The notes under the pieces: generated by a model | Databases searched by the model: none | The model's input: the letters and a program-made list of their open reading frames with translations, nothing else | Told to the model about the DNA's origin: nothing | Position numbers and translations under genes: made by a program | Shown: one piece after another, positions 1-64,000 of the stretch | Layout: every line of letters begins with the position of its first letter | Numbering within the stretch: the stretch's first letter is position 1 | From: Loktanella sp. | GTDB taxonomy: Bacteria; Pseudomonadota; Alphaproteobacteria; Rhodobacterales; Rhodobacteraceae | Direction of reading: 5' to 3' | Assembly (NCBI GenBank): GCA_017390475.1 | Contig: JAFPBO010000052.1 | Span: 1-64,000, forward strand | DNA: 64,000 bases

Positions 1-715
1 GTGCTCGGAAATCCTTAGTCTCTTTTGCCTGACCAAGAGCGATGAAGCAATTTCGTCCCTTCGCCAGTTCCTTCAGATGATGCGCAGAGTCGGGACTCAG
101 GTCTTGCTGGACAGTGATAATTAATGGCTCGGGATCTTCGCAAAGCGAGGCCTGTAGCACCGCCGCCTTTGCATCTGAAACGATAATAACGGCCTCCGCG
201 TCGCGCGGGCCAAAAAGCCCAATGCCGTCACCACCACACTTGGCCGTTTCCACGACCGCATAAGCCGCCTGGTCAACAACGTCATATCCCACGACACTTC
301 CGCGTCGATTGCGCTTCGCCAACATCAGATTTCCATGAGTGTCAGCGCGGATATCATTCGGAAACCGTCTTAGAATTACACTGATCTGTTCTGGAAGGTC
401 TGGCGGGCTTTGGTCGGGTGCCAGTGCCCATTCTTGCCTAAGATAGGTGTGGTCCAGATAGGCTGGTGGTCTTTCCATTGCTCCTGTGCCTTGAAACATT
501 TTGCGCAAAACATGACGGTATCGACGCAGGCGCATGATATCTGGCACCAGTTTTTCGAGTTCAAGTGAGACGTCAAATCTGCTTTGGCGAATTGCCCGGT
601 TGTCGGCTTCCCATGTCATGATCTGACTGCGATAATCCTGTCGCAGAATACGACGGATTGCTTGTGCCATGATTGTCCGTCGGCCGGAGAGCCGGCTATG
701 GATGCTCCTCGCCAT
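1..715 (-). CDS. Partial leftward protein with a Toprim-like C-terminal part
   Basis: The reverse-strand frame is open from the left edge up to an in-frame stop near 910, so the 3' end lies outside the window. ATG codons at 715 and 670 are possible starts; none has a clear ribosome binding site. The first half is basic and arginine-rich. The second half contains GLFGPRDAEAVIIVSDAKAA, which resembles the DUF3991/Toprim-like region of plasmid and conjugative-element proteins. That family call is made by eye and is weak. No relaxase catalytic motif is visible in the part present. The protein may be a mobilisation-associated protein or a remnant of one. Confidence 0.4.
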   Translation of the reverse strand, partial: MARSIHSRLSGRRTIMAQAIRRILRQDYRSQIMTWEADNRAIRQSRFDVSLELEKLVPDIMRLRRYRHVLRKMFQGTGAMERPPAYLDHTYLRQEWALAPDQSPPDLPEQISVILRRFPNDIRADTHGNLMLAKRNRRGSVVGYDVVDQAAYAVVETAKCGGDGIGLFGPRDAEAVIIVSDAKAAVLQASLCEDPEPLIITVQQDLSPDSAHHLKELAKGRNCFIALGQAKETKDFRA

Positions 716-1378
716 CTTTGCCTGATGTGCTTCGATCTCTCGTCTTGCAAGCTTCGGCTCATCACGCCGGCGACAATGTTCCAGCCGCTGTGCCTCAACA
801 ATTTTCAACGCGCCACTGAGTCCGCCGACAAGGCCGTTATGTATACCTTGATCACATCGCCCGCGATTTACTTGCCGAGGCGCGTAGGCACTACGTTCAG
901 CTCGGATTCAGGACCTGTGCGATAGTCGGGCTCAGCGCGACACGGTTTTCCATCGCCACCAAGTTCGGCACCGTGAAAACAACAACCCTCGCACTGGCCC
1001 TTCGGTCCGAGAGCTTTACGGCGAGGGCCATGATGGCTTTGTGACTGTCACATCCCTGAACGGGTCCGGCGACCCGGGACGTGCGATCCGGCGGATCTCC
1101 TTCGGTGCCACGATCAACCTGTTCAGCAACCAGACCAACCTGATCTTCGAAAAGTTTCACCCTTTCTTGTCGCCCACCCTGCTCAAAATGGATGCTTTGA
1201 GCACAAAAGTACATGAAGCGGCGTTGGCAGGGGTGTGTAAGAATATCGAGAACCGACAGCCCAGAGGATGACCATTGTAGCAGGGGGGGCGTCGGCGCCG
1301 CCTGCCGTGCCCCGTATTGCAAGGCGGCCCGGTCCCCCGCACTATGGCTCCAACGTTTCACAGCGAAGGAGCACACAG
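716..1378. other. No confident gene; possible rightward coding scraps
   Basis: I see no gene I can name here. Two rightward open stretches have protein-like composition: one at about 820-1042 (contains YVYLDHIARDLLAEARRHY) and one at about 888-1271 (contains SFGATINLFSNQTNLIFEKF). They overlap in different frames, lack good starts, and match no family I recognise. They could be remnants of one frameshifted gene. The last 100 bases are GC-rich and carry the leader of the LysR gene, including AAGGAG at 1366-1371. Confidence 0.3.
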
Positions 1379-2320
1379 GTGCGCAAGCAGATTGATACGC
1401 GCCAGCTGCGGGTCTTGCAGGCGCTGCTGGAAGAATGCAGCGTCACGCGCGCGGCCAAGATCCTGGACCAGTCGCAACCCCATGTTAGTCTGACGCTGCG
1501 CAAATTGCGCGACATCGTCGGCGATCCGATTCTGGTGCGCAGCGGGTCCAAGATGGTGCTGACCGAACGCGGGCTGGGCCTGCGCGCCCATGTCCGCGGC
1601 GTGCTGGACGGGATCGACAAGATCGTGGGCAGCCCGGATGACTTTGACCCCGGCAGTGCAACCAAGGCGTTCCGCATCGCTTCGGCGGATTGCCTGGAAG
1701 CGATCTTTCTCCCGCCGCTGATTGCGCGGCTGCGCGGACAGGCCCCCGAATCGCGCGTGATCGTGCGCGGCATCGATGCGGGTTTCGATTATGCCGAAGC
1801 ATTGGAGCGCGATGAATTGGACGCGGTGATCTGCAACTGGCCGGGCGCGCCAAGCCATCTGAAAACCGCGCATCTGATGACCGAAGATGTTGTCTGCCTG
1901 ATGGGGCCGCAGCACCCGCTGGCCGGGCGTGGCGCGCTTGGCATCGACGACTATCTGGCGTCGGGCCATATCGCGCCGGTGGCCCGGTCGCGCGCCGATC
2001 CCGGCCCCATCGACATGCAGTTGGCCCAGCACGGATTGCGGCGCAATATCCAGACCATGGTGGCCGAATTCAACCTGATCCCGCACATTTTGATGGGCAC
2101 TGATCTAATTTTCACCTCAAGTGCCCGTTTTTCAGGCTATTTCAGTTCGCTTATGCCGCTGCGCAGCGTCGCCGCCCCGCCCGAGGTGGGATCGCTGCGA
2201 TTCTATCTGCTGTGGCACGAACGCGCGCAGTCAGATGCGCGCAATATATGGCTGCGGGGGCAGATTTCTGCCGTTGCCCGGTCGTTGGCCGCAGTGCCCG
2301 TCAAAGGCCCGGCACTATAA
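1379..2320 (+). CDS. LysR-family transcriptional regulator
   Basis: This is a 313-residue LysR-type regulator. The N-terminal winged helix-turn-helix covers about residues 1-65 (LRVLQALLEECSVTRAAKIL, then QPHVSLTLRKLR), followed by a periplasmic-binding-like effector domain. I chose the GTG start at 1379 because AAGGAG lies 8 bases upstream and the protein then begins just before the helix-turn-helix. An upstream in-frame ATG would add a GC-rich tail unlike the family. It lies 138 bases before the cyclo-ligase gene and the BMP-type ABC importer on the same strand, so it probably controls them. Its ligand is unknown. Confidence 0.85.
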   Translation: MRKQIDTRQLRVLQALLEECSVTRAAKILDQSQPHVSLTLRKLRDIVGDPILVRSGSKMVLTERGLGLRAHVRGVLDGIDKIVGSPDDFDPGSATKAFRIASADCLEAIFLPPLIARLRGQAPESRVIVRGIDAGFDYAEALERDELDAVICNWPGAPSHLKTAHLMTEDVVCLMGPQHPLAGRGALGIDDYLASGHIAPVARSRADPGPIDMQLAQHGLRRNIQTMVAEFNLIPHILMGTDLIFTSSARFSGYFSSLMPLRSVAAPPEVGSLRFYLLWHERAQSDARNIWLRGQISAVARSLAAVPVKGPAL

Positions 2321-2457
2321 CAGTTAATATATAAACAACGTAAACGACTGCCCGCTTGTGGCGGTTTGGTGACGTGGTAGCGTTTGGGAACCGGCCCGTT
2401 GCGGGCCGTCCGCCAGCCCCATCCCGGGTGGCGGTGCCTTAACGAACCAGGACGCTC

Positions 2458-3285
2458 ATGTCGCATTCGACCTTGCAATCAACGCTTGAATCCACCCTTG
2501 AGGAAAAGGCCGGCCGCTGGTCCGGTCGCAACGCCGACAAGGACCGGCTGCGCGCCGGGATCTGGGAAGGGCTGGAGGCCAGCGGGCTGAACATCGGCCC
2601 GGTTTGGAGCCGTATCCCGAACTGGGTCGGTGCCGAAATGGCCGCGAAGAACTTGTCACAACTGGACATCTGGAAACGCGCGAAGGTGGTCAAGTGCAAC
2701 CCCGATCCGCCGCAGATCGCGGTGCGGCTTCGCGCGCTTTATGACGGCAAGCTGCTGTACATGCCGGTGCCTGAATTCGGGTCGGGCGAATTGCCCTGGG
2801 TGCTGCTGGACCCCGAAAAGCTGGCCCGCGACGGCGTGCAGTTCGAGATGGCGGCAACCTCGCAAGGCGCGGTCAGCGTCGGGCAAAAGCTGGGCTTTGA
2901 GGATATTGCCCCGCTGGATCTGGCCGTCTGCGGCTGTGTCGCGGTGACACGGGCGGGTGGGCGCACCGGTAAGGGCGGCGGTTTCGCCGATCTGGAACTG
3001 GGCCTGTTCCGCGATCTGGGCAAGATCACCGCCGACACGCCGATTGTCACCACAGTGCATTCGTCGATGGTGGTTGACGATACGCGGCTGCCGATCATGG
3101 CGCATGACTCGTTGCTCAACTGGATCGTGACCGAAAAGGAAGCGATCGAGACCGCGCCGCAGGGCAGCCAGCCCGGAGGCGTGGTCTGGGATCTGGTGCA
3201 GCCCGATCAACTGGAAGACATCTGGTTCCTCAAAGACCTAAAAGCGAAAATTCTGGCCGCGAAGGCCAGCGCGGACCTGGGCTGA
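2458..3285 (+). CDS. 5-formyltetrahydrofolate cyclo-ligase family protein
   Basis: The 275-residue protein fits the 5-formyltetrahydrofolate cyclo-ligase (MTHFS) fold family. That family uses ATP to convert 5-formyl-THF to 5,10-methenyl-THF. Supporting stretches are the N-terminal helix region with IWEGLEASGLNIGP, the middle MPVPEFGSG, and the glycine-rich AVTRAGGRTGKGGGFADLELGLF that matches the family's phosphate-binding loop. At 275 residues it is longer than housekeeping enzymes of roughly 190, so it belongs to the longer MTHFS-domain branch and its exact reaction is uncertain. It sits between a LysR regulator and a nucleoside-type ABC importer, which points to a pathway-specific folate step rather than general one-carbon metabolism. 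Confidence 0.75.
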   Translation: MSHSTLQSTLESTLEEKAGRWSGRNADKDRLRAGIWEGLEASGLNIGPVWSRIPNWVGAEMAAKNLSQLDIWKRAKVVKCNPDPPQIAVRLRALYDGKLLYMPVPEFGSGELPWVLLDPEKLARDGVQFEMAATSQGAVSVGQKLGFEDIAPLDLAVCGCVAVTRAGGRTGKGGGFADLELGLFRDLGKITADTPIVTTVHSSMVVDDTRLPIMAHDSLLNWIVTEKEAIETAPQGSQPGGVVWDLVQPDQLEDIWFLKDLKAKILAAKASADLG

Positions 3286-3305
3286 GGCCCATGTCAGGCG
3301 GGCCG

Positions 3306-3325
3306 ACCTTATCCGCGGATAAGGT
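3306..3325. promoter_or_regulatory. Perfect 20-bp palindrome between the cyclo-ligase and ABC genes
   Basis: ACCTTATCCGCGGATAAGGT reads identically on both strands. It lies 21 bases after the cyclo-ligase stop and about 140 bases before the binding-protein start. No T-tract follows, so it is a poor intrinsic terminator. It could be a regulator binding site or an RNA processing hairpin. No second copy was found in the window. Confidence 0.45.
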
Positions 3326-3467
3326 TAGGCCCTTCAGGGAGGCGACACGAAGGGGTTGCGCGGTGCATATCGCGCAGGCCCGCCCGGCGGATCAGGAGGG
3401 CCCGCCGTCCGACCGTAACCAGTCAAAGCGCCAGCCAATGGCGATACCCCCAACAGATGGAGCAACC

Positions 3468-4596
3468 ATGTCCCCGAACACTCCCAGTTCATCCCACCTA
3501 TCTCTGTCGCGCCGCAGCCTGTTGCGCACAGGTGCCGCTGCGGCGGCGGCCTCGCTGCTGCCGATGCGCGGCCTGCTGGCGCAGACCCCGCTGGTCATCG
3601 GCGCGATCTATGTCGGCCCGCGCGACGATTTCGGCTGGAACCAGTCGCATGCCGCCGCGATGAACATCTTGCGCGGCGTGCCGGGTGTCACCGTGGTCGA
3701 GGAAGAGAATGTGGCCGAGACCAATGCCGTCACCCAGACCATGGAATCCATGATCAACCTAGAGGGCGCGAACCTGATCCTTGCGACCTCGTTCGGGTAC
3801 TATTCCCCCTTTGTCGTTGATCTGGCTGCGAAATATCCCAATGTGCAGTTCCGCCACTGCGCGCCATTGTGGAACCCCGAAACCGACCCGGTGAATGCGG
3901 GCAGCTATTTCAGCTACCTCAATCAGGCGCATTATGTGAACGGGGGTTGCGGCGGGGCTGTCCAGTCCGACGGGCCTTCTGGGCATTGTTGCGGCGAAAC
4001 CCGTGCAGACGGTGCTGTCGAATGTGAACTCATTCCTTCTGGGCGCACGGTCAGTTAATCCCGGCGCAAGCGTGCGGGTGATCTTCACCGGCGAATGGTC
4101 GATGCCGGTGCGCGAGGCCGAGGCGACGAATGCCCTGATCGACGCGGGCTGCGACGTGATCGGCTGCCATGTGGACGGCCCCAAGGTGGTGATCGAGACT
4201 GCCGAGGGCCGGGGCGTGCGCAGTTGCGGCCACAATGCCGACCTGTCGCCGCTGGCACCGAACGGTTTCATCACCGGCGCGGAAAGCAAGTGGGAAACCG
4301 TCTATACCACCTATGCCACGGCGCTGGCGGCGGGCGAGGCACCGCCCAACATGATCTCGGGCGGGTATCACAACGACATGCTGCGCAACACGGCCTTTGG
4401 CGCCGGGGCGACGCCGGAAGCTGTCACCGCCGCGCAGGCCGCGATTGAAGGGCTGAAGGCGGGCACGCCGGTCTATGCCGGGCCGCTGAACGACAACCGG
4501 GGCAATCAGGTAATCCCGGGCACGCTGGACAACTACGCGCCTGAACTGGAAAGCATGGATTATCTGCTGGACGGCATCATCGGGTCCACGAACTGA
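3468..4596 (+). pseudogene. BMP-family ABC substrate-binding protein, frameshifted
   Basis: This encodes the periplasmic binding protein of a BMP/PnrA-type importer, a family that binds nucleosides and related ligands. The N-terminus has a twin-arginine signal (SRRSLL, then an alanine-rich core and a cleavage region near LLAQ). The frame breaks in the five-G run at 3942-3946. Removing one G restores a continuous protein of about 375 residues through VNGVAAGLSS, AAKPVQTVL and NSFLLGARSVNPG, which are family hallmarks. The downstream half is otherwise intact. The break may be a real lesion or a homopolymer sequencing error. The two permeases and the ATPase downstream are intact, which favours an error or a very recent mutation. 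Confidence 0.85.
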
Positions 4597-4888
4597 AGGC
4601 GCGCGGGTAGCCCACCCCCCCTTTGGGGCCGGGCGGCCTGTGACAGGTTCAGCGGCATTTCTGGTTGGAGTGCAGCGTATCCGCGCGTGCGGGCCTGATC
4701 TTGCGGCGGATCTACGCATTGTAGGGCTGCCGGAGTTGTGCGCGCGCGTGGCGGCTTCACCGCCCAACCAGAACCCGCTAGGCTGATTGCACCGGGGCTG
4801 CGTGGCCCCCTGCCTGAAAAATGTCCTGTGCCGACCCGTTTACTGCCGCTCCGCCCTGCCCCGAAGACCTTTCCGCACCGGACCTTAC
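4597..4888. other. Long intergenic spacer with GC-rich hairpins
   Basis: This spacer inside the ABC gene set holds no gene. A C-run followed by GGGGCCGGG near 4612-4632 and a small hairpin GGCGG/CCGCC at 4748-4762 could act as processing or attenuation structures. That would let the abundant binding protein be made in excess of the membrane subunits. Confidence 0.3.
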
Positions 4889-5950
4889 ATGCTCAATACC
4901 CGCGTTCTCGAATCCGTCCTGATCCCGCTAGGCGCGCTGCTGGCGTCAGCCTTGATCTTTGCGGTCTTCCTTTTAGCCCTTGGCAAAAGCCCGGTGACGT
5001 TTTTGTCGCTGGTCTGGACCGGGGGGTTTTCATCGTGGTTTTCGATCCAGAGCGCCTTGCAGCGCGCGGCACCGCTGATCCTGACCGGGCTGGCCTTTGC
5101 CATCCCCGCGCGCATCGGGCTGACGCTACTGGGGGCCGAAGGGGCCGTCGTGATCGGCGGGTTTGCGGCGGCGGCAGTTGCGATCCCGTTGGTCGGTGCC
5201 GGGTTGCCCACCGCTATCGTCTGGCCGGTCATGGCGCTGGCGGCGATGGCGGTGGGCGCGGTCTGGGTCGGGCTGGCGGGTTGGCTGAAGCACCATCGCG
5301 GCGTGAATGAGACGATATCGAGCCTGCTGCTGACCTATATCGCCATTGCGATCGTCAGCTTCCTGATCGAGGGGCCGTTTCGTGATCCCGGATCGGCGAA
5401 CAAACCGTCCACCATGCCGCTTGGCAGCGATTATCGCATCGGGGGCATGTTCGACAGTTCGGTGCATTGGGGGCTGGCGGCGGGGCTGTTGCTGGCCGCG
5501 GCGCTGTGGGTGCTGATGGCGCGCACCCCCTTTGGCTTTGCCGCACGGATGACCGGCGGCAACCTGCGCGCGGCGCAGGGTCAGGGCCTGCCGGTGGGGC
5601 GCCTGCTGGTCGCGTGCTGCGCTATTGCCGGGGCCTGCGCCGGGGTGGCGGGGTTCTTCGAGATCGCGGCGATCCACGGGCAGGCCAATGCCTCGCTGGC
5701 CGCAGGGTACGGGTTCACCGGCATCCTTGTGGCGTTTCTGGCGCGGCACAATCCGCTGGCCGTGGTGCCCGTGGCTATCCTTTTCGGCGCGCTGGACGCA
5801 TCCGGCGGGCTGGTGCAGCGGCGCATGGAGATGCCCGATGCCACGATGCTGGTGCTGCAAGGCATCATCTTCATCGTGCTGCTGGTCAGCGATACGATGT
5901 ACGGGCGCTTGCCCTTCCTCAACCCCAACCGGAGCGGAGCGCGCACATGA
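4889..5950 (+). CDS. BMP-type ABC transporter permease 1
   Basis: This is an inner-membrane permease of a nucleoside/BMP-type ABC importer (BPD_transp_2 family), about 353 residues from the ATG at 4889. Many hydrophobic segments are visible, beginning VLIPLGALLASALIFAVFLL. The conserved cytoplasmic loop VNETISSLLLTYIA and the later GYGFTGILVAFLARHNPLAV are typical of this subunit. The ATG at 4889 is preferred over upstream in-frame codons because the preceding residues are arginine- and proline-rich and unlike a membrane N-terminus. It overlaps the next permease by an ATGA junction, indicating translational coupling. Confidence 0.88.
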   Translation: MLNTRVLESVLIPLGALLASALIFAVFLLALGKSPVTFLSLVWTGGFSSWFSIQSALQRAAPLILTGLAFAIPARIGLTLLGAEGAVVIGGFAAAAVAIPLVGAGLPTAIVWPVMALAAMAVGAVWVGLAGWLKHHRGVNETISSLLLTYIAIAIVSFLIEGPFRDPGSANKPSTMPLGSDYRIGGMFDSSVHWGLAAGLLLAAALWVLMARTPFGFAARMTGGNLRAAQGQGLPVGRLLVACCAIAGACAGVAGFFEIAAIHGQANASLAAGYGFTGILVAFLARHNPLAVVPVAILFGALDASGGLVQRRMEMPDATMLVLQGIIFIVLLVSDTMYGRLPFLNPNRSGART

Positions 5951-6879
5951 CCGATGCCGACCCCATCGCCAGCCTGATGATCGTGTTCTATGCCCTGATC
6001 GGCGGGGCGATCCGAGTGTCCACGCCGTTCCTGTTCGTGGCCCTCGGCGAATGCCTGACCGAGAAATCGGGGCGCATCAACCTTGGCCTGGAGGGGAACC
6101 TGATCCTTGGCGCGATGATCGGCTATGCGGTGTCCTACAACTCCGGTTCCGCATGGGCCGGCGTGCTGGCGGCGGGCGGGGTCGGCGTGGTGCTGGGTGT
6201 TGCGCATGGCTGGATCTGCAAGCTGCCGAAGGTAAATGACATCGCCGTGGGGCTGGCCTTCATGGGGCTGGGCACGGGGCTGGCGTTCTTTTTCGGCAAG
6301 CCCTACATCCAGCCCTCTGCCCCGCGGCTGACCTCGGTGCCCTTGGGCGCGTGGTCGGACAGCCCGCAGGTGCAGCAGGCGTTGCAGGTCAACCCGCTGT
6401 TCTTCATCGGCATCATTCTGGCAGTGTTCTTGTGGTGGATGCTGCGCAGCACCCGCTGGGGGCTGGTGATCCGCGTCACCGGGGATTCCGCCGCATCGGC
6501 GAAAGCGATGGGGGTGAATGTGGACGGGGTGCGCCTACTGGCCACGGCGGCGGGCGGATGCCTTGCGGGTATCGGCGGGGCGTTTTTGTCGCTGTCCTAT
6601 CCCGGCAGCTGGAATGAGGGGTTGTCGTCGGGCCAGGGGCTGATGGCCGTGGCGCTGGTGATCTTTGCGCGCTGGAACCCGCTGCGCTGCGTGCTGGCGG
6701 CGCTGCTGTTTGGTGCGGCGGGGGCGCTTGGGCCGTCGCTGCAGTCCATCGGGGTCAGCTTTGGCTACCACTTCTTCAACGCTGCGCCGTACATAGTGAC
6801 GCTGGGGATCATGATCGCGTCAGCCCGGTCCAGATCGGCGGCGGTTGAAGCACCGCGCGAATTGTCGATTATCAAGTAA
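5947..6879 (+). CDS. BMP-type ABC transporter permease 2
   Basis: This is the second membrane subunit of the importer, about 310 residues. It shows the family pattern FLFVALGECLTEKSGRINLGLEGNLILGAM near residues 30-60, then a chain of hydrophobic segments and AKAMGVNVDGVRLLATAAGGCLAG in the coupling region. It pairs with the preceding permease as a heterodimer through which the ligand passes. The start overlaps the stop of permease 1 and the stop lies 15 bases before the ATPase gene, so all three are probably co-translated. Substrates of this family include purine and pyrimidine nucleosides; the ligand here cannot be read from the sequence. Confidence 0.88.
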   Translation: MTDADPIASLMIVFYALIGGAIRVSTPFLFVALGECLTEKSGRINLGLEGNLILGAMIGYAVSYNSGSAWAGVLAAGGVGVVLGVAHGWICKLPKVNDIAVGLAFMGLGTGLAFFFGKPYIQPSAPRLTSVPLGAWSDSPQVQQALQVNPLFFIGIILAVFLWWMLRSTRWGLVIRVTGDSAASAKAMGVNVDGVRLLATAAGGCLAGIGGAFLSLSYPGSWNEGLSSGQGLMAVALVIFARWNPLRCVLAALLFGAAGALGPSLQSIGVSFGYHFFNAAPYIVTLGIMIASARSRSAAVEAPRELSIIK

Positions 6880-6894
6880 CGAAAGGGGCGGCGG

Positions 6895-8475
6895 ATGACA
6901 CAGGCGAAGCTGAGCGATTGTATGCCCCAAATCGGGCCACATCCCGGGGGTGCGATGTCGCTGGAAACCCGGGCGATGACCAAGACCTTCGGTGCCCTGC
7001 GCGCGCTGGATGATGTGTCGCTGAACGTGCGCGCGGGGTCGTTCCATGCCCTGCTGGGCGAGAATGGCGCGGGCAAATCCACGCTGGTCAAATGCATCAT
7101 GGGGTTTCACGCCGCCGACAGCGGTGCGACCCTGTTGGACGGTGCGCCCGTGGCCATCGCCAGCCCCCGGCAGGCGCAGATGCGCGGCATCGGCATGGTG
7201 TACCAGCATTTCACGCTGGTGCCTTGCCTGACCACCGCCGAAAACCTTGTCATCGCTCGGCCCGACGCGCCCGGCATCATCTACTGGCGGGCCGAGTTGC
7301 AGCGGCTGGAAGCCTTCATGGACCGCATGCCTTTCCGTGTCCGGCTGGACCGGCATGTCGCCGATCTGTCGGCGGGCGAGCGGCAAAAGCTGGAGATCCT
7401 GAAGCTGCTGTATCTTGACCAGCGCGTCCTGATCCTGGATGAGCCGACATCAGTGATGACGCCGTCCGAGGCGGATGAGGTGCTGACGCTTCTGGGCGGC
7501 ATGGCGCAGCGGGGGGAAATCACGGTCCTGATGATCTCGCACAAGTTCCGCGAGGTGAAGGCGTTTTGCGACAGCTTCACCGTGCTGCGGCACGGGCGGG
7601 TCACCGGCAGCGGCTGTGCGCAGGACACCAGCATCGACGCGATGAGCCGCATGATGATCGGCGAAACCCAGCTGCGCGCCCGCGCGCCGCGCCTGACGGG
7701 GGAAGCGTCAGGGACGACGCGGGCGGCGGCACAGCCTCGCCTGACGCTGGACGCCGTGAGCGCCGATGATGCGACGGGCCGGCGGGTGGTGGACGCCGTA
7801 TCGCTGGACCTGCACGCAGGCGAGGTCGTGGGCATCGCGGGCGTGTCGGGCAACGGGCAAAGCGCGCTGGTGGAAGTTCTGGCAGGGCAACGCGCGCTGT
7901 CGGGCGGGCGCGTGCTGGCGCACGGGCAGCCCTTCGCCCCGCGCCGCGCCGATCTGGACCGCTACAAGGTGTTCGGCCTGCCGGAAGAACCCCTGCGCAA
8001 CGCCGTGGTGCCGCGCATGTCGGTGGCCGAAAACATGGCCTTCCGCAGCTTTGACAAGCCGCCCGTGGCGGGGCGTTTCGGCCTGATCTCACCCGCGCGG
8101 ATGCGGGCGGTCGCGGCGGGGCTGATCCGGCGCTATAACGTGCAGACCCCGTCGGCGGATGCGCCCATTGAAACCCTGTCGGGCGGCAATCTGCAGCGCG
8201 CGGTGCTGGCGCGCGAACTGTCGGGCGATGTGGAGGTGCTGATCGTGGCGAACCCATGCTTCGGGCTGGATTTCGCATCGGTCGCCGAAATCCGCGCGCA
8301 GATCATGGAGCAACGCAACCGGGGCGCCGCCGTCCTGCTTGTCAGCGAGGATCTGGACGAGGTGCTGGAACTGTCCGACCGCGTGGCGGTGATGTCGGCG
8401 GGCAAGCTGGGCCCGGTGGTCGCGGTCGAGGCGACCGACCGCGACCGGATCGGGCGGGAGATGGGCGGGCATTGA
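6895..8475 (+). CDS. BMP-type ABC transporter double ATPase
   Basis: This 526-residue protein has two fused nucleotide-binding domains, the usual form in BMP and sugar importers. Domain 1 has an intact Walker A (GENGAGKST), signature LSAGERQ and Walker B LILDEPTSV. Domain 2 has a degenerate Walker A (GVSGNGQSAL), signature LSGGNLQ and a Walker B region reading VLIVANPCFGLD with the catalytic glutamate replaced by Asn. Such asymmetry is normal for the family, so domain 1 probably does the hydrolysis. AAAGGGG precedes the ATG at 6895 at normal spacing. A second ATG at 6955 is possible, because the first 20 residues lie outside the domain. Confidence 0.9.
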   Translation: MTQAKLSDCMPQIGPHPGGAMSLETRAMTKTFGALRALDDVSLNVRAGSFHALLGENGAGKSTLVKCIMGFHAADSGATLLDGAPVAIASPRQAQMRGIGMVYQHFTLVPCLTTAENLVIARPDAPGIIYWRAELQRLEAFMDRMPFRVRLDRHVADLSAGERQKLEILKLLYLDQRVLILDEPTSVMTPSEADEVLTLLGGMAQRGEITVLMISHKFREVKAFCDSFTVLRHGRVTGSGCAQDTSIDAMSRMMIGETQLRARAPRLTGEASGTTRAAAQPRLTLDAVSADDATGRRVVDAVSLDLHAGEVVGIAGVSGNGQSALVEVLAGQRALSGGRVLAHGQPFAPRRADLDRYKVFGLPEEPLRNAVVPRMSVAENMAFRSFDKPPVAGRFGLISPARMRAVAAGLIRRYNVQTPSADAPIETLSGGNLQRAVLARELSGDVEVLIVANPCFGLDFASVAEIRAQIMEQRNRGAAVLLVSEDLDEVLELSDRVAVMSAGKLGPVVAVEATDRDRIGREMGGH

Positions 8476-8721
8476 GCGTTCGCGCAGAGTTGGCAACCGG
8501 ATACGCACGCCGGCAGCCGGCAGTGCCCGCAGCACCTGTTCATAGAACAGTTGCGCCGTGCGCAGCAGTTCGCGATTGCGGTCCCGTACCACGAAATAAG
8601 GGGTGACGGCGATATCGGCCAACGTGTCCAGCAGGCTCAGCCGCGCGCCGAAATTCGCGGCTGCCGGAAGTTTATCTCGGCACGCAAAAAGGTCTGTGGC
8701 AAGCTTGCCACTATATTTCGG
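8474..8721 (-). pseudogene. Fragment of an unidentified protein
   Basis: The reverse strand is open with protein-like composition (LATDLFACRDKLP, then LADIAVTPYFVVRDRNRELL). An in-frame TAG at 8722-8724 precedes it without a start codon, and it runs into the antisense of the ABC ATPase at its other end. Both ends therefore look cut off. I do not recognise the family. The rest of 8476-8911 shows nothing else supportable. This may mark the boundary where the catabolic island joins the ABC locus. Confidence 0.35.
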
Positions 8722-8911
8722 CTAACTCTGGCGGAGGTTGCCGATGGCGTTACGCTATTCACGACGAGTTTTTTTGTCCGCAGGTCTAAAGACAGACCAT
8801 ATCGAAATCGTTGAGGGCACGATCAGAATGAGAACGGCAGTGCTATTGATTTCCGTCTCGGACTGACCCATCGGGTCAATTCCTCAAGGAATTCAACACA
8901 GTCTGTCGTGA

Positions 8912-9406
8912 TCATTTAACCGACGACAGTTCAGCATGCGTGCCGAACTGACCTTCGTGATAGGTCAGCGGCGACATGCTTTGCTGTATCCAGACATCTC
9001 GAATCTCACCGAAAATCACCGTATGGGTCCCGTGCTCCAAATGATGTGCGGTGCGGCAATCGAAGCTGACGCAAGCACCAATCAGTGCGGGTGCGCCGGT
9101 TTCGCGGACGGACCACTTGCCCATGTCGAACCGCGTTTCTCGTGCCGCGGGCGTGGCAAAGCGGGTGGCGATCGCGGATTGGTCGGCAGACAGAACATTG
9201 ACGCAAAAGCAGCCTGCACGCAGCAGGTGATCGTGGATCGACGCGCTGCGGTTGATGCAGATCAACAGCGTCGGTGGCGTGGCACAGACCGATGTGACAG
9301 CTGTCGCGATCACGCCGTAGCGAAGGTCATCGTCAACTGTCGTGATCAGGCTGACACCGGCAGCAAGGCGGCGCATGCCATTCTTGAAATCGTCAGGCAG
9401 GGGCAA
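8912..9406 (-). CDS. Flavin reductase, RutF-like
   Basis: This 164-residue protein of the flavin reductase domain family probably supplies reduced FMN to the RutA-like oxygenase encoded upstream. Family stretches are GVSLITTVDDD, TSVCATPPTLLICINRSASIH, FCVNVLSADQ and CVSFDCRTAHHLEHGTHTVIFGEI. These parallel E. coli RutF closely in order. The start is probably TTG at 9406, with GGAG seven bases upstream inside the end of the amidase gene. An ATG at 9376 would cut the first helix. It is the last gene of the leftward unit RutA - amidase - amidase - reductase and overlaps the preceding amidase by 14 bases. Confidence 0.82.
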   Translation of the reverse strand: MPLPDDFKNGMRRLAAGVSLITTVDDDLRYGVIATAVTSVCATPPTLLICINRSASIHDHLLRAGCFCVNVLSADQSAIATRFATPAARETRFDMGKWSVRETGAPALIGACVSFDCRTAHHLEHGTHTVIFGEIRDVWIQQSMSPLTYHEGQFGTHAELSSVK

Positions 9407-10670
9407 AAGGCGTCTCCATATTCAAAAGCTGAGGTGCGATTGTCGCCGCGATCCGCAGTAAACCTGCGTCAGAGGCGCGCGGGCAGACCAGTTGCAGGCC
9501 GACCGGCAGCCCCTGATGGCAGCCAGCAGGCAAGGCGATGCATGGCATCTGCAACGCGGTCCAGATCGCATTGAACACTGGATTTCCCGGGCTGCGGCCC
9601 AGCGGGGCTGTCCCGGGCGCAGCCGGCGCTAGCAAAGCCGCGATGCCTGCGTCTGCCATCATCTTTTCCAATTGCATCGCAAATCCAGCCAGACGATCCC
9701 TTGCGCTGAACGCTGCGCGCATTGTGGCTGATGTACGGCTGTTGACCCGGTCGCGGAAATCCTGGTGCAACCCACCCGGTTGCGTCCGCGCAAGAGGCAG
9801 GAAGGCCGCAGCCCCTTCTGCGAACATGATCTCCCTGTGCAAGCTGTCGATCTCTGCAAACTCTGCCGGCAACGTGAAGGGCAGGGTGCAAGGCAAGTTG
9901 GCAGCGCGGGTCAGCGCATCAATCATCGGCTGTGTCAGCCTGTCGTGATAGGGCGTGTGACACAGGCCTAGAGTTATATTGCCCACAGCATCATTGTCCG
10001 GCAAGTCAAACACGCCAGCGAGCAATGCCATGTCCTCGATATGGCGGGCATGAAAGCCGACGGTATCAAAACTTGGCGCATAGGGCTTCAGCCCCTCGGT
10101 CGAAATCAGGCCGAAGCTGGGTTTCATACCGTAGATACCGCAAAAGCTGGCAGGCCGGATGGTCGATCCCCCGGTTTGCGTCGCAATAGCAAGCGGGACA
10201 TGGAAATCAGCCACCGCCGCCGCTGACCCGGCGGAGGACCCGCCCGGCGTATGCGCTGGCTGCACCGGATTACCCGTCGCGGCATCCCGCCCGGCGGCGG
10301 CAAATTCGGTCGTGTCGGTTTTGCCGATAATGATCGCCCCTGCGGCGCGCAGCATCATCACCACCGCCGCATCGCTGGCAGGCCGGTGCCCAGCGTAAAG
10401 CGGCGAATTATACGTGGTCGGCATGCCCGCAGTGGCAAAAACATCCTTTACACCGATGGGCAGACCCGCCAATGGGCGCGGATCGTTCGCCGTGATCAGC
10501 GCGGCTTCCGCCTCTGCCTGCGGATTGAGGCAAAGCCACGCCCTGACCGCATTATCGCGGGCGGCTATCCGTGCAAGACAGGCGCGTGTCAGATCAAGCG
10601 CTGTGAAATCTCCACGCCTGATCCCCCCTAGCGCCTGAACGGCACCAAGCTGCGTCAGTTCGTCGTTCAT
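9393..10670 (-). CDS. Amidase-signature hydrolase 1 of the catabolic island
   Basis: This 425-residue protein of the amidase-signature family hydrolyses an amide bond by a Ser-cisSer-Lys triad. The visible catalytic elements are Lys75 in GVKDVF, the GGSSAGS loop at about 143-149, and the nucleophile in QTGGST at Ser169. I chose the ATG at 10670 because it overlaps the stop of the preceding amidase as ATGA; an upstream extension has no family character. Two consecutive amidases directly behind a RutA-like ring-opening oxygenase suggest sequential hydrolysis of the opened ring or of a released ureide. The substrate is unknown. It is not a GatA, since no gatB is adjacent. Confidence 0.85.
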   Translation of the reverse strand: MNDELTQLGAVQALGGIRRGDFTALDLTRACLARIAARDNAVRAWLCLNPQAEAEAALITANDPRPLAGLPIGVKDVFATAGMPTTYNSPLYAGHRPASDAAVVMMLRAAGAIIIGKTDTTEFAAAGRDAATGNPVQPAHTPGGSSAGSAAAVADFHVPLAIATQTGGSTIRPASFCGIYGMKPSFGLISTEGLKPYAPSFDTVGFHARHIEDMALLAGVFDLPDNDAVGNITLGLCHTPYHDRLTQPMIDALTRAANLPCTLPFTLPAEFAEIDSLHREIMFAEGAAAFLPLARTQPGGLHQDFRDRVNSRTSATMRAAFSARDRLAGFAMQLEKMMADAGIAALLAPAAPGTAPLGRSPGNPVFNAIWTALQMPCIALPAGCHQGLPVGLQLVCPRASDAGLLRIAATIAPQLLNMETPFAPA

Positions 10671-12115
10671 GGCTGCATCAGGTGATGTCCTGTCACCCCC
10701 TGAAATGCCGCGCCAAGCGCAAGACACAGCGCATCGTCATAAGGCCGCGCTACGATTTGTATCCCGAGCGGCAGACCACTTGGTCCGACCCCGGACGGCA
10801 GCATCAGCGCCGGAAAGCCGACCAGATCCCAGATCATCGTATTGCGAGAGATGATATCGAAACCATGTGGAGTTCCATCGATATCGATCCGCAAGCCATC
10901 AAGGTGCCCGGCCTCGCCGCCAAGGCCGGGGGTGACCAGCACATCAACGTCCCATCGCGCCAGAAGCCGTTCGATCAGGGCGCTGCGACGTCCCATGGCC
11001 AGCAGATAATCAGCCGCGGTAATTTGTTCGCCGCGCGCAATACGCGCTTTCAGACCTGCATCCTGTTCATCACGCCGGTCTTTGTTGTGCCGCTGGCTTG
11101 CGGCGAGTTCGGCTGTCAGGATGGTCCAGCCGGCCTCGTGATTGGCGGCCATCTCGCCGAATGTTGTGGCTGTGTCGATTGGCACGCAGGTCGCGCCCAG
11201 TGTTTCCATGACCTGCAGCGCCGCGCGCCAAGCCTGCAGAACCGCGGCATCGACGCTATCGGTGAACCAGCCGTCCGGTACGCCGATGCGTAATTGATGC
11301 AGTGGGCGCGGCTGCACCTCGCCCAGTATCGCCATGAGCTTCGCCAGATCCGCTGCGCAAAGCCCCATGGGGCCCAGATGGTCAAGCGTCCAGCTCAGCG
11401 GTGCGACCCCGTCAGTCGACAGCAAAGCGCGTGTCGGCTTCAGCCCGGTGATCCCGCACCAGCAGGACGGCACACGGATTGACCCGCCGGTATCGGTGCC
11501 AAGCGCGAAGGGCAGCATGCGCCGCGCGACAGCGGCACCTGATCCGGTCGACGATCCACCCGTCCAACGGTTGGCATCGTAGGGATTGGTCACAACACCA
11601 TGCCTTGGATTGAACGGTGAGCCTGCGGCGAATTCCGTGGTGGCCAGTATCGCGACTGGGATTGCGCCTGCGGCACGCAGGCGGCTCACAGCATGCGCAT
11701 CTTTTGCGGCAACACGGGATCCCGTCAACAGCGACCCACAGGTGATCTCTGCACCAGCGACATCGATGATCGCCTTTACCCCGAAAAGAATGCCTTCCAG
11801 CGGACGCGCCTTGCCAGCCTGCCAGCGAGCAGTCGAATCCTCCGCCGCAGCGGTGCAATCCAGCACCGACAGAACCGCCTCTGCCTCCGCCGGCGCGTTG
11901 ACCGCCGCACGAAAGCGGGCGAATTCGGCGGCCGGGCTGGTCTGACCTTTTGCGTAACGCGAAAGTAGATCAGCAATGCCGTCAGGCGCGCCGATGGTGT
12001 CGCCTTTGTCAAGCGGCGGTGCCAAACGCCTGACACATGACTTCAGATCAAAGGCGCCAAAAGGGTCGGCGGGCGGCCCGAGGGGAAGGCCGCCCGATGG
12101 GATGGCGTCTTTCAT
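10667..12115 (-). CDS. Amidase-signature hydrolase 2 of the catabolic island
   Basis: This is a 482-residue amidase-signature enzyme. The triad elements are Lys114 in [11 protein letters not shown], the loop [12 protein letters not shown] near 186-197, and Ser212 in [13 protein letters not shown] roughly 70-residue N-terminal part precedes the core and contains a short helical stretch ([20 protein letters not shown]) as in AtzF/AtzE-like amidases. It overlaps both the RutA-like gene upstream and amidase 1 downstream by four bases, so all are one transcript. Hydrolysis of a linear ureide or carbamoyl intermediate is the most natural role. This comes from context; the sequence alone does not fix the substrate. 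Confidence 0.85.
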
Positions 12116-13194
12116 TCAGCAGCGAGCGCCAGCTTGCTTTGACGGCATTGCATCAACGGCTGCACCTTTTGGCCAAAGGTATCCAGACCGTCAAGGAAAT
12201 CATCGAACGTCATCATGATACCTTTCACGCCTTCAATGCTCGCCACATCATCTAGCATCCGCGCAACGGTCTCATAAGACCCGACCAAAGTGCCCATATT
12301 GAAGTTCACCGCACCCTGCGGCAGATTGATGTGCTTGGCGGTCGAAGTATCATCTGCGGTCTTGTCCTTGGACCCTTGGTCCGCCATCCAGGCCAGCGCA
12401 TCAGCATCGACGCCAGAGCGCAGATGTTCCCAGCGCGCCATTGCCTTTTCATCGGTCTCGTCTGCGATGATCATGAACAGCACATAGGCACCGACATCGC
12501 GGCCTGCCTGTTTCGCGGCCTTCACCAAGGTTTCAGCGCCGTCCGAAAATGCGAGAGGCGTGTTGATCCCGACACCCATGACGAAATTGTAATCGGCATG
12601 TTCGGCGGCAAAGGCCATGCCCTTGGCGGATTGCCCGGCTGCGACGATTTCAACCTTGCTGGGCTGTGGCGAGAGTTTGCAATCATCCATGGTGAAATGC
12701 TTGCCCTTGAAATCGGACGTGCCGTTTTCCCAAAGATCGCGCATGACGCTGACATATTCGGCACCGTAATCATAACGATAGCCAAAATATGCGTCTCCGG
12801 GCCAAAGGCCCATCTGGGTATATTCGTTCTTGGCCCAGCCGGTCACGATATTGACACCAAAACGCCCTGGCGCAATGGAATCGATGGTCGCGGACATCCG
12901 CGCCACAAGGGCAGGGGGCAGCGTCAGGATCGCGGTGGACGCAAACAGCTTGATCTTGCTGGTCACTGCGGCAAGCCCGGCCATCAACGTAAAGCTTTCA
13001 AGGTTATGATCCCAGAATTCAGTCTTGCCGCCGAAACCGCGCAGTTTGATCATCGAAAGCGCGAATTCGAGGCCGTAGCCCTCGGCCTTTTGCACGACCT
13101 GTTTATTCAGTTCAAACGACGGCTTGTATTGTGGCGCGGTTTCAGAAATCAGCCAGCCGTTGTTCCCGATCGGGATAAAGACGCCCATGTCCAT
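12112..13194 (-). CDS. rutA: RutA-like flavin-dependent pyrimidine/amide monooxygenase
   Basis: This 360-residue luciferase-like monooxygenase closely parallels E. coli RutA, which opens the uracil ring between N3 and C4 using FMNH2 and O2. Shared stretches include [60 protein letters not shown] and [11 protein letters not shown]. It is the first gene of a leftward operon that also supplies its flavin reductase. A perfect GntR-type operator lies about 80 bases upstream. In the Rut pathway the product is ureidoacrylate peracid, handled by RutB/C/D. Here RutC and RutD are absent and amidases follow, so the true substrate may be a related cyclic amide rather than uracil. Confidence 0.88.
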
Positions 13195-13272
13195 AGCAAT
13201 ACCTTCCTGTTGGGGTTTGTATGGACATAGTTTCGATTCTGGTGGTCCGTGCTAGGCTTTGGTCTGAATAAA

Positions 13273-13282
13273 TGTCCGGACA
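13273..13282. promoter_or_regulatory. Operator copy 1, upstream of the rutA-like operon
   Basis: Perfect palindrome TGTCCGGACA (context AATGTCCGGACAAT) between the GntR gene and rutA. Three further exact copies and one near copy lie at the other units of the island, so this is the probable binding site of the GntR/UTRA regulator. Confidence 0.75.
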
Positions 13283-13351
13283 ATGCTAAAATTTTTGCAA
13301 CGCCCGGAATTCTTGCTGCCTATTGGTGTGGTTGTCGAAATTTTGAACATG

Positions 13352-14101
13352 TCATGTTTCCGGCTCTCCCGCTGACAGCACGGTCCGGTAATTGAACCGT
13401 TCTGCTGGCAGGGTCTGAATCGCATATTCCAGCAAACGCCCGCGCGATGACAAATAGCGACGTGTCATGCGCAGAGCTAGCGATCCTGTGGGCAGCATCA
13501 GTTTTCCTGCCAGATCAGGTGTCAGTTGCACCGGAGTCAGTTCTTGATGGATCGAGGCAATCCGCTCTCCGGTGTAACTTTCGACCATATGGAACAGCGC
13601 CTTGCGCAGAACGTCCACGCCTTGCAACACCTCTGCCACACTTTCATCAAGATAGACCTCGTTCCAACAAAATGGCAGGTCTTCGCCTTTAAAATAACGC
13701 AAACCAGCGGCATAGGTAAAGGTGCGACCGGGGGCAACTCCCATTTCATACGCTACCTCCTGGCGGGCGATCACCTCTGTCTTGGTCTGGAAATGCAGTT
13801 CCGAATCGCGCGAGAAGTCAAACAGATCATGCCGCGACTGGCCCCGGAACCGGGTCCGCCAATCGTTGCCTTTGGTATTGACCATCGTGCCCACGCCTTT
13901 ACGCGCGGTGACAGTGCCATTGCGTTTCAACTGATCAATCGCCTGACGCACAGTATAGCGCGACACCTGAAACGCGGTCACAAGTTCCGCCTCGGTCGGC
14001 AACAGGGTGCCGATGGGATAGATATCGTCGCGGATGCGTTGTTCCAGCTTATGGGCGATCTGCAGATAGAGCGGTGAAGCGCGGTCCAGATGGGGGGGCA
14101 T
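13352..14101 (-). CDS. GntR-family (UTRA/HutC-type) transcriptional regulator
   Basis: This regulator of about 249 residues has an N-terminal winged helix (SPLYLQIAHKLEQRIRDDIYP, LPTEAELVTAFQVSRYTVRQAIDQL, then GVGTMV) and a C-terminal UTRA ligand-sensing domain (SYTGERIASIHQELTPVQL, GSLALRMTRRYLSSRGRLLEYAIQTL). An in-frame ATG at 14137 overlaps an operator copy, which argues that 14101 is the real start and that the operator represses the gene itself. AGAGGA lies upstream of 14101 at slightly long spacing. It sits between the leftward rutA operon and the rightward MFS gene. It replaces RutR, the TetR-type regulator of classical rut loci. Confidence 0.88.
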   Translation of the reverse strand: MPPHLDRASPLYLQIAHKLEQRIRDDIYPIGTLLPTEAELVTAFQVSRYTVRQAIDQLKRNGTVTARKGVGTMVNTKGNDWRTRFRGQSRHDLFDFSRDSELHFQTKTEVIARQEVAYEMGVAPGRTFTYAAGLRYFKGEDLPFCWNEVYLDESVAEVLQGVDVLRKALFHMVESYTGERIASIHQELTPVQLTPDLAGKLMLPTGSLALRMTRRYLSSRGRLLEYAIQTLPAERFNYRTVLSAGEPET

Positions 14102-14126
14102 ATCGGGCTTGCGTCCTCTTGTTATT

Positions 14127-14136
14127 TGTCCGGACA
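14127..14136. promoter_or_regulatory. Operator copy 2, GntR/MFS divergent promoter region
   Basis: Exact TGTCCGGACA (context TTGTCCGGACAT). It lies between the divergent GntR gene and the MFS gene (start 14188), placed to repress both. Its right half contains the alternative GntR start at 14137. Confidence 0.75.
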
Positions 14137-14187
14137 TATGTGTATCTGGAGCGAAACGATATAAACGTACCTGTGGCAGATCATATT

Positions 14188-15417
14188 ATGTCAAGTCTAC
14201 AACACTTTGGCGAGACTCAGTCTTCCACTTCGCAGGTGTGGCTGACGCTATCGCGGATGACCGCCGTCCAGATTGCCGCAACTTCAAGCGTTCTTGCTCT
14301 GACGGCACTTGCACCGATTGTCGCCGAAACACTGGGCGTTGGTGCTTACTGGATCGGGTATCAGGTCAGCTTTATCTATTTCGCGGGGCTGTTCGCATCG
14401 CTTTGCGCCGGCAGTTTGGTCGCGCGGCTCAGCGGCGAGGCGATCATCGCGACCGAACTGGTCCTGCTGATCATCGGTCTGGTGCTGCTGGCCAGCGCCA
14501 ACCCGGTGCTGATGGTCGCCGCCTCCGTGCTGTTCGGGATAGCCTATGGCATCAATAACCCGGCCTCATCCGTCATTTTGCAAGAGGTAGCATCGGACAA
14601 ACGCCGCAGCCTGATCTTTTCGCTCAAGCAAAGTGGGGTGCCTTTGGGTGCGGTCGTCGCCAGTGCTTTTCTGCCGCTGTTGGCGCTGTGGCTATCAAGC
14701 TGGCAGGCCGCAATCCTTGCGCTGGCGTTCTTGCCTGCGATCCTTCTGCCGCTGACATTGCGGCGGATGTGGCACCGGCCAGCGCGCAGCCTGGGGAGGT
14801 TTCCCGGCATATTTTCAACTGCCGTGAACGAGCAAAAGGCGATCATGCGCGATCCGGCCTTGCGCACGCTTGCTGCGCTGGGTTGTCTTATGTCGGCAAT
14901 GCAATTGACTGTGACAGCCTTCGCAGTTGTGTCACTGGTCGAGATCGGGTGGTCGATCCCCGCTGCTGGTGCCTTGGGCGCGGCTTTGCAGATCGCTGGC
15001 GCGACAGGGCGCGTGGGCTGGGGAATTGTTGCTGATCGGTTTGGTCCGTTCCGCGTGTTGTCGGCGCTGGGCTTTGCGGCGGGGGGGTTGTCACTGGTAC
15101 TCTATTTCCAGCCTTTATTGCCGCAACCGGTTCTGGCCTTCGTCCTTGTGGCGCTCGGGGCCTGCGCCTCTGGCTGGAACGGCGTGTTTTTGGCAGCAAT
15201 CGCCCGCACGGCACCACCGGGGCGCGTCGGTGCTGCGACTGGGGCCATCCTGTCTTACACCTTTATCGGGGTCATCATCGGCCCATCCCTGTTCGCAGCA
15301 CTTTACCATGTCCTCGGAAGTTATCCGCTCTGCTTCGCCATCGGCGCGATTCCCGGTCTCATAGGCGGCGTGCTGGGCTATCGTCGGCACAATGCGAATA
15401 GCTTTGTCCGGACATAA
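14188..15417 (+). CDS. MFS transporter
   Basis: This is a 409-residue major facilitator with about twelve hydrophobic segments. It shows the loop 2-3 signature region SLVARLSGEAI and, in the second half, a GRVGWGIVADRFGPFRVL motif typical of cyanate/monocarboxylate-type MFS carriers. Several longer starts are open upstream, but the ATG at 14188 is chosen because the preceding frame crosses the operator and the GntR coding region. It is divergent from the regulator and flanked by operator copies 2 and 3, so it belongs to the same regulon. It probably imports the pathway substrate or exports a product and stands where RutG would be expected. Confidence 0.85.
   Translation: MSSLQHFGETQSSTSQVWLTLSRMTAVQIAATSSVLALTALAPIVAETLGVGAYWIGYQVSFIYFAGLFASLCAGSLVARLSGEAIIATELVLLIIGLVLLASANPVLMVAASVLFGIAYGINNPASSVILQEVASDKRRSLIFSLKQSGVPLGAVVASAFLPLLALWLSSWQAAILALAFLPAILLPLTLRRMWHRPARSLGRFPGIFSTAVNEQKAIMRDPALRTLAALGCLMSAMQLTVTAFAVVSLVEIGWSIPAAGALGAALQIAGATGRVGWGIVADRFGPFRVLSALGFAAGGLSLVLYFQPLLPQPVLAFVLVALGACASGWNGVFLAAIARTAPPGRVGAATGAILSYTFIGVIIGPSLFAALYHVLGSYPLCFAIGAIPGLIGGVLGYRRHNANSFVRT
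15405..15414. promoter_or_regulatory. Operator copy 3, inside the last codons of the MFS gene
   Basis: Exact TGTCCGGACA (context TTGTCCGGACAT) covering the final codons of the MFS gene, immediately before its stop at 15415-15417. It lies 107 bases upstream of copy 4, so the two could cooperate at the promoter of the ABC operon. Confidence 0.7.
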
Positions 15418-15511
15418 AAAGCAGCAAGCGTCGGTGATCAGCGCTATTATTTTCAGCAAAAAATAAAAGTAACTGAAAAATACCTAAAATAGGCTTCTAT
15501 CCAACCTAGTA

Positions 15512-15521
15512 TGTCCGGACA
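15512..15521. promoter_or_regulatory. Operator copy 4, upstream of the ABC-amidase-rutE operon
   Basis: Exact TGTCCGGACA (context ATGTCCGGACAA) 33 bases before the binding-protein start, within an AT-rich promoter-like stretch at 15440-15540. The placement suits repression of the downstream six-gene unit. Confidence 0.75.
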
Positions 15522-15554
15522 AATAAAGTTGTAATCACTCATGGGGACATGCCA

Positions 15555-16637
15555 ATGAAATTTCGCGCCACCTATCTGCTTTTACCTTTCCTGATTCCCG
15601 CCGTTGCACAGGCCGATGCCATGGACGATGCGCTGGCCCTGATCGAAAAGCATCGGGAAATTCCAGCCTTCGTGCCACAGGGTGATCCGTTTGATGCCCG
15701 CACCTGCATGGCTGATAAATCAGTCTTTTCGATTCCGGTGACGATGACGATCCCGTTTGCGGTCGCTCTTGAAGATGCGATGTCGCGCGCTGCGGCCGAT
15801 GTCGGGTTTCGCTATACCGTTTGGGAAACGCAAGGCGGGATGGATTCCTACATCCAGGGTGTCGATCAGGCTGTGTCGCAAGGCTATGATCTGGTCGATC
15901 TTGCCGGTGGTCTGAATCCTGTCGTGATCGGGCCACAACTGATGCAGGCGCGCGAGGCGGGGCTGACCGTCACCACGACCCATCTGTATGACGAAACGCA
16001 GGAACAGGCTGACATCGTTGATGCCTCGGCCAAGGTGCCATTTTCCACAGTCGGTGACATTCTGGCGGCTTGGGCATTCGTCCAGACCGACGGCGCGCCC
16101 AATGTCCTGATCATCGGTTCCGACGATGTTCTGCCGACGACGCCTTTTGTCGAAAGCATTCAGGCATCGCTGACCGAATATTGCCCCGATTGCGCGCAGC
16201 AATATCTCAACGTGCCACTGGCCGAATGGGGCACGCGTATCCAGTCTGGGGTGCAATCGGCCATGCTGTCGAACCCTGATATCAATTTCATCATCCCGAT
16301 CTACGACAGCATGTCACAATTCGTCACCCCCGCCTTGCGGATCGCCGGGGCCGATGTGCCGATCGCAAGCTTCAATGGCACGCCCTTCGTGCTTGATATG
16401 GTTCGTGAAGATACGGTGCAAATGGTGATCGGGGAAAGCCTTGGCTGGGCCGGATATGCGGCGGTCGATGTGCAGATGCGCCAGCTCTGCGGGCTGCCGG
16501 TGCCGGATGATCTGGGCATCCCACTGGTGATTTTCGATGAGTCCAATATCGAAACCGTCGGCGTTCCGGCCAATTTCGACGATGGCTACGGCGATGCACA
16601 TATCGCCGGTTTCCGCGAACTCTGGATGCTGGACTAA
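15555..16637 (+). CDS. ABC transporter substrate-binding protein (sugar-type, Peripla_BP_4-like)
   Basis: This is a 360-residue periplasmic binding protein with a Sec signal (KFRATYLLLPFLIPAVAQADA) and no lipobox. The body has the two-lobed sugar-type pattern with repeated beta-alpha units (VSQGYDLVDLAGGLNPVVIGPQ; VLIIGSDDVLPTTPFVESIQ; IPIYDSMSQFVTPALRIAG). The ATG at 15555 is preferred over 15549 because GGGGA sits seven bases before it and only about one base before the earlier one. It is the first gene of the operon controlled by operator copies 3 and 4. Together with the following ATPase and permease it should import the cyclic amide or a related compound. Confidence 0.85.
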   Translation: MKFRATYLLLPFLIPAVAQADAMDDALALIEKHREIPAFVPQGDPFDARTCMADKSVFSIPVTMTIPFAVALEDAMSRAAADVGFRYTVWETQGGMDSYIQGVDQAVSQGYDLVDLAGGLNPVVIGPQLMQAREAGLTVTTTHLYDETQEQADIVDASAKVPFSTVGDILAAWAFVQTDGAPNVLIIGSDDVLPTTPFVESIQASLTEYCPDCAQQYLNVPLAEWGTRIQSGVQSAMLSNPDINFIIPIYDSMSQFVTPALRIAGADVPIASFNGTPFVLDMVREDTVQMVIGESLGWAGYAAVDVQMRQLCGLPVPDDLGIPLVIFDESNIETVGVPANFDDGYGDAHIAGFRELWMLD

Positions 16638-16640
16638 GCC

Positions 16641-18245
16641 ATGAATGTCGAGCCGCTGTCCCCGCCCGGTGTCACCACTCATGACGCCGATATCCTGCGG
16701 ATGTCACATATCAGGATGAAATTCGGCCCTGTCGAGGTGCTCAAGGATGTCACCCTGACACTACGCCGCAAGGAAATCCTTGGTCTGTTGGGGGCGAACG
16801 GGTCCGGCAAGTCAACGCTGATCAAGGTGCTTGCCGGGTTCAATTCGCCCGAACCCGGCAGCGTCGTGCGGCTCTGGGGTGAAGAACTGCCCCTCCCGCT
16901 CGATGCGGGGCGGATCCGGCAAATGGGGGTTGCCTTCGTGCATCAGCATCTGGCCTTGGTGCCAAGCCTGTCGGTAATCGACAATATGCTGATTTCGGAC
17001 ACTTCGCTGCGGCCTTACGGCATCAACTGGGGCAAAGAACGGCGCCGGATATCGGCCCTGATGGCCGAATTCGGCCTGACCATCGATCCTGACGCGATGG
17101 TCGGGTCACTGTCCCCGGTCGAGCGTGCCTTTGTCGCCATCGTCCGCGCCTTTGCCGAATTGCGCCGGTCTGATGCAGGCCGGGGCGGCGAAGGCATTCT
17201 GGTGCTGGATGAACCGACGCCGTTTCTGTCCGTGGCTGATGTCGACAAGCTTTTCACGCTTCTGCGCGGCATCCGGGCGACCGGCGCGTCGGTGATCATC
17301 GTCACCCACGACATTGACGAGGTGTTGAGCCTGACCAACCGTGTTGCCGTGATGCGCGACGGGCGGCTCGCGGCGATGCTGAACACGCAGGATACCAGCC
17401 GCCAGCAAATTCTTGATACAATCGTCGGACGGGCGATATCGGCCTATGAACGTGCCGCCAAAACAGCGCCCACGCAGCCCAATGTGACGATCAAGGGCTT
17501 GTCCGGTGGCCGCTGCAAAGGGTTCGATGCAACGCTAAAAAAAGGTGAAATCCTTGGTGTCACCGGGCTGATCGGCTCGGGCTTTGCCGATGTGCCGTAT
17601 CTTTTGTTCGGTGCAACACCCGGTCAGGGGCAGATCACGGTGGGCAAGACACAGCTGGACGCGGCCCATCTGCCGCCTGCAAAGGCGCATGGCGCAGGCA
17701 TTGCCCTGTTGCCGGGCGACAGAATGGGGCAGGGCGGTGTGGCCACCCTCTCAGTCACCGAAAATGCAACCTTTCTGGCATTGCCGCGCATGCGACACGG
17801 CCTGGGGCTGAGCCATGCAATGATGACACGCGCGACCAACGCGCTGATCGCAGCGCATGATGTGCGCCCTGCCAATTCGTCGGCGGACCTTGGCAATCTG
17901 TCGGGTGGCAATCAGCAAAAAGTATTACTGGGCAAATGGCTGGCCGAGGAACCGCAGCTTTTATGCCTCGATGAGCCGACGCAGGGCGTCGACTATGGCG
18001 CGCGGCAGCAAATTTTTGCAGCCTTGGATCAGGCCGCAGCGCGTGGCATGACGATCCTTATCGCCTCGACCGATCACGAACAGCTCGCACAGCTTTGCGA
18101 CCGGGTGATCGTGTTTCGCCGAGGCGTGCCGATACAGGAACTTGGCGGCGCTGAGGTCGCAAAAGAAAAGATCGCACGCGCCTGTCTGGGCAGCGATCTG
18201 CCCCAAAACAATGACGTCCCTCAGGATACGGAGGTCTTTGCATGA
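16641..18245 (+). CDS. ABC transporter double ATPase (RbsA-type)
   Basis: This 534-residue protein has two ATP-binding domains in tandem. Domain 1 has Walker A GANGSGKST, a divergent signature LSPVERA and Walker B ILVLDEPTPF. Domain 2 has a degenerate Walker A (GLIGSGFADV), signature LSGGNQQKV and Walker B LLCLDEPTQGVD. This is the RbsA/XylG type that pairs with a single kind of permease. It starts three bases after the binding-protein stop and overlaps the permease start by ATGA. It energises uptake of the island's presumed substrate; the ligand is not evident from the ATPase. Confidence 0.9.
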   Translation: MNVEPLSPPGVTTHDADILRMSHIRMKFGPVEVLKDVTLTLRRKEILGLLGANGSGKSTLIKVLAGFNSPEPGSVVRLWGEELPLPLDAGRIRQMGVAFVHQHLALVPSLSVIDNMLISDTSLRPYGINWGKERRRISALMAEFGLTIDPDAMVGSLSPVERAFVAIVRAFAELRRSDAGRGGEGILVLDEPTPFLSVADVDKLFTLLRGIRATGASVIIVTHDIDEVLSLTNRVAVMRDGRLAAMLNTQDTSRQQILDTIVGRAISAYERAAKTAPTQPNVTIKGLSGGRCKGFDATLKKGEILGVTGLIGSGFADVPYLLFGATPGQGQITVGKTQLDAAHLPPAKAHGAGIALLPGDRMGQGGVATLSVTENATFLALPRMRHGLGLSHAMMTRATNALIAAHDVRPANSSADLGNLSGGNQQKVLLGKWLAEEPQLLCLDEPTQGVDYGARQQIFAALDQAAARGMTILIASTDHEQLAQLCDRVIVFRRGVPIQELGGAEVAKEKIARACLGSDLPQNNDVPQDTEVFA

Positions 18246-19240
18246 CCGCAGGAACGACCAACCCAACCGCCGCCAAACCCCGCCGCAGCTGGACAAAAGA
18301 GATGGAGCGTTTTGCCCTGCTCGGCGCTTGGGCGGTACTGATCGCGGTTTTCGCGTTGGCCGTGCCGGATACATTTCTGACATGGCGCACATTCAGTGCG
18401 ATGTTCGGATCGCAGGCGGTGCTTGTTGTGCTGGCACTCGCGATCCTCGTGCCGCTGACAGCGGGGGATTTTGATCTGTCCGCCGCCAATGTGCTGGTCT
18501 TTACCGCAATGCTGGTCGCGGTCACCAATGTGCAGCTTGGTTTGCCGATTGGCCTGTCCATCGTGCTGGCGCTGGGTATCGGGGCGCTGATTGGTGCAAT
18601 CAATGCGTTCTTCGTGCTGTTTTTTCGAATTCATTCCCTGATCATCACCCTTGGCGTCGGCACCTTCCTGCAAGGGCTGACGCTATGGATGTCGCAAAGC
18701 CGTACGATCTCGGGCATTTCGATGGAGCTTGTGCAACTGGTCGTGATCCAGCGGCTGGTCGGCATCCCGCTGGCCTTTTACTACGGTCTGGCACTGGCGC
18801 TGATCATGTGGTGGGTTTTGGAATACACAATTGCGGGCCGCAAGCTGCTGTTCGTCGGGCGCGGGCGCGAGGTGGCACGGCTGAACGGCGTTAAGGTTGA
18901 CAGGGTCCGCGCCATGGCGCTGGTCACCTCATCCACCCTCGCCGCGATTGCCGGGGTGCTTTATGCAGGCATGACAGGCTCTGCTGATCCAAACTCGGGG
19001 TCCAGCCTGTTGCTGCCGGCCTTCGCTGCGGCCTTCCTTGGGGCGACGACTCTCTATCCCGGACGGTTCAACCCTCTGGGCACGCTGTTGTCGGTTTACT
19101 TCCTGATCACAGGAATCACGGGGCTGACCATGCTGGGGGCCGATGCCTATGTGCAAAGCCTGTTCTATGGCGGCGCACTTGTCGTAGCTGTGTCTCTGTC
19201 ACAGCTTGTACGTGGCCGCCAACCGCAAAGTTTTGGCTGA
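18242..19240 (+). CDS. ABC transporter permease (RbsC-type)
   Basis: This is a 332-residue inner-membrane permease of the BPD_transp_2 family with about eight to ten hydrophobic segments. Family marks are LAILVPLTAGDFDLSAANVL near the N-terminus, IHSLIITLGVGTFLQGL, and the coupling helix GRGREVARLNGVKVDRVRAM. The final segment has FAAAFLGATTLYPGRFNPLGTLL as in ribose-type permeases. It overlaps the ATPase upstream, and its stop codon overlaps the start of the small GatC/AtzG-like gene. Transporter and hydrolase subunits are therefore made from one tightly packed message. Confidence 0.9.
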   Translation: MTAGTTNPTAAKPRRSWTKEMERFALLGAWAVLIAVFALAVPDTFLTWRTFSAMFGSQAVLVVLALAILVPLTAGDFDLSAANVLVFTAMLVAVTNVQLGLPIGLSIVLALGIGALIGAINAFFVLFFRIHSLIITLGVGTFLQGLTLWMSQSRTISGISMELVQLVVIQRLVGIPLAFYYGLALALIMWWVLEYTIAGRKLLFVGRGREVARLNGVKVDRVRAMALVTSSTLAAIAGVLYAGMTGSADPNSGSSLLLPAFAAAFLGATTLYPGRFNPLGTLLSVYFLITGITGLTMLGADAYVQSLFYGGALVVAVSLSQLVRGRQPQSFG

Positions 19241-19407
19241 TGATGGATGAAATCCTGATTGCCTTTCTGGGCATCCCACCAACACCCCAGGACCGCGCGA
19301 TCTATGCGGATCAACTGGCACGACTGCGGGCGATTGCGGATAATCCCTTGTTGCCCCCGAAAGATGGGCTGCAAAAGTCTGACCCGCTTGGGGCAGGCCA
19401 TCCATGA
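19240..19407 (+). CDS. Small GatC/AtzG-like partner of the following amidase
   Basis: This is a 55-codon gene starting ATGATGGATGAA on the last base of the permease stop and ending in ATGA over the amidase start. It contains FLGIPPTPQDRAIYADQLAR followed by LRAIADNPLLPP. Size, position and the helix-then-proline layout match AtzG, the GatC-like subunit that stabilises the amidase AtzE in cyanuric acid breakdown. The similarity is by eye and the protein is a little shorter than AtzG. The overlapping start and stop on both sides make a real, co-translated gene likely. Confidence 0.6.
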   Translation: MMDEILIAFLGIPPTPQDRAIYADQLARLRAIADNPLLPPKDGLQKSDPLGAGHP

Positions 19408-20702
19408 CCCTGCCACCTCTCACCACGATAGCCGCGTTGCGGCAGGCACTGGATCAGCGCACCGTCTCGGCACACGAGCTTGCGCAAGATGCCACCGCGA
19501 AAGCGGGTCTTGGCCGCGCCTTCGCAACCATCCGCGCGCTGCCGGGCAGGGATGGCCCCTTGGCCGGTATCCCACTGGCGCATAAAGATATGTTCGACCG
19601 CCCCGGTGAAGCGGTCGGTATGGGCGCACATGCATCGGCCGCGACGATAGGCACCGGAACCGCGACTGTGCTGGATCGCCTCGATGCCGCAGGGCAGGTC
19701 GATATTGGACGGCTGCGGATGAGTGAATTTGCCATGGGGCCGTCCGGCCATAATGCCCATCACGGCATGCCGGACAACCCATTGGTGGCGGGCGCAATCA
19801 CCGGGGGGTCGTCCTCTGGCTCTGGTGTGGCCGTCGCAGCGGGGATCGTCCCGGCAGCGCTCGGGTCCGACACTGGCGGATCGATCCGCATTCCGGCGGC
19901 CTGCAACGCTGTGGTGGGCTTCAAACCGACACAGGGGATGGTGCCTGTCGGTGGCGCCATGCCGCTGTCCTGGACGCAGGATTGCATCGGCCCGCTTGCG
20001 GCATCTGTCGGCTGTGCGCGGCAGATGCTAGAAATCATCAGTGGGCAGCATTTTCCGGCTGTCACCGGCCCCCTGCGGATTGGTCTGCTATCCGGGCCGA
20101 TGCAGTCAGGCGCCTCTGCCGCGATGCAAACCGCAATGGCTGAGGTCGCGCAAGAGCTTGCCCGCAACCACCACAGCCTGACAGATCTGCCGCTGGCATT
20201 TTTCGACGACCTGACCGAACCCGCCAATGTCATCGCGATGAGCGAGGCCGCAACAATCCACGCCGACCGCCTGCGCCAGCATTCGCTCACCTACGGCCCA
20301 CAGGTCCGCGCCCGGCTGATTCAGGCCGCTGCGATCTCCGCGCAAAGCTATCTGCGCGCCCGCCAGATCCGGCAGGCAGCGCAACAGCAAATGGCTGCGG
20401 TTTTCACCACAACCGACGTGATCCTGATGCCAACCTTGGCCGATGTGCCGCCACAAGGTGCCGCTGTCGATATTGGCAACGACCCACAGCTTGACCGAGT
20501 GATCGCCGGACTGACGCGGTTCACGCGCCCGGCCTCTTTCCTCGGCCTGCCCGCCATAAGCCTGCCCATCGCAATGACGCAAAATGGCCCGCTTTCCTTG
20601 CAAGTCATCGGACCACCTTACAAAGAAGCGCGCATAGCCGCCATCGCCGCGCAGATCGAGGCGATCACAGCGCTCAGACCCGTTCAAAAATTCGCTGCAT
20701 AG
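19404..20702 (+). CDS. Amidase-signature hydrolase 3, AtzE/GatA-like
   Basis: This is a 432-residue amidase. Triad elements are Lys61 in IPLAHKDMF, the loop [13 protein letters not shown] near 133-145 and Ser160 in [12 protein letters not shown]. The compact N-terminus resembles AtzE- and GatA-type amidases, which need a small GatC/AtzG partner, and a candidate partner overlaps its start. In AtzE the substrate is 1-carboxybiuret; here a carbamoyl or ureide intermediate from the RutA branch is plausible. It is co-transcribed with the importer upstream and lies 14 bases before the RutE gene. Absence of gatB and the catabolic setting argue against a role in tRNA amidation. Confidence 0.85.
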
Positions 20703-20716
20703 AACAAGGATTAACC

Positions 20717-21316
20717 ATGCTCGATTCCAAACCATCGCTCGACAACAACGCGATCTCCCAGCTTTTCACCGAGGCCCGCAGCCAGAACGGATGGCGGGAC
20801 AAAAAGGTGTCAGACGAAACATTGCACGCGCTTTGGGATATCCTGAAATTCGGTCCGACATCGGCCAATTGTTCGCCGGGCAGGTTCGTGTTCATCACCA
20901 GCGATGCGGCAAAGGAAAAGCTGCGCCCTGCACTGTCGGGCGGCAATCTCGACAAGACGATGTCTGCGCCGGTCTGCGCAATCATCGCATGGGACCCTGC
21001 GTTTTATGACAAATTGCCCAAGCTTTTTCCCCATACTGACGCCCGCCCATGGTTCACCGGGTCAGAATCTGTGGCCCATGAAACGGCATTCCGCAATGGT
21101 ACGCTGATGGGTGGCTATCTGATGCTGGCCGCACGCGCGCTGGGCCTTGATGTCGGGCCGATGTCGGGCTTTGACGTCGGCATGGTCGAAAATACGTTCC
21201 TCCCAGAGCGTGGCTGGAAAGCGAATTTCCTTTGCAACATCGGCTATGGCGACCCTGAAAAGCTGTTCGACCGCCTGCCGCGCCTCGCTTTTGATGAGGC
21301 TTGCGCTATCCTCTGA
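20717..21316 (+). CDS. rutE: RutE-like malonic semialdehyde reductase / nitroreductase family
   Basis: This is a 199-residue NAD(P)H-dependent flavoprotein of the nitroreductase fold. It parallels E. coli RutE along its whole length: [73 protein letters not shown] and the C-terminal [17 protein letters not shown]. RutE reduces toxic malonic semialdehyde to 3-hydroxypropionate at the end of uracil breakdown. Its presence suggests that the island's pathway also ends in a semialdehyde. It closes the rightward operon, and its stop overlaps the end of the opposed amidohydrolase gene by 11 bases. Confidence 0.88.
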
Positions 21317-21938
21317 TGCCTAATCCAGCGAGGTGTTTAAGCGCTGCCGCCTCGCTGACGACATCGGCATATTTCGCATTCATATCAAACAGATTTGCCT
21401 GATGCGGCGCATCATGTCTGTCCCCGCAGGCATCGGCGACAACGATGGTTCGAAACCCGTGGCTCATTGCATCGACACAGCTGGCACGCACGCAGCCGGA
21501 TGTGGTCAGCCCCGTCAGCAATATGCTGTCGCAGCCAAGAAAAGTCAGGGTCGACGCCAAAGACGTGCCGAAAAATGCGCTGGGATACTGTTTTTCCAGG
21601 ATGATCTCACCGGGTTGCGGTACAAGCCCCTTTGCAAAATCGCCCGTCGTGCGTCCGGGCAGGAACGCTTCCAAAGGTTTCGCTTTCTCAAAAAAGCGAC
21701 CCCCTGTCACACCTGCCATATCATAAGTCACCTTTGTCAGGACAATAGGGATATTGGCGGTCTGTGCAGCCCTACGCAGCCGCAAGGCCGAGGCTAGTGC
21801 GCTGTCAATCTGTGCATAGAGCGGGCAGTCTGGATCAAAGTAAGCCTGCGCAAAATCGACAAGTATCAAGCAGGGATGGCGTCCAAAACCGACGGAGTTG
21901 TTATAGACATGCGCATAATTCTGCTGAAGGTCGGTCAT
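21306..21938 (-). CDS. Isochorismatase-fold amidohydrolase (N-carbamoylsarcosine/maleamate amidase-like)
   Basis: This is a 210-residue cysteine hydrolase. The family triad is visible as Asp28 ([12 protein letters not shown]), Lys116 ([13 protein letters not shown]) and the nucleophile Cys149 ([12 protein letters not shown]). The TTSGCVRA motif and the short N-terminus fit N-carbamoylsarcosine amidase and maleamate amidase better than RutB, though the position in the pathway could be the RutB step. The ATG at 21938 is chosen over a longer frame reaching into unrelated sequence. An operator-like palindrome lies about 30 bases upstream, which puts the gene in the same regulon although it is transcribed alone, opposite to the rutE operon. 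Confidence 0.85.
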
Positions 21939-21968
21939 CTGAATCCCACTGTTTTTCCTTCTCTTTAA

Positions 21969-21978
21969 TGTACGGACA
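21969..21978. promoter_or_regulatory. Operator copy 5, one mismatch
   Basis: TGTACGGACA (context ATGTACGGACAAAA), differing from TGTCCGGACA at one position. It lies 31 bases upstream of the isochorismatase-fold gene and 6 bases from a run of AT-rich promoter-like sequence. Confidence 0.6.
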
Positions 21979-22123
21979 AAAGATATGTTCGCAATAGGAT
22001 TCATGCGGCGTTTCCGAAGCAATGGCTGCTGGATCCTTACCCAATTAAGCGGGTTCCGCTGCGGCAAGGGTGGTGGCCAATTCCGCACTGGCTGTGATGC
22101 GCTGCACAAAAGGTCGTTTTGCA

Positions 22124-22585
22124 TCAGCCAAGCCGTTGATGATCATGGCAGGCTCCGTCGATGACGTGTCGGATTACGCCGCCATGCGCCAGATTTTTGA
22201 ACAGGCCAGCGGGACGACACGGCATCTGCTGACGTTTCAAAATGCTAACCACAACGCCGCCGCCCCGATGCCCGCGCCTTCCGAAAGCTGGCAAGGCCCT
22301 GATGGCGCGGGCGGCACTTCGTTTGATCACTATGCCGATCCCGTCTGGGACAGTTTGCGGATGAACAATATCGCCCAGCATTTTGCCACCGCCTTTCTGG
22401 ACCTGCATTTGAAGGGCGACACCGACAAGGTCGCCTACCTCGATCTTATCCCCGAGGCGGCTGACGGGGTCGTGGCCTTGAACGAGGACGGCACAGAACG
22501 GCCCGACCATAGCTACTGGCGCGGCTTTGCGCCACGCACTGCCGCCGGTCTCAGCTTTGAGACATTGGCACCAGATACGGAGTAA
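22124..22585 (+). pseudogene. 5'-truncated alpha/beta hydrolase (dienelactone hydrolase-like)
   Basis: Only the C-terminal half of an alpha/beta hydrolase is present. It begins around SAKPLMIMAGSVDDVSD and carries the catalytic-His region (FQNANHNAAAP) followed by FDHYADPVWDSLRMNNIAQH and the tail up to the stop at 22583-22585. No nucleophile elbow precedes it, and upstream sequence from 21979 to about 22100 shows no related coding. A GTG at 22070 would give an open frame but not a complete enzyme. It is probably debris at the right border of the catabolic island and not a working RutD. Confidence 0.7.
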
Positions 22586-22795
22586 AGGACGCTGCGCAAA
22601 TTTCGCTATGGTGGCTGCGGCTTGTCGGCACCTTGCTGAGAATTCCAGCTTGGCGGTGTCAGCCTTACCGTGAAACACAAAGGTGCAGACGGCAGTACCA
22701 TCCGGATGAAGGCAACTACGGATAAGATCGGCAAGTTATACATCAGTTAACTTAACGTGGCAAAAACGATAGCCACGTCAGCGCGGAGCGTAAAA
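22586..22795. other. Spacer with an unassigned 36-codon open stretch
   Basis: After the hydrolase fragment there is no recognisable gene. One rightward stretch at 22640-22750 is open between stops and has protein-like composition (LGGVSLTVKHKGADGSTIRM). It has no start codon and no family I recognise. Base composition shifts here from GC-rich to AT-rich. Confidence 0.25.
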
Positions 22796-23521
22796 TTACT
22801 CGCTACTGAAATAGGATCTGATCTGCCCATCATCGCGTTGAAATAGCACGCATGGGCCCACGGACCCTCGTGGGTCATACGAAAAGCCCAGTTTGTCCAT
22901 GGCAACAAAAATGTTTCTCACACCGGACAGACCATAAAGGTGATCATGCAGTTCAAGAAAAACCCGATCTACACCGTTCAGGCATGCCGCAGAGAGAAGC
23001 TCGCGCTCTGCTCCCTCGATATCCATTACGAGTACGTTCACTGCTTTTTCTGAGATAAATTCATCAATATTTGAAGATGTGATTGAAATTGTTGTTTCGT
23101 ATGGCCCTTGGCTTTCTAGCAGTGATGACATCCAGAAATCTTGGCGTATATAAAAAGTATGGTCGGTGGCTTCGCTCGCAGTTAGTAGCCCATGTTCGAA
23201 CTTTGTATTTTGAACTCCATTAACTTCAGCGGTTTTTCGCGCCAAGTTGATAACATGTGGATTGGCATCAAATGACCATATTTGTACGTCTGGTGTCTGA
23301 GCCATGACAGTGGTTATTATTCCTAAACCGGAACCTAGCTCAAGAACGCGATCCCCAGGACGCAGAAGCGTACGAACGCTGCGCACCTCTTTTGCTTCAT
23401 ATTGTCCACTGACTATAGATTCCCAGATAATCGGTGACACGTCAGACTTTGAAATTGGGACGCTGATCCCGTGAATCATAAGCGGTGAGAATATAGTCTC
23501 ATCATATTGGGTAGAAGTCAT
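22796..23521 (-). CDS. FkbM-family methyltransferase
   Basis: This is a 241-residue SAM-dependent methyltransferase of the FkbM type. The SAM-binding motif I is VLELGSGLGIITTVMAQ near residues 60-75. Next come the acidic motif IWSFDANPHVINLARKTAEVNG and the FkbM-typical VLVMDIEGAERELL with FLELHDHLYG. Such enzymes often methylate sugars or lipids of the cell surface, but no glycan cluster is adjacent here and the acceptor is unknown. Its base composition is visibly more AT-rich than that of the island to the left, and it starts an AT-richer block that extends to about 27.3 kb, suggesting transfer. Confidence 0.85.
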   Translation of the reverse strand: MTSTQYDETIFSPLMIHGISVPISKSDVSPIIWESIVSGQYEAKEVRSVRTLLRPGDRVLELGSGLGIITTVMAQTPDVQIWSFDANPHVINLARKTAEVNGVQNTKFEHGLLTASEATDHTFYIRQDFWMSSLLESQGPYETTISITSSNIDEFISEKAVNVLVMDIEGAERELLSAACLNGVDRVFLELHDHLYGLSGVRNIFVAMDKLGFSYDPRGSVGPCVLFQRDDGQIRSYFSSE

Positions 23522-23536
23522 TGTTGCCTTTCGAGT

Positions 23537-25483
23537 TTATGCTTGAGCCCAGCAGTGGCTATTAAGTTGAGACGACAAAACAGGGTGCCCAAAAAGGAAG
23601 CCTTGCACAGTGTTACAAGATAGCTGCCGAACGATATCATATTGCTCAACAGTCTCAATTCCCTCTATGATAACTTCTTTTTTCAACAATGCTGCTAGGT
23701 CACTTACGAGTATAAGAAAATCCCGAGCCCTTTGATCCGATGCGATGTCTTTAGCAAATGATCTGTCGAGCTTAATTGTGTCGAACGGCATATCACGCAA
23801 AACTGCTAGCGAAGAATATCCTGTGCCGAAGTCGTCTAGTGCTACAGTGATGCCTGTCTGTCTTAGGCGCTGGATGACTTGAAAAACGTCGTCCCTCCCT
23901 TCCAATAGAACTGACTCTGTAATTTCCAACTCAAGGCGCCTAGGATCAAGACCGGTGGACTCTAGAATTTCATGAACAAGGTCGGGGAAATTTGGTGCTC
24001 GCAGCTGTATTGATGATAGGTTTACTGCGACCTTTGCAAACTGCGGCCAACTAGAGGCTTCTGTGCAAGCCTTCATCAGGACGCTACGTCCTAGATCATT
24101 AATAAGACCAATCTGTTCCGCCAGAGGAATGAACACCAACGGTGGAACAGGCCCTTGCGTAGGATGTTCCCAGCGCGCAAGTGCCTCGGCACCGCAAACT
24201 TGACCCGACTTGGCATCAACTTGAACTTGATAAGCAACGTCGATTGCATTGTCTGCAACTGCAATCCGCAAATCATCCTCTAACATCTTGAGCTCGTCAA
24301 ATTCAGTCTGCATGTAGCATTCAAATAGACAAATACTGTCTTTGGTAGACTCTTTTGCGCGATAGAGCGCAATATCTGCCTGTTTCAACAACAAATGAGC
24401 ATTGAATTCAGATTGTGGTGTACTCGTGACGATGCCTATACAACAACCGATCTGTATTGTTCTATCAAAAATTCGATAAGGCGCACTTAATGTCTCTACT
24501 AATTCTTGAGCATAGATTCTACTTTCTTCGGCAGTTTTATCTAGCGCTAGACAGGCAAATTCATCTCCCCCCAATCGGCAGAACGTATGCAAATTGTTGC
24601 CAAAGAAACGAATTCTCTCTCCTACTTGATAAAGTAAGGCATCACCCACATCGTGTCCCATCTTGTCGTTGACGGCTTTGAACTCATCAAGGTCGATGAG
24701 GATCAAGCTCATCGACGACTTTTGGGTAAGAGCGGACTGTCCGGCTGCCTCAAGTTTCTTCCAGAACAGTGTTCTATTCGGAAGGCCAGTTAGTGCGTCG
24801 TGGTGGGCTGCATGTTCTAGCCTGAAATTCTTCTCGCGAAGCTCTTCTCCCGCTGCATTCAAGTTACTGTTAAGAAGTATACTCTCTTCTTGCGCATATT
24901 TGAGAAGTTTGTTTTGGCGAAGCAAAAGCAGAAGAAGGCCACACCAGCACGAGATCAAAATGACAACAACCAGGCCAAAGGTAGTCTGCAGCCTTTCAAG
25001 TTCTTGAAGGTTGTCTTCTACCAAAATCCAGCTTCTTTGTATGGCTTGTGAAGACAAGCCAGTCATTGGCCCGATCGAGGAGGAAAGCCGGACGAAGCTT
25101 TGATAAAGCTCCTGATCACTTATCGTCTCGAGGCTTCTATCTAGATCCGCTAGAGCACTTTCGAGAGTGCTGAATGGCTGCTGTTGCCTGTCTAGATTTT
25201 CAATGAAAGTCCTTAACGTACCTTCTTTTGAAGATTCCAACCGACTGATTGCTATGTCTAGCCGTAGGCGAATATCTGAACGCGTCGACTGCTGGTCATT
25301 TAGCAGATAACTCGCTATCGCCACTTCAACACGTAACATTTCCTGCACAGTCTGGCTGAGTGCCCAAGCGTCGTTATGATGAACAACGTCCCTAAGAACC
25401 GCCTGACGCTGGCCTACTGTGATCATAAGTAGAAATGTTGCCGCAATAAAGACGGCAATCAAAAGGTAAAGTATGCGGGTCAA
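23537..25483 (-). CDS. Membrane-anchored GGDEF-EAL protein
   Basis: This protein of about 648 residues makes and/or breaks cyclic di-GMP. A membrane segment near the N-terminus (ILYLLIAVFIAATFLLMI) and another near residue 180 (VVVILISCWCGLLLLLL) bracket a helical periplasmic domain. The GGDEF domain has an intact RLGGDEF near residue 303. The EAL domain begins with GAEALARW near 431 and keeps EITES, DDFGTGYSSL, KLDRSF and EGIET, so both activities may be intact. TTG at 25483 has AAGG eight bases upstream and lies just after the stop of the preceding gene; an alternative TTG at 25519 would overlap that gene. It is probably co-transcribed with the molybdopterin-fold protein, its likely sensor. 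Confidence 0.85.
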   Translation of the reverse strand: MTRILYLLIAVFIAATFLLMITVGQRQAVLRDVVHHNDAWALSQTVQEMLRVEVAIASYLLNDQQSTRSDIRLRLDIAISRLESSKEGTLRTFIENLDRQQQPFSTLESALADLDRSLETISDQELYQSFVRLSSSIGPMTGLSSQAIQRSWILVEDNLQELERLQTTFGLVVVILISCWCGLLLLLLRQNKLLKYAQEESILLNSNLNAAGEELREKNFRLEHAAHHDALTGLPNRTLFWKKLEAAGQSALTQKSSMSLILIDLDEFKAVNDKMGHDVGDALLYQVGERIRFFGNNLHTFCRLGGDEFACLALDKTAEESRIYAQELVETLSAPYRIFDRTIQIGCCIGIVTSTPQSEFNAHLLLKQADIALYRAKESTKDSICLFECYMQTEFDELKMLEDDLRIAVADNAIDVAYQVQVDAKSGQVCGAEALARWEHPTQGPVPPLVFIPLAEQIGLINDLGRSVLMKACTEASSWPQFAKVAVNLSSIQLRAPNFPDLVHEILESTGLDPRRLELEITESVLLEGRDDVFQVIQRLRQTGITVALDDFGTGYSSLAVLRDMPFDTIKLDRSFAKDIASDQRARDFLILVSDLAALLKKEVIIEGIETVEQYDIVRQLSCNTVQGFLFGHPVLSSQLNSHCWAQA

Positions 25484-25488
25484 AGATC

Positions 25489-26007
25489 TTACCTTATAAT
25501 TAGTCGTGTTACCTGCCAAGCAGAACGACCATAGTAGGTCTGATTTTTAAGATCACTATTACTGTCGAAGGGGTATATAACAAATATGGGCCCTTTATCA
25601 CGAACGCTCATAATTTCACCATTGCGTTTGATCGCGAAAATAAAACCAGTGTCCAATGCGTCTGACAAAGGAATTTCGACCTCGTAGTCGTTCAATGCGA
25701 TGGCTCTAATCGTTTCACCTTGCGCTCCAACAAGTCGGAGGAGGTCTGTCGCCAATACTCCCGCAAAGGTCACTTCACCGTCAAACCAAGGCGTTGTAGT
25801 GGTAATATCGACTAGCCCGATTTGTTCGAGCATATTTCGGTCAAATTGAGCTGTATCGCCTTCGTTTGTATTGGCAATATTTCCAGATATAGTCAGAATA
25901 ACTTCACCAGAAGGAATAGGGAGCGCGTCAGCTGTGACTGCTGTCACTGAAAATAAAATACAGTAACTGACAATTATCACATGCAATAGTCTGAATGGTT
26001 TAAACAT
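25489..26007 (-). CDS. Periplasmic molybdopterin-binding-fold protein lacking the Mo-ligand cysteine
   Basis: This is a 172-residue secreted protein with signal segment LLHVIIVSYCILFSVTAVTADA. The mature part resembles the oxidoreductase molybdopterin-binding (SUOX-fold) family: ILTISGNI, FDRNMLEQIG, TPWFDGEVTFAGVLATDLLRLVGA and GPIFVIYPFD. The only cysteine is in the signal peptide, so the residue that ligates molybdenum in active members is missing and the protein cannot be a normal Mo enzyme. Its stop is 5 bases from the start of the membrane GGDEF-EAL gene, suggesting it is a periplasmic binding or sensory partner of that protein. Composition is AT-rich like its neighbours. Confidence 0.75.
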   Translation of the reverse strand: MFKPFRLLHVIIVSYCILFSVTAVTADALPIPSGEVILTISGNIANTNEGDTAQFDRNMLEQIGLVDITTTTPWFDGEVTFAGVLATDLLRLVGAQGETIRAIALNDYEVEIPLSDALDTGFIFAIKRNGEIMSVRDKGPIFVIYPFDSNSDLKNQTYYGRSAWQVTRLIIR

Positions 26008-26210
26008 ATCTATAAATTTCCTGCTGTCAGCTACCTCTAGCAGCGCTGTGCAGAGTTAGCTTTTTTGCTTGATGTGGTCTTGTCTTGGAACTACCGAGGT
26101 TCGTTTTGAACTATTGATGCTCCCGTTAAAGAGTTGATGTCAAGCAGCTCAAGCCTAATTTCCTTACGATCAGATAAATGTATCGGACAAATTTCTATCA
26201 ACCTTTCGCG

Positions 26211-27278
26211 TCAACGCACATGGATCAACGAAGCGAACAGTTTGGGGTCGAAGCTCTGCTGTTCAAATGTAGGCCCCTCAGTGAGGACAGATACTGCGTC
26301 ATGAGAGTGTAGCGATTCCTGATGGCTAGCTAGAACGCGGAAGTAACCAACACGTTTATTTGCTTTTAGTGAAGCGCAAAAAGAACGCGCGGCATCCTCG
26401 ACAAAGATTGGGTTGGCAGCGTTCAACTCGGCAAAGGCTTGTTCATCCTCCCGCTTGACCATGACCTGCGTTTCGGTTGGGACGGCTGACCTGGCCATCT
26501 CAATCAGGTCTTCAAACCAAAGCTGTTCGCCAGGCATTTCAAGCGACAGGCGCGCGACAGAACGTTGTGAATGAGGTGTTGCCAGTTGACCCCGTGTCCT
26601 GCGGGCATGCTCTGAAAGCTCGAGTGAACACGGGCAAGTGGAAGAATAAACGTAGTCCAGATGGATCATCCTCTTGCGCTGGCCTTCCACCTCCACCAGC
26701 TCCAGGGCAAGATCGTAGTACTGCCAACCCGAAAGACCAGAGCGTAATGAACTGATCCGGGCGGGAAACGAAAACCTCAGTTGAATACGTGCATCAAAAC
26801 TGTCTAAGTCACGTTGATAATCGTCTAGTGCATGCTCAATTACTTTCATAGAAAAGGTGCGTTCAGCATGAACATAGAACGACCTCATTATTCGGCTCAT
26901 GTTGATGCCTTTTCGTTCGGCTGCAAGACTTACGGTTCCGGTGACTGATGTTTCTAGCCCTATCTCTCCGCCGTCTTTAAGGCGGTATCGGATTGGAAGT
27001 CGAAAGTTCGAGATACCAACATGCTGGATAGTAGTTGGAGCACCTACAATGAGGCTAGTGGGGCCATTTTGCAGGTCAGGAAGAGAGCCGCGATAGGCGT
27101 CATCCACGACAAAATCAGCGGGGTAGGCGGAACTCAACACAGGATATGCAGCTAACACATGAGGAGAATCCAATGCAACAAGGTCGTCATCACTCGCTTG
27201 ATTGGCATAGTCACGCAGGACCTTGATTGCAGCCAGAGCCTGTTCGCGCGTAGGTCGTATTTCAGGGCGTAAATTCAT
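26211..27278 (-). CDS. folE2: GTP cyclohydrolase FolE2 (type IB)
   Basis: This is a 355-residue enzyme that converts GTP to dihydroneopterin triphosphate at the start of folate synthesis. FolE2 hallmarks are VGISNFRLPIRYRL, GTVSLAAERKGINMSRIMRSF, YVYSSTCPCSLELSEHA with the metal-ligand cysteine, TPHSQRSVARLSLEMP and the C-terminal SHQESLHSHDAV. The ATG at 27278 is chosen because GGAG sits nine bases upstream; longer in-frame ATGs lack a site. FolE2 often serves as a zinc-sparing replacement for FolE under Zur control. No Zur box was recognised here; instead a tetO-like palindrome lies 75 bases upstream. Confidence 0.93.
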   Translation of the reverse strand: MNLRPEIRPTREQALAAIKVLRDYANQASDDDLVALDSPHVLAAYPVLSSAYPADFVVDDAYRGSLPDLQNGPTSLIVGAPTTIQHVGISNFRLPIRYRLKDGGEIGLETSVTGTVSLAAERKGINMSRIMRSFYVHAERTFSMKVIEHALDDYQRDLDSFDARIQLRFSFPARISSLRSGLSGWQYYDLALELVEVEGQRKRMIHLDYVYSSTCPCSLELSEHARRTRGQLATPHSQRSVARLSLEMPGEQLWFEDLIEMARSAVPTETQVMVKREDEQAFAELNAANPIFVEDAARSFCASLKANKRVGYFRVLASHQESLHSHDAVSVLTEGPTFEQQSFDPKLFASLIHVR

Positions 27279-27352
27279 TGCTTGTTTCTCCATCGATAGC
27301 TCAGCCACAGCTATCCAACGAATATGCTGCTACTTCAAAACAAATTAGCAAA

Positions 27353-27365
27353 CTATCACTGATAG
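27353..27365. promoter_or_regulatory. Perfect palindrome resembling tetO, upstream of folE2
   Basis: CTATCACTGATAG on the plus strand, which reads CCTATCAGTGATAG on the minus strand with one flanking base. This is the core of the classical TetR operator tetO2. It is perfectly symmetrical about the central base and stands 75 bases before the folE2 start. No TetR-family gene is present in the window. Confidence 0.5.
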
Positions 27366-27425
27366 GCTAGGTGTTTGATCCAATGGTTTGACGGTGCGAT
27401 ACTTTGTCAGGAATGGAAGAAGGCA

Positions 27426-27648
27426 TTATGTGACAGGGTCGTCATGGGGCTGCCGTATGTCCGGCACCCCACATGCAATCCACACCTTCGTGCCCGCCTG
27501 AAATGAGACAATGCCCGCAGCCTCGGCCCCGGCGTCATCCGGGTGCAGGTCGGGGTGCCTTTTGCGCACCAGCTTGCGATAGGCCTTTTTGATATCCGCC
27601 GAAGGGGCCGATTTGGTCAGGCCAAGCGTCTGATATGGGTCGGTCGTC
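27426..27648 (-). pseudogene. DnaJ (J-domain) fragment
   Basis: The reverse strand encodes [20 protein letters not shown] followed by [15 protein letters not shown], a clear J-domain with its HPD motif. The frame is preceded by a stop with no start codon, and after about 45 residues it loses all similarity before the stop at 27426. Both ends are therefore missing. It is the first of several fragments in 27.4-28.2 kb. Confidence 0.75.
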
Positions 27649-27890
27649 TGTCAACCTTTTCTATGCGGCGGCATTGCCACGCTCAGCAGATATATTCCAT
27701 TGTCGGTCCGGCCCTTCATGCACATCAGGGCCCGGCAAGACGCGCAGTGCTAGCGAAGACGATGGTCGCTGGGCCGTCGCCCGGCCTTGGCCGCGCGTCG
27801 ATGGAGTGCAAAATGGTATCACCAGACTTGCCAACGGCATCTGCGCCGCCTGTACTTTCGCCGCAGCCCGGCATCGCCGCTTTGCCCGCG

Positions 27891-28022
27891 GGGCGTCTAT
27901 CTGTCATCGTCTGGCCTAAGGCGTGTCTGATCGTGACAGACGGTCTGAACCCCGGCGATGCGTTGATCGTGGATGCGGCACATATCACCGACGGACAAAC
28001 GGTGCGGGTGGCGCAGCCCTGA
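27891..28022 (+). pseudogene. C-terminal fragment of an RND-type membrane fusion protein
   Basis: The stretch LIVTDGLNPGDALIVDAAHI then TDGQTVRVAQP and a stop matches the C-terminal beta domain of AcrA/MexA-like periplasmic adaptor proteins, where GL.PGD..IV is standard. Everything before about 27891 lacks similarity. The preceding 27650-27890 holds no recognisable gene. Confidence 0.55.
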
Positions 28023-28079
28023 TGCTCTAAGTGCTCAAGATCGTCAGCGGCTATCTGACCGCCAGCACCGAACGCCGAA

Positions 28080-28197
28080 ATCAACCGCGATGAAGGCACG
28101 ACTTTCCTGATCTCAACTCATGATAAAAAGATCGCAGGTCCTTGCCGTCGGCAGATTGTGGTGGGCGAAGGCGTGGTGAAGGGTGACTGGTTGCGGG
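28080..28197 (+). pseudogene. C-terminal fragment of an ABC ATPase (LolD/MacB-like)
   Basis: The open stretch INRDEGTTFLISTHDKKIAG followed by CRRQIVVGEGVV matches the switch-histidine region and tail of LolD/MacB-type ATPases. It has no Walker motifs and no start, and it runs into the antisense 3' end of the P-type ATPase gene. Together with the adjacent adaptor-protein fragment it suggests a deleted export locus. Confidence 0.55.
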
Positions 28198-28198
28198 C

Positions 28199-30883
28199 CT
28201 ACCCTAGATTTCCCCTGAATGCTGACAGCCTCAGGCGGATCTGCTTCTCGATCTCCACAATGGCAAAGAACACAATCCCTGTCGCGAGGATGAGTAACCC
28301 ATCGATCACCGGGACCGCAGCGGTGCCGAAAATGCGCTGCGCGATGGGCCAGTAAGTGACAAGCAATTGCGCTGACACCGCAATGGAAACACAGATCCAG
28401 ACTGCCTTTGTCCCTTTGATTGCTGACCATTTCAGTGATGTGCCACGAACATTGCGGATCAGGAACAGATAGAAAATCTCCAGCACCACGATCATGTTCA
28501 TCGCCATCGTCTGTGCCAAGGCGTGGTCATGGCCTTTGTCGATTGCGTAAAAGAAGATCCCGAAGATTGCCGCAACGAAAAGCGACGCGACAAAGATCAC
28601 CTGCCAGACCAGCGCCCCCGTCAGCAAAGGCGCATGGCGTGGGCGGGGCGGGCGGCGCATGGTGCCGGGCTCTGTCGGCTCAAAAGCCAAAGCCAGCCCC
28701 AGCGTCGTTGCAGTGATCAGGTTGATCCACAGGATCTGCACGGCAGAGATCGGCAGCGCCATTCCGAGCAGCAGGGCAATGATGATCGTGCCTGCCTCGC
28801 CTGCATTGGTGGGCAGGGTCCAGGAAATCACCTTGCGGATGTTGCTGTAGACCGTGCGCCCTTCACGCACAGCAGCGGCGATGGAGGCGAAATTATCATC
28901 GGCCAGTACCAATGCGGCGGCTTCCTTTGCCGCCTCTGATCCGCGCAGGCCCATGGCAATACCGACATCGGCCCGTTTCAGCGCGGGCGTGTCGTTCACG
29001 CCGTCGCCGGTCATGGCGACGGTCAGCCCCTCGGCCTGCAAAGCCGTGACCAGGCGCAGTTTATGCGCGGGCGAGGTGCGGGCAAAGATGTTGGTTTCCA
29101 TTGCCGCAGTGGTCAGCGTGGCATCGTCGAGATCATCAAGATCAGCACCCGTCAACACTGAGCCGGGGTTTTTCAGCCCGATCTGCCGTCCGATAGCGGC
29201 GGCAGTGCCGGCATGGTCGCCTGTGATCATCTTGACCGCAATGCCCGCAGCATGACAATCGGCCACGGCTTCAATTGCTTCGGCGCGCGGGGGATCGATC
29301 AGGCCAACAAGGCAGATCAAGGTCAATTGTCCGTCCAGATCGCCTTTGGTCAACCTGTCCTGTGGGGCCTCGCGCAGGGCCAGCGCCAGCACGCGCTGAC
29401 CTTGGTTGACGATCTGTTCGACTTCCTCAGTCCAGAACGCAGGCACCAAGGGTTCGGGTCCATCCGCGCCAGCTTGATGGCTGCACATCGCCAGCACGCG
29501 TTCAGGCGCGCCTTTGATAAGGACAAGGCGCTCGTTTTCCGGCCCCGTGACCAGCACCGCCATGTAGCGATGGACAGCGTCAAACGGGATGTCATCCTTT
29601 CGTGTCCAGTCGTCAGAAATAGTGCCGGTCTTGGCGGCAAAGGCCAGTAAGGCACCCTCCATCGGGTCGCCTGCGACCTGCCATTCATCTTCCTTTTGCG
29701 ACAGATCCGCGTCATTGCAGAGCAGCGCCACCAGACCAGCCTCATGCAGCAACCCCTCATCGGGGGCAGGGGTGATGTCACCCAAAGGGGCATAACCGTT
29801 GCCTGCCACAGTGAAACGTTCATCGGCGGTCACGACACTGGCGACCATCATTTCATTGCGCGTCAGTGTGCCGGTCTTGTCGGTGCAGATGACGGATACC
29901 GCCCCGATCGTCTCGATCGCCGGTAAGCGGCGCACGATAGCATTGCGCCGCGCCATGGCCTGCACACCGACCGACAGGGTGATGGTCATGACAGCGGGCA
30001 GACCTTCGGGAATGGCGGCGACGGCAAGCCCGACGACAATCATGAAAAGATCGGCAAAGGCCATTTGCGCGACGAAATAACCAAAGGCCAGCAGGGACGC
30101 CGAAACCAGCAGGATGACCAGCGTCAGCCATTTTGCGAAACGGTCCATCTGCGTGACCAGAGGTGTCGTCAGAGTCTCGACATTTCCCAGCATCCCACTG
30201 ATCTGGCCAATTTCGGTCGCAGCCCCAGTGCTGGTCACGACACCCCGCCCGGTCCCTGCAGCAACGAGCGTGCCGCTGAAAGCAACACCCGTCCGATCAC
30301 CCAATGGCGCGATGACAGGCACCGCGTCGGTGGATTTTTCGACCGCGATGGATTCTCCGGTCAAAATAGCCTCCTGCACTTGCAGGCCCCTGACCTCGAT
30401 CAGGCGCAGGTCTGCGGGCACTTTGTCGCCCGGCTCCAAAAGGACCAGATCGCCCGGCACTATATCTGCCGCATCGACATCCATGCGCCTGCCGTCGCGC
30501 AGGACCGAGGCATGCGGTGCCAGCATCGACCTAATCGCCGCCATCGCCGTTTCGGCGCGGCCTTCCTGCACGAAGCCGATAATGGCGTTCACCAGAACGA
30601 CGGCAAGGATCACGCCGGTATCAATCCAATGACCAAGTGCTGCCGTGACAATGGCCGCAGCAATCAGCACATAGATCAGCACATTGTGGAAATGCCCAAA
30701 GAACCGCAGCACTGCAGATTTGCGTGGTCCTTCTGGCAACATGTTGGGGCCATGCGCGTCAAGCCGTTCTGCCGCCTCGGTCACGGACAAACCGTTTGAC
30801 GTGGTCGAGAGCGCAGACAGTACGTCATCAATCTCTGCCGCATGCGGGTGCTGCGTTTCAGACAGGGCAACATGTCTATTCAT
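28199..30883 (-). CDS. P-type cation-transporting ATPase (P2 class)
   Basis: This 894-residue membrane ATPase has an N-terminal cation-ATPase domain (EIDDVLSALSTTSNGLSVTEA), actuator motif TGES near 175, phosphorylation motif CTDKTGTLTRNE, hinge TGDGVNDTPALK and a C-terminal set of membrane helices. Membrane helix 4 has AAIPEGLPAVM as in Ca2+/Na+ pumps. Helix 6 reads LWINLITATT, lacking the aspartate that binds a second ion in SERCA; this is common in bacterial members with unsettled ion choice. AAGGAAG precedes the ATG at 30883. It is divergent from the arginine deiminase operon, with 144 bases between the two starts. Confidence 0.9.
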   Translation of the reverse strand: MNRHVALSETQHPHAAEIDDVLSALSTTSNGLSVTEAAERLDAHGPNMLPEGPRKSAVLRFFGHFHNVLIYVLIAAAIVTAALGHWIDTGVILAVVLVNAIIGFVQEGRAETAMAAIRSMLAPHASVLRDGRRMDVDAADIVPGDLVLLEPGDKVPADLRLIEVRGLQVQEAILTGESIAVEKSTDAVPVIAPLGDRTGVAFSGTLVAAGTGRGVVTSTGAATEIGQISGMLGNVETLTTPLVTQMDRFAKWLTLVILLVSASLLAFGYFVAQMAFADLFMIVVGLAVAAIPEGLPAVMTITLSVGVQAMARRNAIVRRLPAIETIGAVSVICTDKTGTLTRNEMMVASVVTADERFTVAGNGYAPLGDITPAPDEGLLHEAGLVALLCNDADLSQKEDEWQVAGDPMEGALLAFAAKTGTISDDWTRKDDIPFDAVHRYMAVLVTGPENERLVLIKGAPERVLAMCSHQAGADGPEPLVPAFWTEEVEQIVNQGQRVLALALREAPQDRLTKGDLDGQLTLICLVGLIDPPRAEAIEAVADCHAAGIAVKMITGDHAGTAAAIGRQIGLKNPGSVLTGADLDDLDDATLTTAAMETNIFARTSPAHKLRLVTALQAEGLTVAMTGDGVNDTPALKRADVGIAMGLRGSEAAKEAAALVLADDNFASIAAAVREGRTVYSNIRKVISWTLPTNAGEAGTIIIALLLGMALPISAVQILWINLITATTLGLALAFEPTEPGTMRRPPRPRHAPLLTGALVWQVIFVASLFVAAIFGIFFYAIDKGHDHALAQTMAMNMIVVLEIFYLFLIRNVRGTSLKWSAIKGTKAVWICVSIAVSAQLLVTYWPIAQRIFGTAAVPVIDGLLILATGIVFFAIVEIEKQIRLRLSAFRGNLG

Positions 30884-31027
30884 AGCATTCTTCCTTTCAG
30901 ACCCGCGGAGCGACCATCAAGACAACGTTTACCCCTCAGGATGTTTCTATGTCCTAATCTACGTCAGCCCGGCCCATTCTCTGCCTTGGTAGTGTCGCTT
31001 GAACATGTCACGTTCAGGAGCCGACTA

Positions 31028-32461
31028 ATGCCAACCACCAAAAAACGCGGGTTCCGTTTCCCTTCGGCCTTCACGATCCTGTTTGCATTGATTGTGCTTG
31101 TCGCGGCTTTGACCTGGATCATCCCCGCCGGACAATATGAACGTGTCGCATCAGAGGCTTTGGGCACCGATGTTCCGGTTGCGGGCAGCTATGCGCGCAG
31201 CGATGCCAATCCGCAGGGCTTTTTCGATGTGATCCTTGCCCCCATCGCGGGCTTTTATGATCCGCTAGAATATACCGCCCGCGCCATTGATGTGTCGTTG
31301 TTCGTGTTGATCATCGGTGGGTTCATCGGCGTGGTGACCGCATCTGGTGCGATTGATGCAGGCATTGCGCGTGCCATGCTGCGCCTCAAAGGGCGCGAAA
31401 ACTGGATGATCCCGATCCTGATGGCGCTTTTTGCACTGGGTGGCACGACCTATGGCATGGCCGAGGAAACGCTCGCCTTCTACGTCTTGCTGATCCCGGT
31501 GATGATCGCCGCGAAATATGACGCAGTCACAGCCGTGGCCGTGATCCTGCTGGGTGCGGGCGTGGGCGTCTTGGGGTCCACGGTGAATGCGTTTTCAACC
31601 GTCATCGCGTCCGATGCGGCGGGCGTCAGTTTCGCCGATGGGTTGCTGTTGCGGCTGATCATTCTGGTGCTGGGCTGGCTGGTTACGGTGGCCTTCGTGA
31701 TGCGTTATGCCGCCAAGGTCCGCGCTGATCCGTCAAAATCGCTGGTCTTTGACAAGAAATCCAGCAACGAGGCGCATTTTCTGGCCGAAACCCAGACCGA
31801 GGCTTCACCTTTCACCGGGTTGCACAAGATCGTTCTGATCCTTTTCGCGCTGACCTTTGCGGTCATGATCTGGGGCGTTGCTATCGGCGGCTGGTGGATG
31901 GCGGAAATGAGCGGGCTGTTCCTTGCCGCCGCCATTCTGATCGGCATCATCGCCCGGCTGGTCGAGGGTAAACTGGTCGAAAGTTTCGTGAATGGTGCGC
32001 GCGATCTGCTGGGCGTGGCGCTGATCATCGGGCTGGCGCGTGGCATTGTGGTGATCATGGATGCCGGGCTGATCACCGACACGATCCTGCATGCGGCAGA
32101 AAACAGCGTGACGGGTCTGTCGCAGACGGCCTTCATCATCGTGATCTACTGGATCGAGGTCGGGCTGTCGTTCTTTGTGCCCTCCACCTCTGGTCTGGCT
32201 GTTCTGTCGATGCCCATTCTGGCCCCGCTGGCCGACTTCGCGGGCGTCCAGCGTGAACTGGTCGTCACCGCCTTTGTCACCGCCAGCGGCATGGTCAATC
32301 TGATCACCCCCACATCTGCCGTCGTCATGGGCGGCTTGGCCATTGGCCGTGTCCCTTATGAGCGCTGGCTACGCTTTGTCTGGCCACTTCTCGTGGTTCT
32401 GACTCTTATCGTCATGGCAGCCCTTGCCCTGGCCACCTTGTTAGGAGGCACACCAATATGA
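31028..32461 (+). CDS. YfcC/ArcD-like amino acid carrier of the arginine deiminase operon
   Basis: This is a 477-residue membrane protein of the YfcC (C4-dicarboxylate/arginine-ornithine carrier-like) family. The N-terminus [20 protein letters not shown] and IPAGQYER are typical, followed by about twelve hydrophobic segments and the conserved [23 protein letters not shown] and [21 protein letters not shown] near the end. The ATG at 31028 has AGGAG eight bases upstream; a longer frame is open but unlikely. Its stop overlaps the arcA start by ATGA. Position as first gene of arcABC makes arginine/ornithine exchange the likely role, although the family also includes other carriers. Confidence 0.88.
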
Positions 32462-33681
32462 CCCTCACCTATGGCGTTCATTCCGAAGCGGGGCAGCTGC
32501 GCCGTGTAATGCTGCACCGGCCCGGACCGGAAATGGCGCGGTTGACCCCCGCCAATGCCGAAAGCCTGCTGTTTGACGATGTGCTTTGGGTCAAACAGGC
32601 GCGTGCCGACCACATGGCCTTTGTCGATATCCTGCGTGAACGCGGTGTCGGCGTCGTCCTGCTGCGTGAAATGCTGCAAGAGGTCATGGTGATCCCCGAG
32701 GCTCGCCGCTGGCTGCTGGATGCCCGGATCAACGACAATGCCGTGGGCGTCGGCCTTGCCGCTGACCTGCACGCCTGCCTGATGGAAATGCCAGCCGAGG
32801 CGTTGACCCATATCCTGATCGGCGGGATGAGCCGGGCCGAACTGCCGATCCCGATGGCAGGCGTCGTCGCCCCGATGCTCCGGGACGAGGATTTCCTGCT
32901 CGCGCCCATGCCCAACCAGATATTCACGCGCGATTCTTCCTGCTGGATCTATGGCGGCGTGACGCTGAACCCGATGTTCTGGCCGGCACGGCGTCTTGAG
33001 ACGCTGAACCTTGCCGCGATTTACCGGTTTCACCCGGATTTCGCGCAGGCGGATTTCCCGATCTGGTATGGCGATCCGTTGGTCGATCACGGCCTTGCGA
33101 CCTTGGAAGGCGGCGATGTGATGCCTGTCGGCAACGGCGTCGTCCTTGTCGGTATGGGCGAGCGCACGACGCCGCAGGCGGTCGGTCAACTGGCGCGCGC
33201 ACTTTTTGCCAAGGGCGGGGCCACGCGGGTCATTGCCTGCCAGTTCCCACGCGCGCGGTCGTCGATGCATCTGGATACCGTCTTCACCTTTTGCGACCGC
33301 GATCTGGTCACCGTCTTTGCCGAGGTGACAGACGCCATCGTCACCTATTCCCTGCGCCCCGATGACAAAGGCGGGGTCGCCGTGACGTCCGAGAAATCTC
33401 CGTTCCTGGATGTTGTGGCCGAGTCGATGGGGATCAAGAAACTGCGCACCGTTGCGACCGGCGGCAACGCCTATCAGAGCCAGCGTGAACAATGGGATGA
33501 CGCGAACAACCTTCTGTGCATCAGCCCGGGCGTGGTGGTTGGGTATGAGCGCAATGAACATTCCAACACCCTGCTGCGCAAGGCGGGGGTCGAGGTCATC
33601 ACCATTTCCGGCGCAGAACTCGGGCGCGGGCGTGGCGGATCGCATTGCATGACCTGCCCACTGATCCGCGACCCCATTTAA
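32458..33681 (+). CDS. arcA: Arginine deiminase
   Basis: This 407-residue enzyme hydrolyses arginine to citrulline and ammonia, the first step of the arginine deiminase pathway. Family features are the N-terminal [61 protein letters not shown] with the catalytic histidine and aspartate region, and the C-terminal nucleophile Cys in [11 protein letters not shown]. Length matches the family. It overlaps the carrier gene upstream and lies 13 bases before arcB. Confidence 0.95.
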
Positions 33682-33694
33682 AAGGATTATTCCC

Positions 33695-34696
33695 ATGCCT
33701 CAGAACCTCCATGGTCGCAGTTTTCTCAAACTGCTGGATTTCACCGCCGATGAATTGCGCTTTCTGCTGCGCCTTGCCGCCAGCCTGAAAGAGGCGAAAT
33801 CCACCGGGACCGAAAAACGCCTGCTTGAGGGTAAGAATATCGCCCTGATCTTTGAAAAAGACAGCACCCGCACCCGGAGCGCGTTTGAGGTCGCGGCCTT
33901 TGACCAAGGCGCGCATGTCACCTATCTGGGCCCATCGGGCAGCCATATCGGCACCAAGGAAACCATGAAAGACACCGCCCGCGTGCTGGGCCGGTTCTAT
34001 GACGCCATCGAATATCGCGGTTTCGGCCAGACCGAGGCAGAGGTGCTGGCGCGTTTCGCCGGTGTGCCAGTCTATAACGGGCTGACGGATGAATTTCATC
34101 CCACCCAAATCCTAGCAGATCTGATGACGATGCGGGAATATACGCATAAGCATCTGTCGGATATTTCGTTCTGTTTTGTCGGCGATACCGGCAGCAATAT
34201 GGGGTCATCGCTGATGGTCGGTGCGGCGCTGATCGGCATGGATATAAGGCTCTGCGGCCCGCAGAGCCTCTGGCCGGATCAGGACTTGGTCGATCAATGC
34301 CACAAACTGGCCGAGGTCAGTGGCGCGCGGATCACCCGCACCGAAAAACTCGCCGAAGGGGTGCAGGACTGCGATTACATCTATACCGATGTCTGGGTCT
34401 CGATGGGTGAACCAGAGGAAGTCTGGGCCGACCGCATCGCGCTATTGTCACCCTATACGGTGACCCAGGATGTGATGGACCTGACGGGCAACCCGCATAC
34501 AAAGTTCCTGCATTGCCTGCCTGCTTTCCATAACCGCGACACCAAGACGGGCGAGGCGACCTTTCAGACCTACGGCATCGATTGCATGGAAGTCACGGAT
34601 GAGGTGTTTGAATCCCCAGCCTCCGTCGTCTTCGATCAGGCGGAGAACCGGCTGCATTCTATCAAGGCGGTGCTTGTCGCCACGATAGGGGCGTAA
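33695..34696 (+). CDS. arcB: Ornithine carbamoyltransferase, catabolic
   Basis: This 333-residue enzyme performs phosphorolysis of citrulline to ornithine and carbamoyl phosphate. The carbamoyl-phosphate loop STRTR is at about residue 57 ([20 protein letters not shown]), followed by [31 protein letters not shown] and the C-terminal [11 protein letters not shown]. The length, the shorter [12 protein letters not shown] segment and the place between arcA and arcC favour the catabolic type over ArgF. AAAGGA precedes the ATG at 33695, and the stop is one base from the arcC start. Confidence 0.95.
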
Positions 34697-34697
34697 G

Positions 34698-35696
34698 ATG
34701 CGGATCGTGATCGCCTTGGGCGGCAATGCCCTGCTGAAACGGGGTGAGCCGATGACGGCCGCGGCGCAGCACACCAATGTGCGCATTGCTGCTGCGGCCC
34801 TCGCGGATCTCGCACAGGATCACCAGATCATCGTGGCCCACGGCAATGGCCCGCAGGTCGGGCTGATGGCGCTGCGATCAGCCGCCTATGCGCCGGATAA
34901 TCCCTGGCCTTTGGATATTCTGGGTGCCGAAACCGAAGGCATGATCGGCTATCTTATCGAACAGGAGTTGATGAACGCCCTGCCCAAAGGCACCGACTGC
35001 GCCACCTTGCTGACCCGGGTCGAGGTGGACCCGGATGACCCTGCCTTTGACCGCCCCACCAAACCCATCGGCCCGGTCTATACGGCGGCAGAGGCGGAGC
35101 TTGCCCGCAGCAAAAACTGCTGGTCGATGGTTGAGGAAGCCAAAGGCGCTTTGCGCCGCGTCGTACCATCGCCCTTGCCCATCGCGATCCTCGGCATCGC
35201 CCCGATCCGCCTGCTGGTCGAGGCGGGGGTCTGCGTGATCTGCGCCGGTGGCGGTGGCATCCCGGTCGTGCGCGGGCTGGATGGCCAGATGGAGGGGGTC
35301 GAAGCGGTGATCGACAAAGATCGCACATCGGCCCTGCTGGCACAGGCGCTGGACGCGGATATCCTGCTGATGCTGACTGATGTCGCCGCCGTTTTCCGCG
35401 ACTGGGGCGGGCCGGATCAGGCCGCTATCGGCTGTGTCACGCCGGATGAATTGGACGAGATGTCATTCGCCGAAGGCTCGATGGGGCCTAAAATCACATC
35501 AGCCTGCGATTTCGTGCGCGCAGGTGGTGCTATGGCGGGTATCGGGCGCTTGCAGGATGCGCGCAAGATCGTCGAAGGGCTGGCTGGCACGCAGGTGCGG
35601 ATGGAACCGTTGGGCGTCGAAAATCAGATGCCTGACGGCAAAAATATCGACCATATCCCAAAAGACCAACCTGCATCAGTGCAGAGCAGCGCGTAA
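34698..35696 (+). CDS. arcC: Carbamate kinase
   Basis: This 332-residue amino acid kinase fold enzyme transfers phosphate from carbamoyl phosphate to ADP, giving the ATP yield of the pathway. Motifs are IALGGNALL at the N-terminus, VAHGNGPQVGLMALR, the central VICAGGGGIPVVR and VIDKDRTSALLAQ, and the C-terminal EGSMGPKITSACDFVRAGG. Length is slightly above the usual 310 because of a C-terminal tail after residue 310. It completes the carrier-arcA-arcB-arcC order. A 154-base gap separates it from the dehydrogenase gene. Confidence 0.95.
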   Translation: MRIVIALGGNALLKRGEPMTAAAQHTNVRIAAAALADLAQDHQIIVAHGNGPQVGLMALRSAAYAPDNPWPLDILGAETEGMIGYLIEQELMNALPKGTDCATLLTRVEVDPDDPAFDRPTKPIGPVYTAAEAELARSKNCWSMVEEAKGALRRVVPSPLPIAILGIAPIRLLVEAGVCVICAGGGGIPVVRGLDGQMEGVEAVIDKDRTSALLAQALDADILLMLTDVAAVFRDWGGPDQAAIGCVTPDELDEMSFAEGSMGPKITSACDFVRAGGAMAGIGRLQDARKIVEGLAGTQVRMEPLGVENQMPDGKNIDHIPKDQPASVQSSA

Positions 35697-35850
35697 ACCG
35701 TCATCGTGAACCATGTCCTGCGTTTCCCTCCCTCTCCCAAAGGGCAGGCATTGATCGACCCGCTTCACCCGATGTGTCCTGTTCCATTCAGCGCATCGGG
35801 TGGGCGCACCCAACGCCAGGTCGCATATTTGCGCAGAAAAGGATTACCCG

Positions 35851-36624
35851 ATGACCCATTCCATGACCGGCAAGATTGCCCTGATCACCGGGGCGGCAGG
35901 TGCCATCGGCCTTGCCACCGCGAAATTGCTGGCATCCCAAGGTGCGACAATCGCCGCGACTGACATGGTGGGCGCTGACTTCGGCCCGCTGCGCGCCGCG
36001 ATCCCGGATGCCGACCGCTTGCTGGTGATCGAGGCGGATGTGACCGATGAAGCCGCCTTTGGCGCTGCGGTCAAAGCGACGGTCGAAAAGTTCGGCACCA
36101 TTGACATTTTCTTCAATAACGCCGGCATCGAAGGCCCGGTCGCCCCGATCCCCGATTTTCCCACTGATGGGTTCCGCAAGGTGCTGGATGTGAATGTCAC
36201 TGGCATCTTTCTTGGGCTGAAACTGGTCATCCCTGTCATGGCCAAGGCAGGGCGCGGCAGTATCATCAATTCGTCCAGCGTTGCCGGATTGACCGGCTCG
36301 GCGGGGCTTTGCGCCTATATCGCCAGCAAACATGCGGTGCTGGGCCTGACACGGGCGGCTGCGGTCGAATGGGGTGCGAAAGGCATCCGCGTCAATTGCA
36401 TCAACCCAGGTCCCATCGAAAGCCGGATGATGTCCTCCATCGAGGAAGGTGCCAGCCCTGGTGCCGGTGCCGCCGTCCATGACGGATATGCCGCAACAAT
36501 CCCGATGCAGCGTTACGGCACGCCCGAAGAGGTGGCAGGTGTCGTCGTTTTCCTCGCCTCTGACGCTGCTGGTTATGTCAATGGCGCGGCATATACGATT
36601 GACGGTGGCATGACTGCCGCCTGA
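35851..36624 (+). CDS. Short-chain dehydrogenase/reductase
   Basis: This is a 257-residue classical SDR. It has the cofactor loop TGAAGAIGLATAKLLASQG, the NNAG motif (FFNNAGIEGP), the catalytic Ser in INSSSVAGLTG and the YxxxK pair in CAYIASKHAVLGL, then NCINPGPIESRM. The acidic residue at the end of strand 2 (ATDM) suggests NAD preference. The ATG at 35851 is supported by AAAAGGA. It follows arcC on the same strand and ends one base before the opposed Crp/Fnr gene. Substrate is unknown; it may use reducing equivalents during fermentative growth. Confidence 0.88.
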   Translation: MTHSMTGKIALITGAAGAIGLATAKLLASQGATIAATDMVGADFGPLRAAIPDADRLLVIEADVTDEAAFGAAVKATVEKFGTIDIFFNNAGIEGPVAPIPDFPTDGFRKVLDVNVTGIFLGLKLVIPVMAKAGRGSIINSSSVAGLTGSAGLCAYIASKHAVLGLTRAAAVEWGAKGIRVNCINPGPIESRMMSSIEEGASPGAGAAVHDGYAATIPMQRYGTPEEVAGVVVFLASDAAGYVNGAAYTIDGGMTAA

Positions 36625-37356
36625 TCAGCGCAGCAGCGGGCCGTCGTGATCCAGATAGGTTTTGTCGAAATCCGCCAGCAATACGAGGCCGTCAAGATCG
36701 TGGATCGTGACCTGCCCGTGCTGAAAGGTCAGCAAATCATCCTCGCGCAATTCGCGCAGAACGCGGTTCACATGGACCGCGCTGAGCCCCATCGCATCGG
36801 CAAGCAGATATTGGGTTAGCGGGCAGGCAAAACCAGTCGCCGATCCAAGCCCTACCAGTTTCAGTCTGGCACCCAGTTCCAGCAGAAAATGGGCCATACG
36901 TTCCTTGGCATCGCGCCGCCCGATCCCGACCAGATGCTCGACCACCATCGCCTCATCCCGCGACGCGGCCCAAAGGACGGCGGTGGCAAGACGCGGCATT
37001 GTGCTGAAGGTTTCAAACAGATCCTTGGCGGGAACCTCTGACGCCTCGACCTGTGTGATCGGCTCGATATTGTGGTCGGCGGTGCGGAAGAGGACCGACC
37101 GCAGGCCGAGAAAATCACCGGGAATCTGAAAATCGACAATCTGCCGCGAACCGCTTGTCTGGATTTTGTACGAACAGACCCAGCCTGACGCCAGAATATA
37201 GGCAGATTGCGCACTCTGGCCCTGATGCACGATATCGCGCCCGGCAGGAAAGACCTTGCGACGGCCATAGAGCCTGTCCAGCGCGGACAATTCTGTGTCC
37301 GACAACGCCACAAAGGCCCCGAGTTTGCGTGCGAATGGGCTTTGAACGGCTAGCAC
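36625..37356 (-). CDS. Crp/Fnr-family transcriptional regulator
   Basis: This is a 243-residue regulator with a cyclic-nucleotide-binding-like N-terminal domain (GRDIVHQGQSAQSAYILASGW, IPGDFLGLRS) and a C-terminal winged helix (LTQYLLADAMGLSAVHVNRVLRELRED). Only two cysteines are present (GWVCSY, GFACPL), so it lacks the cysteine cluster that holds iron-sulphur in true FNR. It may sense something other than oxygen through the cluster. It converges on the SDR gene with no gap and reads away from the small stress-type genes on its other side. It is the only candidate local regulator of the arginine deiminase operon. Confidence 0.88.
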   Translation of the reverse strand: MLAVQSPFARKLGAFVALSDTELSALDRLYGRRKVFPAGRDIVHQGQSAQSAYILASGWVCSYKIQTSGSRQIVDFQIPGDFLGLRSVLFRTADHNIEPITQVEASEVPAKDLFETFSTMPRLATAVLWAASRDEAMVVEHLVGIGRRDAKERMAHFLLELGARLKLVGLGSATGFACPLTQYLLADAMGLSAVHVNRVLRELREDDLLTFQHGQVTIHDLDGLVLLADFDKTYLDHDGPLLR

Positions 37357-37554
37357 TATGGGTGCTCCTGTTTTGGGTGAATTTGGGGCGCGGGATTCAA
37401 CCTAACAATCCTGCGCGGCAAGTTACGTTCCCAAAAAGAGCGAAACCGCTGATCTGCCTCAGTGCGGCAGAATGCAAAGCTGCGATGGTCTAACGAAAGC
37501 CGGTAGGTCAAACACTCCGGCTGCCTTCTCATCCATCCGCGAAAGGTCTGTCCC

Positions 37555-37791
37555 ATGCCTGACATCCCCGACACTGCTGGAACCGCAGCGCTCGCGATCT
37601 GTGAATCTTTGCTGTTGGCAATGAATGACCGCAACATCCTGCCGGAACATGAAATTGTCGGCATCCTGCGTGATGCAGCGGCGGCCCATGCGCATGATCC
37701 GGGTGATGACGGCAAGGGAGATCTGCACAAGGCTGTCGCCGAGCTTATCAACGGCATCCTTGCTGGAGGAAACTCCGTCCGCCGCAAGTAA
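37555..37791 (+). CDS. Small conserved-looking protein of unknown function
   Basis: This 78-residue protein is mostly helical, with LAICESLLLAMNDRNILPEH followed by EIVGILRDAAAAHAH. Similar short proteins with an ICE.LL.AL..R.IL start are, to my recollection, common in Rhodobacterales, but no function is known to me. AAAGG precedes the ATG at 37555. The gene reads away from the Crp/Fnr gene and lies 70 bases before a CsbD-like gene, so both may belong to a stress response. Confidence 0.65.
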   Translation: MPDIPDTAGTAALAICESLLLAMNDRNILPEHEIVGILRDAAAAHAHDPGDDGKGDLHKAVAELINGILAGGNSVRRK

Positions 37792-37861
37792 CATCAGACA
37801 AAGCGCATTGTTCGGAACACTCTGACCTGTTCGTCAGTTTACACATAAAGGAGATATCATC

Positions 37862-38047
37862 ATGAACTGGGATCAGATCGAAGACAATTGGCAGGCCATG
37901 ACGCGCCGGATCCGGCCAGAGCGGCCCGAAACGACGACACCACAGCTAGCTGCTATCCCGACTGCCGTCGATATGGGCGAAACCGCCGTTGATTGGCCCG
38001 AGTCGACGGAAATCTCGCCCGTATCCGCCGCGCGCATGATTGCGTAG
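37862..38047 (+). CDS. Small protein with a CsbD-like N-terminus
   Basis: This 61-residue protein begins MNWDQIEDNWQAMTRRIRPE, which matches the start of CsbD stress proteins (MNWDQIEGNWKQ). The rest is proline- and threonine-rich and does not continue the CsbD repeat, so it is a divergent or shortened member. AAAGGAG sits eight bases before the ATG, a very good site. Its 3' end overlaps the earliest possible start of the glucan synthase gene. Confidence 0.6.
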   Translation: MNWDQIEDNWQAMTRRIRPERPETTTPQLAAIPTAVDMGETAVDWPESTEISPVSAARMIA

Positions 38048-41000
38048 GTCGTCATCACGTGTCGGCAGACCAGAGGCGCCTTTGCGTCACTGGTCTGGCT
38101 GGCTGACCGCAAAGCCTGATCTTTGGCAGGACGGGACGGTTGTCCGGTCAGAGCTGTTCGGCACCGAGAGGCTTGAACACCACGCGCTTTCACTGGCGGC
38201 AGCGCAGGTCGTGGCAAAACATGCGCGGGGGTGGGGCAATCCCTTTGCGGGTGGTTTGCCCCGTGTGCAGCCCTTGCCAAAGCGTGTCAGGGATAATGCT
38301 GCCGTTTTATTGAGCGCTTACCGTGCAAGCGCGCGAACTTCGCAAGCCGGGCGCGCGATCGCCCCAGCCGCAGAATGGCTGCTGGATAACTTTCATCTTG
38401 TTGAACAGCAGCTTTGCCAGATCGAGGCCGATCTGCCGATAGGTTACTACCGGCAATTGCCGAAACTATCGGTAGGTCCCTTTGCTGGCTATCCGCGGGT
38501 TTTTGGCCTGACCTGGGCCTATGTCGCCCATACCGACAGCCTGTTATCCGGCCCTGTGCTGGCGCGATTTGTGGCGTCTTATCAGACCGTCAGCCCGCTT
38601 TCGATTGGCGAGCTTTGGGCGGTGGCGATCACATTGCGCATCGTGCTGGTCGAAAACATGCGCAGGCTGGCCGATCAGATCACCAAGGGCGAGGCATCGC
38701 GGCTGATCGCAGATGATATCGTTGACCAGGTTCTTGCCGCGCGCAAAGTATCCGCAGGTGCTGCGCAGGACGCGCTGTTATCTGCCGCGGCTGATCTGCC
38801 TAAGGATTCTTTGGATGAAATTGTGGCCGCCCAGATCGCCAAACGCTTGCGTGGCTTCGATCCGGCAGAGACCCCGCTGCATGCTTGGCTCGAAAGCCGG
38901 TTGCACGATCAAGACTCATCGATAGAGACAGTCGTGCAGCACGCACAGCAAAGGCAAGGCGCATCAAATGTGACCATGCGCAATATCGTTACTTCAATGC
39001 GGCTGGCGTCAGAACTTGATTGGGCGGATTTTGTCGAAGATGTCAGCCTGATCGATAAGCGGCTGCGTGCCACGTCCGAATTCGCCGCAATGGATTTCGC
39101 GACCCGCAACAGCTATCGCACCGCAATCGAGGTGCTGGCGCGCGGGTCAGACCTGAGCGAGATTGCTGTGACTGATGCCGCGCTTGACATGGCGGGGCAG
39201 GGTGATGGCGCCGCTTCTGACCCCGGCTATGGCCTGATCGGCCCGGGGAGGCCGCTGCTGGAACGGGCCGTACGTTTCAAGAAGACGCTACCGGTGCGGC
39301 TGGGCCGCTGGCTGCTGAAGCTCGGTCTTGCAGGCTATCTGGGTGCGATTGCGCTGACCTCTGTCGTTGTTCTAGCACTTGCGCTTTGGGCTGCGGGGGC
39401 GGACAGTTCCGCGCTGATTATACTTGGGCTGACAGGTCTGTTCGCCGCATCCGAGGCCGGAACGGCGCTGGTCAATCTGGCCGTCACGCGGATCAAGCGT
39501 CCGCGCTTGCTGCCGGGGCTGGATCTGGCCAAGGGCATTCCACCTGATCTGCGGACCATCATCGCCGTGCCGGTTTTGCTGAACGATCTGGATGATCTGG
39601 CCGCACAGGTCGCGCAGTTGGAGGTGCATCACCTGTCCAGCACTGATGGCGCCTTGCACTACGCCCTGCTGTCTGACGGACCGGATGCCGACGCCGAACA
39701 TCAGCCCGGTGACGCCGCGCTGTTGGCCGCGGCAAGGGCCGCGATGGACCGGCTGAACGCAACCTATCCCAGTGAAGATGGCGACCGATTTGTGTCTCTG
39801 CATCGTCGCCGGCAATGGAACCCCGCCGAGGGCGTCTGGATGGGCTGGGAACGCAAACGCGGCAAACTGCACGAGCTGAACCGCCTGCTGCGCGGCGCAC
39901 CGGACACCAGCTTTCTGCCACATCCAGCTTTGCCGAAGGGCGTGCGTTTCATCATCACGCTGGATGCGGATACCCAGCTTTTGCGCGATACCGTGGCAAG
40001 GCTGATCGGCAAGATGGCGCATCCGCTGAACCGCGCCGTGTTTGATCCGGTCACGCAGCGTGTCAGCTCTGGCTACGGCATCATCCAGCCGCGCGTGACC
40101 CCGGCCTTGCCTTTGGGCCGAGAAGGGTCAATGTTCCAGCGCGTTTTTTCCAGCCCAGGCGGAATCGAACCCTATGCCCGCGCGGATTCCAACGTCTATC
40201 AGGACCTGTTCGGCGAAGGATCATTCACCGGCAAGGGTATCTATGACGTCGACGCTTTCACCGCCAGCCTTGCCGGGCGGGTGCCGGATAATACGATGCT
40301 GAGCCATGACTTGTTTGAAGGCATCTTTGCACGTGTTGGTCTTGCCTCTGACATCGATGTGGTCGAGGCGTTTCCTGCGCGTTACGATGTCGCGACCAAG
40401 CGGCAGCACCGCTGGGTGCGGGGTGACTGGCAATTGCTGCCATGGCTGATCCGGCGAGGCAGCGGTCTGTCGCGGCTGGGGCGTTGGAAAATGGCCGATA
40501 ACCTGCGTCGTGCGCTGGTCGCGCCGCTGAGTGTCTTGTCGCTGTTTGCAGGATGGCTGATGCCTTTGCCGGTTGCGACCGTCTGGACCATTGTGGTGCT
40601 GATGATGCTGGCACTGCCGCATCTGGTTGGTTTGCCCTTTGCTGTGTTGCCGGGCCGGGCGGGCATCACGTCGCGCAGCCATGTCGCGGCGCTGGCCGCT
40701 GATGCACGCAGGGCAGCGGCGCAGATCGGTCTGAACATCGCATTTCTGGCCGATACCGCATGGCAGATGGCGGATGCCTTTTTGCGCAGCTTCATCCGGC
40801 TGACGATGACACGCAAACATCTGCTGCAATGGGTGACAGCGGCGGCATCAGGCGCGGGGACCCGTCCGGGGTTTTGGGCGCAATACGCCAGAATGACAGG
40901 AGGCGTTTTGCTGGGTCTTTGCACATGCGGTCTGGCACTGGCGCTGAACCCCGCCGCATGGTTGGTGATCGTGGCTTTTGCGCTGCTCTGGCTGGCTGCC

Positions 41001-44000
41001 CCGGCGCTGGCTTATCACGTCAGCCGCCCGATGGCTGCAATGGTCAAACAACCATTGCAAGAAGCCGAAGCCCAGCACCTGCGCCTGGTCGCGCGCCGCA
41101 CCTGGCGGTATTTTGAGACCTTCGTGACCGAAGCTGACAATTATCTGCCGCCTGACAATTTTCAGGAAATCCCGGTGCCAAAAGTGTTTCACCGCACCTC
41201 CCCCACCAATATCGGGCTTTACCTGCTATCAACCACCGTAGCGCGCGACATGGGCTGGATATCTCAGGCCGAGGCGCTTACCCGAATAGAACAGACCCTG
41301 CACACTATAATGAGGATGCCGCGGTTTCGCGGCCATCTCTACAACTGGCACGACACGCTGGACCTGAGCGTGCTGGACCCGGCCTATGTCTCATCCGTCG
41401 ACAGCGGCAATCTGGCCGGGCATCTGATCGCCGTGGCACAGGCCTGCCGTGAATGGCAAAACACGGCTTTGTCCAGGGCTGAAAGGCGCGCTGGACTGGC
41501 TGATGCTGTGCTGCTGGCGCAAGCGGCGCTGCGTCCCGGTGATGAGGCTGTCGCCAAACTGCTAGAGCAATTGCGCGCGGACCAAATGTTGCGCGATCTG
41601 ATACCGCTGGCGGTGCAGGCGCGCAAGATCGCTGCGCCGGACAGCGAGCTTGGTTTCTGGTGTCAGGCAGTTGAGGCATGTATCGCAGCGCATCTTGCCG
41701 ATACCGCGCTGGATGCCGAAAGACTGACCACCGTCGAAACCCTGGCCCGCGATTTGGCGATGGAGATGGATTTCGCCTTCCTGCTCGACCCGGAAAAGAA
41801 ACTCCTGTCCATCGGGTTCTCCGTCGCGACCAATACAATCGACGCCAATTGCTATGACCTGCTCGCGTCCGAAGCGCGGCTGGCCAGTCTGTTTGCTATC
41901 GCCAAAGGTGATGTCCCAACACGGCATTGGTTCCGGCTGGGGCGGGCCGCGACGCCGGTGGGCACCGGATCGGCGCTGATTTCATGGTCGGGCAGCATGT
42001 TTGAATATCTGATGCCATCCTTGGTGATGCGCGCCCCGGCGGGGTCGGTGCTGGATCAGACCAATAGGCTGATCGTGGACCGCCAGATCGCCTATGGCGC
42101 GGATCACGTCATGCCTTGGGGCATCTCTGAATCTTCGTACAACGCCCGTGATCTGGAAATGACCTATCAATATTCCAATTTTGGCGTGCCGGGTCTGGGC
42201 CTCAAACGCGGGCTGAACGCAAACCGGGTGATTGCGCCCTATGCCACCGGCCTTGCCACCATGGTCGATCCGCAAGCAGCCTTGCAGAACTTTGCCCGGC
42301 TTGCTGATATCGGTGCAGAGGGGCGCTATGGTTTTTACGAAGCTGTCGATTTCACGCCGTCGCGTCTGCCTGCCAAGGCGGGCCACGTCATCGTGCAAAG
42401 CTTCATGACGCATCATCAGGGCATGACCATCACCGCAATTGCAAACGCGCTGGATGATGGCCGTTTGCGCGCCCGCTTTCATGCCGAACCAATGATCCGC
42501 GCTGTGGAGCTTTTGTTGCAGGAACGCGTGCCGCGCGACGCCAACGCCACGATTCCCCGCCCCGAGGAGGTGCCGAGCAAAGCAATTGAGGCGGCGAATA
42601 CGCCCGTGCTGCGCCGTTTCGATCACCCGGGCACCAGCGCCCCGACGGCACACCTTCTCTCGAACGGCACCTATGGCGTCATGCTGACGCCCACCGGCGG
42701 TGGGTTCAGCCGCTGGCGCGATCTGGCGGTCACGCGCTGGCGGTCGGAGCCGGGGCAGAGCAGCCATGGTACTTTCATCTTCGCGCGCGACGTGAGATCA
42801 GGTGTGCGCTGGTCCGCTGCTTTGCAGCCTTTGCCTGGCACGCAAGCCCATCATGCGGCAGTCTTTGGTGAACATCACGCAGCCTTCACCTGTCAGGATG
42901 GCAAGCTGGCGATGACCACCGAAATCGTCGTGTCAGCCGAAGATGATGCCGAGGCGCGGCGTGTCACCCTGACCAATACCGGCAATCAGCCGCGCGAGAT
43001 TGATCTGACCTCCTACGTCGAACTGGTGCTGGCCCCGCCTGCCGCCGATCTGGCACATCCGGCCTTCAGCAAGATGTTCGTGGTCACCGATTTCATGCCC
43101 GAACTGGGCGCGCTGATCGCCACTCGTCGCCAACGCTCACCGCATGATCCAGAGGTCTGGGCTGCCCATATCGCTGTTGTCGAAGGGGCCGAGGCGGCAC
43201 CCTTGCAATATGAAACCGACCGCGCGCGGTTTATGGGGCGCGGGCGGACCATCGGCAACCCGGCAATGGCGGACAGCGCGCTGTCGGACACGACCGGCAC
43301 CGTGCTGGACCCGATCTTTGCGCTGCGCCGCCGCGTTATCGTGCCGCCGGGTGGCATAGCGCGGGTGACCTTCTGGACGATGATCGCGGATACGCCGGAA
43401 TTGCTGCTTGATCTGGTCGACCGGCACCGCGACCCATCCGCCTTTGCCCGAGCGGAAACCCTGTCATGGACACAGGCGCAGGTGCAGTTGCGCCATCTTG
43501 GCATCACGCCTGCCAATGCGGCTGATTTTCAGCGTTTGGGCGGCATGATCCTGCGCAGTGACACAAGGTTGCGCCCCAAAGGTGCCGATAGCGGCGCTGG
43601 CCCGCAATCATCGCTTTGGGCGATGGGGATTTCCGGCGATCTGCCGATCATCCTGTTCCGCATCAGCGATACCGAGGATGCGAGCGCCTTGCATGACGTG
43701 CTGGCGGCGCATGAATATCTGCGGATGCGCCAGTTGGATGTCGATCTGGTGGTGCTGAATGACCGCGCCTCATCCTATGTGCAGGATATGCAGGTGCTGA
43801 TCGAGGTGGCTGTGCGGTCCGCCCAATTGCGCCCGCGCAGCGCAGGACAGCCGTTCGACACCCAAGGCGCGATCCATATGCTGCGCGTTGATCTGATCAG
43901 CGATGCGCAACACGCGCTGCTGTTGTCGGTGGCGCGGGTCAGCCTGCTGGCCAGCCGTGGCACGATCGGGTCGCAGCTTGACGGGCTGGCACCTGGATTG

Positions 44001-46475
44001 CCCGGCATCGTCAGCGGGCAGGCACTGCCGATCACAGCCCGCATTCCGCCCGAGGATCCGCCGCTGCCCGCGCTGGAGTTTTTCAACGGCACCGGCGGTT
44101 TCGCCGAGGATGGCCGGGAATATGTCTCCATCCTGCGCGACGGGGCGACCACGCCCGCGCCATGGATCAATGTGATCGCCAACCCCGGTTTCGGTTTTCA
44201 GGTTTCCGCCGAAGGCAGCGGCTCTGTTTGGTCCGAAAACAGCCGCGAAAACCAGATCACGCCGTGGTCCAACGACCCGGTCAGCGATCCTGCGGGCGAG
44301 GCGATCTATCTGCGCGATCTCGACAGCGGTGCCATCTGGACACCGACAGCCCTGCCTGTCCGCAGCAACGGCACCTATATCGCGCGGCATGGCTTTGGTT
44401 ACAGCCGGTTTGAACACAATGCCCATGGGATCGCTGCCGAGATGGTGCAGTTCGTGCCGATGGATGCCCCGGTCAAGATCACCCGCCTGACCCTGCGCAA
44501 CACAGGCGACAAGATGCGCCGTTTGTCTGTCACCGGCTATGCCGAATGGGTGCTTGGCACGTCGCGCAATGCGACGGCGGCGCATCTGATCACGGCGCGG
44601 GACGCAGAAACCGGAGCGATCTTCGCGCGCAATCCTTTTGCCACCGCCTTTGCCGGCCGCGTGGCTTTTGCCGATCTGGGTGACGGTGTGACGCAGTATA
44701 GCGCCGACCGCGCAAATGTACTGGGCCCTTTGCGCGACATGGCCAGACCTACAGGTCTGGGCGATCTGTCGGGGCGCAGCGGTGCTGCCCTTGATCCCTG
44801 CGCCGCTTTGCAACGCGACGTGATGCTCGCACCGGGTGAAAGCGTCGAAATCGTCTTCCTGCTCGGCCAGACCGCCACGGAAGATGCCGCCCGCGATCTG
44901 ATCCTGCGCCATCGCGCGGCTGACCCTGACCAGACTCTTGCGGCGGTGCGGCAGCATTGGACCGATCTGCTGGGCGCGGTGCAGGTCACCACGCCCGACC
45001 GGGCGATGGACATCATGCTCAACGGCTGGCTGATGTATCAGACACTCGCCTGCCGGATCTGGGCAAGGGCGGGGTTCTATCAGGCCAGCGGTGCATATGG
45101 TTTCCGCGATCAGTTGCAGGACGGCATGGCGCTGACCGCCCTGCGGCCAGAGATGACGCGCGCGCATCTGCTGTGCGCCGCCGGACGGCAATTCCCCGAA
45201 GGTGACGTGCAGCATTGGTGGTTGCCGCATTCGGGCCAAGGCGTGCGGACCCGAATATCAGACGACCGGATCTGGCTGGGCTATGCGGTGGCCGAATATA
45301 TTTCGGTCTCGGGCGATGATGCGGTGCTTGATGAGCAGATCCCGTTTCTTGATGGGCCAGCCTTGCCACCCGGCGCGCATGATGACTTCTTTCAACCCGG
45401 CACCTCGGACACAGGGGCGAGCTTATTTGAACATTGCGCGCGCGGCATCGACCTTGCCATCGGCCTGACCGGCGCGAACGGGATGCCGCTGATCGGCACG
45501 GGTGACTGGAACGATGGGATGAACCGGGTCGGCGAAGCCGGGCAGGGGACCTCGGTCTGGCTCGGCTGGCTGCTGATCGCGAAGATTGACCGGCTCGCCC
45601 CTTTCGCCGATATCCGCGACCCTGCCCGCGCCGCAGCTTGGCGCGCGCATCGCAGGACCTTGGTGCAGGCGATCGAGCGCGACGGCTGGGATGGCGCATG
45701 GTATCGGCGCGGCACCTATGACGATGGCACCTTGTTCGGATCAGCCAGTTCCGACGAATGCCGCATCGACAGTATCGCGCAATCCTGGGCGGTGCTGTCG
45801 GGCGCGGCGGACCCCGCACGCGCAACGACAGCCATGGCCAGCATGACGACGCATCTGGTGCGCCCGGACCCCGGTCTGGCACTGCTGTTCACCCCGCCCT
45901 TTGACCGCACCGCTCAGGACCCCGGCTATATCAAAGGCTATCCGCCGGGCCTGCGCGAAAACGGTGGCCAATACAGCCATGCTGCGATGTGGGCAATTCT
46001 GGCGCAATGCCGATTGGGTGACGGCGATGCGGCAGCCGCGCTCTTCGCGCTGGTCAATCCTATCAACCATGCGCTGACCCCGGACGATGCCGCGCGTTAC
46101 AAGGTCGAACCCTATGTCGTGGCCGCCGATGTCTATGGTGCCGCCCCGCATGTAGGGCGCGGCGGCTGGACATGGTATACGGGATCAGCGGGCTGGATGT
46201 ATCGCGCGGGAATAGAAGGGCTGCTGGGCCTGACCCGCCAGGGGCCGGACTGGGTGTTGAACCCCGGTTTCCCCAAAGCTTGGCCCGCGCTCAAGGCTAC
46301 CATCGACATTGGCAACGCGCGGTTGGAGATCACGATCCAGAATGAAGATGGCGCCGGGTTTGGCATTCTCTTTGCCATGCTCAATGATGCGCCTGTAGTG
46401 CTCGACAAAGGCGCGGTGCGGCTGCGCCTGATGGACGGGCACCATAGCCTTGTCATCACCATGAAGGCCCGTTGA
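38040..46475 (+). CDS. ndvB: Cyclic beta-1,2-glucan synthase, NdvB/ChvB type
   Basis: This 2811-residue inner-membrane protein builds and cyclises osmoregulated periplasmic glucan in the NdvB family. An N-terminal region of about 400 residues (SELFGTERLEHHALSLAAAQ) leads to hydrophobic segments at about 425-480. The glycosyltransferase-84 domain follows, with a DAD motif near 641 (TLDADTQLLRDT) and RQHRWVRGDW near 788, then further membrane segments at about 830-1000. Two large beta-rich domains precede the C-terminal GH94-like domain with GTGDWNDGMNRVG near 2488. The frame is intact throughout. The start is uncertain: TTG at 38040 has no site, TTG at 38082 has AGAGG five bases upstream. It converges on corA without a gap. 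Confidence 0.93.
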   Translation: MRRSSSRVGRPEAPLRHWSGWLTAKPDLWQDGTVVRSELFGTERLEHHALSLAAAQVVAKHARGWGNPFAGGLPRVQPLPKRVRDNAAVLLSAYRASARTSQAGRAIAPAAEWLLDNFHLVEQQLCQIEADLPIGYYRQLPKLSVGPFAGYPRVFGLTWAYVAHTDSLLSGPVLARFVASYQTVSPLSIGELWAVAITLRIVLVENMRRLADQITKGEASRLIADDIVDQVLAARKVSAGAAQDALLSAAADLPKDSLDEIVAAQIAKRLRGFDPAETPLHAWLESRLHDQDSSIETVVQHAQQRQGASNVTMRNIVTSMRLASELDWADFVEDVSLIDKRLRATSEFAAMDFATRNSYRTAIEVLARGSDLSEIAVTDAALDMAGQGDGAASDPGYGLIGPGRPLLERAVRFKKTLPVRLGRWLLKLGLAGYLGAIALTSVVVLALALWAAGADSSALIILGLTGLFAASEAGTALVNLAVTRIKRPRLLPGLDLAKGIPPDLRTIIAVPVLLNDLDDLAAQVAQLEVHHLSSTDGALHYALLSDGPDADAEHQPGDAALLAAARAAMDRLNATYPSEDGDRFVSLHRRRQWNPAEGVWMGWERKRGKLHELNRLLRGAPDTSFLPHPALPKGVRFIITLDADTQLLRDTVARLIGKMAHPLNRAVFDPVTQRVSSGYGIIQPRVTPALPLGREGSMFQRVFSSPGGIEPYARADSNVYQDLFGEGSFTGKGIYDVDAFTASLAGRVPDNTMLSHDLFEGIFARVGLASDIDVVEAFPARYDVATKRQHRWVRGDWQLLPWLIRRGSGLSRLGRWKMADNLRRALVAPLSVLSLFAGWLMPLPVATVWTIVVLMMLALPHLVGLPFAVLPGRAGITSRSHVAALAADARRAAAQIGLNIAFLADTAWQMADAFLRSFIRLTMTRKHLLQWVTAAASGAGTRPGFWAQYARMTGGVLLGLCTCGLALALNPAAWLVIVAFALLWLAAPALAYHVSRPMAAMVKQPLQEAEAQHLRLVARRTWRYFETFVTEADNYLPPDNFQEIPVPKVFHRTSPTNIGLYLLSTTVARDMGWISQAEALTRIEQTLHTIMRMPRFRGHLYNWHDTLDLSVLDPAYVSSVDSGNLAGHLIAVAQACREWQNTALSRAERRAGLADAVLLAQAALRPGDEAVAKLLEQLRADQMLRDLIPLAVQARKIAAPDSELGFWCQAVEACIAAHLADTALDAERLTTVETLARDLAMEMDFAFLLDPEKKLLSIGFSVATNTIDANCYDLLASEARLASLFAIAKGDVPTRHWFRLGRAATPVGTGSALISWSGSMFEYLMPSLVMRAPAGSVLDQTNRLIVDRQIAYGADHVMPWGISESSYNARDLEMTYQYSNFGVPGLGLKRGLNANRVIAPYATGLATMVDPQAALQNFARLADIGAEGRYGFYEAVDFTPSRLPAKAGHVIVQSFMTHHQGMTITAIANALDDGRLRARFHAEPMIRAVELLLQERVPRDANATIPRPEEVPSKAIEAANTPVLRRFDHPGTSAPTAHLLSNGTYGVMLTPTGGGFSRWRDLAVTRWRSEPGQSSHGTFIFARDVRSGVRWSAALQPLPGTQAHHAAVFGEHHAAFTCQDGKLAMTTEIVVSAEDDAEARRVTLTNTGNQPREIDLTSYVELVLAPPAADLAHPAFSKMFVVTDFMPELGALIATRRQRSPHDPEVWAAHIAVVEGAEAAPLQYETDRARFMGRGRTIGNPAMADSALSDTTGTVLDPIFALRRRVIVPPGGIARVTFWTMIADTPELLLDLVDRHRDPSAFARAETLSWTQAQVQLRHLGITPANAADFQRLGGMILRSDTRLRPKGADSGAGPQSSLWAMGISGDLPIILFRISDTEDASALHDVLAAHEYLRMRQLDVDLVVLNDRASSYVQDMQVLIEVAVRSAQLRPRSAGQPFDTQGAIHMLRVDLISDAQHALLLSVARVSLLASRGTIGSQLDGLAPGLPGIVSGQALPITARIPPEDPPLPALEFFNGTGGFAEDGREYVSILRDGATTPAPWINVIANPGFGFQVSAEGSGSVWSENSRENQITPWSNDPVSDPAGEAIYLRDLDSGAIWTPTALPVRSNGTYIARHGFGYSRFEHNAHGIAAEMVQFVPMDAPVKITRLTLRNTGDKMRRLSVTGYAEWVLGTSRNATAAHLITARDAETGAIFARNPFATAFAGRVAFADLGDGVTQYSADRANVLGPLRDMARPTGLGDLSGRSGAALDPCAALQRDVMLAPGESVEIVFLLGQTATEDAARDLILRHRAADPDQTLAAVRQHWTDLLGAVQVTTPDRAMDIMLNGWLMYQTLACRIWARAGFYQASGAYGFRDQLQDGMALTALRPEMTRAHLLCAAGRQFPEGDVQHWWLPHSGQGVRTRISDDRIWLGYAVAEYISVSGDDAVLDEQIPFLDGPALPPGAHDDFFQPGTSDTGASLFEHCARGIDLAIGLTGANGMPLIGTGDWNDGMNRVGEAGQGTSVWLGWLLIAKIDRLAPFADIRDPARAAAWRAHRRTLVQAIERDGWDGAWYRRGTYDDGTLFGSASSDECRIDSIAQSWAVLSGAADPARATTAMASMTTHLVRPDPGLALLFTPPFDRTAQDPGYIKGYPPGLRENGGQYSHAAMWAILAQCRLGDGDAAAALFALVNPINHALTPDDAARYKVEPYVVAADVYGAAPHVGRGGWTWYTGSAGWMYRAGIEGLLGLTRQGPDWVLNPGFPKAWPALKATIDIGNARLEITIQNEDGAGFGILFAMLNDAPVVLDKGAVRLRLMDGHHSLVITMKAR

Positions 46476-47585
46476 TCAGCGCTTGTCATCCTCGCCGCGC
46501 CCGATCCAGCCCATGCGGCGGAACCAGATCAAGAGCGCTACAGCGATCCCCGCCATCGTGATCAGCACCGCCGGATAGCCATAGCGCCAGCCAAGTTCCG
46601 GCATCGACCAAGGCCCCGCGGCGGGATCGAAATTCATCCCGTAAACCCCCACGATAAAGGTCAACGGAATAAAGATCGTCGCGATGATCGTCAGGACCTT
46701 CATCACCTCGTTCATCTTGTTGCTGACGCTGGACAGATGGATGTCGATCAGGCCGGAACAGATTTCACGATAGGTTTCGATCATCTCGATCAACTGGGCG
46801 ATATGGTCCTGACAATCGCGCAGATAGATCAACGTCTGCGCGTTGATCAGAGTCGACTCCTCGCGCAGCAGCGCATTGAGCATGTCGCGCATCGGCCAAA
46901 GCGTGCGGCGCGCGGTCAGCAGATTGCGTCGGAGCGTATGGATCTGCGCCATCTGCCTTTTGCCGGGCTGTGTGATGACGTCATCTTCCAGATCCTCGAC
47001 CTGTTCGCCATATGTTTCGAGGATCGGAAAGAATGCGTCAATCGCGGCATCAATCAAAGCATAAGCCAGATAATCCGCGCCGCGCTGCCGGATCTGACCG
47101 CCATGTGCGCGCAGGCGGTGCCGCACCGGATCGAAACTGTCGCCCGGACGTTCCTGAAAGGTCACGACATGATCGTGCCTCAGCACCATGGTCACCTGTT
47201 CGGTTTCCAGCCGCGACGCGCTGACCACCGGCATCCTCAAGACGATGAATAGATAGCCGTCATAAGCCTCGACCTTGGGGCGTTGGTGCAGGTTGACGAT
47301 GTCTTCCAGCGCCAGCGGATGCAGGCCAAAAGTCCTGCCGATCTGTTGCAACGTCGGAATGTCGCCCAGCCCGTCGATATTGATCCAGCGCACGGCCGGG
47401 CCTTTTGCGGTGACCGCAATCTCGCTGGCCGTAACCGCAGCTTGCTCGGCAAAACCGTCAGGCCCATAGGTCATCAGCTGAATCTGCGGCGGCACCGCCT
47501 CGGGTGCCACCGTCATAGTGCCGGGGGCGGCCCCCGGTTTGGTCCGGCGTCGGTGTTTGTTCCGTGACGGTTTGGGGTGGGACAA
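46476..47585 (-). CDS. corA: CorA-family magnesium/cobalt transporter
   Basis: This is a 369-residue CorA-type channel. The cytoplasmic domain (ALEDIVNLHQRPKVEAYDGYLFIVLRM) leads into a long helical stalk (YREICSGLIDIHLSSVSNKMNEVMKV) and two C-terminal membrane helices. The first ends in the selectivity motif YGMNFDP. A charged tail with RRMGW and GRGEDDKR follows. The N-terminal 35 residues are basic and low-complexity. Its stop abuts the stop of the glucan synthase gene on the other strand. Confidence 0.93.
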   Translation of the reverse strand: MSHPKPSRNKHRRRTKPGAAPGTMTVAPEAVPPQIQLMTYGPDGFAEQAAVTASEIAVTAKGPAVRWINIDGLGDIPTLQQIGRTFGLHPLALEDIVNLHQRPKVEAYDGYLFIVLRMPVVSASRLETEQVTMVLRHDHVVTFQERPGDSFDPVRHRLRAHGGQIRQRGADYLAYALIDAAIDAFFPILETYGEQVEDLEDDVITQPGKRQMAQIHTLRRNLLTARRTLWPMRDMLNALLREESTLINAQTLIYLRDCQDHIAQLIEMIETYREICSGLIDIHLSSVSNKMNEVMKVLTIIATIFIPLTFIVGVYGMNFDPAAGPWSMPELGWRYGYPAVLITMAGIAVALLIWFRRMGWIGRGEDDKR

Positions 47586-47882
47586 GGTGAATCTCTTTTC
47601 AGGTGCAGGTCAGATATAACCTAACCCTGCAAGGTAACGATAGTCCGCGCGATAGGGGCAAGCAGATAGGTGACCACCTGAGACGATCTGGGCATGGAAG
47701 GCGATTTTACGAACCAGCAGAACTCGCTTTATGGCCGCAACTCTGCCTCCAGCACATATGGTTATTCCGGCATTGACTGCATGACTGCCGACGTGCGCGC
47801 AGCCATCTGCCACAGATCGATGCAATCATCGGCATGTCAGAAGCTATCCGCGACAAAACCCTGTCTACCTTCCCGATGGGGC

Positions 47883-48199
47883 GAGTTCCTGACGACCGAG
47901 CCACGTGAAGCCAACACCCAAGGCGGCGTGCTGCCCGCTATCTTCGGGACTGTTGCCATGACCGTGCTGATGGTTGTCGTCGTGGTCCCATTCGGAGTGA
48001 TCACGGCGCTCTGTCTGCGGGAATATGCCAAACAGGGCAAATTGGTGTCTATTGGCGGATCTCGGTCAACAACCTTGCTGGTGTGCCGTCTATTGTTCAC
48101 GGCGTTTTTGATCTGGGTTTCTTTGCCTAAACGATGGGCACGACGATTGACTAATTATTCTATCCTGAACGATTGCCATCGCCGACCTTCGGGACGGGC
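47883..48199 (+). pseudogene. pstA: pstA remnant (phosphate ABC permease), decayed
   Basis: The sequence FLTTEPREANTQGGVLPAIF then GTVAMTVLMVVVVVPFGVITALCLREYAKQG is the middle of PstA. A frameshift at about 48055 moves the reading to ISVNNLAGVPSIVHGVFDLGF. Two in-frame TAA stops follow at 48128 and 48152 around TMGTTID, then LFYPERLPSPTFGTG. The gene is broken at both ends and inactive. The preceding 47586-47882 shows no recognisable gene. At about 48200 the frame passes directly into phoB sequence, so pstB and phoU, which normally lie between, are gone. Confidence 0.75.
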
Positions 48200-48836
48200 G
48201 ACCAGGTTCTGTCGTATCATCTGACCGCGGACGGCTTTGATGGGTTTTCAGCGGGCACGGGTGACAAGGCGGTTCTTCTGGTTGCCGAAAAGTCCCCGAT
48301 ATCTTCGTCTTGGACTGGATGATACCAAATCTTTCCGGGTTTGAAGTCTGCCGCCAACTTCGTGCGAACCCTGAAACCCGGTCCATCCCAATCACGATGT
48401 TTTCTGCGTGGTCGGAAGACCGGATCATGTGCGTGTTTTGCAGGTCGGTGTGGATGATTACGTCAAGAAACCCTATTTTGTGGTCGAACTAATGGCGCGG
48501 AACAGATCCTTGCTGCGTCGGACAAACCCGGTGCTGTTAGGCGAGATACTGGAATTTGAAGACATCAGGGCCGATGCTGAAAGCCACCGTGTTTATCGCG
48601 GCGATATTGAGGTGCATCTGGGACCAACGGAATACCGCCTGCTATTGGCGCTATTGGAGCGACCTCGCCGGGTTCTGAGCCGGGAACAGTTGCTGGATGC
48701 GGTGTTTGGCCAGGATATCTATGTTGGGTCCCACACGGTTGATGTACATGTCGGGCGGCTGCGCAAATCATTGATGATCAAGAACAGCTCCAACCCTGTG
48801 CGCATTGTGATCGGCGCAGGCTATGCTTTCGGCTAG
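48200..48836 (+). pseudogene. phoB: phoB pseudogene (phosphate response regulator)
   Basis: From DQVLSYHLTADGFD onward this is PhoB without its first 15 or so residues. A base is missing near 48295, after which DIFVLDWMIPNLSGFEVCRQ continues with the phospho-accepting Asp. A second frameshift near 48410-48420 leads to VLQVGVDDYVKKPYFVVELM with the conserved Lys. The OmpR-type DNA-binding domain is complete (HLGPTEYRLLLALLERPRRV, LLDAVFGQDIYVGSHTVDVHVGRLRK) up to the stop at 48836. The receiver domain cannot be made intact. A short protein with only the DNA-binding domain could start at GTG 48408, which is open but speculative. Confidence 0.8.
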
Positions 48837-48964
48837 GCACGCAATAACGGGATTGAAGCTGGCTGCGTTTCCCCGGCACTATGACGGCTTGCGTCGTATA
48901 CGATGCGACGCCCCCCATCACAGACCTGAATTGCCGCGCGACCGTCACGGACAAATTTTGCCCT

Positions 48965-48982
48965 CCGTAACGAAACTGTCAC
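48965..48982 (+). promoter_or_regulatory. Candidate PHO box upstream of the ABC operon
   Basis: CCGTAAC-GAAA-CTGTCAC: two seven-base half sites in direct repeat with 11-base phasing, as in the PHO box CTGTCAT-N4-CTGTCAT. The second half site matches six of seven positions, the first is weaker. It lies 58 bases before the binding-protein start. Confidence 0.4.
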
Positions 48983-49039
48983 AACGATTCTCTAGGGATG
49001 GCACGGATAGATGAACGCGTAACCCTAGGAGATATAAAG

Positions 49040-50065
49040 ATGAAGTTTAAGCAAACATTTTTGGCATCAACCATCGTTACCGGTCTGATGCCCTTCGGCG
49101 CGGTGATTGCGCAAGACGGTGGTCAAGTCAATGTTGTCTGCGTGGTATCTGAATGGTGTGACGCGATGAAAGCCCCGTTCGAGGCCGCGACCGGCTATCG
49201 CATGGAATACCTGAACCTGCGGTCCAACGAAAGCCTTGTGCGTCTTCGTGCCGAAAGCTCGAACCCGACCTTTGACGTATTCTATGGTGGCACCGGCGAT
49301 CCGCATCTGGTGGGTTTCAACGAAGGTGTCACCGAATTTTATCGCCCGGCAAATTATGAAGAGCTGAACGAGCAGTTCCGCAATGCCATCGGGGAAACAT
49401 ATCTGCCGCTTTACGCGAACCCCATTGCTCTGGTCGTGAATCCGCAAGTGCTGGAAGATGCCGGTGCGCCGATGCCCGAAAGCTGGGCCGACCTGACCAA
49501 CCCAGCCTATCGCGGTTTGATGGGCATGGCTGATCCGAACAGCTCTGGCACCGCCTACACCGTGATCGCGACGCTTGTGCAATTGCTGGGTGAAGAAGAA
49601 GCTTTTGAATTGCTGGCTGGGATGCATCAGAATATGGCCGAATACACGCAGTCCGGTTCCGGTTCCCTGGGTCCTGTGGGGCAAGGCGAATTGGGGATTG
49701 GTGTGATCTTCATGGCCAGTGCTGTGCGTGACAAGGCAATGGGTTTCCCGATTGAAATCGTCGTGCCATCCGAAGGCACCGGATATGAAATCGGCGGGAT
49801 TTCTCTGGTCGCCAATGGCCCGAACCCCGAGGGCGGCAAAGCTTTCATCGAATATGCGCTGTCGGTTGAAGGGCAGGAACTGGGCAATGCCGCTGAACAA
49901 TTGCAGATCAAGGCCAACGTGAATGCGACGCAGGCAGAAGGCACACCGGATCTGTCTGCGATCAACGTCATTGACTACGATTTCGCTACCTATGGCGACC
50001 CTGAGCTGCAAGGCCGTCTGATCGCGCGCTGGACCAACGAAATCTTCCCCGTGCCACGCCGGTGA
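49040..50065 (+). CDS. ABC substrate-binding protein (Fe3+/organophosphate type)
   Basis: This is a 341-residue periplasmic protein of the family-1 solute-binding group that includes FbpA/AfuA. The signal is FKQTFLASTIVTGLMPFGAVIA. The mature part begins VNVVCVVSEWCDAMKAPFEA and continues with VRLRAESSNPTFDVFYGG, the hinge WADLTNPAYRGLMGMADPNSSGTAY and a C-terminal GGKAFIEYALS. Members bind ferric iron, phosphorylated sugars or phosphonates. The tyrosine pair typical of iron binders is not evident, and a phosphatase gene closes the operon, so an organic phosphate is favoured. ATG 49040 has TAGGAGATA upstream. Confidence 0.85.
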   Translation: MKFKQTFLASTIVTGLMPFGAVIAQDGGQVNVVCVVSEWCDAMKAPFEAATGYRMEYLNLRSNESLVRLRAESSNPTFDVFYGGTGDPHLVGFNEGVTEFYRPANYEELNEQFRNAIGETYLPLYANPIALVVNPQVLEDAGAPMPESWADLTNPAYRGLMGMADPNSSGTAYTVIATLVQLLGEEEAFELLAGMHQNMAEYTQSGSGSLGPVGQGELGIGVIFMASAVRDKAMGFPIEIVVPSEGTGYEIGGISLVANGPNPEGGKAFIEYALSVEGQELGNAAEQLQIKANVNATQAEGTPDLSAINVIDYDFATYGDPELQGRLIARWTNEIFPVPRR

Positions 50066-50108
50066 ACAGCGTGAACCACATTATACATGCCGGGCGGAGA
50101 CGTCCGGC

Positions 50109-52361
50109 ATGACTTTTATCACCCTGCGCGATAGCCTGACCGCCCACCGCGGGCTGACAACGCCTGTGGTCTGGGCCCTTGTCGCTCTTGCACTGTGGTT
50201 GCTGTTGCCTTTGGGTCGACCAGGGCGGGCGTTTTTTCCGCTGAACTATGATTTCCACGCTTTTGCGCTGCCGCCGGGGTTTTATTGGCTGGTGCCGGTC
50301 GCCGCTGTGGCAATCTGGTTGCTGCAAACGACGCGGCTGATTTCAATGGATCGCATCAGCGACTGGCAAGCTGCCTTGGCACTGAGCGCTGCGGGCGGGG
50401 TGATCTTTTTCTTGTTCGGCACAGGCACGCATTTCGGCTGGGGCGCTTTGGGCACCGTTTTGGCGCTACTGGTTTCCGCAGGATCCGCGCTCAGCAGCAA
50501 TTCGCGGATCAGAGGCGACACCTTTGTCGGCGCAAGCGTGTTTATCGCGCTGGTTTTTGTAACCGTCTTTATCGTCTTCCCGCTTCTTTTGGTGCTACGC
50601 ACCGCCGTGTGGATTGACGGCACACTGACGCTAAGCCAATTCGCACGAACATTTGCCAGCCCGTTATTCTTGTTTCTTGACAACCCGTTCACCGAGATTT
50701 CCGAGATGGGCCGCGTTACCACCATGATCTGGATCGGTGCAGTGACGGGCGCTGGCCTGTCGGTATGGCGTACGGGGCGAATTGCGCTGTCATGGCGGAT
50801 GATCCGCCCGATCGTGATCTGGACCCTGTCCGGTATGGCGATCGGCTGGGCGCTGGGCATCATGATCTGGGGGCGCGGCGCGCTTCCGTCATCTTTGCTG
50901 GTCGCCTGTATCGCGGCACCGGGCGGCACAGCGCTGGGATTTGCTTTGGCGTTGTTGGGCCAACGCACCCGCAGCAAGCCGCTGCGCGGGATGCTGAGCG
51001 TTGTCAGTGTACTGCCTTTTATCACTCCGCCTTTCGTCATCGGTTTTGCGATCATCTTTCTGTTGGGGCGGCGTGGCATGGTCACCTATGATCTGCTGGG
51101 GATTTCACCTATCGATAACCCGCTTTATGGTATTCCCGGTGTGGCGCTGTCACAAATCCTTGGGCTTGCTCCTGTCGCCTATCTGATCCTGCGCGGGTCG
51201 CTGAACGGGCTGAACCCGGCCCTGGAAGAGGCGGCCCGGACATTGGGCGCAAGCCGCTGGCGGGTATTTTGCGATATCACATGGCCGCTGGTCCGCCCAG
51301 GCATTGCTGCATCAATGTTGCTGGCTACTATTGAATCCATCTCTGATTTCGGTACTCCGTTGGTGCTGGGCGGGGACCGGAATTTCCTGGCGACCGAAGT
51401 TTTCCTTGCCCTGACGGGGCGCTATTCCCAACCGGAAGCGGCGGTTTATGGCACAGTCCTGCTGGCCATCGTCGCGCTTGTCTTTGTCGGCAGTCGCGTC
51501 GTTCTGGGCGCGCAAGGCTTCACCACCGTCACTGGCAAGCCGGCCAGTGGGGCGTTTCTGCCGCTGCCTGTCTGGTTCGAGGCCATCCTGACCGCTGTCG
51601 CACTGTTCTGGTTCGTGTTCATTTTGGCGTTGTATCTGACGATTTTCTACGGAAGTTTTGTGCAATTGTGGGGTATCAACAACACCCTGACCTTCCAGCA
51701 CTACCGCGAGTTCTGGCAGGTCGGCTGGCCGGTGTTGTGGTATACGATCAAGCTGTCCGCCGCATCTGCTGTGCCTGCGATGATGCTGGGGGGGCTGATC
51801 GCCTATTTGGTAACGCGGCATCGCTTTTTGGGGCGCAGCTATCTGGAACTTGGGTCGCTGCTGTCATTTGCCACACCCGGCACGGTAATGGGGCTGGCCT
51901 ATATTCTGGCCTTCAATGACGGTGCTTTGCTGATGACCGGCACGTCCGCCGTGATCGTGCTGGCGCTTGTGTTCCGCAACATGCCGGTGGCGATCCGCGC
52001 GTCGATGGCGGGGTTAAGCCAGATTGACCGCAGTCTCGAAGAAGCCTCATCAACTCTGAAAGCCGGGTCTGGTGTCACGATGGTCAAGGTGTTGGCCCCG
52101 TTGCTGCTGTATCCGCTGCTTGCCGGGCTGATCTTTGCCTTTGTGTCGGCGATGACCTCGGTCAGCCAGGTGATCTTTCTGGTTGGTGCGGGCAATAACC
52201 TTGCCACGGTGCTGCTGTTATCCTGGGTCGAACAAGGGCGGCTGGGGCGTGCTGCGGCAATGGCGACAGTAATGATCTTTGGTCTGTTGGCGTTGATCCT
52301 GCTGCTGCTGGTCGTGTCGCGCCGGGTTGATGTGCGCAATAGTAAAAAAGGAATGAAATAA
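50109..52361 (+). CDS. ABC transporter permease, fused FbpB type
   Basis: This 750-residue permease contains two BPD_transp_1 domains fused in one chain, as in FbpB. EAA-type coupling loops occur near residue 370 (NPALEEAARTLGASRWRVFCDITWPL) and near 650 (DRSLEEASSTLKAGSGVTMVKVLAPLL). The N-terminal part adds several membrane segments (WALVALALWLLLPLG and following), so about fifteen hydrophobic segments are seen. It lies 43 bases after the binding-protein gene, and its stop shares a base with the ATPase start. It forms the channel of the importer. Confidence 0.9.
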   Translation: MTFITLRDSLTAHRGLTTPVVWALVALALWLLLPLGRPGRAFFPLNYDFHAFALPPGFYWLVPVAAVAIWLLQTTRLISMDRISDWQAALALSAAGGVIFFLFGTGTHFGWGALGTVLALLVSAGSALSSNSRIRGDTFVGASVFIALVFVTVFIVFPLLLVLRTAVWIDGTLTLSQFARTFASPLFLFLDNPFTEISEMGRVTTMIWIGAVTGAGLSVWRTGRIALSWRMIRPIVIWTLSGMAIGWALGIMIWGRGALPSSLLVACIAAPGGTALGFALALLGQRTRSKPLRGMLSVVSVLPFITPPFVIGFAIIFLLGRRGMVTYDLLGISPIDNPLYGIPGVALSQILGLAPVAYLILRGSLNGLNPALEEAARTLGASRWRVFCDITWPLVRPGIAASMLLATIESISDFGTPLVLGGDRNFLATEVFLALTGRYSQPEAAVYGTVLLAIVALVFVGSRVVLGAQGFTTVTGKPASGAFLPLPVWFEAILTAVALFWFVFILALYLTIFYGSFVQLWGINNTLTFQHYREFWQVGWPVLWYTIKLSAASAVPAMMLGGLIAYLVTRHRFLGRSYLELGSLLSFATPGTVMGLAYILAFNDGALLMTGTSAVIVLALVFRNMPVAIRASMAGLSQIDRSLEEASSTLKAGSGVTMVKVLAPLLLYPLLAGLIFAFVSAMTSVSQVIFLVGAGNNLATVLLLSWVEQGRLGRAAAMATVMIFGLLALILLLLVVSRRVDVRNSKKGMK

Positions 52362-53410
52362 TGGCCGCCGCCGCTGTGTCGCTTAACGCTCTGACCAAGC
52401 GGTTCAATGCCGCTCCACCGTCGGTGAATAACATCAATCTGGACATCAAGCCGGGCACCTTGGTCACTTTGCTGGGGCCGTCAGGCTGCGGCAAGACAAC
52501 GACGCTGCGGATGATCGCCGGGCTGGAAATCCCGAGCGAAGGCCGGATCATGATCGGTGATACCGATGTGACCCGTATGCCACCCGAACGGCGCGATGTG
52601 ACAATGGTGTTCCAATCCTATGCCCTGTTTCCGCATATGGATGTCTATTCTAACGTCGCTTACGGCTTGCGCGTCGCCCGCCGTCCTGTAGCCGAGGTGA
52701 AAGAGCGTGTTGCGGAGGCGCTTGCGCTCGTCGGCCTTGGCGGTTTCGGGGACAGGCGTGTGGATGCCTTGTCCGGTGGTCAGCAACAACGCGTGGCCTT
52801 GGCGCGTGCGCTGGTGATGAAGCCCAAGGTGGTGCTGTTTGACGAACCTCTGTCCAACCTTGACGCCAAATTGCGTCGTCGGGTGCGTGGTGAAATCCGT
52901 GCGCTGCAACAGCGGTTGGGGCTGACGGCGGTCTATGTCACCCATGATCAGGAAGAGGCGCTCGCGATTTCTGACAAAGTCGTCGTGATGAACGCAGGCC
53001 GGATCGAACAGATCGGCAGCCCGCATGACCTGTATCACCGCCCCGCCAGCCTGTTTGTCGCCGATTTCGTCGGCCGTGCAAATGTGTTGCAAGCGCAGTG
53101 GGATGGACATGCCGTGCAACTGGGAGAAATGTCGTTGCCGATGGACAGCCCCTTACCTGCAGGGCCAGTGCAGTTGATCCTGCGGCCCGAAGGCGTGCGC
53201 CTTGCCCGCAACGGCGAGGCTGGCCTGTCCGGGCGTATCACCGACCTGGCTTTTGTTGGTGGCGCCACTGAGGTCAGTTTTGACACAGCCCTTGGTCAGG
53301 TCGAAGCGGCCGTGCTGGAAACCGAAGCTGCAGGGCTTTGTGTGGGGGACACCTATCGGCTGGCTTTTGATCGGTCGTCTACCCATATTCTGCCGGCCAA
53401 TGCGGTCTGA
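52361..53410 (+). CDS. ABC transporter ATPase with TOBE domain (FbpC/PotA type)
   Basis: This is a 349-residue ATPase. It has Walker A GPSGCGKTT at about 40-48, Q-loop MVFQSYALFPHM, signature LSGGQQQRVALARAL, Walker B VVLFDEPLSNLDAKL and switch VYVTHDQEEAL. After residue 235 comes a regulatory TOBE-like region (VGRANVLQAQWDG, LILRPEGVRLA). The start is joined to the permease stop (TAATGG), so the two are coupled. It drives the same importer as the two genes upstream. Confidence 0.92.
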   Translation: MAAAAVSLNALTKRFNAAPPSVNNINLDIKPGTLVTLLGPSGCGKTTTLRMIAGLEIPSEGRIMIGDTDVTRMPPERRDVTMVFQSYALFPHMDVYSNVAYGLRVARRPVAEVKERVAEALALVGLGGFGDRRVDALSGGQQQRVALARALVMKPKVVLFDEPLSNLDAKLRRRVRGEIRALQQRLGLTAVYVTHDQEEALAISDKVVVMNAGRIEQIGSPHDLYHRPASLFVADFVGRANVLQAQWDGHAVQLGEMSLPMDSPLPAGPVQLILRPEGVRLARNGEAGLSGRITDLAFVGGATEVSFDTALGQVEAAVLETEAAGLCVGDTYRLAFDRSSTHILPANAV

Positions 53411-53463
53411 ATAATCTGTCACGGTGCAACAGGATTTGCTGCGCCCCTTACAAGAAGAAACAT

Positions 53464-54039
53464 ATGTCTGCCAAGCGCCTACACCTGATCCGCCATGCCC
53501 AATCCTTGCATAATGCCGCCGCACTGGCCGTCCCCGACGAAGAGTTGATCAAACGCGATCCGGCTTTGCGCGATGCCGCCCTGTCGCCGCTGGGCCACCA
53601 CCAAGCAAAGGCCTTGGCGGACGAGATGACGGCGGTCAAAGACATCGAACTGATTGTGATTTCACCCTTCACCCGCGCGATCCAGACCGCGCAGCATGCT
53701 TTTGGTGATGCGGACATCACAAGGCTGATCCATGATCTGCCGCGCGAAAGACTAGACAGTTTCTGCGATGTGGGGCGCCCGCCTGCACAACTTGCGCAGG
53801 ATTTCCCGCATTTGAGTTTTGCGCATCTGGATGATCCGTGGTGGTATCACGACCCCGCGACCGATGACCCGTTCACGCAGGAACCATGGGATGTGCTGGA
53901 TCAGCGGATCAACGGTTTTGTCGCGTGGCTGCAAGCGCGGCCTGAAAGCTGCATCGCCGTTGTCGCCCACAGCACCTTTCTACGGGTCTGGACCGATACG
54001 CCTTTCGCGAATGCACAGCGCTTGGAAATTACGCTCTAA
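53464..54039 (+). CDS. Histidine phosphatase family protein
   Basis: This is a 191-residue member of the phosphoglycerate-mutase-like branch. The catalytic RHA motif is at Arg10-His11 (LHLIRHAQSLHNAAA). The second arginine is in ISPFTRAIQTA, and the second histidine is in IAVVAHSTFLRVWTD near the end. No signal peptide is present, so it acts in the cytoplasm. It is 53 bases after the importer ATPase on the same strand and could release phosphate from the imported compound. That role is inferred from context. Confidence 0.82.
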   Translation: MSAKRLHLIRHAQSLHNAAALAVPDEELIKRDPALRDAALSPLGHHQAKALADEMTAVKDIELIVISPFTRAIQTAQHAFGDADITRLIHDLPRERLDSFCDVGRPPAQLAQDFPHLSFAHLDDPWWYHDPATDDPFTQEPWDVLDQRINGFVAWLQARPESCIAVVAHSTFLRVWTDTPFANAQRLEITL

Positions 54040-54229
54040 AGATGCTTTCTAACAATGTGCCTTTTGACCAAGACAGGGCGAGAAGAGGTGTTGGCCGTGC
54101 CAGAATGGTTCCTGTCGCGAAATACGGACAGGGCCAATTTGCGGCGCTGAGAGGTTCCAACAAGGCCAAGGGATGTGTTTTCGTTTGTGGTCTCACAAAC
54201 CATTGTCGGGTCGGCGATCAGATCACCAA

Positions 54230-54425
54230 ATGCGCGCGCCGATTGAGCGACCAGCGACTGTTTTGCGCCGATTTTTGGTGCGACGGAAACAATTGTCTCA
54301 CCGCCAAGAATACGCTCAACAGCTTTATCTTTGAGCGCGGCAGGCCACTGGAACCTGCCATTCGCCTGTCGCGACACCACGATGCCCCAGACCACCTGGG
54401 TCTCATTCTGCGCAGTATCCAACAC
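54230..54425 (-). pseudogene. Transposase OrfA-like remnant
   Basis: A reverse-strand stretch with FQWPAALKDKAVERILGGET followed by IVSVAPKIGAKQSL resembles the helix-turn-helix of IS66/IS3-type OrfA proteins (WPAALKA.IV.E....G..V..VA...G). After about 60 residues the similarity stops, no second orf follows, and no inverted repeats were recognised. The rest of 54040-54645 holds nothing else I can support. It is probably the scar of an insertion sequence between two operons. Confidence 0.4.
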
Positions 54426-54645
54426 AATCAGCCCCTGTCGATGAACATGCTGAGTATCGCAAATACCTTATTTCATTGAAACATGGGGTCTATGTCAGGT
54501 TTGCCTATCAACAATGACGCGGGTGAATCGGCTGGATTGAAACGTCACAGCCTGGCGTCGGAAGAACACGACGATGGGCAAGACCACTTGACAGATGCGT
54601 GGCGCTGACGTGCCAATGTTGGTGTATTTGGAAAGGAACGTGCCG

Positions 54646-56427
54646 ATGGCAACAGAAGGGTTAGGGCAGGTTATCGGGCCTGCCATTGTGCTGATGGGGG
54701 CTGCGGTAGTTGCCGTGCCGCTTTTCCGGCGTCTCGGACTGGGATCAGTGCTGGGTTATTTTGCTGCTGGGGCGCTCGTCGGCCCGTCGTTGTTGGGGCT
54801 ATTCACCGACCCTGACGCAATCTTGCATTTCGCTGAACTTGGCGTCGTGATGTTTTTGTTCGTGATTGGGCTGGAACTGCGCCCGCAAAAGCTTTGGGCG
54901 CTGCGCGGGCAGATTTTCGGGCTGGGACTGGTGCAGGTCAGTCTGGCGATCATCTTGTTGTCACTGGCGGGTATGGCGATTTTTGCGCTGCCGCCGGTCA
55001 CTGCGTTTATTGCTGGTGCAGGTTTCGTGCTGTCCTCGACCGCGGTGATCATGTCCACCCTGCAAGAGAGGGGCGAGATTGCCAGCCCTGAGGGACAGAA
55101 ATCCGTCTCGATCCTGCTGTTCGAGGATCTGCTGATCGTGCCGCTGCTGGCGGTCGTCGCGTTTCTGTCACCGGTCGCACAAGGCGACGGCGGAGTCATT
55201 GCGCTTGTCATTGCGCTTGGCGGTCTGCTGGCGCTGCTTATGGCAGGACATTGGTTGCTTGATCCGTTCTTTGCCTTGCTCGCCCGTGCCCGGGCCCGTG
55301 AGGTGATGAGCGCGGGTGCCTTGCTGGTCGTGCTGGGTGCCGCACTCTTGATGGAGACGGTCGGACTGTCGATGGCGATGGGGGCCTTTGTGGCGGGTGT
55401 GCTTCTGTCCGGTTCCAGCTATCGCCACCAGATCGAAAGCGATATCGAGCCGTTCAAGGGCCTGTTGATGGGCCTGTTCTTTCTGGCGGTTGGCATGTCG
55501 CTCAATCTGGCGGTGGTGGTGGTGGAATGGCCACTGCTGCTGGCCATGCTTGTCGCCTATGTGCTGGTCAAGGCAGTCGCAATCTACGCGACAGCACGAG
55601 TCTTTGGCGGGGCCAATCTGCCCGCCTTGCGCCGCACCGTGATGTTCGCCCAAGGTGGAGAGTTCGCCTTTGTCCTTTATACTGCGGCTTTGGCCGGTGG
55701 CGTGATCGACGCGCGCGAGAATGCGATCTTTTCGACTGTTGTGATCCTGTCCATGGCAATCACCCCGCTGATACTGATCATCGCGGACCGGCTGCTGCGC
55801 GAGTCTGATTCATCGCTGGACGGCGTAGAGAAAGCGGATGGCCTGCGCGGTCAGGTGCTGGTGATCGGCTTTGGCCGCTTTGGCCAGATTGCCCTGCAAA
55901 TGCTGCTGGCACGCGGGGCACAGGTTTCGGTCATCGAAAACAACCCCGACCGTATCCGTGATGCGGCACGCTTTGGGTTCAAGGTCTACTACGGTGATGG
56001 CACGCGGCTCGATATCCTGCATGCGTCGGGGGCTGACAAGGCGCAGGTGATCCTGATCTGCGTGGATGACCGCCGCGCGGTCAGCACGATTGCCGAACTG
56101 ATCCAGCACGAGTTCCCGAATGCCAGCGTACTGGCGCGCAGCTATGATCGGGGTCATGCGATGGAACTGATCCGCGCTGGCGTGGATTTTGAAATCCGCG
56201 AGACGGTTGAATCGGCGCTGATGATGGGGACAGAGGGGCTGCGCCGCCTTGGCTGGGACGAGGCCACAGTGACGGAGGCGCTCGAGGATGTGCGCCGCCG
56301 CGATGCACAGCGGCTGACTGAACAGGTCCAAGGCGATATCATGTCAGGTCGTGACAATATACTGACAGCGCCGGTACCAGAACCTTTGATCTCGGCCAAA
56401 CCCGCTTTGAAAGGAAATTTGCAATGA
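54646..56427 (+). CDS. Kef-type potassium/proton antiporter with RCK domain
   Basis: This is a 593-residue monovalent cation:proton antiporter-2 protein. Twelve or so membrane segments include GLGSVLGYFAAGALVGPSLLG, FAELGVVMFLFVIGLELRP, VLSSTAVIMSTLQERGEI and LLFEDLLIVPLLAVVAFL, the latter with conserved acidic residues. From about residue 400 a TrkA-N/RCK domain binds a nucleotide (VLVIGFGRFGQIALQMLLARGA). The ATG at 54646 has AAAGGAA upstream and is preferred over a longer frame. It overlaps the next gene by ATGA, an FMN reductase resembling the KefF-type activators, so the pair may respond to electrophile or redox stress. Confidence 0.9.
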   Translation: MATEGLGQVIGPAIVLMGAAVVAVPLFRRLGLGSVLGYFAAGALVGPSLLGLFTDPDAILHFAELGVVMFLFVIGLELRPQKLWALRGQIFGLGLVQVSLAIILLSLAGMAIFALPPVTAFIAGAGFVLSSTAVIMSTLQERGEIASPEGQKSVSILLFEDLLIVPLLAVVAFLSPVAQGDGGVIALVIALGGLLALLMAGHWLLDPFFALLARARAREVMSAGALLVVLGAALLMETVGLSMAMGAFVAGVLLSGSSYRHQIESDIEPFKGLLMGLFFLAVGMSLNLAVVVVEWPLLLAMLVAYVLVKAVAIYATARVFGGANLPALRRTVMFAQGGEFAFVLYTAALAGGVIDARENAIFSTVVILSMAITPLILIIADRLLRESDSSLDGVEKADGLRGQVLVIGFGRFGQIALQMLLARGAQVSVIENNPDRIRDAARFGFKVYYGDGTRLDILHASGADKAQVILICVDDRRAVSTIAELIQHEFPNASVLARSYDRGHAMELIRAGVDFEIRETVESALMMGTEGLRRLGWDEATVTEALEDVRRRDAQRLTEQVQGDIMSGRDNILTAPVPEPLISAKPALKGNLQ

Positions 56428-56966
56428 CAAAGAAAATCCTTGGCCTCAGCGGCAGTTTGCGGCGCGCATCCTTTAATACAGGATTATTGCGCGCTGCAGC
56501 CGAAGTAGAGCTGGACGGCGTGACGATTGAGGTGGGATCAATCCGCAACGTGCCGCTTTACGATGGCGATCTGGAGCAAGCCAACGGTTTGCCGCCTTCG
56601 GTCAAAACCCTGCAATCACAGCTTCAGGCCGCGGACGGAATCCTGTTGGTCACACCCGAATACAACAATGGCATTCCCGGCGTGTTTAAAAATGCGATCG
56701 ACTGGATGTCACGTGGGCCAGGATTGGCGATGTGGGTCGGCAAACCGGTGGCGGTCATTGGCGCCTCGCCCGGCGCATTTGGCACGATCATGGCGCAGGA
56801 TCACTGGTTGCCTGTGCTGCGCACCCTCAAGGTCGATTTCTGGGCCGAGGGACGGCTGATGGTCTCACGCGCAGGCGGTCTTTTTGATGCTGATGGAAAC
56901 CTGACCGATACCACCAGCCGTGAACGGCTGGCGGATTTTCTGCGTAGTTTTTCCAAGGGCATCTGA
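56424..56966 (+). CDS. NADPH-dependent FMN reductase (Kef-ancillary type)
   Basis: This is a 180-residue flavodoxin-fold reductase. Signature parts are ILGLSGSLRRASFNTGLLRAA for phosphate binding of FMN, the central VTPEYNNGIPGVFKNAIDW and PVAVIGASPGAFGTIMAQ. It belongs to the NADPH-dependent FMN reductase family that includes chromate and azo-dye reductases. Overlap with the Kef antiporter start-stop (ATGA) suggests a functional couple as with KefF and KefC, although it is not a close KefF sequence by eye. Confidence 0.88.
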   Translation: MTKKILGLSGSLRRASFNTGLLRAAAEVELDGVTIEVGSIRNVPLYDGDLEQANGLPPSVKTLQSQLQAADGILLVTPEYNNGIPGVFKNAIDWMSRGPGLAMWVGKPVAVIGASPGAFGTIMAQDHWLPVLRTLKVDFWAEGRLMVSRAGGLFDADGNLTDTTSRERLADFLRSFSKGI

Positions 56967-57175
56967 TCAGATATCAAGGCAGCCTTCATGCAGGTTGCCA
57001 AAACAGAGTGCGCCTCAGACGGCAATTTGCTGTCCAACCAAGTTGCAGCCACAGCCAGATCGAATGTGCCAAGTTCATGGTGAGTATTCGTTCTGGAAGT
57101 GTGTCGCACATCTCGCGGCATTCAAAGCCCCCATGGGTACTGCATGAACCAACGCAACGAAATTGGGTTAGCTGG

Positions 57176-57823
57176 CTACATCGCGGCGCCCTGTGGCGCG
57201 CTAACGGCGGACCAGATCATTAGGGCTCCGAAAGCTACAAAGATGATACCAGTTAGCATCCGTCCACGCCTCGCATGCTTAGGGTTGCGCAGTAGCCGAA
57301 CGAAGTGGCGGGCTCCGTAGGCATAGCCGCCAAGAATGATGAGCTTCACGATGACGAAGGTTGCAACCAGAAGGGCGAGCACGGATGCTCCGCTGCCGAC
57401 CGGGAGGAACTGGGGGAACAGCGCGGCAAAAAACAGGATCGCTTTCGGATTGCTGATGCCGACACCGAAGGAGTGAAGCCAAAGCCCCAACCCGCTGTCC
57501 CCACGCGATGCCTCTGGGTCCGTCGGGTCCGATTGTGGCGCAGGATGACGCAGAAAGCTCCATCCAAGCCAGATGATGTAGAGCGCGCCTGCAAGTCGCA
57601 GGGCAAGGAAGGCAACCGGATAGGCCAGCAGCAGCGCCCCCAGCCCGATGATGGAAAGCGTGGCCAGTAACGCGATCGCCAGCAAATCACCGCTCAATGC
57701 GGCCAGCGCGCGGCGCCACCCGTGGGTGATGGCGTTGTTCACGATAAACACTGTTGACGGGCCCGGCGTCGCAGCTTGGGCCGCGCTGACGAAGAGAAAG
57801 GTCAGATAGGCTGAAAGTTCCAT
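57176..57823 (-). CDS. LysE-family amino acid exporter
   Basis: This is a 215-residue membrane protein of the LysE/RhtB family with six hydrophobic segments. It has the N-terminal FLFVSAAQAATPGPSTVFIV with the family's PGP motif, then LGWSFLRHP and FGVGISNPKAILFFAALFPQFL. The ATG at 57823 has AAGGA upstream; a longer in-frame extension is arginine-rich and unlikely. It reads away from a LysR gene, with 258 bases between the two starts, a common exporter-regulator pair. The exported amino acid is unknown. Confidence 0.88.
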   Translation of the reverse strand: MELSAYLTFLFVSAAQAATPGPSTVFIVNNAITHGWRRALAALSGDLLAIALLATLSIIGLGALLLAYPVAFLALRLAGALYIIWLGWSFLRHPAPQSDPTDPEASRGDSGLGLWLHSFGVGISNPKAILFFAALFPQFLPVGSGASVLALLVATFVIVKLIILGGYAYGARHFVRLLRNPKHARRGRMLTGIIFVAFGALMIWSAVSAPQGAAM

Positions 57824-58081
57824 TCTCGTTTCCTTCTGAGACGCTGACATGGCGGACGTGAACTGGGCTGGCGCAGCCTGTCCGCTTTGCTGCGTAGTCT
57901 TGCGGCGACCAAAGCCAAGGATCGCGCGTTGGGTGAACATTCCATACTTCCCCATTGCTCCACGATTATGGCCGCGGGCACGTACGCGGGCGTTGTTTCC
58001 TGCAAGCAATTTGTCGTTCCGTTGGGCAACAAGTTAGTGGCATACTCGGGCAAGCTGTGTCGCGAAACGGGGAACGTCAAA

Positions 58082-58990
58082 ATGGATATAGAGGATCTGG
58101 ATACATTCGTCGCCGTGGCCGATACCGGGGGTATATCGGCCGCAGCGCGTCGGCTTGGCGTCTCCAAATCCATCGTCAGCCGGCGGCTATTTCGGATCGA
58201 GGCGGAACTCGGCACACAGCTTCTCGCACGGACGACCCGCGGCGCCGCGCTGACCGAGGCGGGATCGACATTCAGGGACCATGCGGCCCGCGCCAGCGCC
58301 GAAATCAACATGGCCAGAGAGACGATCCTGCCGACCGGCGGATTGCGGGGCCGACTTAGGATCGCCATGCCGCTGTCCATCGGCCCGACGCATTTCGCAC
58401 CGGTACTTGCCGAAATGGCGCATCGCCACCCGCACCTTCATATCCAGAGCTCTTACAGTGATCGCTTCGTTGATCTCATCGCAGAGGGTTTCGATTGCGC
58501 GCTTCGGGTTGGATATCTTCCGGATTCCAACATGATTGCGAAGCGCATCGTCACAATCCAAGGAAGGCTTGTCGCAAGCCAAGACTATATCACTACACAC
58601 GGCTCGCCAGAGACCCCAGACGAAGTCGTCGCCCATGAGGCGCTCATGCAAGGCACCGAGAGCTGGCAATTCATGGATGACGGCAAAATCGTGACAGTCC
58701 AGCCGCAGGGCAGGTTCAAGGCCGACAACGCTGTGGCGCTTGCTGCTGCTGCGGCCTCGGGGCTTGGTATCGCCTTTCTTCCCGATTGCATCACCCATGA
58801 CTATATCAGGTCAGGTGCCCTTGTCCCGATAATGACGCGCTATCCCCCACCGCTGGCTGGTGCCTTTGTCGTCAGACCGCCAGGTCTGCATCCCGCACGG
58901 AAGATCAGGGTGCTGATTGACACTCTGGTTGACCATTGCATACGGAACCCGGACATCTGGGGTCTCGGCCGCGAGGACCTGCAGGCCTAA
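58082..58990 (+). CDS. LysR-family transcriptional regulator
   Basis: This is a 302-residue LysR protein. It has the helix-turn-helix ISAAARRLGVSKSIVSRRLFRI at about 18-40 and a substrate-binding domain from about 90 (GRLRIAMPLSIGPTHFAPVLAE, LIAEGFDCALRVGYLPDSNM, ALAAAAASGLGIAFLPDCIT), close to the CrgA/DsdC-like group that ends in FDCALR. The ATG at 58082 places the helix-turn-helix at the normal position; an upstream frame is open to 57887. It is divergent from the LysE exporter and probably controls it. Confidence 0.87.
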   Translation: MDIEDLDTFVAVADTGGISAAARRLGVSKSIVSRRLFRIEAELGTQLLARTTRGAALTEAGSTFRDHAARASAEINMARETILPTGGLRGRLRIAMPLSIGPTHFAPVLAEMAHRHPHLHIQSSYSDRFVDLIAEGFDCALRVGYLPDSNMIAKRIVTIQGRLVASQDYITTHGSPETPDEVVAHEALMQGTESWQFMDDGKIVTVQPQGRFKADNAVALAAAAASGLGIAFLPDCITHDYIRSGALVPIMTRYPPPLAGAFVVRPPGLHPARKIRVLIDTLVDHCIRNPDIWGLGREDLQA

Positions 58991-59225
58991 TCTGCAAGGA
59001 ACTGGGTGGCGGTTGGTCGCCATCCATGGACACGGCCGAAGCGTTCCGTATTTCGCGACACAGTTTGATGCATAGCATGGCTAGCCACCGGGATGCGGCT
59101 TCGCCAAACTCGGAACCAGACGAAACCACAACGCCCCATCGCGCGGGCAGGTTGGATGAGTCATGATCAGGCCCTGACATCGGCAGGCAAAGTGTCGGTT
59201 GCGAGCAAACGAGAGGACGACGCGC

Positions 59226-60161
59226 ATGAGTTGGAACCCCGCACTTGACCCCGGCTGTCCCGATGAGACCGGCATTGACGCAATCGAGACACTCATAGTC
59301 CCGCGGTCCCGCGATCTGGGCGGGTTTGAGGTCCGGCGCGCCCTGCCAGCACCCAAACGGCAGATGGTTGGGCCGTTCATCTTCTTTGATCAGGCTGGGC
59401 CAGCCGAATTGCTGACCGGGCAGGGCGTCGATGTGCGTCCGCATCCGCATATCGGGCTGGGCACCGTGACCTATCTTTTTCGCGGCGATTTTCATCATCG
59501 CGACAGCACCGGTGCCGATCAGATCATCAGTCCCGGCGCGCTGAACTGGATGGTGGCCGGGCGCGGCGTGACCCATTCGGAACGCACCTCGGCCACGGCC
59601 CGCAGTGGACCAAACAGCCTGTTCGGGATACAGACATGGCTGGCCCTGCCCGACAGCCATGAAGACATGGCGCCCAGTTTCGAGCATCACGGTCAGGAGG
59701 CGCTGCCGATGATCGAGGATCATGGCGTTTCCGTTCGGCTGATCCTTGGCAGCGCTTATGGGAAAACCGCGCCTGCAACTATGCTCTCGGAAACCTTCTA
59801 TGCCGACGTGAAACTTGAACCCGGACGCCGCTTACCGATGCCGGATGATCACGAGGACCGGGGCATCTATATTGTTGAAGGCTCTATTTCGGTTGCGGGG
59901 CAGGATTTCGACGCTGGTCGGATGATGGTTTTCCGCCCAGGCGACAGGATCACCGTCGCCGCAGGCGAACGGGGCGCACGGCTCATGATCCTTGGCGGCG
60001 CCACCTTTTCCGGACCCCGCTACATCTGGTGGAACTTCGTCGCCTCGTCGCAGGAGCGCATAGAACACGCGAAGGCCGAATGGCGTGCCGCAAACTGGGG
60101 CAAGGGACGTTTCGATCTTCCGGCCGATGACCGCGACGAACATATTCCCGCGCCGGAATAG
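59226..60161 (+). CDS. Pirin-family protein
   Basis: This is a 311-residue bicupin. The N-terminal cupin carries the metal ligands (VRPHPHIGLGTVTYLFRG, then HHRDSTG) and the downstream VTHSERT. The second half has the typical DIYIVEG-like segment (DRGIYIVEGSISVAGQDF) and LGGATFSGPRYIWWNFVASS. Pirins of this kind include quercetinase-like and redox-sensing members; function here is unknown. GAGAGGA precedes the ATG at 59226. The 235 bases before it hold no gene I recognise. Confidence 0.88.
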   Translation: MSWNPALDPGCPDETGIDAIETLIVPRSRDLGGFEVRRALPAPKRQMVGPFIFFDQAGPAELLTGQGVDVRPHPHIGLGTVTYLFRGDFHHRDSTGADQIISPGALNWMVAGRGVTHSERTSATARSGPNSLFGIQTWLALPDSHEDMAPSFEHHGQEALPMIEDHGVSVRLILGSAYGKTAPATMLSETFYADVKLEPGRRLPMPDDHEDRGIYIVEGSISVAGQDFDAGRMMVFRPGDRITVAAGERGARLMILGGATFSGPRYIWWNFVASSQERIEHAKAEWRAANWGKGRFDLPADDRDEHIPAPE

Positions 60162-60227
60162 CGGGCGTTGATGACGTAAAGTGACCTGACCGCGCAATTG
60201 ACAGATGCCGCATGGAGAAGACCCATA

Positions 60228-61484
60228 ATGACGATCAACTGGCCCCAGCTTGACTACCTTGGGTGGCGCGACACCTGTTCTGCGCTGCACCTGTATCTGC
60301 AGATTGTCGGCAAATACAGGTTGGCGCATACGCCATGGCTAAACCATTCCTGGAATGCGACATTCTATGTCACGCCGACCGGCCTCGCGTCCTCGCCGAT
60401 ACCGGACGGTCCGGGCATAGAGATCCGGTTTGATTTCCACGAGCACAAGGTCGTGGGCACATGCGGCAACGGCCGGATGGCAAGCTTCGCGCTGGGGCCG
60501 ACAACGGTGGCGGCGTTTCGCGCGAATTTTGTAAAGCTGATCACAGACCTCGGTGGCACGCCGACCTTCAACGATACGCCGAACGAGGTGCCCGATCCCG
60601 TCCCGTTCAGCGAGGATCATCGCGACCGGCCCTACGACCGGGACGCCGTACAGCGCTATCACCAGGCGTTGGTGGCGATCGACCGGGTCATGGGCAGGTT
60701 CCGGACTTCGTTTCTTGGCAAGTCCAGCCCGGTTCACCTGTTTTGGGGCGCGCTGGATCTCGCGGTCACCCGTTTTTCGGGTCGGCGCGCGCCACTGCAC
60801 CCTGCCGGTATCCCATCGCTGCCGGATGATGTGGCGCAGGAAGCCTATGATCGGGAAGTCTCCTCTGCAGGTTTTTGGCCGGGCGGGAATGGCATCGACT
60901 ATCCCGCCTTCTATGCCTATGCCTATCCGGCGCCCGGTGGGTACCGGGCTGCGTCGGTCCAGCCTGATGCGGCATTCTGGCATGATGGCCTGTCGGAATT
61001 CCTGCTGCCTTATGATGCCGTTCAGAGTGCAGCCGATCCCGACGAGGCGCTGATGGCTTTCCTCGTCTCAACCTACGAGGCCGCCGCCGATCTGGGAGAC
61101 TGGGACCGCGATCTTCTGGAATGCGCGCAGGGGCAGCCGCGCCAAGTCCGGCGGCCCAGTGCGGAACTGACAAAGGACGCATCATCGCCAGGCAAAATCC
61201 CGGTCGAACGAGAAGATGGCGCGTCGAAGGGACGTTACAGCGTGGTTATCGACGGCCACGCGGCCGAAATGACCTACAGTCGGGCTGGTGACGGGTTGAT
61301 CATCATCGACCACACCGAAGTGCCCGCCGCCTTGCGAGGCCGCAAAGTCGGAGAGCGGTTGGTGCGACAAGCGGTCGAAGATGCGCGGCGCGACAAGGTC
61401 GCCATTGTTCCGCTTTGTCCGTTCGCCAAAGCACAGTTCGGACGCCATCCGGAATGGAGGGACGTACTGCAATCGAACACCTAA
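60228..61484 (+). CDS. DUF5996 protein fused to a GNAT-like acetyltransferase domain
   Basis: Residues 1 to about 305 match DUF5996: WPQLDYLGWRDTCSALHLYL, YVTPTGLASSPIP, FHEHKVVGTCGNG, FWGALDLAVTRFSGRRAP and FLLPYDAVQ. From about 330 a small COG2388-type acetyltransferase domain follows (AEMTYSRAGDGLIIIDHTEV, ALRGRKVGERLVRQAVEDAR, PLCPFAKAQFGRHPEW). The joint is a low-complexity, lysine- and serine-rich linker. The ATG at 60228 has GGAGAAG upstream. It lies 66 bases after the pirin gene on the same strand, so they may be one unit. Function of DUF5996 is not known. Confidence 0.8.
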   Translation: MTINWPQLDYLGWRDTCSALHLYLQIVGKYRLAHTPWLNHSWNATFYVTPTGLASSPIPDGPGIEIRFDFHEHKVVGTCGNGRMASFALGPTTVAAFRANFVKLITDLGGTPTFNDTPNEVPDPVPFSEDHRDRPYDRDAVQRYHQALVAIDRVMGRFRTSFLGKSSPVHLFWGALDLAVTRFSGRRAPLHPAGIPSLPDDVAQEAYDREVSSAGFWPGGNGIDYPAFYAYAYPAPGGYRAASVQPDAAFWHDGLSEFLLPYDAVQSAADPDEALMAFLVSTYEAAADLGDWDRDLLECAQGQPRQVRRPSAELTKDASSPGKIPVEREDGASKGRYSVVIDGHAAEMTYSRAGDGLIIIDHTEVPAALRGRKVGERLVRQAVEDARRDKVAIVPLCPFAKAQFGRHPEWRDVLQSNT

Positions 61485-61717
61485 TGTTCACCGAACCGGC
61501 GATGACGGCGACTTGCCTTACAGAAACTCTCCACTTGAATAGCACGGTTTTTGGGGAGGCACGCCAGTGTCGCCCGGGGGTGCCAAATTATCAAAGCCTT
61601 TGTGAACAAACGGCAACACTGCGACGGGAGAATTCATATTTGAGCATTCGATGCTTGCATTAATATGAATATGACGCAGTTTGTGGCCATTAAGTTTGGT
61701 GATTGAGGACGTTTGCA

Positions 61718-62875
61718 TTGGGCATTAACACGGCAGTGAGCCAGCTTGTCGTGACAATCCTGCAAGGCGTGGGTTTGCTCGCGATCATTGTCGTTATCTT
61801 CGGTTTCCTACGAAAGTTGCAATTGGACTCGCTGAAGCAGTCACTGCTGCTTGGCGCAATGTTCGGCCTTTCGATATTATTGCTTGATGTCATCTCATAC
61901 GCAACGATGACCGGCCTTCATTTGAATGGCAGGTTCATGTGTGTCGCTCTGGCGGCGGCTTTTGGTGGTCTTCCCGCCTTGATCGTCGCAGCACCAATTG
62001 GCGCGCTGTCACAAAGTTGGTCAACCGATCTTGCCGGACTCGCCAATCTGTTTGGCCCGACGCTTTGCGGTGTTGTCGCGTTAATCTGGCGTTGGAAAAT
62101 CAGATCGCTGACCCGCGGTCCCGTCAGCGCGATGATCGTGCTTGGCCTGATGCTCACTGTCCCGCTGGTGGTTCTTCACGTCGTTTCAAGCGACGGTGCA
62201 CATCCTCCGCTGCTTTTGTTGTCGGGCGGCGCGACGATCGCCGCCGTGCTCCTGACAACGATGGTAGGGCTTTCCCTGGAGCGGCAAAAAGACAGTCTAT
62301 TGCGTGAGCAGGCCCTGCTGAAAGCGTCGCTTCGCGATTCCTTGACCGGCTTGCATAATCGCCGCAGCTTTGATGCCGAACTTGCCCGCGTGCTCGCCCG
62401 GCCAGGTAGCCACTATCTTCTCTATGTCGACATTGATCACTTCAAGGCACTAAACGACCGGTTCGGTCACGTTTTCGGCGATGTGGTTCTGCAGAAAATC
62501 GCCGGTGCGATGAGTCAGTCAGTGCGCCATGATGACATCGTTGCGCGGATTGGCGGCGAAGAATTCGGCATTATTCTCCCGGATATCTCTCGCGATGCGG
62601 CACAGGCTCTGGCTGAACGTCTGCTGGCCGTCGTCTCTGCGTGCAATTTTGATGTTGCAGGAGAGCGTGTCGCGATAACCGTCAGTATCGGGGCCGCCCA
62701 CGGACAGCAGGTACAGACCGCCAATGCGCTTGTCGGGATCGCTGATGCAGCGCTCTATGAGGCAAAGAACCTTGGAAGGCGGTGCGTTGTCTTCAGTACG
62801 GATGACCCGCAGGCCTCTACCTGTCCTGCTGAACCGATCGTGAATCTGCATATTGCGGAGGAAAAGGGTATTTGA
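61718..62875 (+). CDS. Membrane GGDEF diguanylate cyclase
   Basis: This is a 385-residue protein. About six hydrophobic segments (ILQGVGLLAIIVVIFGFL to IAAVLLTTMVGLSL) resemble the 5TMR-LYT sensory region. A GGDEF domain begins at DSLTGLHNRRSFD and has the active-site motif RIGGEEFG near residue 276, a functional variant of GGDEF, plus the substrate residues in DIDHFKALNDRFGH. TTG at 61718 is chosen because GAGGA is eight bases upstream; a TTG at 61703 overlaps that site. The 233 bases before it hold no gene. It and the GGDEF-EAL protein at 23.5 kb are the only cyclic di-GMP enzymes in the window. Confidence 0.87.
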   Translation: MGINTAVSQLVVTILQGVGLLAIIVVIFGFLRKLQLDSLKQSLLLGAMFGLSILLLDVISYATMTGLHLNGRFMCVALAAAFGGLPALIVAAPIGALSQSWSTDLAGLANLFGPTLCGVVALIWRWKIRSLTRGPVSAMIVLGLMLTVPLVVLHVVSSDGAHPPLLLLSGGATIAAVLLTTMVGLSLERQKDSLLREQALLKASLRDSLTGLHNRRSFDAELARVLARPGSHYLLYVDIDHFKALNDRFGHVFGDVVLQKIAGAMSQSVRHDDIVARIGGEEFGIILPDISRDAAQALAERLLAVVSACNFDVAGERVAITVSIGAAHGQQVQTANALVGIADAALYEAKNLGRRCVVFSTDDPQASTCPAEPIVNLHIAEEKGI

Positions 62876-63129
62876 TCGAAGTGATGAAGCGGGACATGTA
62901 TCTTTTCAGACGCGGCTTCTTTACCGGCAAAACGAAATCTAAGACCTGAGGTCACGGTGTTTTAGTCAGCCATCAAGGCTCGTCGCATCGTGTGCTATCG
63001 CTATAAATTGGTGCTGGATGAAACAGTCATCTTAGTCAATAATGTGATTATCAGAATTTTTTCGTGTTTTTTGTAAATGTATGTGTGTGTCGCCACTTGT
63101 TTGGTTCATGAAGAGCCCTTCCATAGAAA

Positions 63130-64000
63130 GTGGCAGCCTTGAAAAAGGACATAGACAGTGAATCTGTTGCAATCTCTGTATTGGATGCGGTTGCGCATCC
63201 CGTCTGGATATTTGCACGCGATACATACCATATTCTTTATGCCAACCCCAAAGCGCTAGACTGGCTTGGCTATGACAGGTCGGAACTGGAAACGCTTACG
63301 ATCATCGAGCTTCGGCCTGAAGAAGAACGTGAGCGCCTCAAGCAACAAGTCCAGAACTTTACTCAGGAATCCTGTGATGCAGGGCTTTGGACCATTACCG
63401 CAAAATCGGGCCACCAACATCGTGCCACCTTTTATTGGCATCGGATGCAGTTGCGTGGAAGCGATCTTGTTCTGGCTACGATTATTGATCAAAACCAGAC
63501 ATTGCAGGCGCAGCATGCATCACTGACAAAAGCTATTCAAGTCGCGGAGCAGGAAGCGCTATGGGCGGAAGATGCATATCGAAAAATATTTGAAGCAGTT
63601 CCAGGCAAAATGCTGGTTCTGGAACCCAAAACCTATCGCATAATTGCTGTGACTGACGCGTTTCTTCCGATCATGATGAAGGAACGGTCAGAGATCTACG
63701 GAAAGCTTTTATTTGATATCTTTCCGGACAATCCTGATGATCCAGATGCAGACGGCGTCAGTCACTTGCGGGCGTCACTTCGGAAGGTCGAAACGCTTGG
63801 TTTGCAGGATGCAATGCCGGTTCAGCGGTATCCGATACGCAATCGCGATGGTGTGTTTGTCGATCGGTTCTGGATGCCGTTCAACAAACCGGTCTTTGAT
63901 AGCGCGGGCAAACTTATCTACATTATTCACCGCACAGAAGATGTGACTGCGCTACAGACTGTTGGTCCGCAGAACCGGCCAGACGAAAGTGACCAGCGAT
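63130..64000 (+). CDS. PAS-domain sensor protein, cut by the right edge
   Basis: The frame is open from an in-frame TAG at 63124 to the end of the window. The start is GTG 63130 or TTG 63139; neither has a strong site. Two PAS domains are visible. The first is at about residues 12-110 (VLDAVAHPVWIFARDTYHIL, ANPKALDWLGYDRSEL). After a helical linker the second begins at YRKIFEAVPGKMLVLEP and ends in KLIYIIHRTEDVTAL. This last segment is typical of sensor histidine kinases and related signalling proteins, so the missing C-terminus is probably a kinase or other output domain. Confidence 0.8.
   Translation, partial: MAALKKDIDSESVAISVLDAVAHPVWIFARDTYHILYANPKALDWLGYDRSELETLTIIELRPEEERERLKQQVQNFTQESCDAGLWTITAKSGHQHRATFYWHRMQLRGSDLVLATIIDQNQTLQAQHASLTKAIQVAEQEALWAEDAYRKIFEAVPGKMLVLEPKTYRIIAVTDAFLPIMMKERSEIYGKLLFDIFPDNPDDPDADGVSHLRASLRKVETLGLQDAMPVQRYPIRNRDGVFVDRFWMPFNKPVFDSAGKLIYIIHRTEDVTALQTVGPQNRPDESDQR

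Follow-up and report, generated by a model that had tools for sequence, protein, structure and literature searches.

The window analyzed here is the whole 64,000-nucleotide stretch at positions 1 to 64,000 (forward strand) of contig JAFPBO010000052.1 from Loktanella sp. (GCA_017390475.1), a marine-type bacterium with a genome of 4.13 Mb. Profile searches located an island from 8912 to 21980 in which genes for uptake, ring opening, and nitrogen stripping are gathered around a relative of RutA. The genes are found in the order FMN reductase, AmiA, AmiB, RutA, GntR, MFS, RbsABC-type importer, 55-aa ORF, AmiC, RutE, and Icm. Four starts were corrected from the sequence and by homology, to 21938 for Icm and to about 14101, 14188, and 10670 for GntR, the MFS carrier, and AmiA, respectively; the upstream start of the listed gntR ORF is overlapped by a candidate operator. 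The features are as follows.

8912..9406, minus strand: flavin (FMN) reductase, RutF-like (PF01613, 137 bits; TIGR03615, 143 bits against a cut-off of 254.75)
9393..10670, minus strand: AmiA, amidase-signature hydrolase closest to malonamidase E2 (PF01425, 222 bits; ORF listed to 10727, ATG at about 10670)
10667..12115, minus strand: AmiB, amidase-signature hydrolase (PF01425, 248 bits; best PDB relative AtzE, 6c62, 141 bits)
12112..13194, minus strand: RutA of the Ser105 type, predicted FMN-dependent amide oxygenase (TIGR03612, 629.3 bits)
13271..13284, no strand: candidate operator palindrome upstream of rutA (motif scan)
13352..14101, minus strand: GntR-UTRA regulator (PF00392 and PF07702; ORF listed to 14137)
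14125..14138, no strand: candidate operator palindrome between gntR and the MFS gene (conserved in relatives)
14188..15417, plus strand: MFS carrier (PF07690, 131 bits; ORF listed from 14074, start by homology)
15403..15416, no strand: candidate operator palindrome at the 3' end of the MFS gene (motif scan)
15510..15523, no strand: candidate operator palindrome upstream of the importer operon (motif scan)
15549..16637, plus strand: substrate-binding protein, Peripla_BP_4 type (PF13407, 60 bits; PDB relatives weak)
16641..18245, plus strand: ABC importer ATPase, RbsA type (PF00005, two stretches)
18242..19240, plus strand: ABC importer permease, BPD_transp_2 (PF02653, 97 bits)
19240..19407, plus strand: 55-aa ORF, possible AtzG/GatC-like partner by position and size (4-base overlap with amiC)
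19404..20702, plus strand: AmiC, amidase-signature hydrolase (PF01425, 244 bits)
20717..21316, plus strand: RutE, predicted malonic semialdehyde reductase (NF003768, 300 bits; cut-off 152)
21306..21938, minus strand: Icm, putative carbamoylsarcosine/maleamate-type cysteine hydrolase, 210 aa (PF00857, 119 bits)
21967..21980, no strand: candidate operator palindrome upstream of icm (motif scan)

The genes named in the sequence-only reading were all recovered, namely counterparts of RutA (629 bits) and RutE, a RutF-like reductase, three amidase-signature enzymes, a cysteine hydrolase, an MFS carrier, an RbsABC-type importer, and a GntR regulator, the last five types by Pfam and PDB matches. RutE exceeds the threshold of its family model (300 vs 152 bits). 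The reductase reaches 143 of the 255 bits set for TIGR03615 and is thus RutF-like, yet not RutF. An ABC system further upstream (4787–8475) was considered for a link to vitamin B6 transport and set aside; its matches to the B6 models are below cut-off, and relatives of the island were not seen to have it alongside.

AmiA, AmiB, and AmiC all match PF01425 (222–248 bits), and three of the nine amidase-signature genes of the genome fall within about 10.6 kb at the island. This clustering, together with the recurrence of the set in other genera, argues for a gene grouping beyond chance. The nearest solved relative of AmiA is malonamidase E2 (188 bits; next group at most 158 bits). The GGSS motif and the VKD lysine are present in AmiA, and the usual cis-Ser/Ser motif pattern was not matched by a regular expression. 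The PDB relatives of AmiC include 2dc0 (169 bits), GatA (154 bits), and AtzE (6c62, 146 bits). The AtzE family cut-off (TIGR02715, 425.75 bits) is missed by AmiC, AmiB, and AmiA, which score 226, 203, and 156 bits, respectively. The 55-aa ORF was aligned with eight counterparts located directly before amiC in relatives, and the coupled ORF is conserved; the counterparts in Palleronia and Thioclava are annotated as hypothetical. Its earlier designation as AtzG-like draws on position and size and finds no support in the sequence: the ORF has no convincing NCBIfam, Pfam, or PDB match, and the few weak Pfam and NCBIfam matches of its counterparts are far below cut-off.

The top five PDB relatives of Icm are led by 26st (140 bits) and 3ot4/3uao (113 bits) and include 1nba (91 bits), with 4l07 and 4l08 between. 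Entries 26st and 1nba are N-carbamoylsarcosine amidohydrolases, 4l07 and 4l08 are unnamed isochorismatase-family chains, and 3uao we take to be maleamate amidohydrolase. The motifs LVDF, EKQ, and TSGCVR supply the D, K, and C residues that presumably hold the catalytic roles in the N-carbamoylsarcosine/maleamate amidohydrolase family. With these residues and these closest relatives, Icm is assigned to the carbamoylsarcosine/maleamate type as a prediction; against the RutB model it scores 41 bits (cut-off 378).

RutA is a model enzyme of flavin-N5-peroxide chemistry. The RutA of the window is 64% identical to the E. coli copies, E. coli RutA is its best PDB match, and at 629.3 bits it passes the TIGR03612 equivalog cut-off of 498.3. 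Those RutA proteins encoded beside rutB/C/D score from 583 to 725 bits, mostly at least 672, and TIGR03612 scores alone fail to separate the types. At E. coli position 105 the window enzyme carries Ser in place of Thr, at position 140 Ala replaces Gln, and the other catalytic residues are kept. Passages of two published studies list L65, T105, N134, V136, W139, and F224 as O2-pocket or active-site residues (PMC10005588, PMC7662398). All of these are retained except T105, which is Ser at a position contacting O2, and according to a passage in one of the two the T105S variant of E. coli RutA keeps about 80% of its activity (PMC7662398). Since the equivalog cut-off is passed and Ser105 is tolerated, turnover of uracil or thymine may still occur, and it is to uracil, thymine, and the Rut operon that RutA is tied in the literature consulted.

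Among 126 RutA rows, position 105 is Thr in 30 of the 31 beside rutB/C/D and Ser in 92 of the 95 others. Residues L65, M67, N134, W139, and F224 are invariant across the 104 RutA rows that were grouped. Position 140 is weakened as a subfamily mark because Gln also occurs outside the canonical type: it is kept in 18 of the 95 rows not beside rutB/C/D (the Ser rows include 12 SQT, 3 SQS, and 2 SQK), in the RutA of R. rhododendri, and in several paralogue clades. In a tree built from trimmed cores by a quick search, with support by SH-aLRT only, E. coli RutA and nearly all RutA beside rutB/C form a canonical clade of 31 rows (SH-aLRT 99), and the window RutA lies outside it. An exception among the RutA encoded beside rutB/C is that of locus L164, with Ser105 and a long branch outside the canonical clade.

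Five perfect palindromes of the TTTGTCCGGACATAT type were found in the island, before rutA, between gntR and mfs, before sbp (two), and before icm, and no other perfect copy occurs in the 4.13-Mb genome outside the island. The genome-wide pattern was chosen after the window sites had been seen; dinucleotide content predicts about 0.4 (0.42) perfect palindromes by chance for the whole genome and 0.0013 for the island, and none appeared in 100 shuffles of the window. When one mismatch is allowed, 12 sites are found genome-wide vs 11 in a reversed control, and only the perfect sites stand out. Two of the seven one-mismatch sites are inside the island and five outside; the two outside sites that were checked for further regulon members (C1 and C54) gave no convincing target. 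Within the 12 island-type loci the palindrome stands beside mfs in all 12 and before rutA in 10; the strict pattern gave no site in front of icm in Palleronia, nor one in front of rutA in R. rhododendri. The palindromes are probably GntR operators, and the island is most likely one regulon under this GntR protein.

Among the genomes examined, 11 others carry the island in more or less complete form, as do plasmids of Palleronia and Rhizobium. The gene calls in relatives are heuristic, so that genes may be missed; the presence counts were obtained by BLAST with the window genes and E. coli references. By these counts the 11 island loci contain amiC, icm, and the MFS gene in 11 cases, amiA in 10, the importer in 9, rutE, the flavin reductase, and gntR in 8 each, and rutB/C/D in none. 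RutE was not called in three, and one locus (L054) has a 47% match at a contig edge. AmiB is present at 67% identity or more in three of the 11, with one further match at 26% (L061), and is thus lacking in most; it is also found in genome G188 and on the Palleronia and Rhizobium plasmids. Among 72,556 plasmid records, four carry AmiC relatives (E ≤ 1e-60), and all four also carry a RutA 71–83% identical to that of the window; Ser105 is present in the three of these RutA proteins that were examined. The plasmid island sets are much the same as that of the window, and the plasmid annotations call members of the Ser105-type RutA "pyrimidine utilization protein A". Sphingomonad loci carry AmiC in three of four cases by BLAST, and clustering places an AmiB/AmiC-type gene in the fourth. 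The expected co-occurrence thus holds among the relatives of the island, where AmiC, AmiA, and Icm are kept with RutA. It does not extend to every Ser105-type RutA, with amidases found in 0 of 8 Streptomyces loci and 0 of 10 loci from freshwater Actinobacteria.

Searches of the open-access literature turned up no description of this gene set. The canonical Rut system of E. coli (rutABCDEFG/rutR) shares an RutA-type FMN oxygenase, a flavin reductase, RutE, and a likely route from ring-amide opening to a semialdehyde. The island differs from it by having amidases, Icm, GntR, an MFS carrier, and an ABC importer, with no RutB/C/D/G/R alongside, and its gene content and RutA clade bear out the earlier proposal of a catabolic island distinct from the Rut operon. 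The 1-carboxybiuret amidohydrolase AtzE/AtzG of the cyanuric acid pathway likewise pairs an amidase with a small protein whose gene lies immediately upstream, and both AmiC and AmiB have AtzE among their nearest relatives of solved structure; however, the small ORF has no detectable similarity to AtzG, AmiC is under the AtzE-family cut-off, and AtzD, AtzH, and AtzF were not seen in the island. Clusters with atzG-atzE and atzH in Bordetella and Achromobacter are described, in a passage of one report, as containing a monooxygenase and an FMN reductase with no function assigned (PMC6219798). These resemble the island in placing an amidase and small partner beside a flavin monooxygenase system and differ in carrying AtzH. 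The lumichrome lum cluster, found via multi-amidase clusters, also serves to degrade a pyrimidinedione ring; as far as its main text goes, the enzyme set is different (a P450, a thiamin-dependent decarboxylase, and a Rieske dioxygenase), with no occurrence of "RutA", and lumichrome catabolism was rejected as the function of the island (PMC12746152).

We consider it probable that the island is a self-contained regulon for taking up a cyclic ureide or lactam and breaking it down by oxidation and hydrolysis, the compound being chemically near to, and probably not, uracil or thymine. The compound would be brought in by the RbsABC-type importer, the MFS carrier, or both. The Ser105-type RutA, using FMNH2 from the adjacent reductase, would cut a ring amide by flavin-N5-peroxide chemistry, as suggested by the 64% identity and the intact catalytic residues. 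AmiC and its small partner (acting in an AtzE/AtzG-like manner), Icm, and AmiA would then strip nitrogen from the opened product, a linear ureido or amide acid, and RutE would reduce the remaining 3-oxo acid of the malonic-semialdehyde type. The oxidative ring opening proposed in the sequence-only reading thus agrees with the conserved residues, and its later steps, ureide hydrolysis by amidases and a semialdehyde end, stay at the level of prediction. Its description of amidases in place of RutC and RutD is better worded as amidases and a carbamoylsarcosine/maleamate-type hydrolase replacing RutB, with further amide bonds to cleave.

Other routes for uracil bear on the choice of substrate. No RutB or RutC over cut-off was found in the window genome (best 44 bits, and 36 vs 169 bits, respectively), and RutD and RutG, looked for at the island, are not there. 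Neither of the two outcomes that the sequence-only reading named as refuting it was seen, within a search that covered RutB and RutC across the genome and RutD at the island. The absence of RutR holds beside the island; elsewhere, a reductive pyrimidine cluster (PreA/PreT, dihydropyrimidinase, carbamoylase), which breaks down the pyrimidine ring and shares no gene with the island, is accompanied by a RutR-like regulator that scores 242 bits against a cut-off of 368. In each of the 12 island genomes there is a marker for a further way of using uracil: 10 carry PreA (in relatives, a marker only of the reductive route), and the remaining two carry canonical rutA-rutB. Of the 24 genomes examined, 7 contain the two RutA types together. 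The idea of a non-uracil substrate gains weight from this, although two pathways in one genome are no proof of two substrates, and a substituted pyrimidine, a barbiturate, or a hydantoin remain guesses. The same counts speak against the foremost alternative, a variant Rut system whose substrate is plain uracil or thymine, with unrelated hydrolases (AmiC and its small partner, Icm, or AmiA) taking over from RutB/C/D, and which serves under conditions other than those of the second pyrimidine route of the hosts. That alternative can appeal to the equivalog score, the intact catalytic residues, and the activity left in T105S (PMC7662398), as well as to RutE, the malonamidase-like AmiA, and an AtzE-type chemistry that would suit ureidoacrylate. 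Given the separate RutA clade, up to four C–N hydrolases in the place of the canonical RutB and RutD, and the lack of a RutG-like permease beside the island, we regard it as unlikely.

Still less likely is a cyclic imide, pyridone, or like lactam without a ureido group, with Icm as a maleamate-type half-amide hydrolase and RutE acting on another semialdehyde. The 3ot4/3uao chain among the relatives of Icm fits this proposal, as does a locus (L044) in which a RutA relative lies alongside a leuCD-type hydratase, a 55%-identical Icm, and methylisocitrate-lyase-like and caprolactamase-like genes. However, that RutA is only 41% identical and its branch in the tree is very long, neither a hydratase nor a lyase is encoded in the island, and RutE fits a C3 semialdehyde. 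That the genes are a loose set for nitrogen scavenging with no common pathway, as the generic amidase, MFS, and ABC families might suggest, is very improbable: the units share palindromes whose only perfect copies lie in the island, genes overlap, and other genera hold the same set.

Beyond a regulon for one cyclic ureide or lactam, the evidence is evenly balanced on whether RutA proteins of the Ser105 type form a widespread set, apart from uracil RutA, that opens rings oxidatively as a module in one or more undescribed pathways for cyclic ureides or lactams, of which the window island would be one complete example with regulator and importer. Such openers would range over Rhodobacterales, sphingomonads, Rhizobium, soil actinomycetes, and freshwater Actinobacteria; some clusters hold, within one locus, two RutA paralogues of different clades, perhaps acting on two amide bonds of one compound. 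If the Ser105-type RutA acts on another compound, the equivalog assignment of NCBI covers too much, and marine and soil bacteria would have a route for organic nitrogen that is not on record. The Thr/Ser difference at position 105, the candidate operator, and the dedicated binding protein open a direct way to test for the substrate.

Analysis of open reading frames (ORFs) and profiles recovered every gene that the sequence-only reading had named for a Rut-type island, in the places it had proposed, between positions 8912 and 21980. Several starts were corrected by ORF reading and an alignment of the gntR-mfs gap with relatives. AmiA, AmiB, and AmiC are amidase-signature hydrolases, and Icm is a cysteine hydrolase of the carbamoylsarcosine/maleamate type. 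The genes are arranged as follows.

Minus strand: flavin reductase, AmiA (start about 10670), AmiB, RutA, GntR (start about 14101)
Plus strand: MFS carrier (start about 14188), binding protein, ABC ATPase, permease, 55-aa ORF, AmiC, RutE
Minus strand, after the plus-strand block: Icm (start 21938)

Several of these genes overlap or abut, including rutA/amiB/amiA and the 55-aa ORF/amiC. By eye, an ORF at the island edge (22070-22585) resembles a C-terminal alpha/beta-hydrolase fragment. At 3291-4596, also by eye, a gene for a BMP-type binding protein is seemingly split across two reading frames; genes for two permeases and an ATPase follow it downstream. The GC content drops to about 45% at 23-26 kb.

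The conservation of the gene set was determined by scanning genome contigs for RutA. Ten of the best 80 loci of at least 562 relatives, together with the window, constitute eleven island loci, in which amiC, icm, and the MFS gene are each present in 11/11, amiA in 10, the importer in nine, and rutE, the flavin reductase, and gntR in eight each; rutB, rutC, or rutD was found in none of the eleven. The same island is found in genome G188, with no Icm called in the stretch that was read. The four sphingomonad loci all carry RutA, AmiA, and the MFS carrier, with AmiC in three and RutE in one, and in several Gordonia and Rhodococcus loci RutA is accompanied by Icm, the importer, an AmiB-type amidase, and a hydrolase of the nitrilase superfamily. 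Counting against a fixed set of partners for RutA, the island partners are found in 0/8 Streptomyces loci, an amidase or Icm in 0/10 freshwater actinobacterial loci, and only an AmiA-like gene (34-35%) in 6/9 Reyranella-type loci.

Relatives of AmiC (E ≤ 1e-60) were found in 4 of 72,556 plasmid records, all four with a RutA 71-83% identical to that of the window. The three plasmids that were read carry the whole set with the flavin reductase not called (Palleronia), the set without RutE (R. rhododendri), and a reduced form (Thioclava). Adjoining icm in the Palleronia plasmid (L207, 2462-2950) is a Rid-family gene, 35% identical to E. coli RutC and a possible analogue of it. The distribution of the island is patchy, since RutA exceeds the cut-off in 4/198 genomes of the family and the one same-genus genome sampled gave no match at E ≤ 1e-100.

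The RutA tree (126 rows) placed the window protein outside a clade of 31 rows (SH-aLRT 99) that unites E. coli RutA with the RutA proteins encoded next to rutB/C, save the long-branched L164, which lies outside. Residue 105 (E. coli numbering) touches O2 in E. coli RutA (PMC10005588). It is Thr in 30 of the 31 RutA rows with rutB/C/D nearby (exception L164) and Ser in 92 of the other 95 (exceptions L101, L117, and L151, the last viewed with 1.5-kb flanks only). Thr105, Gln140, and Asn305 are shared by seven canonical RutA sequences added afterward, and the three plasmid copies all have Ser105. Position 140 is Ala in 75/126 rows and Gln in several noncanonical clades and in R. rhododendri. PMC7662398 reports that E. 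coli T105S keeps about 80% activity and that other substitutions at T105, N134, and V136 abolish it; because T105S remains active, the chemistry is probably kept in the window RutA. The specificity of the Ser105-type RutA may have changed.

Other RutA-type clusters were seen in passing. At L044 (G067:C47, 11061-19164), a RutA relative (41%) lies beside a leuCD-type hydratase, a 55%-identical Icm, a methylisocitrate-lyase-like gene, and a caprolactamase-alpha-like gene, and this looks like another undescribed ring-degradation cluster. Rhodobacterales clusters L053, L056, L066, L067, L072, and G153 (L042/L043) have two RutA paralogues of different clades per locus, to which some add further amidases and flavin reductases as well as a gene resembling DHBP synthase. 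In L069 and similar freshwater Actinobacteria loci, a Ser105-type RutA lies beside genes for an acyl-CoA dehydrogenase, an HMG-CoA-lyase-like protein, a CoA-transferase III, a member of the nitrilase superfamily, and two FMN reductases.

Island hosts also carry markers of other uracil routes. One cluster of the window genome contains PreA, a marker of the reductive pyrimidine route (729 bits, cut-off 335), dihydropyrimidinase (602 bits, cut-off 393), a carbamoylase-type hydrolase (TIGR01879, 390 bits, cut-off 204), and a RutR-like regulator; its flavoprotein, with NCBIfam matches below cut-off, is taken as PreT by position. PreA exceeds the cut-off in 13/24 genomes, including 10 of the 12 with the island. 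In the remaining two (G849 and G853), rutC/D and an adjoining RutB-like gene (366-369 bits, just below the cut-off of 378) accompany a RutA with Thr105. Both RutA types occur in 7/24 genomes (the Ser105 copies of G857 and G858 were read separately), and RutB exceeds the cut-off in 2/24, with 340-376 bits in five further genomes and G846.

The island is probably one regulon. Alignment of the window with seven relatives showed that they share a palindrome in the gntR-mfs gap. With ≤2 mismatches allowed, the window gives 12 strand matches vs 0.77 expected (0/100 shuffles reach 12), at six places in the island and two outside (29326 and 63718). For the genome-wide count, the pattern was defined post hoc from the window sites. 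All five perfect copies in the genome lie within the island (13271, 14125, 15403, 15510, and 21967). The dinucleotide composition of 108,848 bases of the same genome outside the island predicts about 0.42 perfect copies genome-wide and 0.0013 per 13.1 kb; no shuffle of the window contained one. Seven one-mismatch sites occur genome-wide, two of them inside the island, and at ≤1 mismatch the whole-genome forward count (12) is not above the reversed control (11). The palindrome lies beside the mfs start in 12/12 island-type loci and before rutA in 10/12. Three loci with icm apart from the rutA operon (the window, L046, and L047) have a separate icm palindrome; none precedes icm in the Palleronia plasmid under the strict pattern. 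GntR-type operators have a GT-AC form, and this form and the position of the palindrome suggest that it may be bound by GntR.

The solved relatives closest to the amidases are malonamidase E2 for AmiA, AtzE for AmiB, and 2dc0, then GatA and AtzE, for AmiC; the top five for Icm include N-carbamoylsarcosine amidohydrolases and the 3ot4/3uao entries. AtzE depends on AtzG to be soluble, and the two proteins form a complex (PMC6219798). On position alone, the 55-aa ORF just upstream of AmiC could be its partner.

No such gene set was found in the open-access literature searched. In the best reading, the substrate would be imported into the cell, its ring amide opened oxidatively by RutA with FMNH2, ureido or amide nitrogen stripped hydrolytically by AmiC, Icm, and AmiA, and a 3-oxo acid reduced by RutE.
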